From: Heterobasidion occidentale
Lineage: Eukaryota > Basidiomycota > Agaricomycetes > Russulales > Bondarzewiaceae
DNA: 64,000 bases
Assembly (NCBI GenBank): GCA_039111635.1
Contig: JBCAQO010000007.1
Coordinates: 744,001-808,000, forward strand
Direction: 5' to 3'
Positions 1 to 64,000 of this stretch are shown piece after piece. The translations under genes and the position numbers were made by a program. Within the stretch, counting starts at the first letter, position 1. The number at the start of each line of letters is the position of its first letter. The notes under the pieces were generated by a model, which ran no database searches, had not been told where the DNA came from, and saw nothing but the letters and a program-made list of their open reading frames with translations.

Positions 1-870
1 AAGATGGATGACGATGACGATGGTGCGAGGTCGCCGAGGACGATAGAAGGTGGTAAGAAGATGAAGGAGGAAGGGCTGGGGTGTATGGAGGATAGAAGGA
101 TAGAAAAGTGATAAGAATTTGTTGAAAGTGTTCGATGAAGGTAGTGGTTGAAAGGCAAGTTTGGTTGGAGAGAGAGCGCGGTCGGGAGAAGGACCTTAGG
201 TGCGTATATCAATCTTGACTTGCTTAGGCTAGACTGACGGCGTCGGGAATTTCCCCACCGTCTCTGCCGTCTCTGCTGGGAGAGGACGTCTTGTGTCGGT
301 TCACGGTCGCCAGCAAGTGGTGAGCTCTTCTTTTTCTCATCGTATCTTTTGTTCTGATGTCTCTCAGCACACCTGTAATCCCCGCTGCTTTACTGCAGGA
401 CTTGACACAAGTTTTGTATATACCATGAGTTAGGTATGTCAAAGGTCCTGGCAGCCCTATTTAAACCGCGCCTATAAAGAGGCTGACGTGTCCGGTCCTT
501 GCTGAAATACACGGTAAAATTGTGGTTTACTGCACCGTTTTCTTTGGAGGGTGGCCAGGTCGCATTCACTGTTTGACTCACCGGCGCGATCATCTAGGTT
601 TCGTTTACAAGCCAACCGGAGTGGCTTCTGACCAGACATATGTACCCCATAGCCAAGCTCGAACAACGTTCGAAGGACGTCCAGACCTCGGCGTGTGTCC
701 ATTTATTTTGAAATCCTGAATGTTCAAACAGTGAGGGCTCATCCAACGAATTATCTATGACACTCTCGTACGTAGAGATATATTTTTCTAGTGAGCATCA
801 TCAACGTGATGTCGTAAAGCCGCTCGATGAGTCCATGAAATACGGGACAGACTGCTCCATGTCCACCACA
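1..870. other. Intergenic; possible leader of a leftward gene outside the window
   Basis: No convincing coding sequence. Positions 1-180 are purine-rich on the + strand, so pyrimidine-rich on the - strand, like the CT-rich leaders of other genes in this window. This suggests the 5' leader of a leftward gene that starts left of position 1. Positions 181-870 hold only short frames in conflicting phases and serve as 3' flank of the gene ending at 871. Confidence 0.3.
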
Positions 871-1950
871 CTACCCAAACCAAGCAATCGATCTGCCTGC
901 GGGCGTACCGGCCATCAAGCCCCTCCCAACCGGTGCACCTGTTCCTTCCTGGTCCACGCCCATGTCGAGACCTCTCTCCGACATTGCGAGTGAGCCACCC
1001 CCTACTTTCCATCCCCTGCTTTCGATCGACTGTAGAAAATCCGCCAGCTCCCTCTGCTCCTCTTCGTCGTCTCTCATCGGAGACGACTCGAGACATCCTC
1101 GGGAGCTGCTAGTAAACATAGAAGGCTCCCCTTCGAAGTCGATATCCATGCGCTCGCTCTCATCCTCCCTGAATGCGGTTCTGCGATCTTCCGCGAGCAT
1201 CTCTTCCGCGAAGTGCCTGGCCAAGTGTCGCGTAGACTCCTCCTCCTCGTCAACTTCCAACTCTGTCTCGCTTTCCCGCCCTTGTTCCTCAAGCTCTGCT
1301 TCGCTCTCCTGCTCGTTGTCCGCACACTGTTTCGCATTCTCCTGCTTACTTTCTGCGATCAGTCTCTGGCACTCCCGCATATCGTCCCACAGCGAGTCCA
1401 GATCGATGGGGTCTTCGACGGGAAGTGGGAGACTAGGCTGAGGTCCGAGACGTGGAAATATTACGTTGGGCGTGCGCGTTGCGTCGCCTTCAGTGGGAGG
1501 AAAAACTGCCGTGTGACGGCGCTGCCATGCAACACTGCGTGCGGAGCCGTCGTGGTGTATCTCGGGGTGGTGAGCCTGCTCGGATTCTGAAACATCTGTC
1601 AAGCAAGACGCTGATCCCGACTCCCGTACGGAGTCGGACTCGGACTCGGCGATCGTTGTCTGGCTCTCAGATACGTTCACGAGAGCAGAGAAGGGAGGGC
1701 GTGTGCCCGATGGACGACGTTTTGCCGGCTTCACTAGGACTGTGCTCATATCGGTGAGGCTGATTGCTGTCTGAAGAGGTGGGGCTGGAGGCGAAGAACA
1801 GACATCAACGGGCTGAGTCGCACCCACATTGGAACGGCTCTTACCGTTCTCGCTGGCCATATCTTTTAGACTGGAAGCCACGGAGTCTCTAGTCCCGAGC
1901 GCGGCGGTGTCGTCGCTAGGATCGTTTTGTGACTGGCAATTGGTAGACAT
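871..1950 (-). CDS. Hypothetical acidic, partly coiled-coil protein
   Basis: A single-exon frame of 359 codons from ATG at 1950 to TAG at 871. The N-terminal 180 residues are rich in Ser, Thr and Pro and look disordered. Residues ~185-265 are strongly charged with long Glu runs and could form a coiled coil. The tail is Gly-rich. No signal peptide, membrane segment or known domain is visible. It lies on the same strand as the OTU gene upstream, 940 bp away. Length and sustained amino-acid bias support a gene, but I do not recognise the family. An unseen intron or different start cannot be excluded. Confidence 0.55.
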   Translation of the reverse strand: MSTNCQSQNDPSDDTAALGTRDSVASSLKDMASENGKSRSNVGATQPVDVCSSPPAPPLQTAISLTDMSTVLVKPAKRRPSGTRPPFSALVNVSESQTTIAESESDSVRESGSASCLTDVSESEQAHHPEIHHDGSARSVAWQRRHTAVFPPTEGDATRTPNVIFPRLGPQPSLPLPVEDPIDLDSLWDDMRECQRLIAESKQENAKQCADNEQESEAELEEQGRESETELEVDEEEESTRHLARHFAEEMLAEDRRTAFREDESERMDIDFEGEPSMFTSSSRGCLESSPMRDDEEEQRELADFLQSIESRGWKVGGGSLAMSERGLDMGVDQEGTGAPVGRGLMAGTPAGRSIAWFG

Positions 1951-2890
1951 TTTCGATGAGGGGTGTAGATGATCAGGGAGATAGACGCATGCCGAGTTAG
2001 GCCCAGCTTGGGAGGATATGTGGTATGCATTTCATCCTGGTCTAAGGGATTGCGACGATGCCTGTGCGCTTGTCCTCGATGAAGAGAACCTGTGAACCGC
2101 CGGACTCGATCGAAGTAGTCCGGAAGCTGGAAAGCTGGACACAGTCCTAGCTGATTGCTCCGTTGTGCTTTGCTCAATCCGTGTCACAAAAATGACCATT
2201 CCCCATTGTGTATCTGTTGATAGATGCGACATCGTGACTTTGAAAAAAAACGAGAATATAAATATGGATTGCGAATTATACACGATTGGGACGGACAATC
2301 GGATGTGTTGCACGAGTATGAGGTCGAGATGCTGCGCTCTACTGAATGAAAATGGTGTGCTCAAAAAAAGAAGAAAAAAATCAGAGTGCAGGTGCGAAGC
2401 CGTGAAAACGGACATCGTGCTTCGTGAACCCGGCCAGCAGTGCACAAAGCAAAAGATCGCAGCGTGACGTGACGTGACGTGACACCAAGGGCACAAAAAG
2501 GGAGATATCATCGAGGGGTCGTGACGATCGAGGGGCGGCTGAGAAAAAAAGAGTCGTTAATCAATGAGGTATGCACGTATTACTAGATCCACAGTGTTTC
2601 AGTCCGAAATGAGACGAGGCGAAAGGAACAAGGAAAGCAAGGAAGCTATAGATATGGCGACGAGAGAGAGCAGAGGATGAAACTATGGGTGGAATAATAC
2701 AGGTGTGCGTTGTGTTCCGTGCGATGGGTATATGCCGTGCGAGATGAGGATAAAGATGGATGGGATGCAAGAGGTCCATGGACGTTGAATAGTGATAAAC
2801 GCTGAAAATCGTGCGATGAGTGCTGGCGGCTGGCTGTCTGGCTGGCCTGTCGAAGCACGAGACGATCGATGAAGACCGGGAGCGCTAGCG
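1951..2890. other. Intergenic region between two leftward genes
   Basis: It contains the 3' flank of the OTU gene and the promoter and leader of the 871-1950 gene. Four tandem GTGAC units lie at 2464-2483, forming repeated ACGT cores that could bind a bZIP factor (inference). No other coding signal is seen. Confidence 0.4.
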
Positions 2891-4426
2891 CTAGATTCGA
2901 AGCTCCCTGAACCCGCGCACATCCACTCGCCCGACGCCGTTGCGCGTCCACTCCTCGTCCCCGTCCGTGTCTTTCTCGTCCCTGGCGGCCTCCTTGCGCA
3001 CGGAGCTAGGCCTTCGATATCGCCCACCGGGGATGACTATCTTGCCGGCGCTGCGCCCGACGACGACAGGGGAGCGCGGCTTCGGCACCCCAAGGAGCTT
3101 TCGCTGGCGGCGCGTTAATGGGCGCTCGACGGGAGCAGCAGGAGGTGGCGGCGAGGAAGAGGTGGACGATGCCGTCGAGAACGTCTCGGATAGGCCGGGT
3201 GTGTCATCGTCATCGTCGCCTCCTTCATCTATGTCCATGTCTTCGTTCGGTCGGCTGCGCTTCGCGGCGCTCTCCGACGCCTGTGATGATCCGGAGGATT
3301 CGTCAAACGAGCGCTTAGGGGACCGCCGTGATGACGTGGGCTCTGGTTCAGGGGAGATGGATCGAGATGGGGGAAGAGGAATTTGGGAGGGCGTGGGAGG
3401 AGCTGGGGTTGAAAGGCGAGCTTTGGATGAAGTCTTCGACGCCCTAGCTTTGGATGGAGGCTTTGACTTTGGATTGGGTGGTGGAGGTAGATCATCGATA
3501 TCAACTGCTAGTAACTCCCGGACGTGTGGAATCCCTTGGTGGGGACCGCGTAGTTTCGAATGGAGGAAAAATGTTCCCAATCATGATAGCTATGAAGGTC
3601 GTCAACACCCTGTCACCCAGAACAAGGTATACTCACGCAACATAAATAGGACCAGTGTCGGAATCGTCATCTGTCCCGTCATCGGGGGGTCGCTTCACAA
3701 CCTTCTCCTTCTCCACACGCTTCTTCTCTCGTTTAGAACGCCTGGAGCGATCATCCTGTGACTCAACAGGGGCTGTCGAGAATGAGGGGGAGTCGGCGGG
3801 GAGGGTGGGAGAGTCCCAGCCAGATGCCCATTCTATCACGTAGACTAGGCCAGGTTGGATCACCTTGACGTCCCTTCGGGCCATGTGGGCGAATGCAGAG
3901 AGTTCGAGGTGGCCGCCATAAGTAGCTGGCTGGCGCATGAGGCGCAGGTGGACGTCGATCCCACGCTCGTCCTCGACAAACGGCTCATAGCGGGCATGGT
4001 GTTTGTCGATCCAGTCACAGATATCTCTTCTAAGTTGTGTGTGGTGGGACTCTGTGCCGTAAAGCTGGTCAGAGAGCGCGCGGAAGAGGCAGTTGCCGTC
4101 GCCGAGGGTATTTGCAGCGTAGAGCCCCAGTTGCCTGAGCTGATTGGTGAGCTGCTGTGTGTTCTCTGCCGGATCGGACAGGAGCTGCAAGCGTGGTTGC
4201 CAGAACGATCACGGCGCAGAAAGCACATGTTTTGCATGCGATTTCGTGAGATGAGTACAGCTAGAGGGGTCTGCACAAGACTCACCTTGCCCTTGCTGGA
4301 CCTCAGTGTGCGGGTGCGGACTACACAGTGATCAGCAACCACGAGCTGGTGATTCTATCGGAGCACGGCGAGCTCACGTTGGGGAGGGTTCTTGAGCCCC
4401 CTCTGGTGTCGTTTGGACGGGCTCAT
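2891..4426 (-). CDS. OTU-family cysteine protease (predicted deubiquitinase), frame broken near the C-terminal half
   Basis: OTU proteases remove ubiquitin from proteins. The model has four exons: 4378-4426, 4286-4320, 3637-4184 and 2891-3589, all joined at GT-AG sites with matching phases. The motif DGNCLF gives the expected Asp57 and Cys60 of the catalytic site. The catalytic His213 lies in YHDWEHFSSIR, made by the exon 3/4 junction, a strong check on that intron. The C-terminal half is low-complexity, with acidic and basic patches and a TRRQRK segment. Oddity: just after the His motif, near 3552, the frame must shift by one base to reach the long downstream frame (LRGPHQG..., stop at 2891). 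The family normally runs straight through here. It may be a real 1-nt deletion or a sequence error. Confidence 0.8.
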
Positions 4427-5555
4427 GTTGAAAAATAAAAGAAAAAAACGCGTTTGCTGCCAGTCCGTTGCTGCTCTTTTGTGGGCTGTCCCCGGCTCCT
4501 CCCTCTTTCGGGGTCCTTTCCTTGTTGAAAAAGACCTGGGACACCTCTGCGCCACTTCGTCAGTCATCCTGCATAATCGGACAGAATCGGAGTTCTTCGC
4601 CAACCGGGCTGCCAGTGTGTCCGGGTTTGACTGTCGACAATCATCTACGTTCTCTTCAACTTTCTTTGCCAGGGCTCTCTCTCTCTCGTCTCCATCTCTA
4701 ATAAATATCTGGACAATCACCTAATGAACGGTATCTGGCACCTGCGCAGCCTTCTTGTCTGTGGATGGTCATCAAACGCTGTGATGCCGGGTCAAAGCTC
4801 TGATTTTAGCGCGATCTAGGTTGTCCAGACTGGAGCAACTCCAACAATACGACGATGGGAGAACCTCCGCTTATCGATGTGCACGCTTTCAACATGCAGA
4901 AAGGGTCCACTCTCCGCTCGAACAACGAAGGACAATCACACCCCATAGTGCTCAGGCTCGCTCAGGTCTCTGTTGAAACTAGCGCTCAGTTGTGTTTCAT
5001 CATCAATCAGCTCCAGCCATGGCAGTCCAGGACAACTCAGAAGATCCCCAAGTGACATAACAACAGTCGAGATCCAGGGGAATCTGTCCTTTTCAGGAAG
5101 CTTACTGCATCGTGCATTATCGACCGGATCGCAAATCCTGTGTGCGAGAATCTCCCCCAGTAGACCTCGGAGTTAGTTTCCAAGGCTGTCCTTACTTACG
5201 CATAGTGATTTCGTGTATATGGTTCGGAGGAATATCGGTTTCATCATCCGCAAGCGATTGACTATACTCGGTACCATTCTTGTTTCAACCACCTCATTCA
5301 GAGATTGCGGACTGATCTTTCTGTTCGTGACATGGCACGCAAGCTGAAGCGTTGAACAACAGCATTCTTTCTAAGGCACATAGGGTGCACGAATAAATAA
5401 GCACAGCAATGACTTTACCAGGTAGAAATTAGCGGAAGATACCAGTGTTAATTAAGAGGAAATGGCGCAAAAGAGCGATGATGGAGCCGTGTCCTGGTCA
5501 GTATGATAAAGAGCGCTGAGGTGGAGGGAAAAGGGGTGTTTGAGGGTACAGGGGA
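4427..5555. other. Intergenic region
   Basis: Upstream flank of the OTU gene and downstream flank of the GMC pseudogene. The frames here are short and overlap on both strands. No gene, RNA or repeat was recognised. Confidence 0.4.
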
Positions 5556-8500
5556 TCAAGACTGGCTCTTGATGATGTCGGCGGCCTGAGAACAGAATGG
5601 AGCAACATTAAGGATCGGATCTCCAGTCTAATAGAGTATGTGGGCACGTACCTTTTCCGCAATTGCATAGATCGTGGACTGGAGATGGGCTCCAAGGTGG
5701 AGAGGGGCGATGCTCGCGTCGACGACTCTCACATTAGTAGTGCCGTACACCTTGAGATTCGAGTCCACGACGCCTGTGGTGTGTACGTTATGTTCAATTG
5801 ATGGTGCTGATGAATTTGCACATGAGACATGACAGTCACTGACCTCCAAGCTCGCGAGCGGCCATAGCTGCTGTACCTGCGTTTCCGAGTATATGAAGTC
5901 CATCAATCAAGGAGAATATGGGGCGTAACTACCTGCGGGATGCCAACCGCTCTGTGAAGCATGCGGAATCGAAGCGTCAGTGATAGAACCGTATCAGGTC
6001 GTCAAGAAACCTACCCCCACGGCCTGTCTGATCCAGCTACAATACACACCACGAATAACCGGTCGTCATTAGTGAAAGAAGCAAAACAGCGATAAGAATA
6101 CTGACCTAGTCAAGTCTTCGTCGCTCGTTCCAGATGGCGTGATCCCACCATCAACTAAGAGATCAGAGAAGGGGGGATAGTAGCTAATGAGCGTGCGTAT
6201 TTGACTCCGGCAAGCATCGCCGCGATATCTGTACACAGTAGTGAGAAGTGTGCGGGAGATTCATAAACGACGGCTACAACCGTAATCTTTGCTAAGGTAA
6301 TTCGGGAGTTGACGGGAATGGCGAGAGGGTTAGTCGTGTTGATATGCTGCACCAAGATAGATCTATTGAACGCCTATGTGTAGGCTGAAATCGCATGAGA
6401 ACCCACCACAGTGCCTCGACTCAGAGGGTGCTATATCAAACAAAATTTGTTAGCTAGAGCAGCTGGACACTAAGATCGGAAAAAGGTACGAACCATGATC
6501 CCAACAAAGATGGAGACGTAACTCGTGTTGGCAGCAGGCGAAACGCGGCCCTTGTTGAACAAAAGAAACTCGAGCTGAGGAACGTTGGCGTGTTCGATCC
6601 ACTGGCGCTGGATTCCATATTGCACGCCTTGCAACTGCGTCTTCGCGCCCGCAGTAGAGGCATCAAATGCCCGCAAGAGAGCGTCGCGTTGTTCTGCCGA
6701 AGCGCATCGAAAGTGAAGAATGTGATGATCGAGTCGCTGGCCGTGAGGATGCCTGTCTTGTTCGCAGCGCTGGAAGCACCAATCGTCAGGCCAACATGTT
6801 ATATGCGTCGAGAATTGACACATGCGTACTATTCAGCGGCAGCCTCCGCAGCAAAACTAGAGTTAACTCGAAGCACGTCTACAAGGGGAAGCGTAAGGAA
6901 AAATAGCCAGCATGAATGTGAATATACTGAACTGACCGAGAGTTTGGACACCCGGCTTCACTTGAATTGAAGGGGAGTGTACAAATGATCCTAGAATATA
7001 GTCAGTAAAAGGCTCATAATGCTCGAATAAAGTGATATACTTGTAGGTTCTCGCCAACCCCGGGAAGGTCAACGATGGACGAGATGTTCAACGATTTCAA
7101 GAGAGTCGCATTTCCGATACCAATCCATACTCTCAATACCGTTTCAAAAAATGGGTGCAGAGAGCACTAATCTCACCGGATAATTCTAAAAGTTGAGGCG
7201 TTTGATATGCACCCGCCGCTAAGATGACTTCCTTAGGTTACACTCGCAGTGTAGGTAGTTGAACCGGAGACGAATTGTACGCCTGTAGCCGTAACGTTCG
7301 CGCCTTTCTTGGATAAAATGATGCGCGTCGCCTACCATGGATGATATCATATTGCGTGAGGTGAACAATCAGACTCAACATACCTGCGCACCCGTGAGCA
7401 CATGCAGGTTGCTCCGGGAGGACGCTGGGCAGTAGTAGGCAGGTGCTGAATATGATCGAGTACCCGTGTATCGGTTGATACTGAGCCGTGAATTGTGAAC
7501 GCCCTCAGTATCACCATTGTCCTTCATACAACGATGGACGCCAGTCAGATAAAGACGCGACTGAAGCCAAACAATAGCGCACCGGGTTGGGATTGGACTT
7601 GATACCCAGGCTGTTGACAGTCTTGATGTATGGCTGAGCGGGGTCTGCATAGTATTCGTTGAGCGAAGCCTGTTGATTGAAACGAGAACGTTACTCTCTA
7701 TCACATAGATTCCAGATTACTGGACTGACCTGAATGGGAACCTCCGACTCCTTCATAGGTAGTGTTGTATGGGCTCAAAGACGCCGATGCGGCGGAGAGC
7801 CAGGAATGGGATTCGTCTGATTAGAAACACGTTGAACGACTTCTTCATGTATGGAACGAGTTTGTCCCAGTTCCACCCAGATTGGAACGAATCCCATGCA
7901 TCATTCCGGTTTGGAGGCTGGGCACCAGATCATAAAGTTCAGGCCAGTTGTTCCGCCGATCATCTTACCCCTGCGGATGTAAATGAGTGTTGGACTGTCT
8001 GCGGATGCGTGATCATGCACACCTGGGCGTGGAAAGTGATCGGTTGTTTGCTGCAGGTTGAGGTACAGTTTGAAAACCCCAGTCGTAAGAGGCATTCCTA
8101 AAGCGGCACCATCCCTCCCTGCAACCTGCCTCTCAGTGCTCATGTATCGTCGAAGGAAATAACGGGGCGCACTTGGAATATCAATCGGTGGTGGTCAAGG
8201 TTGAGGAACCCGCCTCGATGACGCCAACTTGCACGCCAGGTCTCTGACAGCCTATAACGTCGACCATGATTGTGAGCGCTTTGTCGAGGGAAGAGAAGAC
8301 CTTCTTGCGAACCTCGCGGCCAGAGCCATTCCCCCGTTCCCGCCACCTGTGTCATTGCCACGTCAACGAACACGTCTCAGATGAAGACGCTTTACGCATA
8401 TCGCATACTCACCAACAACAATATAGTCGAGGGCTGTCTTCACGAACGTTGCAGCATCCGTAGAGGCAGATTGACAGGCAAGCGCAACGACTGCCTCGGT

Positions 8501-8621
8501 CCTTGCGACTGCGCCGCCACCACGCAAAAATCGAAAGAGAACGAAGAGCAGCAAGGCCAGGCATGGGGAAAGAGGCGTTGCTGCTACGAAGAAAGGATAC
8601 TGAGGTCGCAGCAACACACAA
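5556..8621 (-). pseudogene. GMC oxidoreductase (aryl-alcohol-oxidase-like), degenerate
   Basis: GMC flavoenzymes oxidise alcohols and release H2O2; secreted forms help break down lignin. Fragments occur in the correct order on the - strand. They are a hydrophobic N-terminus, then DYIVVG (8411-8428) followed after an intron by the rest of the FAD-binding glycine loop (~8340), GKMIGGTTGLNFM (GMC signature, ~7950), RSYSAPAY and SNLHVLTGAQV (~7400-7460), GIGNATLLKSLN (~7110), HPLSRGT (~6415), and the C-terminal VVDASIAPLHLGAH block (~5700). It ends AADIIKSQS with TGA at 5556. Many short introns are normal for the family. Breaks are not: a stop in the N-terminal domain (~8190), a 2-nt loss after SKPE (~7898), stops near 7520, and a frame change in the signal-peptide region. 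It probably cannot make a full enzyme. Confidence 0.75.
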
Positions 8622-11229
8622 GAGTTTATATCATGGTCGGTCGCCCGGCTCGAGGACCAGTATGAGGTCGCGACTGTGCCTCTGGGATCAATCAAACTGA
8701 AATATATTGATTGCACTGTTTTCCGGCGCTGTCGGGTGTGTAACTGTGCGTAGCTCTCGACTCAAAGTGTTCGCAATATGATGGCTGTATCCCTTCGCTG
8801 ATGCGTGTTCCCTGAGCATGTTCAAACGTCAGTCTGACGAACCGCCTCGGCGCTGTTTATAGGATAAAGCTGACCAGAGTAAAGAGACATAGCATACGGG
8901 ATTGACGGACACTTCACCATATCGGAGGCCCCGCAAGTTGCCTTGCCTCCTCATCTCGCCCTTCATCGCCCTAGTTAAGAAAATTTGATATCCCACAACC
9001 TGAAAATACGGCAGATAGTGTCGTGCTCCTTCATCTAAGGATGATGTCCCATATTTGTCATTGACGTTAAACATAATAAGCTACCAAGAGATAACGGTCG
9101 AAGACCTACAGTGCCTTGCATAAAAAACCGGAATCGCGCGACGTGCAAGTTCTGGCACAGGATGACCAAGTTACCATATATAGTAGTCCAATCTGAAAGT
9201 ATTTGTCGTAGTGTGACAGTAATTACTATACATGGTAACTTTGTCATCTTGCTCTAGGACTTCGCGTGTCGCGCGATTTCGGTTTTTTATGCAAGGCACT
9301 GTAGGGCATATGATTGTGAACGTTGAACCTTGAGCGTTGGGGCAGCAGCTTGTCCTGGCAGCAGGCAGAGTTGTGCGAAATGTCGCCTGTGAGTCTGTGA
9401 CGTGACACTCTGTTGGCAATGGAAGAGAGGCACCGGCCGGAGGCTACCGGAGGAATTACCAACTGTATGTCGCATTGCAGCCATTTGCGGCCTTCACTGC
9501 AGGCTACATTCGGGTATCACCATGTAAGTTTCACGGTGGTTCAACACGCTTTCACTGGCACATGTGTCGTCCATCCTTTCAACGAGAGCAGGGCGATCGA
9601 CATTTCTTACGGAACCTAAATTTAGGCGGTGCTACGCACAGAATTGTGAAAATACCGAGAAAATCTGGATTGCCAAGTACAGTATGCTCAATTTAGAAGG
9701 AAAGAGCAGGCAGTGCCGCACCTAGTTCATGGCGAGACAAACGTGAAAGGCTGATATAATGATAGTTCACGAAATGGTAGGACGTGCCGAATTTTCATAT
9801 AATCCAATCTCCGTAATTCTCCTATATTCTTCCTCGATAAAGCCTCGGACCTACAATCGAAGGCACGACAGATTTTGATCTGTACTCATGTTGTAGGACT
9901 ACTTATGGTCCTCGTTCACTGATCTTGATACTTTGGAATGCAGGAACACATCAGACCCTCTGAGAGACCTGTCAAAGCACCTGCGCTCACCGGAAGTAAA
10001 ATGAATGACAGATAGGAACCTTGAAGCGACACTATGGCTACTCTATGGCTATGGTCACGATGGACCAACCGTCTTTTCACATCGCGAATACACAGGTAGC
10101 TCATCTGCGGATCTCTGACGCTCATTGTTGATGCATCGAGGATTCGAGATGGCATGCATGTGAGTGGATTTCGCAGTTTCAATTTTGACTCCGCGTTTTG
10201 AAACCAACAGGCCAACCATGCTTTGTTCCGGCGTTGACTGTCCCAACTTTGAAGTTCACAGCCTTGATCATAATTCGATGGGTCATCCTAGGTCATTACT
10301 TGCGTGAGTCCGCTTCGTTTCGACATAATGTCGCAAACGGAGACCCCTGCCAGGGCCCTGAAATCACTTTCAAACCGTTGTCGGTGCGAAGCGGCGAAAT
10401 CTCCTGCTCACCTAGTCTCTCCGTGCCCACTATAATAACCTAACAGAGGCAAATTCAGCGCGCCTACACAGGGTCCCCCATCTGTGCACAACGGATGCGA
10501 GGCCCGCGTGCCGCGCTGTCTTGTCACCATGCCGCAGTCTAACCCCACCCTCCTCCCGTCGTACATCCGCCCCCTCGATGATGGCAGTGTTGGTAATCGT
10601 TCAGTCATGTCGTGCAAAAAAAAACCACAATAGATTGAATCATGCGCTATCGCGAGATCTCCCCGTGGTGGTGGGTGGCTGAACAGACCTAAAATCAGAC
10701 TGTGGAGGCGGGCGACGAACTTGGTGAAAGGGCGTGCTCCATCGACCCTATTCATTTGTGTTGAGAAGACATCACTTTTTGTATCGTGACCAAAACCATT
10801 ATCAACCACAATAGAAAGTCCCGCCACACGCCTTTTGTACAGTTACATTCCTCTCCTCGCCCCGTTCGATTCTTCCTTCAGAACGTTAACTGTATATTGC
10901 AAAACCGCCTGCAAAAAGGAAGGATATGGATATTTGTCTGCGCCTAAACGATGAATATAAAACATTGAATGGTCGCTAGTCTCCGAAATTGAACGATCCA
11001 TCGACGTACCAATTCGGTCTGACCAAGTCAGAATCGATATGCGAGCCCAAGGACCCTTCCCTCCAGTCCCACCTCCTCCAGTGTTCGATCCTTTCGACCA
11101 CTTCTTTCATTGACACTCTCTCGAGTTTCGACGAATTTATTTCGCTTTCCTTCCATTCTTTCTTTCGTTCATTCTATCTCCCCTTCTCGCACTCCCTACC
11201 CCCAACATCCCTACCATTTTTCCATCACC
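8622..11229. other. Intergenic region containing a MITE
   Basis: No gene is recognised. The MITE at 9109-9301 is listed separately. Toward the right end a TATA-like TATAAAA (10956-10962) and a CT-rich stretch (11050-11229) look like the promoter and leader of the gene starting at 11230. The remainder has only short, biased frames. Confidence 0.4.
9109..9301. mobile_element. Tc1/mariner-type MITE, 193 bp
   Basis: Both ends carry terminal inverted repeats starting CAGTGCCTTGCATAAAA. The arms pair imperfectly over about 75-80 bp (9109-~9185 with ~9225-9301), so the element folds back on itself almost completely. It is flanked by TA dinucleotides (9107-9108 and 9302-9303), the target duplication typical of Tc1/mariner/pogo elements. 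It has no coding capacity, so it would depend on a transposase made elsewhere. Confidence 0.85.
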
Positions 11230-13113
11230 ATGGCTCCCAATTTCAGAAACTTTCGACGCTCCACATCCGGCGGCACACCAAAGAGCGAGGGCACAGGCCA
11301 GCCTCAAGCCACTGGCAAGAGCAAAGACAAACTGCCCGAGATGCCAGGGCTCTCTCGGGGTAAGTCTGCATACCGCCCTCCGCTTCTATGTTCGCGCTGA
11401 CCATCGCTCTCCAGTGTGGCTCCCTTCTCAGCTCCCCAACCACGTCGACCTCCGCTCTACATCATGGGTCAGCGGCAACGAACAAGACAAGATTGGACCC
11501 CAGACCAAGTACCTCATGAAAGCCTACGGCTTCACGTTCGACGGTCAGCCCGCGGTCACCCCCGAGAAACGCAAAGCTCGATTCCAGGAGCGGCGCGAAT
11601 TCGCAGCCCGCATTGCCGCGCACCACATGGCCGAGCTCCCGACCTTGGAGTTCCCTCAGGAAGAGTCCACCGAAAAATCCAAGCGCGCCCTGAAGCTCAA
11701 GGGACTTACGCCTAGTACATCCGAGCCTGAGACACTTCAGCCCGCAGACGATTCTTATTGCGCCCTAGCCGACGTACTGCAAGATATGGAACTCGATGCC
11801 GATGACAACACTGAAGACTCTCAGAGCGTAGAGGAGGAGAATGCAGCGCTCGGTCCGATGGCAGAGATGAGGCAGGACCTGGAGGAGTTGATCGGAGACG
11901 ACGTCGACATGGACGACGAGAAGTACCACGCCCGCGCGTCGTCGATGGACCTGATGTCGATGACCGTGCACTACGAGATCGAAGAGGACGACGATTGTTC
12001 TGCTGTTGTCCCCGCCGTTCGTCAGGCTGCTCCCATCATCCCCAAGTCTACGCCAGCTGCCAAGCCCCGACCTGAAGTGAAGCGAGAGCTCGAGTCGATT
12101 CCGCGCAAGATCTATAATCTATCGCACAAGACGAGGGCATGGCCTGCACGCTATTTCAAGACAGACCTCGATGATGTGGCGGAGGAGGACGAGGACGATG
12201 ATGCGGGTGCAGTGCAGAACGTGATGGAGGAAGAGTACGTCACTGAGGAGGAAGACTATGCCACAGAGGAGGAAGACTACATCACCGAGGAGGAAGAATT
12301 CGTCACTGAGGAGGAAGACTACAGCTCGGAGGAGGATGACGACTGGATGGACGACGACGATTCAGAGGAATACGAAGAGAAGACGGTGGAAGAGATGATC
12401 GCTGAGACGTTGGAGGACAAGGTAGGACATGATCTAATCCATAGCATGCCGACGCGATGTCCTAACCCTTCATCCCCGCCATCTCGTGCGCATCGCCGCT
12501 GCATCGGCGTCCCGTACAAGACGCAGATGTACCCCTCTCGTAACTTCAAGCAGAAGCTCGATGACGTGGTGGAGGAAGATGCCAGAGAGATCGCGATCGA
12601 AGAAGCCAAGGGCGACCCATGGGTCATCGTCGACGAGCCTCAACCCGTTTACACGCTGCACAGTCCCCTAAGTCTTCCGACATGAGCCGAGAGACGGCAA
12701 ATTCGGTGTCAAGAGATGCAAAGACAAGAACCGCATCTCGGTCGTCGATCCCGCAGGTCACTAGCAATGAGCTCAAGACGAGGAGGATATCCGGGGGAGC
12801 AATTGCAAGACAGATGTTCAACAAGGCCAAAGCGCAGATGATGAAGGCAAAGACAGTCCCAACGCTTTCAACTACCGTTCCAAAGCGCTCTATGATCCCA
12901 GGCTCAAGGCTCTTGCCAAACTTCAGTCTACCGCCCCGAAATCCACACCCCATGCTCGAGCCACAGCGGGAAAAAGGCTCCAAACGACTTCCGAGGCCCG
13001 ACAACCCAGCGCTTCGTCACGAAAGCATCATCATCGGCATCCTGCAAAGAAGCAGCCCTGGCGCTTCTGAAATCCATCGTCTCAGTGTCTCGGCGGATGG
13101 GGGGAAGGGGTGA
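11230..13113 (+). pseudogene. Diverged paralogue of the 16917/58903 genes, reading frame decaying
   Basis: Exon 1 (11230-11359) starts MAPNFRNFRRS; a GT-AG intron (11360-11414) leads to exon 2 (11415-12685), giving 466 aa. The protein is acidic, with five near-tandem EEEDY/TEEE units at ~12225-12330 and a degenerate internal repeat (KTRAWPARYFK and KTQMYPSRNFK, each followed by LDDV-EED). The segment DPWVIVDEP matches DEWVLVDVP of the two paralogues. There the frame ends (12685), but the homologous next part (IPQVTSNEL...SGGAIARQMFNKAKAQ) continues in another frame from ~12660, with a further shift near 12890. No intron fits, so the gene seems to be decaying, or the 466-aa form may be a shortened product. 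Function unknown; composition suggests a nuclear protein. Confidence 0.6.
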
Positions 13114-13179
13114 TTGTACAAGTTATTTAACCATTTTTCCTCAGATCCACAGGTCGTCATCGTTTCAGTTCCGCGGCGA

Positions 13180-13530
13180 GGTCAAGTCTCTTCAAAATCG
13201 CATTTTTCGGTGACAGTACCTTCGGCCAGGGAGGGACCTGTTGTTGAGAGATTCGGCGGCGGAGGACGCGGCTTCTGCTGTCTGTCCAGGTAAGTCCACA
13301 AACAAGATTACGAGCCAGGTAAGAATGCTGTGCTTTTTTTCGGTCCTCGCCAGTTTTCGTTGTCGCAACACAGGTATGGTTGTAGCTGTTGTTCTTGGTG
13401 CGGGTTCTTTGGATCGGCGTTGTATTTCTTGATACTTTCTTTTTCGGGAGCAGTGCCTTCGGCCAGGAGGGACCTGTTGTTGGGAAATTGGGTAGCGGGG
13501 AACGCGGCTTCGGTTGTGTGTCTTGGTAAG
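13180..13530 (+). repeat. Two copies of the paralogue 3'-flank unit
   Basis: Segments at ~13180-13275 and ~13438-13530 match the sequence just downstream of the two intact paralogues (~18930-19035 and ~60910-61032). The shared core contains CCTTCGGCC, GGGAGGGACCTGTTGTTG and a CGGCTTCGG end. Their presence behind the diverged family member shows that gene and flank were duplicated together. Confidence 0.65.
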
Positions 13531-13559
13531 GGCACTTGCATTCCTCGTTCTTAGCATTC

Positions 13560-14130
13560 CGGCGGGCCGGAACGACCGCGAAGGACATGATGAAGTGTGG
13601 GCGGACGGATGGGGAGACGGGGTGGATGCAGGTACAGTTGCACGAAGACGTAGGGCGGGCGAGAGAAAGTCTGGGGCGACCTTTGTGTCGGGTGTGGGCT
13701 GGCCAGAGTTCGCATCTGCGCAAGGGGAGCCCAGCATGCCGTCGAGGTCACGATCGTGAGTCTTTCTGCTGTCGGAGCATTTCATCGCTTTCCTGATCAG
13801 CCACATCGGAAGACAAAGACAGATGTATACGTACGGGGAAGGACAATGAAGCGCAAGAGCGGTTGGAACAACGTGCGTGTACGGTGTGGGCTGGCCAGAG
13901 CTTGCATCTGCGCGTGGGGAGTTCGGCGTTCGGGCGTCTTCGGCCTTTCCTCCACGGTCTGTGTGACCTTGATAGTGAGTCCATCTGTCGATGCGTTTCA
14001 CTGCTTTTCTGACGTGCATAGCTCTATATGTATGAGGAGGGCGGTGAACAGGGCGGTAGGGCGTTTGGGCGACCTGTGTTTCGGGTGTGGCTGGCCAGAG
14101 CTTGCATCCGGGCGGAGGGAGTTTTGGCGG
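13560..14130 (+). repeat. Degenerate tandem repeat, period ~200 bp
   Basis: The marker GGCTGGCCAGAG recurs at about 13690, 13890 and 14088, each followed by TTCGCATC or TTGCATC. Between markers, GTGAGTC, a CATTTCATCGC-like box and a GGGCGACCT...TGTTTCGG box recur in the same order. An earlier, weaker unit precedes the first marker. Units are diverged and interrupted by small indels. Confidence 0.6.
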
Positions 14131-15835
14131 TCTAAAGTCGGCTGGTGACGGGACAAGACGGGGCGAGCGGGGTAAAGGTCAACCTCTTCTTTTCTATTAC
14201 CCGCACTGGACCGCCGACTGACCGAGACGCACATGCATATAGAATATGCTGCTGCGAGCTACTGCGTGCCAGAGGAACGGGACCAGGCGAGGTGTTTCGC
14301 GAGCATCGCGTCTGCGTTCTTTCTTCCGAACATGTCAGGGATCGAAGTGGGTGCCGAGGGCTGAAAACGGTGCGGTTGAGGTGGGCGTTCAGCGCTAGAA
14401 GCGGACATATGACAGACATGTTGGATATGGACAGACTTTCGATGTGGACAGACAGTTAGCTTGCGTCGTGTTGTTCTCGGCCCTTCCGTTTCTCTCCAAT
14501 TTCTTTCTTTCCTTCTTTTCCTCTTTTATCTGCTTCTCCTGTGTTCGATCTGCATCTGCGTTTGTATCATGACTCGGCGTTTGAGCAATGCAAAACAGCA
14601 TATTTGATTTGATGCTGCGACGTTTCTATGAACGGCCAAGCACGGCAAGGTCGAATTCTCAACAGTGAACACGGGAAAAGCATGCATACGTGGAACTCAC
14701 CGGTGTGGGGCCTGAGGTGGTGTTCCCTATTCCCATACAGGCGCGGCTGTCGTTGGGAAAGGGGCTATCGGGGAAAGAAAAGGAAGAAGTACACGCTATC
14801 GAGTGAGAGGAGAGAAGATGATGAGTCGGTGGGAACTCAGAGGACGCGAATGGGTGCTCGATAATCTGACGTCGTGCCCACAACGGGCCCTCAGGATAGC
14901 CTTCATCTACCAGCGAAGGTGAAATCCATCAGTAACGGCGGATCGCCGTCGGATGCTGGAGATACACAAGCATCGCACAATCAGCCTCTTCCATCGTGCA
15001 TCGTCCGTCACAACGTGGAACGCTGGCTGGCCATGACGCGTGTGCAAATAGTGAATGGTGCCGTGAGCGCTGAGTACTAAAAATGGCTTGTGATTGCTCT
15101 CAGATTGCTCTTGTCTTCTTTCTTTTTCCTTACGCGCTTCTTCTCTTTGCAGTTGTACCATGGGACTGCGTCTATAAACCTGGAAAAACGCATCTCAATT
15201 CGGGATGTTGGGCGTTCCGAATTTTTCGATGGTCGAGTACACAGAACACCCGATCAGAACTAGATTTGTACATGCCTGCTGCTCACGGGCGAGGAGATTT
15301 TGTATAGGGAGCAATGGAGTATATCCCGTCTGTATGACTAGAGCAGTGCTGCATAGGGTGGGTGCCTGCGAAGAGCGTTGTACAGTGTCGTCCAAGAGGT
15401 GCAGTTGATGACGGAGGGAGCCAAGAGCCGTGAGAAATCGAGCCGGCCCTGTAACGGCCCGCTACGCCTTTGCGATTTTGTCCATTCAGTCAACACCACT
15501 GTTGTCGATGTGCAGCACCTACCATCCACTTTTCGACTCAACTTTTTATCCAAACACGTCATGCACCCAACGATGCTGGAATATCTCTGTCTTGCCCGTG
15601 ATACTGAGAACCCAGATCTCACACTCCGCTGCCGCCCACCGTCTCGTCGTGACAGGTTGCCGAGCCTGACGTTCTAGGCAGGCTGCTCTTGTGACGGCGG
15701 CATGGCTGAACTTGTGCGTAGAGATGCGATTAGTTACCGCTCTGCCGTCGTGTACATCATGCATCGCTGAGCACACCTGCATGGGTTTGGACTTGGACTT
15801 TTTGCTGGTACCAGGACGATCAATGACCTACGCGT
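14131..15835. other. Region without recognised gene
   Basis: 14330-14620 resembles the 3' flanks of the other paralogues, including GGATATGGACAGAC and GATGTGGACAGAC at ~14428-14452. Likewise 15170-15210 resembles the segment at 19958-19990. Open frames are short and lie in repeat-derived sequence. No gene is called. Confidence 0.4.
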
Positions 15836-16319
15836 CCTAGCTCGTGTTTCAAACTCCGCATATTCTCCCCTGACACTCCCCTGACCCTCCCGTCTGCCCT
15901 CGTGGCTACTTCACTCCGTGAGCTTGTGAGATCTTGCGATGTGGTCAGTGCAGCAGAGATCATCCTGTCTCCGAGGAAACGCAGAACAAGGCAGAATAAT
16001 AGAAAACAATACACAGCACTCTCAATATCCTCCATGCGTTTCATGAACAGTACAGCCGTCGCACTGGCAGAACATGATAACGGTCCACAGATCAATCCTC
16101 AGTTCACTAGCTTTCCCCCCTGACCGTCTCATCGACGAGATATCACAGCGTTATTCCCGCCCTCTATGCCTCTCTCGCAACCACACTCGTGCTCGGGTCA
16201 AGTTCGCTGAACGATCTGACTTGTTCCAATAATTGCGCTCTGGTTAGGTACATTTCGAAGACGCGTAGTTGGTTGAGAAGGTGCTCGGTTGGGAACAGAA
16301 GAAGAGCAATCGAAGATGG

Positions 16320-16410
16320 AAAGACGAGGAATCGAGACGTAAAGACGACTAGTCAACTTGAAAAGACGGTTAGTCAAGTTAGAAAGACGATTAGTCGAGT
16401 CACAAATATG
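16320..16410 (+). repeat. Short tandem repeat, ~21-bp units
   Basis: Units of the type AAAGACGATTAGTCGAGTC recur about four times with variants (AAGACGACTAGTCAACTTG, AAGACGGTTAGTCAAGTTA). The right duplication copy has the matching array at ~58285-58355. Confidence 0.6.
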
Positions 16411-16916
16411 CCTACCGATGAATCCCTTTGAGAGCACCGCCGACTCAGCGTGTAACGGTGGCGCAGATGAATTGACGGAGTGACGATATTTTATTAGGCG
16501 TTACGACAAGAATAGCCTCGCGGCTGTGGTAGAAGGACATGAGATCCAATATAATCAAACGAAAGAGACAATACGTGTCCGCGGGATGACAATGACCACA
16601 AGCCGATGCTGAGACACCGTCCAAGCCGAGACGACCGACGACCGACGGCCATCCTGAAGCGACCAGGCCGGCATAAGCAAGTCGAAATCAATATATAGAC
16701 CTATAGTCCTGCCCCCGTCCGCTCTCTCTCGACAAGTGATCCTTCCTTTCGACCACTTCCATCCCTTGACTTTCTACCCACTTTCCTATCAATACGTCCC
16801 AAAAACTTCTTCAAATACCCACATACCTTTCTACTATCTTCTCTTATCATCGTCTTCCATCACCCTCGACCATCTCCCATCACTCCGCATTTCACCTCCC
16901 ATCACTATCCATCATC

Positions 16917-18826
16917 ATGACCTCCCCGATCAAACGTTCTGCACTCAAGTCTTCCGTGGCTGGCCCCGCGTCAGGCAACAATCCCAAGGTGAACAATGAG
17001 AACGACGAACCCAATTCCAAGGGCATCGACAAGGGCACCACCAGACCTCCGCCCCATGTCGACGTCCCAACCCGTCAGTCTCCCATCTACCCATCTCCCT
17101 CCTCTCCCCACACTGACCACTCTCCGCAGTCTTGAAGTTCAACGCTCGCACCTCCACCTCCCCCTCCCACCCCAACCTCGAGCAAAGCATTCTCGCCATC
17201 GAGCTCCAGAACCAGAACCAGTTCACCCCCGAAACCAAGCGGCGCAAGAAATCCGTCCGCTTCGCGCTCGACAACTCGCGCGTGCCGCCCCCGCGCACCC
17301 CCAAGGTCCGCAGCAAGAAGCGCTTGATCCGCTTCGAGGACCACCCCGGGCTGTCCCAGCTCGAGATCGGCGCACTCAGGGCCGCACGTATCATGTCCAT
17401 GCCCAGTCCTCCCAAGTTCGGTGCCCCCGACTACGACTCCGACTCTGATGACGACGAGGAGGACACCATCAACTTCATGTCCCGCCGGCCCACCAGAATG
17501 AAGCCGGCCCAGGTCTCGGCCCCGCCTCCGCCTGCAGCACGCTCCAGCGGCAACGTCTTCGCAAGAAACGGCAACATCTTCGCACCCATTCAGGCCTCTT
17601 CTCAAGTCCAGGCATGGCCGGTGGGGTCTTACAAGGCCGCGATGACCGCCGAGAGAGCGAAGAAGGCTGAAGAGAAGGCTCGCAGAGAGGAGACTGCGAG
17701 GAAAGAGGCAGAGCAGAAAGCGCAAGACGAGAACGCCAAGAGAGACGCCGAGGAGGAAGCGGCCGTGATAGAGATGCTCGAATCCTCGCCCATCCAGCCA
17801 TTCGAGGAACTTCCCGAGGCACCCACCAACGCGCCTCAAGATGCCCTCGACGAGACACCCACCGAAGCACCTCAGCAGTCCTCTCACGAGCAATCTGACG
17901 ACGTACCGGAACCGGTGACAGCGGCGCCTCTCTCCCTATGCTCTTCGCCGCCGCCGCCTCCCCCTCCCGGCTCTCACCAGCCCGTCAGCGCAGCCCCTGA
18001 GACGCAGCTCTTCTCCGCCCGAAAATCCGAGCAGGGACTCGCAGACGTCGCGGAGGAGATCATCACAAAGCAAGTGGCGAATGACACCAAAGATACCAAA
18101 AACACCAAAGACACCGAGGACGAGGACGAATGGGTCCTCGTCGACGTACCCGCAGACCAGCATTCGTCCACCGAGTCCTCAAACCAGCCACGCAGATCGC
18201 CGATCATCCCACAAGTGTTCCAGAGGGTCACGCGGTCGATGTCCAAGGGAATCCAGGCAAAACTACGCGTCGTCTCTGGCGGATCCAAGACAAAGCCAAT
18301 CTCCCGCGCGTCCAAGGCAAGCAGAGCCTCGAGGGGAGCAGCAAAGGCGAAACAGATGTTGACCAAGGCAAAACCCAAGACGGAGATGACCAGAACTAAG
18401 ACCAGGACAGTCTCCGCTGCCGAATCGAGGGCGCCAGCCACGCCCGCGATTCCCCAGGTACGTACAACTGTCATCGGTGACGTAAAACGTGCGTTGACAG
18501 TCCCAAAGTCTCCATCTGTCCCAGAGCCTCAGCCGACTGCCTCGAGTTCAAAGCGCAACCAACTCAAGAGGCGTTGGGTAGCCGACGACGTCCAGGAATC
18601 TTCTTCCAACAAGCGCAAGTTCTCAGGACAAGAGCCGCCAGCGAAGAAAGCCAAGCTCTCAGCGACGACTGAACTTTCTGTGGTCGTTCCGCAAGCTCCT
18701 ACAGTACCCACGCTACAGGAAATCGTCTCAGTCCCCCGTATCTCCGGAAAGAGGCGCAGAGATGCCGACGAGGATGAGCCGTCCTCCATTGGAGCTCGTC
18801 TGGTGAAGAGGCTCCGGAAGTTGTGA
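16917..18826 (+). CDS. Hypothetical basic/acidic, probably nuclear protein, 617 aa (paralogue of 58903-60818)
   Basis: Exon 1 is 16917-17073 and exon 2 is 17130-18826, with a phase-1 GT-AG intron of 56 bp. A TATA-like TATATAG (16692-16698) and a CT-rich leader precede the ATG. An early basic block has KRRKKSVRF, which fits the K-x-V-x-F pattern of phosphatase-1 docking motifs (inference only). Then follow a conserved segment FEDHPGLSQLEIGALRA, an acidic run DSDSDDDEED, a Lys/Glu/Ala-rich probable coiled coil (~17640-17790), Pro runs, KDTKNTKDTEDEDEW, and basic C-terminal patches (KRRRDADEDE, VKRLRKL) like nuclear localisation signals. No enzyme domain is visible. A second intact copy and a diverged third make this a local gene family. 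Confidence 0.75.
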
Positions 18827-18929
18827 GCGGCGCGTCGGAGGGAGGCGGTGGTCGAGAGGGGGAGGTGTTGTGGGCGGGGAATGGCGGGGGTAACGTTTTT
18901 TTCTCAGATCTAGATTTGGTTCGGTATGA

Positions 18930-19035
18930 AGGCGAAGCCAAGTCTCTTCAAAATCGCGTCTTTCGGTGGCAATACCTTCGGCCGGGAGGGACCTGTTGTT
19001 GGGAGATGGGGTGGCGGGAGACACGGCTTCGGCGT
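18930..19035 (+). repeat. 3'-flank unit behind paralogue 1
   Basis: About 100 bp after the stop codon lies the CCTTCGGCCGGGAGGGACC-containing unit also found at ~60910-61032 and twice, diverged, at ~13180-13530. Its retention behind all three family members suggests a 3'-end signal, a small RNA, or simply co-duplicated flank. Confidence 0.6.
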
Positions 19036-19446
19036 GTCTCAGTGAGTGTTCCTCTCTATACCTAAGTTTGCCTTTCTATGCCAGTATCTCGACGACGACA
19101 AACCGCACGACGACGCTACGCACGCAAGATGGACAGATGGACCTCTCCCGACTCAAGGAGCGGCGTGCTGTGTCTGGACCGCACCGCATGTCGTTTCTTG
19201 CGCCGGACGAAGCCCGGACGGACGCAACGAAAGCTAAGTCAAATTTCTCTCTGTTTGTGCGGTCGTTGCGTTCACGCATGCCGTGCGCGCTTCCTCTGTC
19301 TAGCTCCTGGTTTCGGTTTCTCTTCTGCAGCGGACGGCGGGGGGTCGGAGGGTGTTTGCGCTGGTCGCAGATGCGTTTGGGAGCGTCGAGGGAGGCATAG
19401 TCGGGTGTTGGGGCGGGTGGGCGATGTACCGTTACGGAGTGGATGC

Positions 19447-19710
19447 TGCGTTGGGTTCTGCATGGTAGGAGGGGAGGGCCGGGCTTGGTGACTCGCGACC
19501 ACCGAGTCTGCGTTCTTCCTTTCGAACATGTCGGGGCTCGACGTCGTGACGGGGACGAGGGGATGATGGGCGCCGCGTTGGGTTCTGCATGGTAGGAGCG
19601 GAGGGCCGGGCTTGGTGATCGCGCGACCACTGAGTCTGCGTTCTTTCTTTCGAACATGTCGGGGCTCGACGTCGTGTCGGGGGCAGGGGGACGATGGGTG
19701 CTGGTAAACA
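19447..19710 (+). repeat. 127-bp tandem repeat, two copies
   Basis: Units begin GCGTTGGGTTCTGCATGG at 19448 and 19575, exactly 127 bp apart. The right duplication copy has three units. On the - strand the unit has few stops in any frame, which creates long but meaningless open frames. Confidence 0.85.
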
Positions 19711-19784
19711 GGCCCGGAGGATATCGGATGATGGCACTTGGAGGAGGATCTGCGCACGGAATCGGATCTGGACAGGTTTTGGAT

Positions 19785-19905
19785 ACGGACAGACATTAGA
19801 TGTGGACAGACATTTCAGATACAAACAGACTCTTGGATGTGGACAGACATTTCGGATACGTACCTGGACTCTTGGATGTGGACAGACATTCGTACTTCTC
19901 TTCTC
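19785..19905 (+). repeat. Short array of GATGTGGACAGACATT units
   Basis: Three exact or near-exact GATGTGGACAGACATT copies alternate with variants such as GATACGGACAGACATT. The same 16-mer occurs in the right duplication (~61890-62012) and in the U3 regions of the A-type LTRs. Confidence 0.75.
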
Positions 19906-20149
19906 TTCTCCTCTTTTTCATTTTCTCTGTGCGTTTGTGTCATGATTCTGCGTTCGTAAACCTGCAAAAACGATTTTGATTCGGGATGTCGGGTGGTCTG
20001 CACTATCGATAATCACGAACGACGAACCTAACATAATGGAAATACACATACCGAGCGCACACGCCGTTCGCAGTTGTCTCGGTTGGAGAGTGGTCGTGAC
20101 GGGAGCGGCCAGAAGACGTCGACGTCTGCTATGAGGAACCGTGGGAACC

Positions 20150-20518
20150 CTAGCAAAGTCGGGTCAGACGCCCACAAGCATGGGACGGAGCTAGTCCTTT
20201 ACACAGAAGACAGTCGTTCTGTGTATAAGGTCTGCACACAAATTTGATCGACAAATGGGAGATTAAGATTAGATGTAAGTATGCGACTGCCGTCTTCCCT
20301 TCGCCGCAAGCAGCAATAACCAACTGATTATTTCCTTCTAGTATATTGGCAGTACTGTTAACTTGCCAGTTGTGGGGACCATTTGGCCAAGGTAAAAGAG
20401 TGCATAGAGTTTCTTTGATGTAGAGGATCCCTTCGGGGGATGTCCAGCCGTTCATGTTCGAAAAGGAATAGATTATGGAGAAAACAATGTATTTTTTGGC
20501 CCCTAAGTCTCCTAACAA
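20150..20518 (-). pseudogene. Fragment of a RecQ/DEAD-type helicase N-terminal domain
   Basis: A short frame contains IKETLCTLLPWPNGPHNWQ followed by LVIAACGEGKTAVAYLHL. The latter resembles a Walker A loop (GEGKT) preceded by a Q-motif-like stretch, as in RecQ-like or DEAD helicases that occur in many basidiomycete genomes. The rest of the helicase core is absent. The fragment overlaps the right edge of the left segmental duplication and adjoins a solo LTR, so it is most likely a relic. Confidence 0.45.
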
Positions 20519-20625
20519 ATTCGAGAAACATCACGTGAGTCCCTTTAGGTCGGAGACGGAATTCTCTCTGTTCTCGCCCTGCCGTCTCCTGCCGACCTTC
20601 CTAATAAGGCAGGTCGCTGGACACT

Positions 20626-21343
20626 CGTTACCATTTACATGCTGATGCATGAACGCTGACTTCTAGTTCCTGATTCTTGATATGGACAGACATTGGTTCC
20701 TGATCAATCGACGATGTGGACAGACATTAGTGATCTGACTACTATATTTAGTTACATGACAGGTTGATGATGCATTCTAGCTTACGGATCTCGATCGTTG
20801 ACTTCGGTACCTGAGAAGCGCACAGACCAGATCTTGATCCTGCCCTAGACACTTCTTTGTATAATTAGCCGAGATGAGCTTCTAAGAAGCTCAGCTCGTT
20901 CACCTGTAATATACTCGATCTCTGCACTGCACCCGGCGTCTGGCTACCTTCCTAGCCCACGCTTTGTGATCTCTGTCAGATCTGAGAAACTCTTTGCACA
21001 GTCTGACGAAGCACTGGACTTGTCTCCCTTCCCTCCCCTCCCTCTACTCATCCGCTTCTATACCGGGCTAGCTGCCTTCCATGTTCTCAGTTGGACACCC
21101 CCTCATGTCATCTGTTGGACAGGAGAAGATCATCCGGTTCCTCCTCATCATCAAGAGGACCTCGAAGATCACCTTCTCAATCTCTTTGAGAACAAAGCCG
21201 ACAGCGACCCCGAGTTCCTTGAAAGAGCCCAAAGGCGATCTGTCGTCTTCATCCATTGGAGTCTACAACTATACGAACCAGTGGAGGTTTAGCCTAGGGA
21301 CCCCTTTGTGCATCGGTGCACGTGATAGGTCTCCGACCTAACA
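20626..21343 (+). mobile_element. Solo or truncated LTR of family A, sense on +
   Basis: From ~20626 to TAACA at 21343 this matches the reverse complement of the element A LTRs. It includes the U3 motif GATGTGGACAGACATT, the start/primer motif AGCTCGTTCA (20893-20902) and the LTR-internal frame (to 21292). It is more diverged than the A LTRs. Two ATGs (in CCATGTT and CTCATGT) are present where element A has CGCG and CGTG. The 5' end is lost or too diverged to place, and no target duplication was found. Confidence 0.7.
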
Positions 21344-21820
21344 GCTCTCCATGTCACAATGCTAACCCCCTGCACGGCAGTACTGACCCCCACACTACAC
21401 TGCATTCTTTCCATCCCCCTCGCTCCCTGCACTCACCAACCTCGTTAAGCTGCAACCCTTCCCGGTGTTATGACTTGACCGATCGGGGCCCTTCGGGGTC
21501 GGTCTAACCGATGGATCAAGCATCACATGCTAGGCGGCTCCACTACGGAGCGTACACCAAGGTATTCGGCATGTCCTTAGGAGCCGACAAGACCAATGGT
21601 TCTTCAAGACATCGGTAAAGGCTATATGAGAGGGACATGAGGCTCACAGAATTCACACAGTAATATGAGAGGCATTCACATGCCATGGGCTTAGGGCTTA
21701 TGGGTAAGCACCTCGTCGCACCATGATGGATCAGTGCGACTGGAGAAGTACAAGAGTAGGCGCCGGCTGAGAGAGACGGCGGCCACAGCTCTCCTAGGAT
21801 GGAAACCTGGAGAAGCACAC

Positions 21821-22654
21821 TGTTAGGTCGGAGACCTATCACGTGCACCGATGCACAAAGGGGTCCCTAGGCTAAACCTCCACTGGTTCGTATAGTCGTA
21901 GACTCCAATGGATGAAGACGATGGATCGTCTTTGGGCTCTTTCGAGGAACTCGGGGTCGCTGTCGGCTTCGTTCTCGAAGAGATTGAGAAGGTGATCTTC
22001 GAGGTCTTCTCGATGATGAGCAGGAACCGGATGATCTTCTCCTGTCCAACAGATGACACGAGGGGGTGTCCAACTGAGAACGCGGAAGGCAGCTAGCCCG
22101 GTATAGAAGCGGATGAGTAGAGGGAGGGGAGGGAAGGGAGACGAGTCCAGTGCTTCGTCAGACCGTGCAAAGAGCTTCTCAGATCTGACAGAGATCACGA
22201 AGCGTGGGCTAGGAAGGTAGCCAGACGCCGGGTGCAGTGCAGAGATCGAGTGTATTACAGGTGAACGAGCTGAGCTTCTTAGAAGCTCATCTCGGCTATT
22301 TACGTACAGAAGTGTCTAGGGCAGGATCAAGATCTGGTCCGTGCGCTTCTCAGGTACCGAAGTCAACGATCGAGATCCGTAAGCTAGAATACCTCATCGA
22401 CCTGCCATATAACCAAATATAGTAATCCGATCACTAATGTCTATCCACATCTTTGATCGATCAAGAACCAGGAACGGGGGTCAGGAACCAATGTCTGTCC
22501 ACATCAAGAATCAGGAACCAGAAGTCAGCGTTCATGCATCAGCATGTAAATGGTAAGGAGTCATGGAAAACGGTCCGAGTCTGCAACGAGTCCGAAGCAC
22601 TTGACCAGCCCATCCACTCACTTGCGAAGCACGTGTTAGTACGCGGTCCTAACA
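21821..22654 (-). repeat. 3' LTR of element A
   Basis: It is 834 bp and nearly identical to 32190-33023. It contains the LTR-internal frame (21872-~22270), start motif AGCTCGTTCA and the U3 motif GATGTGGACAGACATT. The adjacent polypurine tract reads GAGAGGGGGTAG on the - strand. Confidence 0.9.
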
Positions 22655-22665
22655 CTACCCCCTCT

Positions 22666-24370
22666 CTATACAAGTCTTCGGCGCTTGGCGGGTGCACCGA
22701 TGGTAGGGGCGGGTCTCCTCAGATGGACTTCGTCGAACGTGGGGATGCTCCGAGCGGGGTATCCGGTCCAGTTAGCGGTGTCGATCAAGTGGTCTAACGC
22801 CTGCTTGTGGTACCCGTATTCCTCAGCCGTCCTATCCATCTGTAGACGAAGGCGCCGGGACTGCATGCGATGCCTATCGTAGTCTTGAAGAAAGCCGCGC
22901 GCCGTAACGTCCGTTCTTTGGCGAATGCCCGTGATTGGACATCCCACGACGAGATGGCCGGCGCGTCCGCATTCCCAGCAGGTACGAGTGGAGGGGTTGG
23001 TGGGTGGAGAAGGCGGGAGAGCCAGAGGGTTAGGCCAAACATTTTCTGAGTCCATGTGTTAAGACCCGGTCTTCACACGTGATGTGCCAGGAGGCTCCTG
23101 AGTCACTGAGGGACGTGCCAAATCCAAGTACGTCCGATAAAGGCACCAGCGGCTACTTGAGTGCGTAATTCGGGATGTACAAGAGATTCGTGATGGTATC
23201 GCGTTTCCAGGAATGCACAAAGGTTTTCCCACAGGTGTGCGGGTACGACCTGATGCGGACCTGGATGGCAGTAGATATGCTGCCCACTAAAGTCGAGATA
23301 GAATACCGCTAGTCCTGTGTAGAACTCAGCCAGTATTGAGATGACGACTGAGTGGTTGAGGATGATGATAGAGAGAAGCGCAGGGCAAGTTAAACCGATG
23401 CTCAAGCAGATGTTCTATTTGACAATCAAGAGTCTGGCCTATTGGCAAAGACTATGATGTAGCAGAGGTATGGCTAGTACCAAAGGTCAAGAGTAAGAAC
23501 AGGTGGGGAGTAACAAAGGTGAACGAGCTGGCGATACAGGTATCTGGCTCGTTCTATATATACGCGATCCGCTTTAGGGCAAGATCTACAGAAGGTCTGT
23601 GCTCAAGGCACCAAATAGAAGCAAAACGATCAACGATCGGAGTGATGTAATCTATGATGCGATCAGAGAAGCATGATGCAATCAATGATGTCAGTGATGT
23701 AACTGATCGTTAACCCAGGAACGAAAGATAAGATAAGATAACTCAATGTCTGTTGGTGAAGTCATGGAGTCGGTCACTGGGTATAGGTCATATCCGTTTG
23801 GTCATAGACCGCATGTCATATGATCAGGTGATCATATATCATGTGTTATGAGCCGGCTCTTAACACCATGGCGTCGGCAGGCCATCCCTCTTCAGTTGCG
23901 ACAGGAATGTCCGGCGACTGGGGGGAGGTTTCGTTGACAACGATAGGATGGGTGAGGTTGTCGCCGAGTAAGGGGGGGGATGGGGACACAGCAGGGGGTG
24001 ATGGGGGTGGTACCGGTAACGGCTGAAGTACCTGGCGATCCCGGACGACTTGTTCGGGGTCGTAAGGGGGACTGGTGGGCCACATGGATTCCGTGGTTTC
24101 TTCATCGGTGGGTCAAAAGAGTCGGGCGACCGGGAGGACTGGTTCCGTGATTGCCGGAGGATCGACGACCATGGGTTCTTCGACGTCGACCTGGTGAAAA
24201 CCTTGTTCTTGTATATCCGGCTTGGTCATAACCCAGGGCCTGACGTTATCTTCCGGGACACTTCTGCTTGACCAGTAGCTTGCGACGGGGTGAACTCCGC
24301 GACTGTTCAGGGGGAAGGAGTGAGTCGGCAAGAGTCCCTTAGGAACGTACTCCTCTATCTCTAGACGCGC
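22666..24370 (-). pseudogene. Element A accessory ORF 4: Pro-rich protein with a C-terminal CCHC zinc knuckle, interrupted
   Basis: The frame runs from ~24370 (LNGARLEIEEYVPKG) through a TGA at ~24110, then a Pro-rich stretch to 23866, where LTR-C is inserted. Across the insertion the frame rejoins exactly (PADA then MDSENVW), and it ends RRRLV with a stop at 22666, only 11 nt from the 3' LTR. The last part has CWECGRAGHLVVGC, a CX2CX4HX4C knuckle like those of Gag nucleocapsids, and a helical tail. This is a second knuckle besides the one in gag, so the ORF may bind RNA. It could be the continuation of ORF 3 by a frame change or splice near 24375 (TTCTATTTTACAG looks like an acceptor). Confidence 0.6.
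23057..23865 (-). mobile_element. Solo LTR of a third family (LTR-C), 809 bp
   Basis: The ends are TGTTAAGA...TTAACA, with target duplication CCATG (23052-23056 and 23866-23870). Orientation is set by TATATATAG (23554-23562) followed 33 nt later by AGCTCGTTCACC (start at 23529), the same start/primer motif as LTR-A. A frame ending at 23103 is related to the LTR-A internal ORF. It is inserted in element A accessory ORF 4. No internal element sequence remains, so it arose by LTR-LTR recombination. Confidence 0.85.
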
Positions 24371-24374
24371 CCCA

Positions 24375-25091
24375 TTAAGTCCTGTAAAATAGAACCAGCG
24401 GATTGTTCTCCTTGTACCTGATCCGAGCCAGAGTTTCGAGCCAAGCCACGATGGTGTGCGTCTGGAGGAGGACGGAACTGCTGCCGAAGATGCCTCCTAG
24501 CCGGAAGTTAATCATGTCGTTGCGGATGGCGGGGAGATTGATCAGCCCTTTCATGCGGTAGGAGGTGACGGTGATGTTGGCGAGGAGGATAGCTTGGGTT
24601 TGGTTGAGTGGTCCAGAGAATACTTGATAGCATTGGGCCCAAACCGCTTGCTGTAAATAAAAAAGGAAGGCACGAGGGTTCTTCAAACCGGGCTGGTTCA
24701 GAATGATGGGGGCCTCGTCCTCAGCGAGTGTGAGGTGGTAGACACTGTTATTGGTCTTCAGGTCTTGGTAGAGGTGGAGGTCATGAAGGGGGTTGGGTAG
24801 GGCGCGGATGCGGATACGAGGGTTTTCGTTGTGCACTGCGAAAGCCAATGATGGGACGACAATGTGGGGGTTCGGCATTTCAGCCGGGAAGCGGGGAATG
24901 ACAAATTCGGTGAGGGGGTCGGCGACATGGACGCCTTCCGAGGGGATGTAGTCCTCGCTGTCGTAGTCCGAGTCCGTGTCGTCAACGAGCGTGGGGGTGG
25001 TAGTGGGAGGGGTGACGGTGCGGAGGATGAAGGGATTGGGGGACGGGTGTTGGAAGCGTGAGGGGAGGTGGTAGCGGAAGTCATTCTGATG
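24375..25091 (-). CDS. Element A accessory ORF 3
   Basis: An open frame of 238 codons follows two adjacent stops (25092-25097). It has no ATG until MPNPHIVV at 24878; an ATG at 25084 lies in an overlapping frame. The N-terminal part is acidic (DDTDSDYDSEDY). The part after 24880 reads like a folded domain, with hydrophobic/polar alternation and segments YHLTLAEDEAP and FLFYLQQAVWAQCYQ. It resembles no retroelement protein I know by name. Lying directly before a CCHC-containing frame, it could be the body of a Gag-like protein (inference). Confidence 0.5.
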   Translation of the reverse strand, partial: HQNDFRYHLPSRFQHPSPNPFILRTVTPPTTTPTLVDDTDSDYDSEDYIPSEGVHVADPLTEFVIPRFPAEMPNPHIVVPSLAFAVHNENPRIRIRALPNPLHDLHLYQDLKTNNSVYHLTLAEDEAPIILNQPGLKNPRAFLFYLQQAVWAQCYQVFSGPLNQTQAILLANITVTSYRMKGLINLPAIRNDMINFRLGGIFGSSSVLLQTHTIVAWLETLARIRYKENNPLVLFYRT

Positions 25092-25202
25092 TTACTAAGA
25101 ATATAGCGGGGGGAGTGAGCTAAGAAGAGGTGTGCAGGGGCAAGTGACATTCAATGGTAGCTGGGATGCTGAGGAACGTTTTTGTCCGATGCAGGGTGTC
25201 TT

Positions 25203-25421
25203 TTATACAACGGAGGAGATGCCAATGGTGGCAGCGGCGTGGAGGGATCCCAGGACAAGGGCGATGGCGATGGAGACAGCGGTGAGAGCAAGAGTCGCGA
25301 CGACGGTATAAACGGCTACTGTGGATAGAGTGGGGTCGAAAGGGGTCATAGTCGTTTGCCTGGCCATGCCAATCCTCGGTTGGTCTGCTTTTGTAGCTCC
25401 TGGTATGCTTGAGTCCGCCAA
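25203..25421 (-). CDS. Element A accessory ORF 2: small protein with one membrane segment
   Basis: The frame follows the stop of the 99-aa ORF without a gap. The first ATG gives about 54 aa (MARQTTMTPFDP...), with one long hydrophobic stretch (STVAVYTVVATLALTAVSIA and onward) typical of a transmembrane helix. It lies downstream of pol, where retroviruses carry env. No cleavage site or glycosylation pattern supports a real envelope protein. The short length makes chance possible, but the hydrophobic run is striking among Lys/Glu-rich neighbours. Confidence 0.4.
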   Translation of the reverse strand: MADSSIPGATKADQPRIGMARQTTMTPFDPTLSTVAVYTVVATLALTAVSIAIALVLGSLHAAATIGISSVV

Positions 25422-25721
25422 TTAGAGTTGTCCGATCGCTTCTGCTGCAGCTTTGATCGAGACGAATCTATATTGGGCTTCTTTGGCTGCGCTTCTCGAT
25501 CGTTGATCGCCGGTGGTGGCACTTTTGATCGAGGTACCAGGGGCGGCCTTTAGCTGCGTCATTCGTTTGTTGATTTCTTCCATGATCTGGGGGATAGCTA
25601 ATCCTGTGGCGAGAAGCTTCTTTCCGATCAGATGCTTCTCGAGCTTCTTTCTGATTTGATCTTCTTCGGCTACTCTGTTGAGTTCTAATTCGATCACCAG
25701 GGCCAGAATGGAGGCTTCCAT
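25422..25721 (-). CDS. Element A accessory ORF 1: 99-aa helical protein overlapping the end of pol
   Basis: ATG at 25721 opens a frame overlapping the last ~250 nt of the integrase ORF in another phase. The product is rich in Leu, Glu and Lys (LELNRVAEEDQIRKKLEKHL) and likely helical. The pol frame after the chromodomain (25468-~25740) is Arg/Ser/Gln-rich and looks like a shadow, suggesting this ORF is the real coding frame there. Element B also has a helical accessory ORF just after its chromodomain. Confidence 0.5.
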   Translation of the reverse strand: MEASILALVIELELNRVAEEDQIRKKLEKHLIGKKLLATGLAIPQIMEEINKRMTQLKAAPGTSIKSATTGDQRSRSAAKEAQYRFVSIKAAAEAIGQL

Positions 25722-27426
25722 TCTTTGACTGCCGAGGGTGCTGGCGGTAGAAGTCCTGTATGGCTTCTTGTGCGTTAGTGACGTTTGCCGCGGCTTCCCA
25801 AGAGTTGTCCGATTCCGGGTAGCCCTTCCATTTGATCAGGTACTGCAGGATCTTCCATCGTCCGAAGCGCCTAGCTCCGACAATGGCTTCGACTTCGAAT
25901 TCTTCTTGCCCTTCGATCAGGTCCGGAGCCGGTTTAGGGTAGTTCGGGCCATAGACTTCGTTTTCCTTGTAGGGCGTGAGTCGACTAGCATGGAAGACGT
26001 CGTGAATGCGCTTCCAGCTGTTGGGCAGTTTCAACCTGAAGTTGACATTTCCTATGGTGTCAGTGATTTCGAATGGCCCAAAGCGTTTGGGTCTCAGTTT
26101 CTCTAATGGGTGATCGGTGTGGATGTTCTTCCCATCAAGCCATACTTGGTCTCCTTTCTTGAAAGGCAGCAGGTCCGTTCCAAAACGGTCGTGCTGGATC
26201 CTCATGGCTTCGGCTGCTATTTCGAGGCTGGCTTGTGCTTCCTTCCTAGCATGTTGCAGAGCTTTGAGGCGAGCGTCGGCGGTGGGGACATTCGTGTTTC
26301 CGATGATGGCTGGGTAAGCCCGTGGTTGATATCCGTGGAGAAGTTCAAAGGGTGACTTCTGCGTGGCTGAGTGCTGATGGGTGTTGTGGGCGTATTCCGC
26401 GTAGGGGATTAGTCTGGCCCAATCGTCCTGTGAAGAGCTGCAAAATGCTCTTAGGTATTGTTCCAATTCCTGATTCATTCGTTCAGTAGCGCCATCCGTC
26501 TGTGGGTGATAGGCTGTGCTTAAAGCGGATTTGATTCCTAATTCTTTGAGCAGGGCTTGCGCTACTTTTGAAGCGAATTGAGTTCCTCTATCCGATATGA
26601 TTTTATCTGGCAATCCATAGCGTCTCCAGGTGTTTTCTAGCAAGATTTTGGCCGTTCCATCCGAGTCGATGGTTTTCAGGCATGGAGTTATTACTGCCGT
26701 TTTGGTGAATCGATTGGTTACTACATGTAGCGAGTCATATCCGTTTGATTCTGGTAGATCTGTAATAAAATCCATGGTTATTGTTCCGAAGGGTCGATCT
26801 GGGATTTCTGTTGGTTGCAATGGTACCATGGTAGGATGTGTGTCGTTCTTGGTGGATTGACAGATGGCGCATCTTTCCACATATTGGTGAACTGTGTTTG
26901 ATATTCCTGGCCAAGTAAATTCTTGTCCGACTAAGGCTAGAGTTCCCCTTTGTCCTGGATGTCCTGCTGCTAGATTGTCATGGTTTAGTTTGATGATATC
27001 TTGACGAAGTTGTTCGTTCCGGGGGACATATATCTTTCCTCGGTGAAGGACCAATCCTTCTTCGTTCCATTCTTGTAAACCTTTCTTCATGTTTCGAGGT
27101 CCTAAGGTTTTAATCTTGGCTAAGGTTTCTAATAGCCATTCGTCTTTCCTGTTTTCTTCGATGATTCGTTTCCGGAGGTCGTCGTCTATTATGGTAACGC
27201 CTCCTCGTCCAGTTGCCCTAATATGAAGTATTTGATAAGGGTCCCAACTGTTGTCTGTATTGATGGCATTGATTTCTGCAAAAGGTCTTCGGATCTTTTC
27301 TGTGTTATTGAAAAGTTTGGGCTCCAAGAGTGTTTTGCCTGAATTGTCAAATTCCACCCCCTTTTTATGGTCTGGACGCCGTGACAGACCGTCGGATTTA
27401 TTAGTGACTCCTGCCTTGTGCGTCAA
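25468..27426 (-). CDS. Element A pol, C-terminal part: integrase with chromodomain
   Basis: A 652-codon frame without interruption. It starts at the end of RNase H (KSDGLSRRPDH), followed by an HHCC zinc-binding region (NHDNLAAGH...CAICQSTK). The catalytic core has TMDFITDLP, SDRGTQFA and a Glu in TDGATERMNQ (D,D-35-E type). A C-terminal GPY/F-like module (GPFEITDTIG) is followed by a chromodomain (FEVEAIVGARR...YLIKWKGYPESDNSWE). Chromodomains direct integration to chosen chromatin. The last ~90 codons overlap accessory ORF 1 and are probably not functional protein. Confidence 0.88.
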   Translation of the reverse strand: MTHKAGVTNKSDGLSRRPDHKKGVEFDNSGKTLLEPKLFNNTEKIRRPFAEINAINTDNSWDPYQILHIRATGRGGVTIIDDDLRKRIIEENRKDEWLLETLAKIKTLGPRNMKKGLQEWNEEGLVLHRGKIYVPRNEQLRQDIIKLNHDNLAAGHPGQRGTLALVGQEFTWPGISNTVHQYVERCAICQSTKNDTHPTMVPLQPTEIPDRPFGTITMDFITDLPESNGYDSLHVVTNRFTKTAVITPCLKTIDSDGTAKILLENTWRRYGLPDKIISDRGTQFASKVAQALLKELGIKSALSTAYHPQTDGATERMNQELEQYLRAFCSSSQDDWARLIPYAEYAHNTHQHSATQKSPFELLHGYQPRAYPAIIGNTNVPTADARLKALQHARKEAQASLEIAAEAMRIQHDRFGTDLLPFKKGDQVWLDGKNIHTDHPLEKLRPKRFGPFEITDTIGNVNFRLKLPNSWKRIHDVFHASRLTPYKENEVYGPNYPKPAPDLIEGQEEFEVEAIVGARRFGRWKILQYLIKWKGYPESDNSWEAAANVTNAQEAIQDFYRQHPRQSKNGSLHSGPGDRIRTQQSSRRRSNQKEAREASDRKEASRHRISYPPDHGRNQQTNDAAKGRPWYLDQKCHHRRSTIEKRSQRSPI

Positions 27427-28446
27427 CTTGTAGTCGAAACGCGAGAGGTAGAGTGACCATCGTGCTTGTCGACGGTTTAGTTTCTGGCTTGAACGGAACC
27501 ATTCGAGGTTCTTGTGGTCCGTCTAGACGTCTACCGGGTGGTCGGCGCCCTCCAAATAGTGTCGCCAAGCTTCAAAAGCTCGAACGACCGCCAGCAACTC
27601 TTTATCATAGATTGGGTAGTTGCGTTCTGTTGGTGAGAGCGACTTGGAAATATAAGCACATGGGTGCCATTTTCCGTCTTTGGCGACTTGTGATAAAACT
27701 GCTCCGGTGGCAAAGTCGGAAGCGTCGCATTCAATGTGAAACGGGTTCCTTGTATCTGGCATAACGAGCACCGGAGATTCTGTAAATATTCGTTTTAGCG
27801 TTTTGAAACGCTTCTTCGCATGCTGGTGTCCAATCCCAGGTGCGTTCCTTCTGTGTTAGCTCAAATAGCGGACGTGCTATTTTTGAGTAATCTTTGATAA
27901 ACCTGCGATAAAAGTTGCAAAAACCTAAAAATGATTGCACTTCTTTGACTTTTCCAGAGTTGGCCAGTCCATAATGCCGGCCACTTTAATCGGGTCCATT
28001 TCTAGATGTCCGTGTGATATAACATATCCAAGATAGTCGATTTTTTTTTGTGGAAGTGGCACTTCGATGGTTGTAAGTACAGATCGTTGTCCTGTAAGAT
28101 CTGTAAAACCTTTCGAACTGTCTTGATGGTCGTCCATTGTTTTAGAGAATACTAGGATGTCGTCCATATAGATTGCCACAATTCCGGCGTAGATTAGGTC
28201 TTTGAAGAGGGCGTTCATCATAGTTTGGAATGTTGCCGGCGAGTTGGTTAATCCAAAGAACATCACCAGAGGTTCGTACATTCCTAAATTGGTGACGAAC
28301 GCGGCCAGTTTCTCGCTTCCTTCCTTCATGCGTACGTTGTTATATCCTGTATCAACATCCATCAGTGAAAAGTATACGGCTTCGGCCACAGAAGTCCAGT
28401 AATTCTTGAATGATCGGCAAAGGTACTTGTTCTTGATTGTTTTCAT
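27427..28446 (-). pseudogene. Element A pol, middle part: RT palm and RNase H, frameshifted
   Basis: The RT palm has YFSLMDVDTGYNNVRM, FFGLTNSPATFQ and the catalytic YMDDILVF. Connection and RNase H follow in pieces ([12 protein letters not shown], 27731-27940; [16 protein letters not shown], 27523-27771). At least three phase changes occur: before 28446, in the thumb near 28090, and around 27930 and 27530. The domain order is that of Ty3/Gypsy. Activity is unlikely without correction of the frame. Confidence 0.8.
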
Positions 28447-28464
28447 TGAGTTTGCGATAATCCA

Positions 28465-29823
28465 TTACTGGTCGTATTTTCCCATTCTTTTTCTAGAGAA
28501 GATTGGGGATGCCATGTGCGTTTTGGATTCTCTGATGAATCCTTTCTGGAGGTTTTCGTCTATGAATTTCTTGAGTTCCACTTGCTCTCCAGGGCTAAGA
28601 CTGTATAGCTTGGGTTTGAGTGAGTGATCCATTCCTTCCTTGATCTCTATTTTGTGATCCCAAGGTCGAGAGAGCGGTAGCTGTCCCTTTGGTCGACCTT
28701 CAAAAACCTTCCTATAATTCCAGTATTCTTTCGGCACTATTTCTTCGAAGGATAGTTCGGGTTTCCCTTTGGCGGCTTCTTCTGGCAGTCTTTGCGAGTT
28801 GGTGTGCTTTGTTTGTTTTCCTGTTGGTGCTTTGGCAGGTTTGCTTCCTTGAGCCGGTGTGTTGGCGTATGGAAGTTCCGTGGTTTCGACGCGATGTATA
28901 TCGACGCCTTCTTCGGAGTCGTTGTATAATTCCAGTGCCTGTAATGTTCCTGTATCCAGGCATCTAACGAGATAGACTCCGTCTTCTTCAAGATCCTTGG
29001 AGGGAAGTGCCGGAAGTCCGTCACCGTCCTCCGAAATGTCTTCTTCAGCCCATGTCGGAACCTTATAATTTCTGGTTCGGGCCTTCAGACGTTCGGCATT
29101 CAACCTTCGAGTTGTGAACTCCGGACTTGTAGGTATTGTCCGCGGATGTGGTACTGTGGTGTTTCCCACTTTCCGGCCTGGTACTGCTTTTCCCGGCTTT
29201 TGCACTGGTATTGAGTAGTCACCCGTTTGCGGTACTGTTTCCATGCGCCGTATGCTTGGTTTAGGACGTCCTGGTTTTCTTGTAGCTCTTCTAGCTTTTA
29301 CCGGTCCTCCTTTTATTTGGCAGGAGGGCGGGCATCTGGTAAAGTGTAGCCCGTAGGCATGCCAGTCGACTTCTGGGTTATGTTCTAATAACCAGTCGGT
29401 TCCTAAAATGACGTCCTCTTTTCCTATTTCCGCAATATAGAATCTTGCTGATTCTGTATGCGACCCCCCTTTTTCGCCTAGGACCTGTAATTTGAGGTTG
29501 GCAAATCGTGTAATAGGTCCTCCCTTGAACTCGGTGTTCTGGACCGTACTGACTGGGATAGGGGTGGGGGTTTTGTGTGTAGTGATTCGATGCGCTTCTA
29601 CGAAGCGAGGGTGCATGAATATTCCAGTGGCTCCACTGTCCACTAGTGCCTGTGTAGCAGCTTTTCTATTCTTGCCTATGAGCATTGTCTCGAGTCGGAG
29701 GGATGGTGCACCATGTGATTTCATTTCCGAAAGATACAATACATCTGGATGTCCGTGCTCTTGGTCAGCATCTTTACTGGCCAGAGGAGCGTACCGATTT
29801 CCTGCAAGAATCCTACTCTCCAC
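28465..29823 (-). CDS. Element A pol, N-terminal part: aspartic protease and start of RT
   Basis: The protease has the canonical catalytic loop ALVDSGATGIFM and the flap/core segment VILGTDWLLEHNPEVDW. A linker rich in Lys and Pro follows, then the start of RT (PKEYWNYRKVFEGRP...LPLSRPWDHKIEI...SLKPKLYSLSPGEQVEL...HMASPIF). The frame then runs out at 28465 through a frameshift. The ORF lies in the -1 frame relative to gag and is open back to the gag stop, so it is made as Gag-Pol. Confidence 0.85.
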   Translation of the reverse strand: MESRILAGNRYAPLASKDADQEHGHPDVLYLSEMKSHGAPSLRLETMLIGKNRKAATQALVDSGATGIFMHPRFVEAHRITTHKTPTPIPVSTVQNTEFKGGPITRFANLKLQVLGEKGGSHTESARFYIAEIGKEDVILGTDWLLEHNPEVDWHAYGLHFTRCPPSCQIKGGPVKARRATRKPGRPKPSIRRMETVPQTGDYSIPVQKPGKAVPGRKVGNTTVPHPRTIPTSPEFTTRRLNAERLKARTRNYKVPTWAEEDISEDGDGLPALPSKDLEEDGVYLVRCLDTGTLQALELYNDSEEGVDIHRVETTELPYANTPAQGSKPAKAPTGKQTKHTNSQRLPEEAAKGKPELSFEEIVPKEYWNYRKVFEGRPKGQLPLSRPWDHKIEIKEGMDHSLKPKLYSLSPGEQVELKKFIDENLQKGFIRESKTHMASPIFSRKRMGKYDQ

Positions 29824-29845
29824 ATCCGCTGCCGATGGGAGAGGC

Positions 29846-29854
29846 TTTAAAAAT
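29846..29854 (-). promoter_or_regulatory. Putative -1 frameshift site between gag and pol of element A
   Basis: Gag ends AAG AAT TTT TAA. The five-T run just before the stop lets the Phe tRNA slip back one base onto an identical UUU codon, after which the pol frame (TTA AAG CCT) is open. No downstream pseudoknot was modelled. Confidence 0.55.
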
Positions 29855-32204
29855 TCTTCGAGTCGCTAAAGGCTCGAACTTCCTCTATTTCTTCCATGCT
29901 GAGTCCCATCATCATCTGGCGGATGTGGTTGACTCTGTTTTTTCCTTCTTCGACGTCTTCATCGTCAAATTGTCCTTTGTCCATTTCTGCTTCGCGCACT
30001 GGTCTGCGACGGGGGGGCTGGAATCTTCTCTTGGGTCGAGAAGGACAGTTGCGCGCCATGTGCCCAGGTTTCTTGCAAAAGAAGCACTTGCCTTCTTTGG
30101 CAAGTCGATCTCTCTCCGCCGGGGTAAGCTTCTTGAAGCGAGTTCGGATAGCATCGGCCTCCATTTCCGCTGCGTCTACATCCATAGGTTCGTATTGGGG
30201 CTCCCTATCGTGCCGTGGGGGTGCCCTTTCATCGTAAAATGTACGCGGAGAGTAAATTTGGAATTTGCCCTTTCGGAGGTCGTATGCTCGGTCCCTTGCG
30301 ATGCGCATCCTTTCGTGTTTCTTGGCCTTCTCGACTAGTTCTTCCCATGTCCCGTCTTTAGAGGGATCTTCATAAATTCCTTTTGCCAATTCCCACTTGA
30401 GTCCTCGCAGGAAATGGGTCTTCTTGGTTTCTTCGTCTACACTGGCAAGCGCCGCGAGCTGTTCAAACAGCTGAAGGTAGGTGTTAAACGATTCCTTTCC
30501 CTGATTGACTCGGGCCAGTTTGTCGCGAGCATCGGCTTCTTTGTTGAACTCCTCGAAGTCGGTGGCTATCTTTTTGCGGATGGATGTGTAGCCGACCGTG
30601 TCTGCCCAAGTGTATTTGTTCCAATCTTTCAGCGTGTTCCTGGCCTGAGTAAAGTTTCTTGCCCATATCCCTGCTGAGCCTTCCTTCATATACGATAGAG
30701 CGTAAGCGATTTTTGCGAATTCGTTCGCATAATCTTTCTTCCTAGCCAGGAACATCAGATCGATTTTGTGGAGGAATTGCTCGGTTCGTTTTCTGTTTCC
30801 ACTGAAGGTGGTGGGTTTGGCCATAGCTGGTCCCTTGGACTCATTACCTCCAGTATCTGCCGACATTGTATCGGGCGGGGGCTCTGGATCATTAGGCGGT
30901 TCTTGATCTTCACTTGGTGCTTCAAAATACTCCGGTTCGGGGACAAACTCCGGTGTTGGGGCTCGGAAGTCTTCTTGGGGAGTGGTTTCCTGTAAGGGGG
31001 ATGTAGCGGGCGTGTTTCTTCTAGAGATTCGACTTCCACTGGCTGTTTCTCTGGGTAGAGTATGTATGTGCGGTCTTGGCGAGTCACGATGCCTATTTGT
31101 CGGTGATTCAGGCTTGTCGAAGGTCTTTCTTGCGATGTAGTCCTCGATCTTAATGAGGTGTAGGTCGGGTCCGGCGTGGACGGTCTCTCCTCCCCAAGCC
31201 GCGTATTCGTATTCGCTCTTGCCTTGTTGTTTGAAGAATCCGGTGAGGATTCCCGCGTAGTAGAAGTGTTCTTTCCTTTCGTCGTAATAAAGTTGATCCT
31301 TGTCGACGTCTTCGGGTAAATCTCCGTAGACTTCTGCTGGGTCCGTTCGGTAGCCGGGAGGGTATCCCGCTGCGACTTCATCCGTTGTTCTTTATTCTTT
31401 GAAGAAGAAGGGTACTGCCTGTCTTCTTCCAGCTTGTAATGCTTCCTATAAGTCTGGGTCCCTTTTGATAATTTCGTTGATGGAAATATCAATTTGGTCG
31501 ATGAGTTGGATGATCTCGGAGAATGTGTGCCCTGAGATGAGGGTTCGGAGATGATAAGTTTTGTGGGCGAACTCTCCTCTTCTGACAATAAAAACGATCC
31601 CTTCAATTTCTGTTCGGACTGGTGGGGAATTAGGAGCTTCCAGTGTGTCTTCCTAGGTTGAGGAGAAGGTCCAGTGGATGAGGATTGAGACGTGGTCTCT
31701 ATTCTCCTTGGTCTTGATGAGTTCTGCTCTGATTCCGTCTGTGTCGATATTCCTTGCGATGGTTCTTCTGAGATCAGGGATAACGGCGACGGGGAAATCG
31801 TCTGGTCTTCCGTCGTGTATCTCGACGCAGTTCCTTGCTCTGATGACGTCGGGCTCTCCGTTGTCCGTGAGGGTGAACGGTGTCTTTGGTTCGTTGACGA
31901 AGCAAATCCCGGAAAATCTGTATCCAGTTTTAAGGAGGTCTATAAAGATTTCGGGTGCTTGTTGTAGCCTGAGTGTGGCTATTCCTGAATAAACTTTTCC
32001 TGGGTTCCGGTGTCTTGCGACCTCTATAGCTCCGGGGTTGTTTATTCTTCCTTGAGGGATCGCTGCTGGGGTTGCCGTTAGGTTTACCCTGTTGGCGATC
32101 GCTAAAATGTTGTTGACTGATGAGAGAAAGAGTTGTTTCTGCTGGGGATCCAGCTTTGAATAGGGTAGGGATAAAAGAGCTCGTTCAAGTGTTAGGTCGG
32201 AGAC
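29847..32204 (-). CDS. Element A gag with a long, Met-free N-terminal extension frame
   Basis: The usual Gag would start at ATG 30866 (MSADTGG, 339 aa) and ends with TAA at 29847. It has a capsid-like helical region and the knuckle CFFCKKPGHMARNC. The same frame, however, is open and protein-like far upstream: 31391-30867 (EVAAGYPPGYRTDP, FYYAGILTGFFKQQ), 31652-31449 (EIEGIVFIVRRGEF) and 32204-31656 (LFLSSVNNILAIANR). Only three stops interrupt it (31653-31655, 31446-31448, 31392-31394), and it contains no Met codon before 30866. Either Gag begins at a non-AUG codon or the upstream part is an exon or a separate product. This extension is inferred from composition and phase. Confidence 0.65.
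30755..31381 (-). CDS. First AUG-initiated frame of the element A transcript, overlapping gag
   Basis: The first ATG after the predicted RNA start (31379-31381) opens a ~209-codon frame that overlaps the gag start by 112 nt in another phase. Its product is rich in Thr, Ser and Arg and looks like a shadow of the gag-extension frame. It may act as an upstream ORF limiting translation from the gag ATG, or be meaningless. Confidence 0.3.
   Translation of the reverse strand: MKSQRDTLPATERTQQKSTEIYPKTSTRINFITTKGKNTSTTRESSPDSSNNKARANTNTRLGEERPSTPDPTYTSLRSRTTSQERPSTSLNHRQIGIVTRQDRTYILYPEKQPVEVESLEETRPLHPPYRKPLPKKTSEPQHRSLSPNRSILKHQVKIKNRLMIQSPRPIQCRQILEVMSPRDQLWPNPPPSVETENEPSNSSTKSI
32178..32187 (-). 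promoter_or_regulatory. Self-primer binding site of element A
   Basis: TGAACGAGCT starts two bases after the 5' LTR. It is the exact reverse complement of AGCTCGTTCA (32631-32640), which lies ~31 nt below a TATA-like TAAATAG (32665-32671) and so at the predicted RNA 5' end. This arrangement is known from Tf1 and sushi-like elements, which prime with their own RNA rather than a tRNA. Confidence 0.75.
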
Positions 32205-33023
32205 CTATCACGTGCACTGATGCACAAAGGGGTCCCTAGGCTAAACCTCCACTGGTTCGTATAGTCGTAGACTCCAATGGATGAAGACGATGGATCGTCT
32301 TTGGGCTCTTTCGAGGAACTCGGGGTCGCTGTCGGCTTTGTTCTCAAAGAGATTGAGAAGGTGATCTTCGAGGTCTTCTCGATGATGAGCAGGAACCGGA
32401 TGATCTTCTCCTGTCCAACAGATGACACGAGGGGGTGTCCAACTGAGAACGCGGAAGGCAGCTAGCCCGGTATAGAAGCGGATGAGTAGAGGGAGGGGAG
32501 GGAAGGGAGACGAGTCCAGTGCTTCGTCAGACCGTGCAAAGAGCTTCTCAGATCTGACAGAGATCACGAAGCGTGGGCTAGGAAGGTAGCCAGACGCCGG
32601 GTGCAGTGCAGAGATCGAGTGTATTACAGGTGAACGAGCTGAGCTTCTTAGAAGCTCATCTCGGCTATTTACGTACAGAAGTGTCTAGGGCAGGATCAAG
32701 ATCTGGTCCGTGCGCTTCTCAGGTACCGAAGTCAACGATCGAGATCCGTAAGCTAGAATACCTCATCGACCTGCCATATAACCAAATATAGTAATCCGAT
32801 CACTAATGTCTATCCACATCTTTGATCGATCAAGAACCAGGAACGGGGGTCAGGAACCAATGTCTGTCCACATCAAGAATCAGGAACCAGAAGTCAGCGT
32901 TCATGCATCAGCATGTAAATGGTAAGGAGTCATGGAAAACGGTCCGAGTCTGCAACGAGTCCGAAGCACTTGACCAGCCCATCCACTCACGTGCGAAGCA
33001 CGTGTTAGGACGCGGTCCTAACA
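32190..33023 (-). repeat. 5' LTR of element A
   Basis: It is 834 bp. On the - strand U3 runs 33023-32641, with two GATGTGG(A/T)...ACATT units and the TATA-like box. A perfect hairpin (GAGCTTCT-AGAAGCTC, 32641-32657) immediately precedes the start motif. R-U5 (32640-32190) holds the LTR-internal frame. Confidence 0.9.
32241..32640 (-). CDS. LTR-internal ORF of family A, without ATG
   Basis: The frame is open from the predicted RNA start (32640) to TAG at 32241, about 130 codons with no Met. It ends inside the LTR. The second half (FYTGLAAF, VICWTGEDHPVPAHHREDL, FIHWSLRLYEP) is shared with the other A LTR (21872-22198), the older solo LTR (20966-21292) and, distantly, LTR-C (23103-23405). Identical residues in A and C mostly use different synonymous codons. 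Initiation would need a near-cognate codon or a spliced upstream exon. No known domain was recognised. Confidence 0.5.
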
Positions 33024-33262
33024 CACACGGACTCTTACCCTATACCCCATACAGTATATAAGGCCCATAGAATAGGCTGAGGATCTTCAGTCTATTCTCT
33101 CTGTTCCCCCTGTATCTACACATACAGGATTCTTAGAGCCAACTATTATCCCCTCCTGTATCATCGCCTGATACAGTCGAGACTTCGCCCACCACTCAGT
33201 CCATTGTGTGACCTAGGGAAGAACCTGTTACTCTTGGGTTACTGAACGAGCAGTTCGTAACA

Positions 33263-33542
33263 CTAGAATAGACTCGCTTTTGCCCCTACCTTGCACCACA
33301 CTCCGCTTGCTGCCACACTCTCTCTCACAACCCTCATCGGCGGAGCCATAGACCTCCACCGAAGAGAGTTACTTCACACACCCTGGAGCAAGACCTAGGC
33401 CTAGGATTTCCACCAGGCACTAGACGAACCAATAACCAACTCCGACAGAATAATCGTCCTATCCATCAAAGAGAAAATCGCTGGTATTATTCCGATACCA
33501 ATCGGCCAGCACCCCCAAACTTTGATAACTGCTCGTACCGAG
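33263..33542 (+). other. B1 leader with self-primer site and gag-frame extension
   Basis: AGAATAGACT (33265-33274) is the exact reverse complement of the predicted RNA start AGTCTATTCT (33089-33098) and lies two bases after the LTR, as in element A. After the TAG in this site (33269-33271), the gag frame is open through 33542 and, across the B2 insertion, from 44392 to the gag ATG at 44586: 155 codons without Met. There is no ATG in any sense frame from 33089 to 44585 once B2 is removed. Confidence 0.7.
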
Positions 33543-34158
33543 TGTTATGAACTGCTCGTTCAGTAACCCAAGAGTAACAGGTTCTTCCCTAGGTCGCACG
33601 ATGGACTGAGTGGTGGATGGAGTCTCGACTGTATCAGACGTTGATACAGGAGGGAATAATAGTTGTCTCTAAGTTACACAGTGTGGAGACTGCGTAGGAA
33701 CGAAGAGGTTCGTATTCGTAGATACGAATGAACGAAGAGAATAGACTGAAGATCCTCAGCCTATTCTATGGGCCTTATATACTGTATGGGGTATAGGGTA
33801 AGAGTCCGTGTGCTTCTCCAGGTTTCCATCCTAGGAGAGCTATGGCCGCCGTCTTTCCCTACGGCGCCTACTCTTGTACTTCTCCAGTCGCACTGATCCA
33901 TCATGGTGCGACGAGGTGCTTACCATAAGCCAAAGCCCATGGCATGTGAATACGCCTCTTATTACTGTGTGAACCCAGTGAGCCTCATGTCCCTCTCATA
34001 TAGCCTCTACCGATGTCTTGAAGAACCATCGGTCTTGTCGGCTCCTAAGGACATGCCGAATACCTTGGTGTACGCTCCATAGTGGAGCCGCCTAGCATGT
34101 AATGCTTGATCCATCGGTTAGACCGGCAGCGAAGGGCCCGATCGGTCAAGTCATAACA
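33543..34158 (-). repeat. 3' LTR of B2
   Basis: It is 616 bp, preceded on the - strand by polypurine tract AGAAAGGGGGGTAA. By eye it differs from the 5' LTR (43771-44386) at about 25 positions. Confidence 0.88.
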
Positions 34159-36742
34159 TTACCCCCCTTTCTAGGTCCCAACTCCTGAGGGGACTACTCG
34201 CTTGAGCAGCAGCGAGCTTCATCGTCATTCCACGTACAATTGCTTGCTGGTCGTCGGAATAGATTGGGATGCATCTTCCCAATATCGCTTCGTTTTCTGG
34301 GGCAAAGACCGACCTACGTCGTTTACAACGCCTAGGAGTTTTCCTTCTCCGTTGAGCTGTTTGATTTGAAGTTCGGGGTATAGCCACAATACCCTGTCTC
34401 TTCTCCCGGTGTTCTTCCTTCACCGCACGTTTTGTGTGAGTACACTCCTAGAGTCAATAGGCAGCTACTCGACCAGGGCTCCCTGGTAGGTTTGTTAAGC
34501 CAGTATTTTCTCTGGCGACGATGCAGAAAGGTGTCGTGCGAACGATTATAGGATGAAATAGAAACTCGTCTGTGGATAGGTGTGTGTCGTTCTTCTTCCA
34601 AAGTGCCGAAGGCCATGCTTCAGTGTTTCCAGGATAGATCTTCATCTCCTTGATCTCCGGTATCAAGGGGGACTCCAGGTGTGTGGGTTGATCGCTTTAC
34701 TAAGGCTTAGGCCCACCAACCTATCAAGAATAGACTTTTCTTGACTTGTTTTGAGTCTGGCAAGACCCCTTTGAAGATCCCTAACTCTGTCAGCCCCATA
34801 CGGTGGCCCGTCCTGGTTAGAGATTGAGTGTTCGTCCAGAGTTTGTTTTTCACAAGGGAGCGAGCATGTAGCAGCGCTCCACGTATTGAACACGAGGTAA
34901 GGACTTTGAAGAATAGATTTTGAACCCCATGGTCTCTTGAATAGACCATGGTATCCACCTTGACGGTAATTACGTGGGGTCAGCGTAAGGTATGTCCTGG
35001 TAGTTTAACGTCATGCCGGACGTCCGTAGTTTTGCATCTTTGCGGACGTACGCTAGTTTATCCTTAAGTCGTTGCAGACTGAGGCTAGTTTATACATAAG
35101 TCGTTGCGGACTGTCCTGCTAGTTTATGCCAAGGTCGTTGCGGACCTATCCATCTCCCAATGTAAGAGTACCTGTAAACAAGACAGCAGGCGTTTCTGCG
35201 TGCCGGAACATTCATCGGTGATGCGCATAGGGCCGTAGACCAGTTCCTCCTTCTTGACAGGGTTCCCATTAAGGTAAGATGGTGACGGTTTATACTATAT
35301 CAAACCGGATAACTTATAGAGTTGCGAGAATAGACTTTTAAGCCTATTTTGACACAACTCACATGGCCCTGTAGACAGAAGGGCAGCTCAGTTTATCGTC
35401 ATGAAGGACGGCAACTAGTTTATAGTCATTGCGGACGTCTGCTATCGCCTGGCTTGAACCTCCCGAGCCTCGATAGATTTAATCCTCCGGGGTGAGGGTA
35501 GTTTAAGGTCATTTCGGACTAGTTGATGGTCAAGGTCGTGACCATCAACCACGTCTCCTATGCTTGAAGGAGTAAATAGTTTATCGTCATTGCGGACTAG
35601 ATCAACATCGTGGTGTCAACAACGATGTCGATCGACATCTCCTCTGCCGAAAGGAGTGGTAGTTTAACGTCTTTGCGGACGCAGCAATGCCAAAACATAT
35701 CTCATGTTTGGACACTGCTCACAACCCTGTAAGGAAAGGGTAGTCCCAGTTTAACGCCATGGAGGGCATCCGTAGTTTATCGTCGTTGCGGACATGCGTA
35801 GTTTTACATCGTTGCGGATGATCTACAACACGAGGCACGGTCCCAGTTGCCTCTTGACTGGCCCTTGAAGCGGAATCCTTGCTTCGGACTTCAAGGGTAG
35901 AATGGGCACGCCATGGAGTAGTCGTGGCCTTGTCGGAAGGCTGACAACCCGCTCCATGTTCCCAAACCCCTCGCACGGAATTGAACCGTGTCGACCCCAT
36001 ATTCTTTTACTGTAGGGCGTATGGAATATGGAAGCGCCTCGACCTAGTCGGCAGGGTTCTGCAACGGTGGAGGCCCTCACTTCCACCGTCTGCCAGAATG
36101 CAACCACGCTCCGAGGGTCTTGGTAGCTTTAGCGTCGTTCCGGACGGTAACTAGTTTATCGTCATTGCGGACCAAGCCTTTCGTAGTTTTACATCGTTGC
36201 GGATGTATTTTCTCCGTTTTGGGTACTAATGGAGTGCGGCCATCAGTTCCTGCATCGCAGATAGGGTCCCCTAATGCGGAAACGACCCTGTAAAACCGGA
36301 GATCCAAAGTGGGACGTCCAAGACACCTGTCAGACCTTGACAGCGAGGTTGGTCCACCGTTCCCCAACGGTGGGTATGCATCACGATTTCCCACCAATTA
36401 TTCATGCATCATTCATGTACCAGTCAAGGTTATGTGTGAATCCTAAGGGCCTCCTAATGCGGAAAGGGCCCTGTAAAACTGGGGATCCAAGCGGGACGCC
36501 CGATTCGCTTGTCAGAATACCTCTTGACAACGAGAGTGTTGAATGCTTGTCCTTCATCTTGAGACCGGAGGGCTGCAATACGAAATGGTCAGGTACTTCC
36601 CCTGCCTTCTTATCTTTTCACAGTTTAACGTCATGCAGGACGTTAATTCCGGCGTCCTGTGCGTGAAACCGGTACCTGTGATGCGGAGGGTCCTTTCCTC
36701 TCCGTCATCATGTTAAAACCAGGGGTTCCTCAACTCCCTGGT
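34159..36742 (-). repeat. B2 3' noncoding region with dispersed ~20-nt motif
   Basis: Between 35001 and 36643 about 17 copies of a motif (- strand: GTCCGCAAYGACGNTAAAC, then TA) are scattered at irregular distances. Hairpin-forming spacers lie between them. The B1 copy at 51174-52820 has the same order. No protein-like frame runs through this part. Positions 34159-35000 hold no recognised feature besides the polypurine tract. Confidence 0.75.
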
Positions 36743-38119
36743 TTAGTATCCTCCGCCAATGTCTCCGTAATCCCCATATCCTTCATCTGGCCGATAATAG
36801 GGGTCGACGTCGTCGTAATTGTCGCCTTCGACCTCGTCCCAGGCATCTAGTTCCGCTCGAGTCCAGGAAGTAGTTCGCTGAGTCGGGCGCTGGCGGATTG
36901 GAGTTCTTCTACCAATGTGTGGATGCGCTCCTTCAGGTCGATTATCTCGAGGACGGTTTGGAGTCGGCGAATCTCTTGGTCGAGCTCTTCTAGGACTGCT
37001 TCGCCTGGGTTGAGGGATTGCCCTTGTTCTCTGGCTCCCTCGTCCCTCATTCCTCCTGTACCTTGGAGGATGTTCCTCATTGCTGCCTCCTGCGTCCTGC
37101 CCGGTGGATTGTCCTGCCGATATGGGAGGAAGGGCCTCTCGGTCCCTTCGTGCCTGTCGTTGGACCGTGGTCCAGACATATTCGGTCTGGGAGGATGCGT
37201 CTCGACTACTTGTAGCCGGCACCGCTCTGCTAGCTTCGCTCCATGTCTGGACGCGGAATGGGTCAATCCGAACGGGAGGGGCGTGGTGAGAATGTCTTGT
37301 GTCGGTGTGCGAGATGAGGGCGGGTAGGAGCTCCAGATTGATGAAGGAGGAGAACTCGTCCGGGTGAATGAGTAGGGCGTAAGCCCCATTATTTCCTCGG
37401 GCGTACCAGGAGGCGGCCCTATGATCATCTGCATAGGCCAGAAGCCTGACCTGGTCGCTCGCGTCAGCGAGACGTCGGGGTACGTCGTCGCTCTCGCTCC
37501 CTGGTTGCCCTGCGAAGAAGTTAGCGAGCCTTTGTAAGGCCAGCGCTGTGGCCATCTGAATTACCGCGGAGATGGTGGTGCGCTGGAGTAGGGCGTCTCC
37601 TAGTCCTTCCAACTCTCCGGGGTGCAGATCTCGACTACTGGTAGGGGGCCCTCTGGTCCTGGCAGCTGATGTACCAGCCGTTGCTGGTTCTTGTACACCT
37701 GCCTCAACAGTTGTAGGCGATGCCAGGTCCGAAGGGTTTCCTGGTCTTCTTCCGCTTCTCGTTTCCTGTCTTGCGTCTCCTTGAGCCAACGCTGGCGTCG
37801 GTCGCGGAGGCGTTGACGGAGCGTGCCTTCCTTCTGCTTGACGTCCTTCATCGTGCTCGTCATGAGCTCTCTCAAACCGTGGTGAGGCTCGGGAACCCGT
37901 TCGATCCTCGACGGTGAGCGTGGTTTGGTGGACACTGATTTGTACTGGAACTCCTTCTGGAGTCGTTGGGCGGCTGCTTCGGCTAGGGCGTCCAGTGTCG
38001 GGGTTGGCCACGGCCAGAATGATGTCTGGCGAGGGGTTTCTTGAAGGGGAGGAGGTAGTTCCGTCATCGATGAGCATGGCACGTCCAGGGGAGTATTCCA
38101 GGGAGGAGTGGTCGGACAT
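36743..38119 (-). CDS. B2 accessory region: overlapping frames encoding a coiled-coil protein and a downstream domain
   Basis: Two frames overlap. Frame b (38082-37600, 160 aa) encodes a basic coiled coil (LRQRLRDRRQRWLKETQDRK). Frame a (38119-36743, 458 codons) has a folded-looking segment in its second half (LLAYADDHRAASWYARGNNG, HPDEFSSFINLELLPALI) and an acidic Tyr/Gly tail. Compared with B1, frame b is identical at all 160 residues, while frame a over the same DNA has about five replacements. Further down, several differences are silent in frame a. The likely product is therefore frame b continuing into frame a by a frameshift near 37600, or two proteins. A third frame (37434-36847) is open but less conserved. 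No homologue is recognised. Confidence 0.55.
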   Translation of the reverse strand: MSDHSSLEYSPGRAMLIDDGTTSSPSRNPSPDIILAVANPDTGRPSRSSRPTTPEGVPVQISVHQTTLTVEDRTGSRASPRFERAHDEHDEGRQAEGRHAPSTPPRPTPALAQGDARQETRSGRRPGNPSDLASPTTVEAGVQEPATAGTSAARTRGPPTSSRDLHPGELEGLGDALLQRTTISAVIQMATALALQRLANFFAGQPGSESDDVPRRLADASDQVRLLAYADDHRAASWYARGNNGAYALLIHPDEFSSFINLELLPALISHTDTRHSHHAPPVRIDPFRVQTWSEASRAVPATSSRDASSQTEYVWTTVQRQARRDREALPPISAGQSTGQDAGGSNEEHPPRYRRNEGRGSQRTRAIPQPRRSSPRRARPRDSPTPNRPRDNRPEGAHPHIGRRTPIRQRPTQRTTSWTRAELDAWDEVEGDNYDDVDPYYRPDEGYGDYGDIGGGY

Positions 38120-38176
38120 GTACTGGGGAGGATTCTTGCTTTTGAAAGAGGGAGGGGTGTCTCCCTTTATATCTTT

Positions 38177-38485
38177 CTAAAGCCTAATCGCCGCTGGTCG
38201 GGGTTTGTCTGGGTAGCTTTCGTGGAATTCACGAAGCGCCTCGTCGGCCGTATCTTTGAGGAGGGCAAAGGGTTCCCAAGTGTTATCGGCCTCGGAGTAT
38301 CCGACCCACTTGACAAGGTACTTGGTCCCTCGTCCCTGGCGTCTTGAATCTAGAATGGCCTCCACTTCGTAGTGCTCTTCTTCATTCAGGATCTCTGGGG
38401 CAGGTCTGGGGAAGTTCCTTCCGTGAGCCTCTGTTTCGTGATATTCCGTGAGCATGGAGGCATGAAACACCGGTGTATCTTCCAC
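38177..38485 (-). CDS. B2 chromodomain
   Basis: The frame has the GPY/F-to-chromodomain segment: LTEYHETEAHGRNFPRPAPE, then YEVEAILDSRR and KYLVKWVGYSEADNTWEP. It is the C-terminal end of integrase but lies one base out of phase with the integrase ORF (38386-38751). The same offset occurs in B1. Confidence 0.8.
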   Translation of the reverse strand: MEDTPVFHASMLTEYHETEAHGRNFPRPAPEILNEEEHYEVEAILDSRRQGRGTKYLVKWVGYSEADNTWEPFALLKDTADEALREFHESYPDKPRPAAIRL

Positions 38486-39556
38486 GTTTCGGGTATTTCC
38501 AGCCGATAAGCTAGAGGGCCGATTCTTTCAGTCACTGAAAAGGGGCCATAGCGTCGAGGTGCTAGCTTGAATTTCGGGTGAGTCGTCCGAATGTGGGTTC
38601 CTTCTAACCAAACTTGGGTTCCTACTTCCCACTGCGGAAGTTTCCTGTGTAGGTCCTGGTCCTTGGCGTGCTGCGCTGCTATTTGTAGACTTGCGGCCGC
38701 ATCTTCTTGGACTTCTTTGATTAGCCGCAAACGTTCAGTTACTGCGGGCACCTTGGTCTCCAGAGCTGAGTCGACCGAATATGGAGGATTGAACCATAAA
38801 GGACTTCAAACGGCGACTTCCCAGTGGCGGAGTGTCTTCGGGTATTGTGGGAGAATTCTGCGAAGGGGATCAAGTCTACCCAGTTATCTTGATGGTAGTT
38901 GCAGAAAACTCGCAGGAATTGCTCGATCTCTTGGTTACCCGTTCTGTTTCTCCGTCCGTTTGAGGGTGGTAAGCCGTGCTGAGGGCAGGGGTGATTCCCA
39001 TTCCTTTCCATAGTTCCCTTGTGAACTTTGCCGCAAATTGAGGACCTCTGTCGGACACCACTTTGGTTGGTAAACCATATCGTTTGAACACATTGTCCTG
39101 GAAGAGCGTCGTGGTTTCTTCGGCCGTGATTGTCTTCTTGCACGGGGTTATGACTATTCCTTTTGACAGACCCTGATCGACTACCACATTGATCGAGTCG
39201 TAGCCTCTGCTTTCCGGGAGGTCTGTCACGAAGTCGGTGGAGATAAAGCGCCAAGGGACGTTTGTGGTTTCCAGCGGTTGGATCGGTGGGTGGGTCCTAT
39301 GGGGAAGGTTCTTGGTAGATTGGCAGACTGCACATCCATCCACATATGCATGTACAAATTTGGTCATGCTTGACCACCAGTAATGGCGTTGGACCAATTC
39401 TAAGGTCTTTGCTTGGCCCGGGTGTCCTGTAGCCATAGTGTCATGGTGCGTTTTGACAATCATTCGTCGAAGGAGGTCGTCCTTTGGGACGCATATGTAA
39501 CCGTCGCGTCTTGTGATGCCCTCTTCATGTGTCCATTTTCCTAGGTCGCCCTTCAT
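38386..39556 (-). pseudogene. B2 integrase, frameshifted
   Basis: The N-terminal part (39556-38876) has the HHCC region (THHDTMATGH...CAVCQSTK), STDFVTDLP, SDRGPQFA and TDGETERV, then leaves frame near 38945. The C-terminal part (38751-38386) resumes with EVGTQVWLEGTHIR and GPFSVTERIGPLAYRLE. The equivalent B1 frame is continuous here, so the break is specific to B2. Confidence 0.82.
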
Positions 39557-41463
39557 TGCGTTTGGACCTTTTTCCAGCAGTTCTTGAGGGCGACATCAAC
39601 CAGCAAATCGTGTTCCGAGCGTGAGTGTCGAATAAGGGAGAGGATGTCCGAGGATACGAGTTCCGTTGCTTTGACGTGTATGCCTTCGCTTGGTTCTACT
39701 AGAGTTTCGCTGGACTCGGTGAAAAGTCTAGACGGGAGTAGAGTCTGTGCCTTGTTATCAGATTCCACCCTCACTAAGGTCTGGACGCCTGGACAGAGCA
39801 TCGGCATGATTCGTAGTTCCAGCCTTGTAACTGAGCTGGAAGTCAAATCGGGACAAAACAGACTCCAGCGTGCTTGTCGCCTTGACAGGTCGCGCGCCGT
39901 CCTTAAAGTGTTCTAGGTTTTATGGTCCGTCCAGACCTCAAAGGGATGTCGAGCGCCGAGGTAGTGTTTCCAGTGTTCCAGTGCTTGATGATGGCGAGGA
40001 GCTCGCGATCATGCACGTCGTAATTTCGTTTGGCCGGTGAGAACGATCCTGAGAGGTATGCAACAGGGTGCCAGTCGTTATCAGGTCCTTCCTGTAAGAG
40101 GACTGCACCATGTGCTGCGAGGGAAGCGTCGGTAACAAGCCGGTAAGGGCGCATCGGGTCAGGGTACAACAGGACGGGTCGGCTGGTGAAGGTTTTCTTC
40201 AGTCGATCAAACGCCTGTTGGCACTCTGTGGTCCAGTCCCATTTCACATCCTTCTTCGTGAGGTCATGCAGGGGCCGAGCGATCAAAGAGAATTTATCAA
40301 TGAATCGTCGGTAGAAGTTCCCTAGGCCTAGGAAAGAGCGGATGTCGCGAACTGTACGTGGGATGGGCCATTCCTGGATAGCTTCAATCTTCGAGTCTTC
40401 CATAGCGACGTGGTCTTTTGAGATCGTGTAACCCAAGGTAGTTCAGCTTCTCCTTGTGGAACTCGCACTTCTCTGGTTTGAGGTAAAGATCGTTGTCGCG
40501 CAGGATTTGGAGGACTCGCCGAAGAATCACAATGTGTTCCGCTGTGGTCTTCGTGAAGATGAGGATGTCGTCCATATATACCGCTATTTTCCGGGCCAGG
40601 ATGAGTTCTTGGAAGATCATGTTTCATCATGGCTTGGAAGGTTCCGGGGAATTACAGAGCCCAAAGAACATCACTGTAGGTTCGAAGAGTCCCAAGGGTG
40701 TGACGAAGGCTGCCTGGACCTCGTCTCCTTTCTTGATGCGCACGTTGTTATATCCCCACCGAACATCGAGCTTTGAGAACACCGTTGCGCCTTTAATGAT
40801 ATCCAATAGTTCTTGGATTAATGGCAGGGGGGGACATCTTGAATGGTGTGTTCGTAAGGTGGCGATAGTCTTGTACCGGACGGAGCTTCCATCTTTCTTG
40901 CTTACAAAAAAGAAAGAAGCCGCGCTGTGTGCTGTTGACCGACGTATTGTTCTTCTGGAAAGGTGCTCCTTGACGAACTTCCCTAACTCATCATGCTTTT
41001 CCGGGCTTAGAGGAAATATCCGCGGGGCCTGGGGTACAAAGGATGGTTTAAGATTTATCGCGTGGTCCCATATTGTATGTTGGGGAAGCCTTTGCGATCG
41101 TCGTTCGCTAAAGATGTCGAGGTAGGAATGGTACTCTGTCGGCACCCGACCCTTCAAGTCGGTGGTGTCGATTTCTTCCTCCAGATCTTCGTCAAAGCTT
41201 GCGAACCCCGAGGGTTCTGGAGCTACCTTCCTGATGACGGGTTCCCCTGCGCTATCCATTGCGGAGGGGTCAAACTGTGTTTGCGCCTTTTCAGCGACTT
41301 TTCCTGAAGCTTCGCCCTGGGCTGCCTCTTGTTGGGCTTGCCGGTGTTCCTTTCTTTCGGCTACTTGTTCTTCGAGCCACTCCCGAGCCTTGCGTTGTCG
41401 GGATTTGTGCTCGAGTAGTTCCATGAACCGAGTTTCCATTCCTTCGCGGGTACTTGGCTCCAT
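39557..41463 (-). pseudogene. B2 RT and RNase H, frameshifted
   Basis: The RT N-terminus and palm (41463-40627) contain [16 protein letters not shown] and MFFGLCNSP; the frame then breaks. The catalytic YMDDILIF lies in 40620-40384, and the connection and RNase H in 40436-39903 (FLGLGNFYRRFIDKF, LVTDASLAAHGAVLL, HDRELLAIIK). A short deletion ends that frame, and the SRRPD/integrase linker follows at 39846-39553. Confidence 0.82.
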
Positions 41464-41538
41464 TGTTCTTTAGTCCAAGTCCACGAGGGTCCTACCGGTT
41501 CTGAGACAAGATGCGGTTTCGTCCGCTGAGGAACCTTG

Positions 41539-42018
41539 TCACCGCGTAGTTTTCGCTAGCCATGCCTTCTTGGTAGGCTCTTCCCTTGCCTTGGTAAACC
41601 CATATGGTTGTCGGCAATCTCTGGGGCAACGATCAAAGTGTACTTCACGGCGCCTCCACCCGATGGAGGGGTCATGGTATCTCAACCAATCCGTTCCTAG
41701 GAGCATGTCGTCTTTCCCTAGATTGGTGATGAACATCTGGACGCGTTCAGTGTGAGTTCTCCCTCGTCTATCCTTGACGGTGAGATTCGCGTCTAGGCCT
41801 CGTCGAATGAGGCCTGCTTTGTTGATGGTGTCATCGACGTTGCGAACGCAGATGGGGCGGTTTAAAGGATAGGTGGGGAGATCGTGCTTCCGTACCCACT
41901 CTTCATTTACCAGGATCCCTTCGCATGCTGAGTCGATGGCGGCTCTGGCTCCAGCGCTTCTTCCTCGAGTTGTTAATCGCACGTCAAGTCGAATGGGGGT
42001 AATAATGTGACTGTTCAT
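41539..42018 (-). CDS. B2 aspartic protease
   Basis: A 159-aa frame has AAIDSACEGILVNEEW at the catalytic position and the core segment MLLGTDWLRYHDPSIGW, as in Gypsy proteases. The usual D-S/T-G triplet reads D-S-A here and in B1. ATG at 42018 begins MNSHIITPIRLDV. Confidence 0.72.
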   Translation of the reverse strand: MNSHIITPIRLDVRLTTRGRSAGARAAIDSACEGILVNEEWVRKHDLPTYPLNRPICVRNVDDTINKAGLIRRGLDANLTVKDRRGRTHTERVQMFITNLGKDDMLLGTDWLRYHDPSIGWRRREVHFDRCPRDCRQPYGFTKAREEPTKKAWLAKTTR

Positions 42019-42094
42019 TGCTCCGATTCGAATATATGAGGGGAATCATACTCGAGTTTCCTCGACCCTCTCTCTTCGGCTGGTGAAGGAGAGG

Positions 42095-43590
42095 TCAGGA
42101 AAAATCCTCTGCCAGATCCACCAACATTTGCCTTTGCTCGGCCTTCCCTACTCCTTGGAAGAGCGCTCGGACGCCATTAATATCACTGATGGGTCCGTTG
42201 CTTCGTCGTCCGTTTGGCGGTACGTAGCGCTCTCCATCGCTCTGGCGTGATCCTCCCTTCTCGCAGAAGGGTCCTCACGTTCCACCGAATTACCAGGTTG
42301 TGGTACCGACGGTGGTGGCCATGAGAACTCCCCTCCTCCAATCCTCGATGTAATCGCGCATCGTTTCCACCGGGGATTCTTGCTCGTCTTCATCCTCCAT
42401 GTCTGCAGCGCGAGTTCGTCTACCTCCTCTGCCCACCGACTTGCGCGAATTTCCTCGAGACGGGGGAACGCCTCTACGAGGGGAACGACAATCAGCTATC
42501 CGTGCCCTGGTTTCCGCAATTGTAGCAGGAAAAGGGAGCGGGTCTCTTGCCATCGTATACACGCTTGTTCCGATCGGCGTCTCTTTTGCGAGAGGCGTCA
42601 ATATCCATGTCAACCACTGGTTGTTCATTCTGCGAGGAGCGGTGGTAGAGTTATAACGACGAGCGGACTGGAGGTGGAAGCGATTGAGGAAGTCGCTTCG
42701 GAATGAGGTGGAGTTGGCGAGGATCGCCTTTTGAGCACTTCGGGCTCTCAAGCGTCCATCTATTTCACAGGCAGTGTTGACCAATCTTGGATCGTGTCCT
42801 TCGGCGTAGTTTCTTTGTCATAGATCTTGTCCATGACTCTCGGATCGAGCCCCTCTGGAAGTAGGGAACTTGTTCCCTGTCGGTGATGTCGGCGTCGGCG
42901 GCGATAAGGATGAATTGGTTTGAATATTCATCCACCGTCATCTTCCCTGAGAGAAAGACATGAGGGCGCTTCGGGCTTTGTCCGTAAGGTTGTCTCCTTG
43001 AACTGGAGTTTAAACTTGACAAGGAAGTCGTCCCAAGTTCCTACGGTCTTGGGCGGGGTCGCCCCTACTGTCTTTCTTTAGGAAGCTCTCTGACCATACG
43101 ACGGCCGACCATATCTCATGCACGAGAGAGCGAGAGAAACATTGTCTGAATCCGTCTTGTACCGGTCTGGTTCTGCTGTGAAAAGGAGGAGGCAATTCAT
43201 GATGAATTTCTGTGATTGTGTTCGGTCCCCTTCAAAGTTATCGGGGAGCTTGAGCTTGCCCCTTCCCGACAAGACGGGGGGGGTCTGTAGGATTTGACAT
43301 AATATTTCGGGTGTTGATCGGTGTTTGAATATCCGAGGATTCGGACTCGGATGTTCCTTCTTCTTCCTCCGATGTGTCCGGGATTCCCGTTCGGGGTTCC
43401 TGTACTGGGGGGGCTCTACCCAGTCTTCTGTTGTTTCGTCCCAAGCCCACTCAGCTTCTGTTCCGTCTTCTCTTGTGAAGAAGTATCGTCCTTCTTGGTA
43501 CGAGCAGTTATCAAAGTTTGGGGGTGCTGGCCGATTGGTGTCGGAGTAATACCAGCGGTTTTCTCTTTGATGGATAGGACGATTGTTCTG
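42095..43590 (-). pseudogene. B2 gag, frameshifted
   Basis: Pieces in several phases cover the N-terminal acidic linker (DTSEEEEGTSESES, 43450-43238), the capsid-like region (KFIMNCLLLFTAEPDRYKTD; KMTVDEYSNQFILIAADADI) and a C-terminal part ending near 42095. The zinc-knuckle codons are shifted; only the IADC end is in the long frame (42784-42290). The B1 copy breaks at different places. Confidence 0.75.
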
Positions 43591-43770
43591 TCGAAGTTGG
43601 TTATGGGTTCGTCTAGTGCCTGGTGGGAATCCTAGGCCTAGGTCTTGCTCCAGGGTGTGTGAAGTAACTCTCTTCGGTGGGGGTCTATGCCACCGATGAG
43701 GGTTGTGAGAAAGAGTGTGGCAGCAAGCAGAGTGTGGTGCAAGGTAGGGGTAAAAGCGAGTCTATTCTAG

Positions 43771-44386
43771 TGTTATGAACTGCTCATTCAGTAACCCAAG
43801 AGTAACAGGTTCTTCCTAGGTCGCACAATGGACTGAGTGGTGGACGGAGTCTCGACTGTATCAGACTGATACAGGAGGGAATTATAGTTGTCTCTAAGTT
43901 ACACAGTGTGGAGACTGCGTAGGAACGAAGAGGTTCGTATTCGTAGATACGAATGAACGAAGAGAATAGACTGAAGATCCTCAGCCTATTCTATGGGCCT
44001 TATATACTGTATAGGGTATAGGGTAAGAGTCCGTGTGCTTCTCCAGGTTTCCATCCTAGGAGAGCTGTGGCCGCCGTCTTTCTCATCGGCGCCTACTCTT
44101 GTACTTCTCCAGTCGCACTGATCCATCATGGTGCGACGAGGTGCTTACCCATAAGCCCTAAGCCCATGGCATGTGAATACGCCTCTCATTACTGTGTGAA
44201 CTCTGTGAGCCCCGTGTCCCTCCAATATAGCCTTTACCGATGTCTTGAAGAACCATCGGTATTGTCGGCTCCTAAGGACATGCCGAATACCTTGATGTAC
44301 GCTCCGTAGTGGAGCCGCCTAGCATGTGATGCTTGATCCATCGGTTAGACCGGCCGCGAAGGGCCCCGATCGGTCAAGTCATAACA
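43771..44386 (-). repeat. 5' LTR of B2
   Basis: It is 616 bp. The TATA-like box and start motif AGTCTATTCT are present on the - strand. One ATG (from CATTCA near 43785) has appeared in U5, where the partner LTR has ACG. Confidence 0.88.
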
Positions 44387-44585
44387 CCGAGAAGGACGAT
44401 ACTTCTTCACAAGGGAAGACGAAACAGAAGCTGAGTGGGCCTGGGACAAAATAGCAGAAGACTGGGTAGCGCCACCCCAGTACAGGAACCCCGAACCGGA
44501 AATCCCGGACACATCGGAGGAAGAAGAAGGAACATCCGAGTCCGAATCCTCGGATATTCAAACACCGATCAACACCCGAAACATT

Positions 44586-45799
44586 ATGTCAAATCCTACA
44601 GACCCCCCTGTCTCATCGGGAAGGGGCAAGCTCAAACTCCCTGATAACTTCGAAGGGGACCGAACACAATCACAGAAATTCATCATGAATTGCCTCCTCC
44701 TTTTTACAACAGAGTCGGACCGATACAAGACGGACACAGATAAAGTCTCCCTCGCTCTCTCTTGCATGAGATATGGGACGGCCGGCGTATGGGCAGAAAG
44801 CTTCCTAAAGAAGACAGTAGGGGCGACCCCACCCAAGACCGTAGGAACTTGGGACGACTTCCTTGTCAAGTTTAAACTCCAGTTCAAGGAGACAAACCTT
44901 ACGGACAAAGCCCGAAGCGCCCTCATGTCTTTCTCTCAGGGGAAGATGACGGTGGATGAATATTCAAACCAATTCATCCTTATCGCCGCCGACGCCGACA
45001 TCACCGACAGGGAACAAGTTCCCTACTTCCAGAGGGGGCTCGATCCGAGAGTCATGGACAAGATCTATGACAAAGAAACTCCGCCGAAGGACACGATCCA
45101 AGATTGGGTCAACACTGCCTGTGAAATAGATGGACGCTTGAGAGCCCGAAGTGCTCAAAAGGCGATCCTCGCCAACTCCACCTCATTCCGAAGCGACTTC
45201 CTCAATCGCTTCCACCTCCAGTCCGCTCGTCGTTATAACTCTACCACCGCTCCTCGCAGAATGAACAACCAGGTGGTTGACATGGATTGACGCCTCTCGC
45301 AAAAGAGACGCCGATCGGAACAAGCGTGTATACGATGGCAAGAGACCCGCTCCCTTTTCCTGCTACAATTGCGGAAAACCAGGGCACGGGATAGCTGATT
45401 GTCGTTCCCCTCGTAGAGGCGTTCCCCCGTCTCGAGGAAATTCGCGCAAGTCGGTGGGCAGAGGAGGTAGACGAACTCGCGCTGCAGACATGGAGGATGA
45501 AGACGAGCAAGAATCCCCGGTGGGAAACGATGCGCGATTACATCGAGGATTGGAGGAGGGGAGTTCTCATGGCCACCACCGTCGGGTACCACAAACCTGG
45601 TAATTCGGTGGAACGTGAGGACCCTTCTGCGAGAAGGGGAGGATCACGCCAGAGCGATGGAGAGCGCTACGTACCGCCTAACGGACGACGAAGCAACGGA
45701 CCCATCAGTGATATTAATGGCGTCCGAGCGCTCTTCCAAGGAGTAGGAAAGGCCGAGCAAAGGCAAATGTTGGTGGATCTGGCAGAGGATTTTTCCTGA
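44586..45799 (+). pseudogene. B1 gag, frameshifted
   Basis: ATG at 44586 is the first ATG after the predicted RNA start. The first 234 codons cover the capsid-like region (KFIMNCLLLF, MTVDEYSNQFILIAADADI, YFQRGLDPRVMDKIYD). A 2-nt loss near 45287 shifts the frame. The knuckle CYNCGKPGHGIADC is in 45277-45603, and the C-terminus (to LAEDFS and TGA at 45799) is in a third phase. The Met-free 155-codon extension upstream is described with the leader. Confidence 0.8.
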
Positions 45800-45876
45800 C
45801 CTCTCCTTCACCAGCCGAAGAGAGAGGGTCGAGGAAACTCGAGTATGATTCCCCGTCATATATTCGAATCGGAGCA

Positions 45877-46350
45877 ATGAACAGTCACATTATTCCCCAT
45901 TCGACTTGACGTGCGATTAAACAACTCGAGGAAGAAGCGCTGGAGCCAGAGCCGCCATCGACTCAGCATGCGAAGGGATCCTGGTAAATGAAGAGTGGGT
46001 ACGGAAGCACGATCTCCCCACCTATCCTTTAAACCGCCCCATCTGCGTTCGCAACGTCGATGACACCATCAACAAAGCAGGCCTCATTCGACGAGGCCTA
46101 GACGCGAATCTCACCGTCAAGGATAGACGAGGGAGAACTCACACTGAACGCGTCCAGATGTTCATCACCAATCTAGGAAAGACGACATGCTCCTAGGAAC
46201 GGATTGGTTGAGATACCATGACCCCTCCATCGGGTGGAGGCGCCGTGAAGTACACTTTGATCGTTGCCCAGAGATTGCCGACAACCATATGGGTTTACCA
46301 AGGCAAGGGAAGAGCCTACCAAGAAGGCATGGCTAGCGAAACTACGCGGT
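45877..46350 (+). pseudogene. B1 aspartic protease, frameshifted
   Basis: This corresponds to 41539-42018. It begins MNSH after the short gag-pol gap. The DSACEGI catalytic region (~45960) and the LGTDWLRYHDPSIGW segment (~46195-46240) are present but in different phases owing to small indels. Confidence 0.7.
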
Positions 46351-47360
46351 GACAAGGTTCCTCAGCGGACGAAACCGCATCTTGTCTCAGAACCGGTAGG
46401 ACCCTCGTGGACTTGGACTAAAGAACAATGGAGCCAAGTACCCGCGAAGGAATGGAAAACTCGGTTCATGGAACTACTCGAGCACAAATCCCGACAACGC
46501 AAGGCTCGGGAGTGGCTCGAAGAACAAGTAGCCGAAAGAAAGGAACACCGGCAAGCTCAGCAGAAAGCAGCCCAGGGCGAAGCTTCAGGAAAAGTCGCTG
46601 AAGAAGCGCAAACCCCGTCTGACTCCTCCACAGTGGATAGCGCAGGAGAACCCGTCATTAGGAAGGTAGCTCCAGAACCCTCGGGGTTCGCAAGCTTTGA
46701 CGAAGACCTGGAGGAAGAAATCGACACCACCGATTTGAAAGGTCGGGTGCCGACAGAATATCATTCTTACCTCGACATCTTCAGCGAACGACGATCGCAG
46801 AGGCTTCCCCAACATACGATATGGGACCACGCGATAAACCTCAAACCGTCTTTTGTACCCCAGGCCCGCGGATATTTCCCTGAGCCCGGAAAAGCATGAC
46901 GAGTTAGGAAAGTTCGTCAAAGAGCACCTTTCCAGAGGAACAATACGTCGGTCAACAGCACATAGCGCGGCCTCTTTCTTTTTGTAAGCAAGAAAGATGG
47001 GAAGCTCCGTCCGGTACAAGACTATCGTCACCTTAACGAACACACTATTCGAGACGTCACCCCCCTGCCATTAATCCAAGAACAAATGGATATCATAAAA
47101 GGCGCAACGGTGTACTCAAAGCTCGATGTTCGGTGGGGATATAACAACGTGCGCATCAAGAAAGGAGACGAGTCCAAGGCGGCCTTCGTCACACCCTTGT
47201 GACTTTTCGATCCTACGGTGATGGTCTTGGGATCTGTAACTCCCGGGAACTTTCCAAGCCATGAAGAACATGATCTTCCAAGAGCTCATCCTGGCCCGGA
47301 AGAAAGCGGTATTATAGGACGACATCCTCATCTTCACGAAGACCACAGCGGAACACATTG
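46264..47360 (+). pseudogene. B1 PR-RT linker and RT, heavily frameshifted
   Basis: The linker frame (to 46899) has EWLEEQVAERKEHRQAQQ and VPTEYHSYLDIFSERRS. The RT palm follows in at least four phases (46900-47360). The active-site segment is shifted by one base so that YMDD is lost (near 47310). It cannot give active RT as read. Confidence 0.8.
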
Positions 47361-48496
47361 TGATTCTTCGGCGAGTCCTCCAAATCCTGCGCGACAATGA
47401 TCTTTACCTCAAACCAGAGAAGTGCGAGTTCCACAAGGAGAAGCTGAAACTACTTGGGTACACGATCTCAAAAGACCACGTCGCTATGGAAGACTCGAAG
47501 ATTGAAGCTATCCAGGAATGGCCCATCCCACGTACAGTTCGCGACATCCGCTCTTTCTTGGGCCTAGGGAACTTCTACCGACGATTCATTGATAAATTCT
47601 CTTTGATCGCTCGGCCCCTGCATGACCTCACGAAGAAGGATGTGAAATGGGACTGGACCACAGAGTGCCAACGGGCGTTTGATCGACTGAAAGAAACCTT
47701 CACCAGCCGACCCGTCCTGTTGTACCCTGACCCGATGCGCCCTTACCGGCTTGTTACCGACGCTTCCCTCGCAGCACATGGTGCAGTCCTCTTACAGGAA
47801 GGACCTGATAACGACTGGCACCCTGTTGCATACCTCTCAGGATCGTTCTCACCGGCCAAACGAAATTACGACGTGCATGATCGCGAGCTCCTCGCCATCA
47901 TCAAAGCACTGGAACACTGGAAACACTACCTCGAAGGCGCTCGACATCCCTTTGAGGTCTGGACGGACCATAAAAACCTAGAACACTTTAAGACGGCGCG
48001 CGACCTGTCAAGGCGACAAGCACGCTGGAGTCTGTTTTTGTCCCGATTTGACTTCCAGCTCAGTTACAAGGCTGGAACTACGAATCATGCCGATGCTCTG
48101 TCCAGGCGTCCAGACCTTAGTGAGGGGGTGGAATCTGATAACAAGGCACAGACTCTACTCCCGTCTAGACTTTTCACCGAGTCCAGCGAAACTCTAGTAG
48201 AACCAAGCGAAGGCATACACGTCAAAGCAACGGAACTCGTATCCTCGGACATCCTCTCCCTTATTCGACACTCACGCTCGGAACACGATTTGCTGGTTGA
48301 TGTCGCCCTCAAGAAACTGCTGGAAAAAGGTCCAAACGCAATGAAGGGCGACCTAGGAAAATGGACACATGAAGAGGGCATCACAAGACGCGACGGTTAC
48401 ATATGCGTCCCAAAGGACGACCTCCTTCGACGAATGATTGTCAAAACGCACCATGACACTATGGCTACAGGACACCGGGCCAAGCAAAGACCTTAG
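47360..48496 (+). CDS. B1 RT thumb, RNase H and integrase N-terminus
   Basis: A 378-codon frame: LKPEKCEFHKEKL and FLGLGNFYRRF (RT connection), RNase H with LVTDASLAAHGAVLL, HDRELLAIIKALEHWKHYL and the conserved SRRPD end, then the linker and HHDTMATGH of the integrase zinc region. The frame breaks at 48477-48496 by a small loss (GHRAKQ). B2 has a shorter RNase H because of an independent deletion. Confidence 0.85.
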   Translation: MILRRVLQILRDNDLYLKPEKCEFHKEKLKLLGYTISKDHVAMEDSKIEAIQEWPIPRTVRDIRSFLGLGNFYRRFIDKFSLIARPLHDLTKKDVKWDWTTECQRAFDRLKETFTSRPVLLYPDPMRPYRLVTDASLAAHGAVLLQEGPDNDWHPVAYLSGSFSPAKRNYDVHDRELLAIIKALEHWKHYLEGARHPFEVWTDHKNLEHFKTARDLSRRQARWSLFLSRFDFQLSYKAGTTNHADALSRRPDLSEGVESDNKAQTLLPSRLFTESSETLVEPSEGIHVKATELVSSDILSLIRHSRSEHDLLVDVALKKLLEKGPNAMKGDLGKWTHEEGITRRDGYICVPKDDLLRRMIVKTHHDTMATGHRAKQRP

Positions 48497-48498
48497 AA

Positions 48499-49512
48499 TT
48501 GGTCCAACGCCATTACTGGTGGTCAAGCATGACCAAATTCGTACACGCGTATGTGGACGGATGTGCAGTTTGCCAATCTACCAAGAACCTTCCCCATAGG
48601 ACCCATCCACCGATCCAACCGTTGGAAACCACAAACGTCCCTTGGCGCTTTATCTCCACCGACTTCGTAACAGACCTCCCGGAAAGCAGAGGCTACGACT
48701 CGATCAATGTGGTAGTCGATCAGGGTCTGTCAAAAGGAATAGTCATAACCCCGTGCAAGAAGACAATCACGGCCGAAGAAACCACGACGCTCTTCCAGGA
48801 CAATGTGTTCAAACGATATGGTTTACCAACCAAAGTGGTGTCCGACAGAGGTCCTCAATTTGCGGCAAAGTTCACAAGGGAACTATGGAAAGGAATGGGA
48901 ATCACCCCTGCCCTCAGCACGGCTTACCACCCTCAAACGGACGGAGAAACAGAACGGGTAAACCAAGAGATCGAGCAATTCCTGCGAGTTTTCTGCAACT
49001 ACCATCAAGATAACTGGGTAGACTTGATCCCCTTCGCAGAATTCTCCCACAATACCCGAAGACACTCCGCCACTGGGAAGTCGCCGTTTGAAGTCCTTTA
49101 CGGGTTCAACCCACCATATTCGGTCGACTCAGCTCTGGAGACCAAGGTGCCCGCAGTAACTGAACGTTTGCGACTAATCAAAGAAGTCCAAGAGGATGCG
49201 GCCGCAAGTCTACAAATAGCAGCGCAGCACGCCAAGGACCGGGACCTACACAGGAAACTTCCGCAATGGGAAGTAGGAACCCAAGTTTGGTTAGAAGGAA
49301 CCCATATTCGGACGACTCATCCGAAATTCAAGCTGGCACCTAGACGCTATGGCCCCTTTTCAGTGACTGAAAGAATCGGTCCTCTGGCTTATCGGTTGGA
49401 AATACCCGAAACATGGAAGATAAACCGGTGTTTCATGCCTCCATACTCACGGAATATCATGAGACAGAGGCCCACGGAAGGAACTTCCCCAGACCTGCCC
49501 CAGAGATCCTGA
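48499..49512 (+). CDS. B1 integrase core and C-terminal module
   Basis: A 337-codon frame contains CAVCQSTK, STDFVTDLP, SDRGPQFAAKF, TDGETERVNQEIEQFL and the GPFSVTERIGPLAYRLE module. It runs out of frame just before the chromodomain (WKINRCF), which lies in the -1 frame at 49413-49721. Confidence 0.87.
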   Translation: MVQRHYWWSSMTKFVHAYVDGCAVCQSTKNLPHRTHPPIQPLETTNVPWRFISTDFVTDLPESRGYDSINVVVDQGLSKGIVITPCKKTITAEETTTLFQDNVFKRYGLPTKVVSDRGPQFAAKFTRELWKGMGITPALSTAYHPQTDGETERVNQEIEQFLRVFCNYHQDNWVDLIPFAEFSHNTRRHSATGKSPFEVLYGFNPPYSVDSALETKVPAVTERLRLIKEVQEDAAASLQIAAQHAKDRDLHRKLPQWEVGTQVWLEGTHIRTTHPKFKLAPRRYGPFSVTERIGPLAYRLEIPETWKINRCFMPPYSRNIMRQRPTEGTSPDLPQRS

Positions 49513-49721
49513 ATGAAGAAGAGCACTACGAAGTGGAGGCCATTCTAGATTCAAGACGCCAGGGACGAGGGACCAAGTACCTTGTCAAGTGGGCCGGATA
49601 CTCCGAGGCCGATAACACTTGGGAACCCTTTGCCCTCCTCAAAGATACGGCCGACGAGGCGCTTCGTGAATTCCACGAAAGCTACCCAGACAAGCCCCGA
49701 CCAGCGGCGATTAGTCTTTAG
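49413..49721 (+). CDS. B1 chromodomain
   Basis: YEVEAILDSRR and KYLVKWAGYSEADNTWEP define a chromodomain at the integrase C-terminus. It is out of phase with the integrase ORF by -1 in both family copies. Confidence 0.82.
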   Translation: MEDKPVFHASILTEYHETEAHGRNFPRPAPEILNEEEHYEVEAILDSRRQGRGTKYLVKWAGYSEADNTWEPFALLKDTADEALREFHESYPDKPRPAAISL

Positions 49722-49780
49722 AAAGATATAAAAAGGGAGACACCCCTCCCTCTTTCAAAAGCAAGAATCCTCCCCAGTAC

Positions 49781-51103
49781 ATGTCCGACCACTCCTCCCT
49801 GGAATACTCCCCTGGACGTGCCATGCTCATCGATGACGGAACTACCTCCTCCCCTTCAAGAAACCCCTCGCCAGACATCATTCTGGCCGTGGCCAACCCC
49901 GACACTGGACGCCCTAGCCGAAGCAGCCGCCCAACGACTCCAGAAGGAGTTCCAGTACAAATCAGTGTCCACCAAACCACGCTCACCGTCGAGGATCGAA
50001 CGGGTTCCCGAGCCTCACCACGGTTTGAGAGAGCTCATGACGAGCACGATGAAGGACGTCAAGCAGAAGGAAGGCACGCTCCGTCAACGCCTCCGCGACC
50101 GACGTCAGCGTTGGCTCAAAGAGACGCAAGACAGGAAACGAGAGGCGGAAGAAGACCAGGAAACCCTTCGGACCTGGCATCGCCTACAACTGTTGAGGCA
50201 GGTGTACAAGAACCAGCAACGGCTGGTACATCAGCTGCCAGGGCCAGAGGGCCCCCTACCGGTAGTCGAGATCTGCACCCCGGAGAGTTGGAAGGACTAG
50301 GAGACGCCCTACTCCAACGCACCACCATCTCCGCGGGCAACCAGGAAGCGAGAGCGATGACATACCCCGACGCCTCGCTGACGCGAGCGACCAGGTCAGG
50401 CTTCTGGCCTATGCAGATGATCATAGGGCCGCCTCCTGGTACGCCCGAGGAAATAATGGGGCTTACGCCCTACTCATTCATCCGGACGAGTTCTCCTCCT
50501 TCATCAATCTGGAGCTCCTACCCGCCCTCATCTCGCACACCGACACAGGACATTCTCACCACGCCCCTCCCGTTCGGATTGACCCATTCCGCGTCCAAAC
50601 ATGGAGCGAAGCTAGCAGAGCGGTACCGGCTACAAGAAGTCGAGACGCATCCTCCCAGACCGAATATGTCTGGGCCACGGTCCAACGACAGGCACGAAGG
50701 GACCGAGAGGCCCTTCCTCCCATATCGGCAGGACAATCCACCGGGCAGGACGCAGGAGGCAGCAATGAGGAACATCCTCCAAGGTACAGGAGGAATGAGG
50801 GACGAGGGAGCCAGAGAACAAGGGCAATCCCTCAACCCAGGCGAAGCAGTCCTAGAAGAACTCGACCAAGAGATTCGCCGACTCCAAACCGTCCTCGAGA
50901 TAATCGAGTTGAAGGAGCGCATCCACACGTTGGTAGAAGAACTCCAATCCGCCAGCGTCCGACTCAACGGACTACTTCCTGGACTCGAGCGGAACTAGAC
51001 GCCTGGGACGAGGTCGAAGGCGATAACTACGACGACACCGACCCCTACTACAGGCCAGACGAAGGGTACGGAGACTACGGAGACATTGGTGGAGGATATT
51101 AGA
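49781..51103 (+). CDS. B1 accessory region with overlapping frames
   Basis: The 160-aa coiled-coil frame (49818-50300) is identical in protein to that of B2. Frame a starts at 49781 (MSDHSSLEY) and overlaps it, but B1 has a ~100-nt deletion near 50335 relative to B2. As a result the open frame from 49781 continues in frame c to 50998 instead of frame a. Frame-a codons after the deletion (LLAYADDHRAASWYARG...DEGYGDYGDIGGGY) remain intact to ~51103. Confidence 0.55.
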
Positions 51104-53632
51104 CAAGGTGACGGAGAGGAAAGGACCCTCCGCGCCACAGGTACCGGTTTCACGCACAGGACGCCGGAACGAACGTCCTGCATGACGTTAAACTGTGAAA
51201 AGATAAGAAGGCAGGGGAAGTACCTGACCATTTCGCGTTGCAGCCCTCCGGTCTCAAGATGAAGGACAAGCGTTCAACACTCTCGTTGTCAAGAGGTATT
51301 CTGACAAGCGAATCGGGCGTCCCGCTTGGATCCCCAGTTTTACAGGGCCCTTTCCGCATTAGGAGGCCCTTAGGATTCACAACATAACCTTGACTGGTAC
51401 ATGAATGATGCATGAATAATTGGTGGGAAATCGTGATGCATACCCACCGTTGGGGAACGGTGGACCAACCTCGCTGTCAAGGTCTGACAGGTGTCTTGGA
51501 CGTCCCACTTTGGATCTCGGTTTTACAGGGTCGTTTCCGCATTAGGGGACCCTATCTGCGATGCAGGAACTGATGGCCGCACTCCATTAGTACCCAAAAC
51601 GGAGAAAATACATCCGCAACGATGTAAAACTACGAAAGGCTTGGTCCGCAATGACGATAAACTAGTTACCGTCCGGAACGACGCTAAAGCTACCAAGACC
51701 CTCGGAGCGTGGTTGTATTCTGGCAGACGGTGGAAGTGAGGGCCTCCACCGTTGCAGAACCCTGCCGACTAGGTCAAGGCGCTTCCATATTCCATACGCC
51801 CTACAGTAAAAGAATATGGGGTCGACACGGTTCAATTCCGTGCGAGGGGTTTGGGGACATGGAGCGGGTTGTCAGTCTTTCGACGACAAAGACCACAACT
51901 ACTCCATGGCGCGCCCATTCTACCCTTGAAGTCCGAAGCAAGGATTCCGCTTCAAGGGCCAGTCAAGAGGCAACTGGGACCGTGCCTCGTGTTGCATTCA
52001 TCCGCAATGATGTAAAACTACGCATGTCTGCAACAACGATAAACTACGGACGCCCTCCATGGCGTTAAACTGGGATTACCCTTTCATTACAGGGTCATGA
52101 GCAGTGTCCAAACATGAGATATGTTTTGGCATTGCTGCGTCCGCAAAGACGTTAAACTACCACTCCTTTCGGCAGAGGAGATGTCGATCGACATCGTTGT
52201 TGACACCACGATGTTGATCTAGTCCGCAATGACGATAAACTATTTACTCCTTCAAGCATAGGAGACGTGGTTGATGGTCACGACCTTGACCATCAACTAG
52301 TCCGAAATGACCTTAAACTACCCTCACCCCGGAGGATTAAATCTATCGAGGCTCGGGAGGTTCAAGCCAGGCGATAGCGGACGTCCGCAATGACTATAAA
52401 CTAGTTGCCGTCCTTCATGACGATAAAACTGAGCTGCCCTTCTGTCTACAGGGCCATGTGAGTTGTGTCAAAATAGGCTTCCCAGTCTATTCTCGCAACT
52501 CTATAAGTTATCCGGTTTGATATAGTATAAACCGTCACCATCTTGCCTCAATGGGAACCCTGTCAAGAAGGAGGAACTGGTCTACGGCCCTATGCGCATC
52601 ACCGATGAATGTTCCGGCGCGCAGAAACACCTGCTGTCTTGTTTACAGGTACTCCTACGTTGGGAGATGGATAGGTCCGCAACGACCTTGGCATAAACTA
52701 GCAGGGCAGTCCGCGACGACTTATGTATAAACTAGCCTCAGTCCGCAACGACTTAAGGATAAACTAGCGGACGTCCGCAAAGACGCAAAACTACGGACGT
52801 CCGGCACGACGTTAAACTACCAGGACATACCTTACGCTGACCCCACGTAATTACCATCAAGGTGGATACCATGGTCTATTCAAGAGACCATGGGGTTCAA
52901 AATCTATTCCTCAAAGTCCTTACCTCGTGTCCAATACCCTTAGTGAAAAACAAACTCTGGACGAACACTCAATCTCTAACCTGACAAGGCCACCGTATGG
53001 GGCTGACAGAGTTAGGGATCTTCAAAGGGTCTTGCCGGACTCAAGACAAGTCAAGAAAAATGTTCGTTCTTGATAGGTTGGTGGGCCTAAGCCTTAGTAA
53101 AGCGATCAACCCACACACTGGAGTCCCCCTTGATACGGAGATCAAGGAGATGAAGATCTACCCTGGAAACACTGAGACATGGCCTTCGGCACTTTAGAAG
53201 AAGAAACGACATACACCCATCCACAGACGAGTTTCTATTTCATCCTATAATCATTCGCACGACACCTTTCTGCATCGTCGCCAGATGACACTGGCTCATC
53301 AAACCTACCAGGAGCCCTGGTCGAGTAGCTGCCTATTGACTCTAGGAGTGTACTCACACAAAACGTACGGTGAAGGAAGAACACCGAGGGCGACGCAATA
53401 TTGTGGCTGATATTGCTAAAGCCTGGATCAAACAGCTCAACGGAGACGGAAAACTCCTAGGCGTTGTAAACGACGTAGGTCGGTCTTCGCCCCAGAAAAC
53501 GAAGTGATATGGGAAGACGCATCCCAATCTATTTTGACGACCAGCAAGCAATTGTATGTGGAATGACGATGAAGCTCGTTTTCTGCTCAAGCGAGTAGTC
53601 CCCTCAGGAGTTGGGACCTAGAAAGGGGGTAA
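51104..53632 (+). repeat. B1 3' noncoding region with dispersed motif and polypurine tract
   Basis: From 51174 to 52820 about 17 variants of GTCCGCAAYGACGNTAAAC (usually followed by TA) occur at irregular spacing. Examples start near 51646, 52139, 52222, 52302, 52384, 52707 and 52741. Between them are stems such as TTGATGGTC/GACCATCAA (52271-52296) and the palindrome GATGTCGATCGACATC (52180-52195). The remainder to 53620 lacks recognised genes. The polypurine tract is at 53621-53632. Confidence 0.75.
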
Positions 53633-54222
53633 TGTTATGACTTGACCGATCGGGGCCCTTCGGGGTCGGTCTAACCGATGGATCAAGCATCACATGCTAG
53701 GCGGCTCCACTACGGAGCGTACACCAAGGTATTCGGCATGTCCTTAGGAGCCGACAAGACCAATGGTTCTTCAAGACATCGGTAAAGGCTATATGAGAGG
53801 GACATGAGGCTCACAGAATTCACACAGTAATATGAGGAGGCATTCACATGCCATGGGCTTAGGGCTTATGGGTAAGCACCTCGTCGCACCATGATGGATC
53901 AGTGCGACTGGAGAAGTACAAGAGTAGGCGCCGGCTGAGAGAGACGGCGGCCACAGCTCTCCTAGGATGGAAACCTGGAGAAGCACACGGACTCTTACCC
54001 TATACCCCATACAGTATATAAGGCCCATAGAATAGGCTGAGGATCTTCAGTCTATTCTCTCTGTTCCCCCTGTATCTACACATACAGGATTCTTAGAGCC
54101 AACTATTATCCCCTCCTGTATCATCGCCTGATACAGTCGAGACTTCGCCCACCACTCAGTCCATTGTGTGACCTAGGGAAGAACCTGTTACTCTTGGGTT
54201 ACTGAACGAGCAGTTCGTAACA
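53633..54222 (+). repeat. 3' LTR of B1
   Basis: It is 590 bp, intact, and shows the empty site for element A (AAGCACACGGAC). It has TATATAAGG, the start motif AGTCTATTCT and TAACA end, and differs from the 5' LTR by one indel seen by eye. Confidence 0.92.
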
Positions 54223-55080
54223 CCCGGTGACCTTGTCTCTCCCCGCACTGATCTTCTCAGCCTCGACACACATGCTCACCCCGCTCCTCTGCAGGATGCG
54301 CCTCTACGCTGCCGGCACCGATGCACTCGCCAGCGGCTGCGTTTGTGCGCATGGCATGCTACCAGATGTGCTCGTGTTTGACAGCGCGGTGCCGCAGCCC
54401 GACGCACCCCTCAAAATATACTCCTCGAATTCAAGGCCATGCACAGACGCACCGCTCCCGCCACCGCAATAGATTCTTGTGTCAAGGTGCTGGTCGTCCC
54501 ATCCCTGATGCGCGCCGTGGCTGCTTGCGTATGCAGGGGAACATCTAGCCGGGATTCACACCTCTCGCCTCTTCAAGTATATTTTGTAGATCTTTCAAGC
54601 CTTGGAATTGTCGTGTAGCCTTCAATGGCATGTATTAGTTTTATGATTTGTTAATATATTTATTCTCTATTTATGGAGCACATTTTCAAGCAATTGGTTC
54701 ATGATAATGAGCTTGAATATACCCGAAATATACCGTGAATATACCTGAAATATACCGTGAATATGCCCAGCCCCGAATATCCCCTGGGGATATTTGAGGG
54801 ATTTTGTGACTATACCTCGGATATACCACGAATGTACCGAGGGGGGGTCTGGGGATGTTCGTGGTATATTCGTGGTATATTCCTAATATACCACGGATAT
54901 CCCCAGGGGATATTCGAGGCAATGTCCGGTGAAGGAACCGACCGGTGACATATTGGGCCGGGAGACACCGGCTTGCCTCTCTTCTGGCAAAATGAGCCAT
55001 TCCGAAAATGACGACATGACCAATTTATCTCAATAAAAGTAAAACTACAACAGGAGCATAGCAAGTCAAATCACATTCAA
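54223..55080. repeat. Host flank with short palindromic repeats
   Basis: 54223-54700 is GC-rich then AT-rich, with no recognised gene. It continues the host sequence broken at 21465. 54712-54925 holds degenerate direct and inverted units such as GAATATACC, GATATACCACGAAT and the palindrome-like ATATCCCCAGGGGATATTCG, which could form hairpins. The rest is the 3' flank of the FunK1 gene. Confidence 0.5.
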
Positions 55081-57622
55081 TCAGTCAAGCAAGTCCAAGT
55101 CCAAACTGTATGGCGCAGTATCAAAGTTCACGCCTAGCGTTTGCATGAACTTCCGGTACGTCATACGACCGCCCAGGGTTTCAGAGTCGCATTTCAACCC
55201 GCCCTCGACATCCTCACGAGCTTGTATTCCTGCTTTTGAGATCATTTTTGCAACCGGCCAAATCCATGTATCCCAGAGGGGCTCGAATGGTTTCGTGATG
55301 GCCGCCTTCAATCTACCAGGGTTATAAAGTAGTCCTGACTTCTTGACGCCAAGACCTTTCCATTGTTCCACCGCCCATGAGCCGATGGACATGCGTTCCT
55401 GCAGTTCCACCCCACCAAGGAGAAAGCCGCAGGCGCACCAGATCAGGATGTAGAAAAACGACTCTAGATCGTGACGGTAGAAATGAGGAGAATCCTTGGG
55501 CGACTCCAGCAGATCTATTGCCATGAACGGCCCTGTCCCTGTGCGGTGCGATGCTGATGCAGCATACCCAACACCAGCTTTCGCTTCGACGTCGATCGCA
55601 AGGTCCCAGTCAATAAGCACACCGTACGGCTTGCCCTCCAGCGTCACCCCGAACATGACATTGTTAATGCTGAGGTCTCGATGGAGGACGTGGGCCCTCT
55701 TGAAGACCACGCGATGTGCTGTTGGAACAAACATAAGCAAGAATAATACAACTACAAACCTGGAGAAAGATAGTACCTCGAACGAGATCAAGGAAAACAG
55801 ATTGGAAATCTGGGAGAGTCTCCAGATCCTTCAAAGGTCTCAGACGGTCGCATACGATCACGCGGAGCACCCGCTCTTCAACACTTCCTGACAGTTTCCG
55901 CAGTGATTCCGCCATCCGAGGCAAGCCCAGCCGCGCGCCCTCCAACATCATTGACAATCGCATTGGCGTGATGTGACGCCCCTCCTTCGTTCCAATCCGC
56001 TGGCAGATCCGCCGCACAAGACCGTCCTCGGAGTCCACACGCGACGCAGCCGGCCAGCTGAACTTCACCACCAGCTTCTTCCCCGCTTCCAGCCCTAAAA
56101 ATTCGTGCCCAGGAATAACGACCACGGGTATGATAGAAGTCCCGCGGCCCACTATCCCAGGCTGCACGTAGAGAGGATCTCCCGTGATTTTCATCTTCAC
56201 AACGCCGGGAACCAGAATGTTGTCTGCGTCGATGCCGTGGTCAATGTGAATCTCCCATCCGTCCAGATGCATCGGTGGTCCGACTGTGGGAGACACCATC
56301 GTCGACGGTGGGCGGATCATCGGCTCATACCCGAACCGCTCCATGTTGCACTCCGTGATCGCCGCCAGAGCAAGGAAGAACAGTCTCGGATTTTCGATCA
56401 AGTTGAACTCTTGCGATCTGATCACCCCCATCCGGTCGTAGTACCAGAGTGACACCATCAGATCCCGGATAAAGATCCCTGCAGTGTACCGGCGTCGGCC
56501 ATCCGCCAGACATTCTGACGCATAGCTTGCAGCCTGCAGCTCGTCTGAGGTCAGCACCGGTGGTTTGCGCTTCTTGGCCTTGGTCAGGTTACCACCATTA
56601 TTCCTAACCTCTGCAAGGAGCTTCTTGCTGGCAATGATGCGAGAAGGGCCCGCCTCGGTCGTCTCGACTGCTCGTAGGGTCGGTATGCCAGCGACGAACG
56701 TGCCTGCTGCCGGTGGGGCAGCTGACTCCTCAACCGCCTCTCCTTCCTCCTCGACTTCTGCTTCTATATCGGCTTTCACAGCTACAGCAGCGGCCCTGCT
56801 GTGCCTACGATATGCGGCAAGAGATGTCGATGTCGATGTCGTGCGCTCGGTACTTGGAGACCCCCATCGATCTACCGAGCTAGACGAGCCTGTCCCGGTG
56901 CTGGTGCTGTCAGCGGCGTCGAGGGCCCTCCGCTTTGCACTCGGCGGAGTCTCTTGCGAATGCGCCTTCCGCTTCAGTCCCGCTTGTGTCCCAGTCAATA
57001 CCTTCTGCTGCTCGGAGACCATCTTCGGTGGAGGTTCGATGGGCGCCGATTTCTTCCTCAAGATTGGCTTGAGCTCCATGAACACAACCACCATCGAGAA
57101 TTTCAATGACATCTTCTCCCCCTCTGGATCGTTCGCCTGCGACTCTTGCCAGGCGTCCGCTATCAGGGGAGGCATGGCGATCACATCGGGCTTGCGCTCG
57201 TTCCTCTCGCTCTTGATTTTATTCTCTCCGAGCGGCTCGAACACCAGGGGACAGTGCGGCTTGAGGCCCAGGGTTTCTATGAGCTTGCGCACCGCGTCGT
57301 CGATCATCATGACAAATGGGGGATACCGCTCCGGCTCGAAGCGTCCCATAGTAGCTTGAAATGCGGCCGCTAATACGGGATTCAGCTGTAGATTCCATTC
57401 ATTCTTCTCCCATTCGAGGCGATTCGGTCCGAACTGCCAGATGTCGCGGACAAAGTCCTCGACAGGGAGACCATCTTGTACGCATCCCATCAGATCGCTC
57501 TTCAACAATGGTTTAACAAGTTTTTTGGTATGATGTTTGGCGATGAACCCGCCAACACGCTCTTGGATGGGCGTTGTCGGTCGGGGCGGCGGTTCCCCCG
57601 CGCTGATACCTGGTAGAGCCAT
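55081..57622 (-). CDS. FunK1-type fungal protein kinase, 827 aa
   Basis: FunK1 kinases are a large family expanded in mushroom-forming fungi. Exon 1 is 55777-57622 and exon 2 is 55081-55718, with a 58-bp GT-AG intron in phase 1. The N-terminal half has the family's typical region (VEDFVRDIWQFGPNRL, FMELKP). A long Ser/Thr-, Pro- and Glu-rich insert with KRKAHS and KAKKRKP follows. The kinase core's catalytic loop is HRDLSINN (His628, Asp630, Asn635), and the metal-binding DFG is replaced by DWD (652-654), as is common in FunK1. An activation segment with GTGPFMAIDLL and DLESFFYILIW follows. A TATAAAA box precedes the ATG. No break is visible. Substrate unknown. Confidence 0.87.
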
Positions 57623-57666
57623 AGTGAGCAGATCGAATGAAACGCATGTCCCACTCGACACCAGTG

Positions 57667-57673
57667 TTTTATA
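57667..57673 (-). promoter_or_regulatory. TATA box of the FunK1 gene
   Basis: TATAAAA on the - strand, about 45 nt before the ATG. The leader would be very short if transcription starts ~30 nt downstream. Confidence 0.5.
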
Positions 57674-58902
57674 AGGACATAGACGCCCCGCATTGAACGT
57701 CTTGATGTTGCACTGACCTTGGAAACAAGACAAGGATCGAGCCCACACGCTTTTGTTCAACCGCGACTGGATCAACACGCGTCGGCGCTTCCGCACGCGT
57801 CCTGTTCGTGTTTCGAACTCCGCAGTCTCCCCCTGACCCTCGCGTCTGCCCTCGTGGCTACTTCACTCCGCGACCTTGCGAGATCTTGCGATGTGGTCAG
57901 TGCAGCAGAGACCATCTTGTCTCCGAGGAAACGCAGAACAAGGCAGAATAATAGAAAGCAATACACAGCACGCGCAATATCCTCCACGCGTTCCATGTAT
58001 AGTACACCCGGTCGCACTGGCAGAACATGATGTGTTGATAACGGTCCACAGACCAATCCTCAGTTCGCTACCTTTCCCCCTGACCCTTTCATCGATGAAA
58101 CGTCACCGCGTTATTGCTCGCTCTCTAGACTTCTCCTTAAACCACACTCGTTCTCGTATCGAGTTCGCTGGACGATCTGACTTGCTCCAACAGTCGCGCC
58201 CATGTTAGTTACATATCAAAGACGCGCAGTTGGTAGACGCCTGGTCGGGAACAAAAGAAGGCCAGTCGAAGGTGGAAAGACGAGAAGACGTAAAGACAAC
58301 TGGTCAAGTTGAAAAGACGATTAGTCGAGGTCAAAAGACAATTGGTCGAGTCATAAACACGTCTACCAATGGGTCCCGTTGACGGCACCGCCAACTTCAG
58401 AGCATAACAGTCATGCAGACCTCCCCGTGAGCAGTGCGCAGATGATTTGACAAAGCGAAGAAACGTTCGTGCGCGTTGCGACAAGAATGGGGTCGCGTCT
58501 GTGATAGAAAGAGATGAAATACAAAACGATTCCGCGAGAAAGAGACGTTACATGGTGGTGGGATGACGATCGCCACGAGCCGACACTGAGACATCATCCA
58601 AGCCAAGACGACCGACGACCGACGGCCATCCTGAAGCGACCAGGCTGGCATAAGCAGGTCGGAATCGATATACAGACCTATAGTCCTGCCCCCGTCCGCT
58701 CTCTCTCGACAAGTGATCCTTCCTTTCGACCACTTCCATCCCTTGACTTTCAACCCACTTTCCTATCAATACCTCCCATAAACTTCTTCACACCCATAAC
58801 ATACCCACATACCTTTCTACCATCTTCTCTTATCATCGTCTTCCATCACCCTCGACCATCTCCCATCACTCCGCACTTCACCTCCCATCACTATCCATCA
58901 TC

Positions 58903-60818
58903 ATGACCTCCCCGAGCAAACGCTCTGCACTCAAGTCTTCCGTGGCTGGCCACGCGTCAGGCAACAATCCCAAGGTGAACAACGAGAACGACGAACCCAA
59001 TTCCAAGGGCATCGACAAGGGCACCACCAGACCTCCGCCCCATGTCGACGTCCCAACCCGTCAGTCTCCCATCTGCCCATCTCCCTCCTCTCCCCACACT
59101 GACCACTCTCCGCAGTCTTGAAGCTGAACGCTCGCAGATCCACCTCCCCCTCCCACCCCAACCTCGAGCAAAGCATGCTCGCCATCGAGCTCCAGAACCA
59201 GAACCAGTTCACCCCCGAAACCAAGCGGCGCAAGAAATCCGTCCGCTTCGCGCTCGACAACCCGCGCGTGCCGCCCCCGCGCACCCCCAAGGTCCGCAGC
59301 AAGAAGCACTTGATCCGCTTCGAGGACCACCCCGGGCTGTCCCAGCTCGAGATCGGTGCACTTAGGGCTGCACGCATCATGTCCATGCCCAGTCCTCCCA
59401 AGTTCGGTGCCCCCGACTACGACTCCGACTCGTCCGACGACGAGGAGGACACCATCAACTTCATGTCCCGTCGTCCCACCAGAATGAAGCCGGCCCAGGC
59501 CTCGGCCCCACCTGCAGAACGCTCCGGCGGCAACATTTTCGCAAGGAACGGCAACATTTTCGCACCCATTCAGGCTTCTTCTCAGGTCCAAGCATGGCCG
59601 GTCGGTTCATACAAGGCAGCGATGGCCGCCGAGAGAGCGAAGAAGGCTGAAGAGAAAGCTCGCAGAGAGGAGACTGCGAGGAAAGAGGCAGAGCAGAAAG
59701 CGCAAGACGAGAACGCCAAGAGAGACGCCGAGGAGGAAGCGGCCGTGGTAGAGATGCTCGAATCCTCGCCCATGCAGCTATCCGAGGAACTTCCCGAGGC
59801 ACCCACTGACGCGCCAGAAGATGCCCTCGCCAAGACGCCTATCGAAGCACCTCAGCAGGACACTCAGCAGTCCTCCAACGAGCAAGCTGACGACGTACCG
59901 GAACCGGTGACAGCGGCGCCTCTCTCCTTTTCCTCTTCGCCGCCGCCCCCTCCCCCTCCCGGCTCTCACCAGCCCGTCAGTGCAGCCCCTGAGACGCAGC
60001 TCTTCTCCGCCCGCAAATCCGAGCAGGCACTCGCAGACGTCGCGGAGGAGATCATCACAAAGCAAGTGGCCGATGATACCAAAGATACCAAAAACACCAA
60101 AGACACCGAGGACGACGACGAATGGGTCCTCGTCGACACACCCGCAGACCAGCATTCGTCCACCGAGTCCTTGAACCAGCCACGCAGATCGCCGACGATC
60201 CCACAGGTCATCCAGAGGGTCACGCGGTCGATGTCCAAGGGGATCCAGGCAAAACTACGCGACGTCTCTGGCGGATCCAAGACCAAGCCGATCACGAGCG
60301 CATCCAACGTGAGCAAAGTATCGAGGGGGGCAGCAAAGGCGAGACAGATGTTGACCAAGGCAAAATCGGAGACGAAGATGACCAGAACTAAGACCAGGAC
60401 AGTCTCCGTCGCCGAGTCGAGGGCACAGACTATGCCCGCGATCGCAAAGGTACGTATGACTGTCATCGGTGACGTCAAGCTTGCGTTGACAGTCCCAAAG
60501 TCTCCATCTGTCTCAGAGCCTCAGCCGACTGCCTCGAGCTCGAAGCCAAACCAACTCAAGAGGCGTTGGGTAGCCGACGACGTCCAGGAATCCTCTTCCA
60601 ACAAGCGCAAGTCCTCAGGACAAGAGCCGCCAGCAAAGAAAGCCAAGCTCTCAGCGACGACCGAAGTTTCTGTGGTTGTTCCGCAAGCTCCTGCAGCACC
60701 TACGTCTCAGCAAGTCGTCTCGAGCCCTCGTGTCTCTGGAAAGAGGCGCAGGGATGCTGATGAGGAAGAGCCGTCGTCCATTGGAGCTCGTCTGGTGAAG
60801 AGGCTCAGGAAGTTGTGA
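58903..60818 (+). CDS. Hypothetical basic/acidic, probably nuclear protein, 619 aa (paralogue of 16917-18826)
   Basis: Exons are 58903-59059 and 59116-60818, with the intron in the same place as the left copy. The domains match: KRRKKSVRF, FEDHPGLSQLEIGALRA, an acidic DSDSSDDEED run, the Glu/Lys/Ala coiled coil, Pro runs, DTKDTKNTKDTEDDDEW and basic ends (KRRRDADEEE, VKRLRKL). Small in-frame indels separate the copies (a 5-codon insertion APQQDTQ against APQQ; loss of PPP near 59510), and both frames stay open. This argues for function in both copies. No domain with known activity is visible. Confidence 0.75.
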
Positions 60819-60909
60819 GCGGCGCGTCGGAGGGAGGCGGTGGTCGAGAGGGGGAGGTATTGTGGGCGGGGAACGGCGGGGGTAACGTTTTTTTTTCTCA
60901 GATCTAGAT

Positions 60910-61032
60910 TTGGTTCGGTATCAAGGCGAGGCCAAGTCTCTTCAAAATCGCGTCTTTCGGTGGCAATACCTTCGGCCGGGAGGGACCTGTTGTTGGGAGA
61001 TGGGGTGGCGGGAGACACGGCTTCGGCGTGTC
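60910..61032 (+). repeat. 3'-flank unit behind paralogue 2
   Basis: Nearly identical to ~18930-19035 and related to the two copies at ~13180-13530. It starts about 90 bp after the stop codon. Confidence 0.6.
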
Positions 61033-61440
61033 TCGGTGAGTGTTCCTCTCTATACCTAATGTTGCCTTTCTATGCCAGTATCTCGACAACGACAAACCGC
61101 ACGACGACGATACGCACGCAAGATGGACAGATGGACCTCTCCCGATTCAAGGAGCGGCGTGCTGTGTCTGGACCGCACCGCATGTCGTTTCTTGCGCCGG
61201 ACGAAGCCCAGACGGACGCAGACAAAGCTAAGTCAGATTTCTCTCTGTTTGCGCGGTCGTTACGTTCACGCATGCCGTGCGCGCTTCCTCTTTCTAGCTC
61301 CTGGTTTCGGTTTCTCTTCTGCAGCGAACGTCGGGGGGTCGGAGGGCGTTTGCGCTGGTCGCAGATGCGTTTGGGAGCGTCGAGGGAGGCATAGTCGGGT
61401 GTCGGGGCGGGCGGGTGATGTGCTTTTACGGAGTGGATGC

Positions 61441-61820
61441 TGCGTTGGGTTCTGCATGGTAGGAGGGAAGGGCCAGGCTTGGTGATTCGCGACCACTGAG
61501 TCTGCGTTCTTTCTTTCGAACATGTCGGCGCTCGACGTCGTGTCGGGGGCAAGGGGACGATGGGCGCTGCGTTGGGTTCTGCATGGTAGGAGGGGAGGGC
61601 CGGGCTTGGTGACTCGCGACCACCGAGTCTGCGTTCTTTCTTTCGAACATGGCGGGGCTCGACGTCGTGACGGGGACAATGGGACGGTGGGCGCCGCGTT
61701 GGGTTCTGCATGCTAGGAGGGGAGGGCCGGGCTTGGTGATTCGCGACCACTGAGTCTGTGTTCTTTCTTTCGAACGTGTCGGGGCTCGACGTCGTGTCGG
61801 GGGCGAGGGGACGATGGGCG
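61441..61820 (+). repeat. 127-bp tandem repeat, three copies
   Basis: Units begin GCGTTGGGTTCTGCATG at 61442, 61569 and 61696, a constant 127 bp. The left duplication copy has two units. Confidence 0.87.
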
Positions 61821-61889
61821 CTGGTAACAGACCCGGGAATGGATATCGGATGATGGCACTTGGAGGAGGATCTGCGCACGGAATCGGAT

Positions 61890-62012
61890 GTGGACATGCT
61901 TTGGATACGGACAGACATCGGATGTGGACAGACATTCCGGATACGCAGACTCTTGGATGTGGACAGACATTTCGGATACGTACCTGGACTCTTGGATGTG
62001 GACAGACATTCG
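61890..62012 (+). repeat. Short array of GATGTGGACAGACATT units
   Basis: Three exact GATGTGGACAGACATT copies plus variants, parallel to 19785-19905. Confidence 0.75.
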
Positions 62013-62713
62013 TACTTCTCTTCTCTTCTTCTCTGTTTCATTTTCTCTCTGCGTTTGTGTCATGTTTCTGTGTTCGTAAACCTGCAAAAACGATTTTGAT
62101 TCGTGATGTCGGGTGGTCTGCACTATCTATGATCAAGCACGACGAACCTGAACATAATGAAAATACACATACCGAGCACGCCGTTCGTAGGTGTCTCGGT
62201 TGGAGAGTGGCCGTGACGGGAGCGACCAGATGACGTCGACTCTGCTGTGAGGAACCGTGGGAACCCGAGTAGAGTCAGGTCAGACGCCCATAGGCATGGG
62301 ACGAAGCAATGTCGTGCTGCTACACAGCCTGCGCCTGAGAACGGAGCCACTGACCATCATATATAGCACACCAGTCGATGCACGACGCCCACGCACGAGC
62401 CTCACCCTCTGTGCTCTCCATCCATCGCTTCCCGGAACCCCCCACCATCAGCATCGCAGCTTGTTCCAACAGAACAGCGCTTTGACAGCTTTCTGATCCC
62501 GTTCGACCCCGATTTGACTGTTTCGTTCACTCGTGAGTGCGTATCTGGTCGTGCACAATTGAACTGCGCAGTCCTGCCTGTCCTGTTCGCCTATTTATGC
62601 CGTCCACTCTGCCATCTCCCTTCCATATCCAGCTTGGACTGCGCATCGTCCCGTCCTCCTGACCTGACTTGACCCACACATATTCTATAAAGCCCCGCGT
62701 CCCTCCTGCCGCC

Positions 62714-63691
62714 ATGGTCATCGTCAACGAGAAATCCATGCTCCCCCCTCCCCCGCCCTATCTCTCCCGCTCGTCCGACGCGCACCCCCCACCCTTCCCC
62801 GGCTCCTCCACGCGTCCAAAGCCCTCCTTCTCCACGCTCCCCCCACACATCCTCCTCGTCATCCTCTACCACACCTTCCCACAGACCTCCTTCCTCGACG
62901 AGGGCCGCGTCGAGCGCCAGAGACGCACGCTGTACTGGATGAGCATATCGCTCAGGCTGGTCAGTCGGTCGGTCTACATCGGTGAGTCGTCGAGTCGCTA
63001 CGACGCGCTCTGGCATGACCGAATCACATCATTGTTAGCATGTATGCACATCCTCCGCTCGACCTACCTCCCCGCATACACATCCCTCCTGCGCGCGCCT
63101 TACACCTCCGACCCCTTCCCACTATCGTCCCCCCCATCCATCACCACCACGCCTCCCACCACCTCGACCACCACCTCGACCACCACGCCGACACCAACCC
63201 CTCCCACCCCCGACCTCCCGCTCCTCCCGTCCCCCCACCGCGAAACGACGACCCTCGACGCATTCATCGCGCTCAAAGTCCGCGAAGACGTCTGGGCCGA
63301 CGCGTCCGAGCTCCACCTCGAGCGCGACGAGACGTTCCGCGATCTCTTCGAGCGCGTGCAGCCGCGCGCGCGCTGCGAGGACCTCGTGCGGCGCTACGGC
63401 GAGCGCGCGGGCGTCGTCGTGCTCGACGCGCCTGGCGCTGCGGGTCCGTCTGCGAGCGGTGGTGGCGGGAGCAGGGCGAGAAGGACGCGCGCGATCCCGT
63501 TCAGCACGCTCAGCGTGGCGTTCGAGCCGCGCCGCGTCGCGCTCGTGCTCCAGCCCCCGGCGGTCGCGGGCGGGCGGCGGCGCACGATCACGGAGGTGCC
63601 GCGCGCGGCGCGCGACGAACGGCTCGAGGTCGCGGCGAAGCGGCTCGTGCGGGAGCTGCAGGCGTGGATAGCGGAGGGCGGAGAAGTGTGA
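62714..63691 (+). CDS. Conserved-looking basidiomycete protein of unknown function, 306 aa
   Basis: Exon 1 is 62714-62981 and exon 2 is 63039-63691. The 57-bp intron is in phase 1 and lacks stops, so a retained-intron form would stay open. The N-terminus is Pro-rich, followed by LPPHILLVILYHTFP and RTLYWMSISLRLVSRSVYI, which resembles an F-box-like helix pair but lacks enough similarity to claim it. After the intron come CMHILRSTYLPAYTSL, a Thr/Pro low-complexity insert, a helical charged part (EDVWADASELHLERDETFRD) and a basic end. The codons of the last third are extremely GC-rich. No signal peptide or catalytic motif. Confidence 0.7.
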   Translation: MVIVNEKSMLPPPPPYLSRSSDAHPPPFPGSSTRPKPSFSTLPPHILLVILYHTFPQTSFLDEGRVERQRRTLYWMSISLRLVSRSVYIGESSSRYDALWHDRITSLLACMHILRSTYLPAYTSLLRAPYTSDPFPLSSPPSITTTPPTTSTTTSTTTPTPTPPTPDLPLLPSPHRETTTLDAFIALKVREDVWADASELHLERDETFRDLFERVQPRARCEDLVRRYGERAGVVVLDAPGAAGPSASGGGGSRARRTRAIPFSTLSVAFEPRRVALVLQPPAVAGGRRRTITEVPRAARDERLEVAAKRLVRELQAWIAEGGEV

Positions 63692-64000
63692 GCCCGCGGG
63701 TGGGCTTTTTGTACGGATCGATTGACGGACGGACGCTGTGTGCGCGGGCGAGCGTGAATGTAAGAGGCGGATTTGTAGGTGTTTTTATCTTGTATTATCA
63801 ACGACTATGTATCCTACTCGGATTAGCTTTGTATGCACATGTATATCTGATGTATCGATGATACTCTTTTACGCGGTGTCTCCAGCAGCAGTAAAGTCAC
63901 GACCACCGACCACCAGCCCCGTCACCCGCCTACCGCCTACTGCAGCCCCCCCGCGTCCTTCTTCCACCCAAACCCGACCTCGTCCACCTCCGGCTCGGGC
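63692..64000. other. 3' flank, no feature recognised
   Basis: Positions 63760-63860 are AT-richer and probably form the 3' UTR of the preceding gene. The pyrimidine-rich end near 63900-64000 could be part of a neighbouring gene outside the window. Confidence 0.3.

Follow-up and report, generated by a model that had tools for sequence, protein, structure and literature searches.

The long transcribed leader of element A, an LTR retrotransposon of Heterobasidion occidentale, was found to be nearly free of ATG on its sense strand, and we propose that it forms the 5' part of a polycistronic RNA that would be translated by leaky scanning past weak non-AUG start codons. From the sequence evidence given below, we put the probability of this reading at about three in four. 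The ATG desert, which runs from the predicted RNA start to the gag ATG, is confirmed to be real. Judged by its coding signal, this leader encodes protein in the gag frame, a property that the original prediction had overlooked. Moreover, ribosomes probably do initiate upstream, at weak near-cognate codons, given this coding in the gag frame and the CTG and ACG codons that are conserved, in optimal context, where its frames begin.

Element A lies in the window, i.e. the whole stretch of 64,000 nucleotides analysed here, which belongs to an assembly of 45 Mb in 159 contigs. Its main features are as follows.

33023-21821, minus strand: element A, LTR retrotransposon, recognised by its LTR pair and target duplication
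32190-33023, minus strand: 5' LTR of 834 bp, pairing with the 3' LTR; the copies align from 33023
21821-22654, minus strand: 3' LTR of 834 bp, pairing with the 5' LTR
32666-32671, minus strand: TATA-like TAAATA, 31 nt upstream of the predicted RNA start
32631-32640, minus strand: predicted RNA 5' end and self-primer, a 10-nt complement of 32178-32187; the same pair occurs in family C
32178-32187, minus strand: primer binding site of the self-priming type, 2 nt past the 5' LTR
30867-32640, minus strand: whole leader of 1,774 nt, with 2 ATGs in the window copy
31382-32640, minus strand: stretch of 1,259 nt that is ATG-free in all frames of the window copy
29847-30866, minus strand: gag (Retrotrans_gag and zf-CCHC), its ATG at 30866 kept in 58/58 copies
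25468-27426, minus strand: integrase with chromodomain (rve, Integrase_H2C2, SH3_Tf2-1, Chromo)

The two LTRs differ at 5 positions, and a GTGTG duplication flanks the element on both sides. Its Pfam families are Retrotrans_gag, zf-CCHC, aspartic protease, integrase, SH3_Tf2-1 and chromodomain. The integrase, with its domain matches in 25471-27426, bears a chromodomain, as in the Tf1/sushi-group chromoviruses, and in both element A and family C the primer site is complementary, by sequence, to the predicted RNA 5' end; by these two features element A is classed as a self-priming chromovirus of the Tf1/sushi group. An LTR end followed by a self-primer site is a pattern found at many places in the genome. 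The RNA start at 32640 had been assumed in the original prediction, and we infer it independently from the 10-nt self-primer pair and the TAAATA at -31, which support it.

Further open frames were observed between the integrase and the 3' LTR (22669-25091, minus strand), among them one of 238 codons from 25091 that had no Pfam match, and a zinc-knuckle-like motif was seen by eye near 23000. The open frames are perhaps an extra 3' gene that was split by a solo LTR of family C. The flanks of element A (21466-21820 and 33024-33263) are 100% identical to a copy at 53633-54223; since that copy is uninterrupted, with a 5-bp overlap of the flanks, element A looks like a recent insertion into a repeat. 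The window also holds an inverted pair of another element (34883-43282 and 44603-52937), the arms of which are 89-100% alike in pieces and which includes a reverse transcriptase match below threshold at 40630-41463. Two stretches about 42 kb from each other (15878-20029 and 57830-62149) are direct repeats and roughly 91-98% alike, the latter with a 127-nt tandem unit at 61434-61867. A fungal protein kinase domain (Pkinase_fungal, E 9.5e-17) lies at 55667-57796 on the minus strand. Rfam and tRNA scans of the window found none.

It had been claimed that no minus-strand ATG occurs for 1,259 nt from 32640 and that only two, at 31381 and 30892, precede the gag ATG at 30866; both statements proved exact on recount (32640-31382 for the former). 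The nearest minus-strand ATG upstream of the leader is at 32659, and the 1,278 nt from there to 31381 make up the longest inter-ATG gap on either strand of the window, the runner-up being 714 nt. The chance expectation of about 28 ATGs was overstated, as this number holds for equal bases (27.7). The expectation is 21.0 under the leader's own base composition (T 0.20, G 0.20) and 11.8 ± 2.8 in dinucleotide-preserving shuffles, none of which (0/2000) had two ATGs or fewer. The described abundance of ATG next to the desert was reproduced, with 10 in the 383 nt of U3 (33023-32641) and 28 on the opposite strand of the leader, and both numbers are ordinary (8.6 and 26.2 expected, respectively).

Counting ATGs over the copies of family A, as the original prediction had proposed, bore out the desert. 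Of 76 loci, 65 span the distance from the RNA start to gag (11 were dropped), and removal of 7 duplicates left 58 distinct copies; since the copies were found by likeness to the window leader, decayed ones are under-sampled. There is no leader ATG in 29 of the 58 copies. The other 29 carry one (11 copies), two (7), three (5), four (2), five (2), ten (1) or twelve (1), and CAT occurs 23-39 times per leader in the same set. The ATGs fall on 44 sites, each present in at most 4 copies, and the window ATGs at 31381 and 30892 are each found in 2/58. The highest counts (12, 10, 5 and 5) belong to the diverged copies L072, L073, L074 and L076; L075, which is 86.8% identical to the window, has none. 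ATGs are also carried by the diverged L069-L071, which do not span the leader and stand outside the 58, and by L085, an old truncated relative of A.

At 27 of the 44 ATG sites the commonest alternative is ACG, as expected from CpG decay. We compared, in 53 close copies, how common the C>T and G>A variants are. Of the 27 that create an ATG, none reached at least 5 copies, as against 58 of the 264 others (p = 0.0018, a value to be taken only as a guide because the copies share ancestry). The same test in U3 gave 2/6 and 17/71, respectively. At the lowest cut (at least 2 copies), ATG-creating variants were no rarer than the others (15/27 vs 152/264). Under synonymous shuffles the ATG depletion was weak, with 2 ATGs vs 6.25 expected for three ORFs jointly (86/5000 shuffles) and 525, 2483 and 1146 of 5000 for the ORFs singly.

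The desert occurs a second time in family C, another and diverged chromovirus family, of which one solo LTR lies inside element A.

23057-23865, minus strand: solo LTR of chromovirus family C, flanked by duplicated CATGG
23333-23103, minus strand: homologue of the R-ORF (see below) in the R-U5 of this solo LTR, by homology to the R-ORF of A

The segment 23529-23055 was considered as an internal second promoter of element A and was rejected, since this is the family C solo LTR. The 10-nt self-primer pair of A is found in family C too, with TATATATA at -33, and the four leader-bearing copies of C (L079, L081, L082 and L084) all have the self-primer motif at the RNA start. In three of the four, the leader has no ATG between +1 and the one at +783, and 23-25 CAT; L081 has one extra ATG at +746. 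The ATG that ends the desert opens a frame which reaches a zinc-knuckle motif (by eye) in L081 and is thus read as gag. The last upstream ATG in the four copies stands at -274 or -144. Therefore, the exact coincidence of the desert edge with the predicted RNA start, which had been claimed and which does hold in A, is special to A, whereas in C the edge lies further up.

Taken together, the desert is common to the copies, recurs in family C, extends from near the predicted RNA start as far as gag, and variants that create an ATG stay rare, all of which supports selection against ATG. The original prediction of selection thus stands for ATG in the transcribed leader, by the copies, family C and the variant frequencies, but not for upstream initiation as such. 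The evidence supports selection that would act against AUG initiation rather than against every upstream initiation.

The leader holds five open frames, which are listed here with their candidate starts.

32241-32519, minus strand: R-ORF, 92 codons and TAG, inside the R-U5 of the LTR; candidate start CTG 32519 (gcaCTGg)
31653-32153, minus strand: ORFa, 166 codons and TAG 31655; candidate start CTG 32153 (aagCTGg)
30755-31927, minus strand: ORFx, +1 to gag, 390 codons and a stop; candidate start CTG 31927 (aaaCTGg)
31392-31643, minus strand: ORFb, 83 codons and TAA 31394; candidate start CTG 31643 (acaCTGg)
30867-31385, minus strand: ORFc, a 173-codon in-frame extension of Gag, Met-free and ATG-poor; candidate start ACG 31385 (acaACGg)

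The window copy of ORFb has an additional in-frame TAG at 31448, and the frame of ORFc is open on into gag for 514 codons from 31391. Methionine codons are absent from ORFa, ORFb and ORFc of the window (0/421) and from the R-ORF (0/92). The stops are kept as well: TAG 31655 in 58/58 copies, the stop at 32243 in 57/58 and TAA 31394 in 52 of the 53 compared. Over 400 random copy pairs, pN/pS in the gag frame was 0.22 for the R-ORF, 0.26 for ORFa and 0.14 for ORFb, whereas the other frames of these ORFs gave 0.71-2.50 (1.21 and 1.51 for the R-ORF). The three ORFs are thus under purifying selection in that frame. Variable sites were in excess at codon position 3 in three data cuts, for R-U5 32479-32244 (p = 0.02, 0.0023 and 0.00019), ORFa (p = 8.7e-7, 7.6e-4 and 9.1e-5) and ORFb (p = 7e-4, 7.2e-3 and 0.041). 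The beginning of R, the tail of U5 and the primer region showed no such excess. In the U3 control, codon positions were even in two of three cuts, and the highest frequency cut gave 7, 6 and 17 (p = 0.025). In the first 120 nt of R (32520-32640, minus strand), which is without a known ORF, frame f1 gave pN/pS values of 0.47 and, against L075, 0.29, on few sites.

For ORFc, comparison of close copies with the window gave pN/pS of 0.15-0.22 in its own frame vs 0.76-1.11. Over all pairs, diverged ones included, the values were 0.55 in its own frame and 0.49 in the ORFx frame, and the ORFc linker had no clear codon-position signal. The ORFx frame has no stop, against 5.7 ± 1.4 under synonymous shuffles (0/5000), and the stop-avoidance controls gag, protease and integrase were normal. 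In 30/58 copies ORFx stays open as far as the alignment reaches. The constraint on ORFc in its own and the ORFx frame and the stop avoidance in ORFx suggest that two overlapping frames, ORFc and ORFx, may both be in use.

Relatives in the genome were numerous. Of 276 candidates for ORFa, 150 were scored (58-100% amino acid identity); of 237 for ORFc, the 150 scored had 504-528-codon frames into gag, at identities down to 67%; and the frame was unbroken in most of the 150 scored among 467 for the R-ORF. Outside the genome, one protein among 81 candidates was related to a piece of ORFa, none among 379 to part of ORFc, and no relative was found in viral_contigs and genome_contigs. ORFa matched no Pfam family at E <= 1, and a 68-codon piece of ORFb gave a sub-threshold match alone (E 0.13). 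An AlphaFold2 model of ORFa (two sequences) was discarded, its mean pLDDT being 33.

The R-ORFs of A and family C share 30% identity over 71 amino acids (E 4.5e-8), and the variable sites of the family C R-ORF by codon position are 2, 0 and 12 (p = 1.4e-4). A second ORF of family C is weakly like ORFb (E 0.023); its codon positions (5, 2 and 8) gave no significant excess (p = 0.17). Furthermore, two of the 14 CTGs in family C are in optimal context, and these are the starts of the R-ORF and of the next ORF.

We took a purine at -3 and G at +4 as the optimal context, which is said to be required for starts in leaky scanning, according to the accessible text of PMC3542737. Of the 19 CTGs in the leader, 5 are in this context and 4 of the 5 stand at ORF starts. 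CTG 32519, 32153, 31927 and 31643 are in optimal context in 58, 58, 56 and 57 of 58 copies, respectively, the codon at 31643 itself being present in 58/58; the fifth, inside ORFx, is kept in 18/58. ACG 31385 is in optimal context in 53/58 copies and is ATG in 3 and ACA in 2, and no GTG in the leader has such a context. Two more optimal ACGs, at 31861 and 31813 inside ORFx, are also conserved; a start is thus not defined by its context alone. Three different upstream frames (in the window and L075, in L025 and others, and in P0001) enter the same protein at CTG 32153, as expected if coding begins there. Since the coding signal of the R-ORF was seen from about 32480 and none was shown for 32519-32480, CTG 32519 is the best candidate for its start but the least certain of the starts. 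The 57-nt stretches behind the starts gave no consistent stem-loop: of the five, one folded better than shuffles (z -2.1), and the others had z from -0.7 to 1.4.

In the proposed mechanism, ribosomes would enter at the cap and scan towards the gag AUG, about 1.77 kb away. Some would initiate at CUG 32519, 32153, 31927 and 31643 and at ACG 31385, giving the R-ORF, ORFa, ORFx and ORFb products and an N-terminally extended Gag, and the remaining ribosomes would scan on. An AUG in any frame would divert ribosomes from Gag, and AUG would thus be purged from the transcribed part but not from U3. The absence of AUG from cap to gag, the few near-cognate starts in the required context and the ORFs without internal AUG form the pattern that leaky scanning needs. 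The RNA start, the use of near-cognate codons and the scanning itself are steps that we infer.

The leader ORFs could instead be untranslated relics, with ATG avoidance protecting only the scanning to gag. Purging of ATG alone would explain the desert, including the non-coding start of R, the U5 tail and the primer site. However, low pN/pS is confined to one frame (0.14-0.26 vs 0.7-2.5), the coding signal ends at stop codons, and open frames persist down to about 60-80% amino acid identity, which makes this explanation unlikely. A little less probable again is readthrough of TAG 31655 and TAA 31394 that joins ORFa, ORFb, ORFc and Gag into one polyprotein, for which these lie in one frame in the window, L020, L044 and L075. 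Such a polyprotein would still need a non-AUG start and the passing of two successive stops, and it leaves unexplained both the out-of-frame ORFx and the conserved optimal CTG 12 nt past TAG 31655; moreover, the two ORFs and the gag ATG of family C are not in one frame.

An AUG might also be supplied to the leader ORFs by a spliced or alternative transcript, as U3 is rich in ATG. Under this explanation AUG need not be missing from every frame of the leader and the optimal context of near-cognate codons need not be kept, and we regard it as improbable. That chance or composition in a single founder copy produced the desert is hardly credible: the leader is indeed poor in T and G (0.20 each) and the copies do share ancestry, but 0/2000 shuffles came down to two ATGs, the desert recurs in family C with an R-ORF just 30% identical, and the frequency test on ATG-creating variants (0/27 vs 58/264) argues against it. 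Leaky scanning past non-AUG starts is the reading that we prefer. Its fullest form, for which the odds seem evenly balanced, would be a clade of fungal LTR retrotransposons with four CUG-started proteins (one within the LTR and one dual-coded over others and gag), an ACG-started extended Gag, leaky scanning and a first AUG 1.77 kb from the cap.

If this is true, several accessory proteins of an LTR retrotransposon are made with no AUG at all, over an AUG-free scanning distance about twice the one given in the literature for rice tungro bacilliform virus. Such proteins would escape gene finders that require ATG, and annotations of 'untranslated leaders' in LTR elements would need re-examination. 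Hundreds of copies with different accidental ATGs offer a natural experiment on the cost of an upstream AUG. In the accessible portions of the literature, mostly non-subscription (including PMC3248453 and PMC2864245), we found no LTR retrotransposon for which such a leader is described. The principle is known; the carrier, the length, the number of non-AUG ORFs and the ORF within the LTR appear to be new.

Among known systems, Tf1 and Tj1 are self-primed, the RNA 5' end being complementary to their primer binding site, and the accessible description of both mentions no AUG-free coding leader (PMC4600332). Compared by that description only, element A resembles them in that its primer site is complementary to the predicted RNA 5' end.

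PEG10 derives from the Tf1/sushi group. For this retrotransposon-derived gag gene, initiation at a CUG that lies 102 nt ahead of the AUG is proven, according to the accessible part of PMC2800197. Unlike element A, it is described there as a single mammalian gene with a 34-residue extension. Murine leukaemia virus makes an N-terminally extended Gag from a CUG in frame with the AUG-started Gag (PMC3542737, accessible text). Element A is similar in its in-frame non-AUG extension of Gag (ORFc), as predicted from sequence, but the putative start is ACG rather than CUG and several more ORFs lie upstream.

The closest pattern is that of ORFs I-III of rice tungro bacilliform virus (Futterer et al. 1996, 1997), which, in the accessible text of PMC3542737 and PMC5902531, are long consecutive ORFs without internal AUGs, the first starting at AUU, with scanning over about 895-900 nt to the third. 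Element A likewise has consecutive constrained AUG-free ORFs before an AUG-started ORF, and candidate near-cognate starts in favourable context. The virus is described in those sources as a DNA pararetrovirus with a shunted leader bearing uORFs and an AUG for ORF II. Element A, unlike it, is an LTR retrotransposon known from sequence alone, with a leader of 1,774 nt, no AUG-started leader ORF and one ORF inside the LTR. To our knowledge, Caulimoviridae are without LTRs and integrase; element A has both and is not a member of that family.
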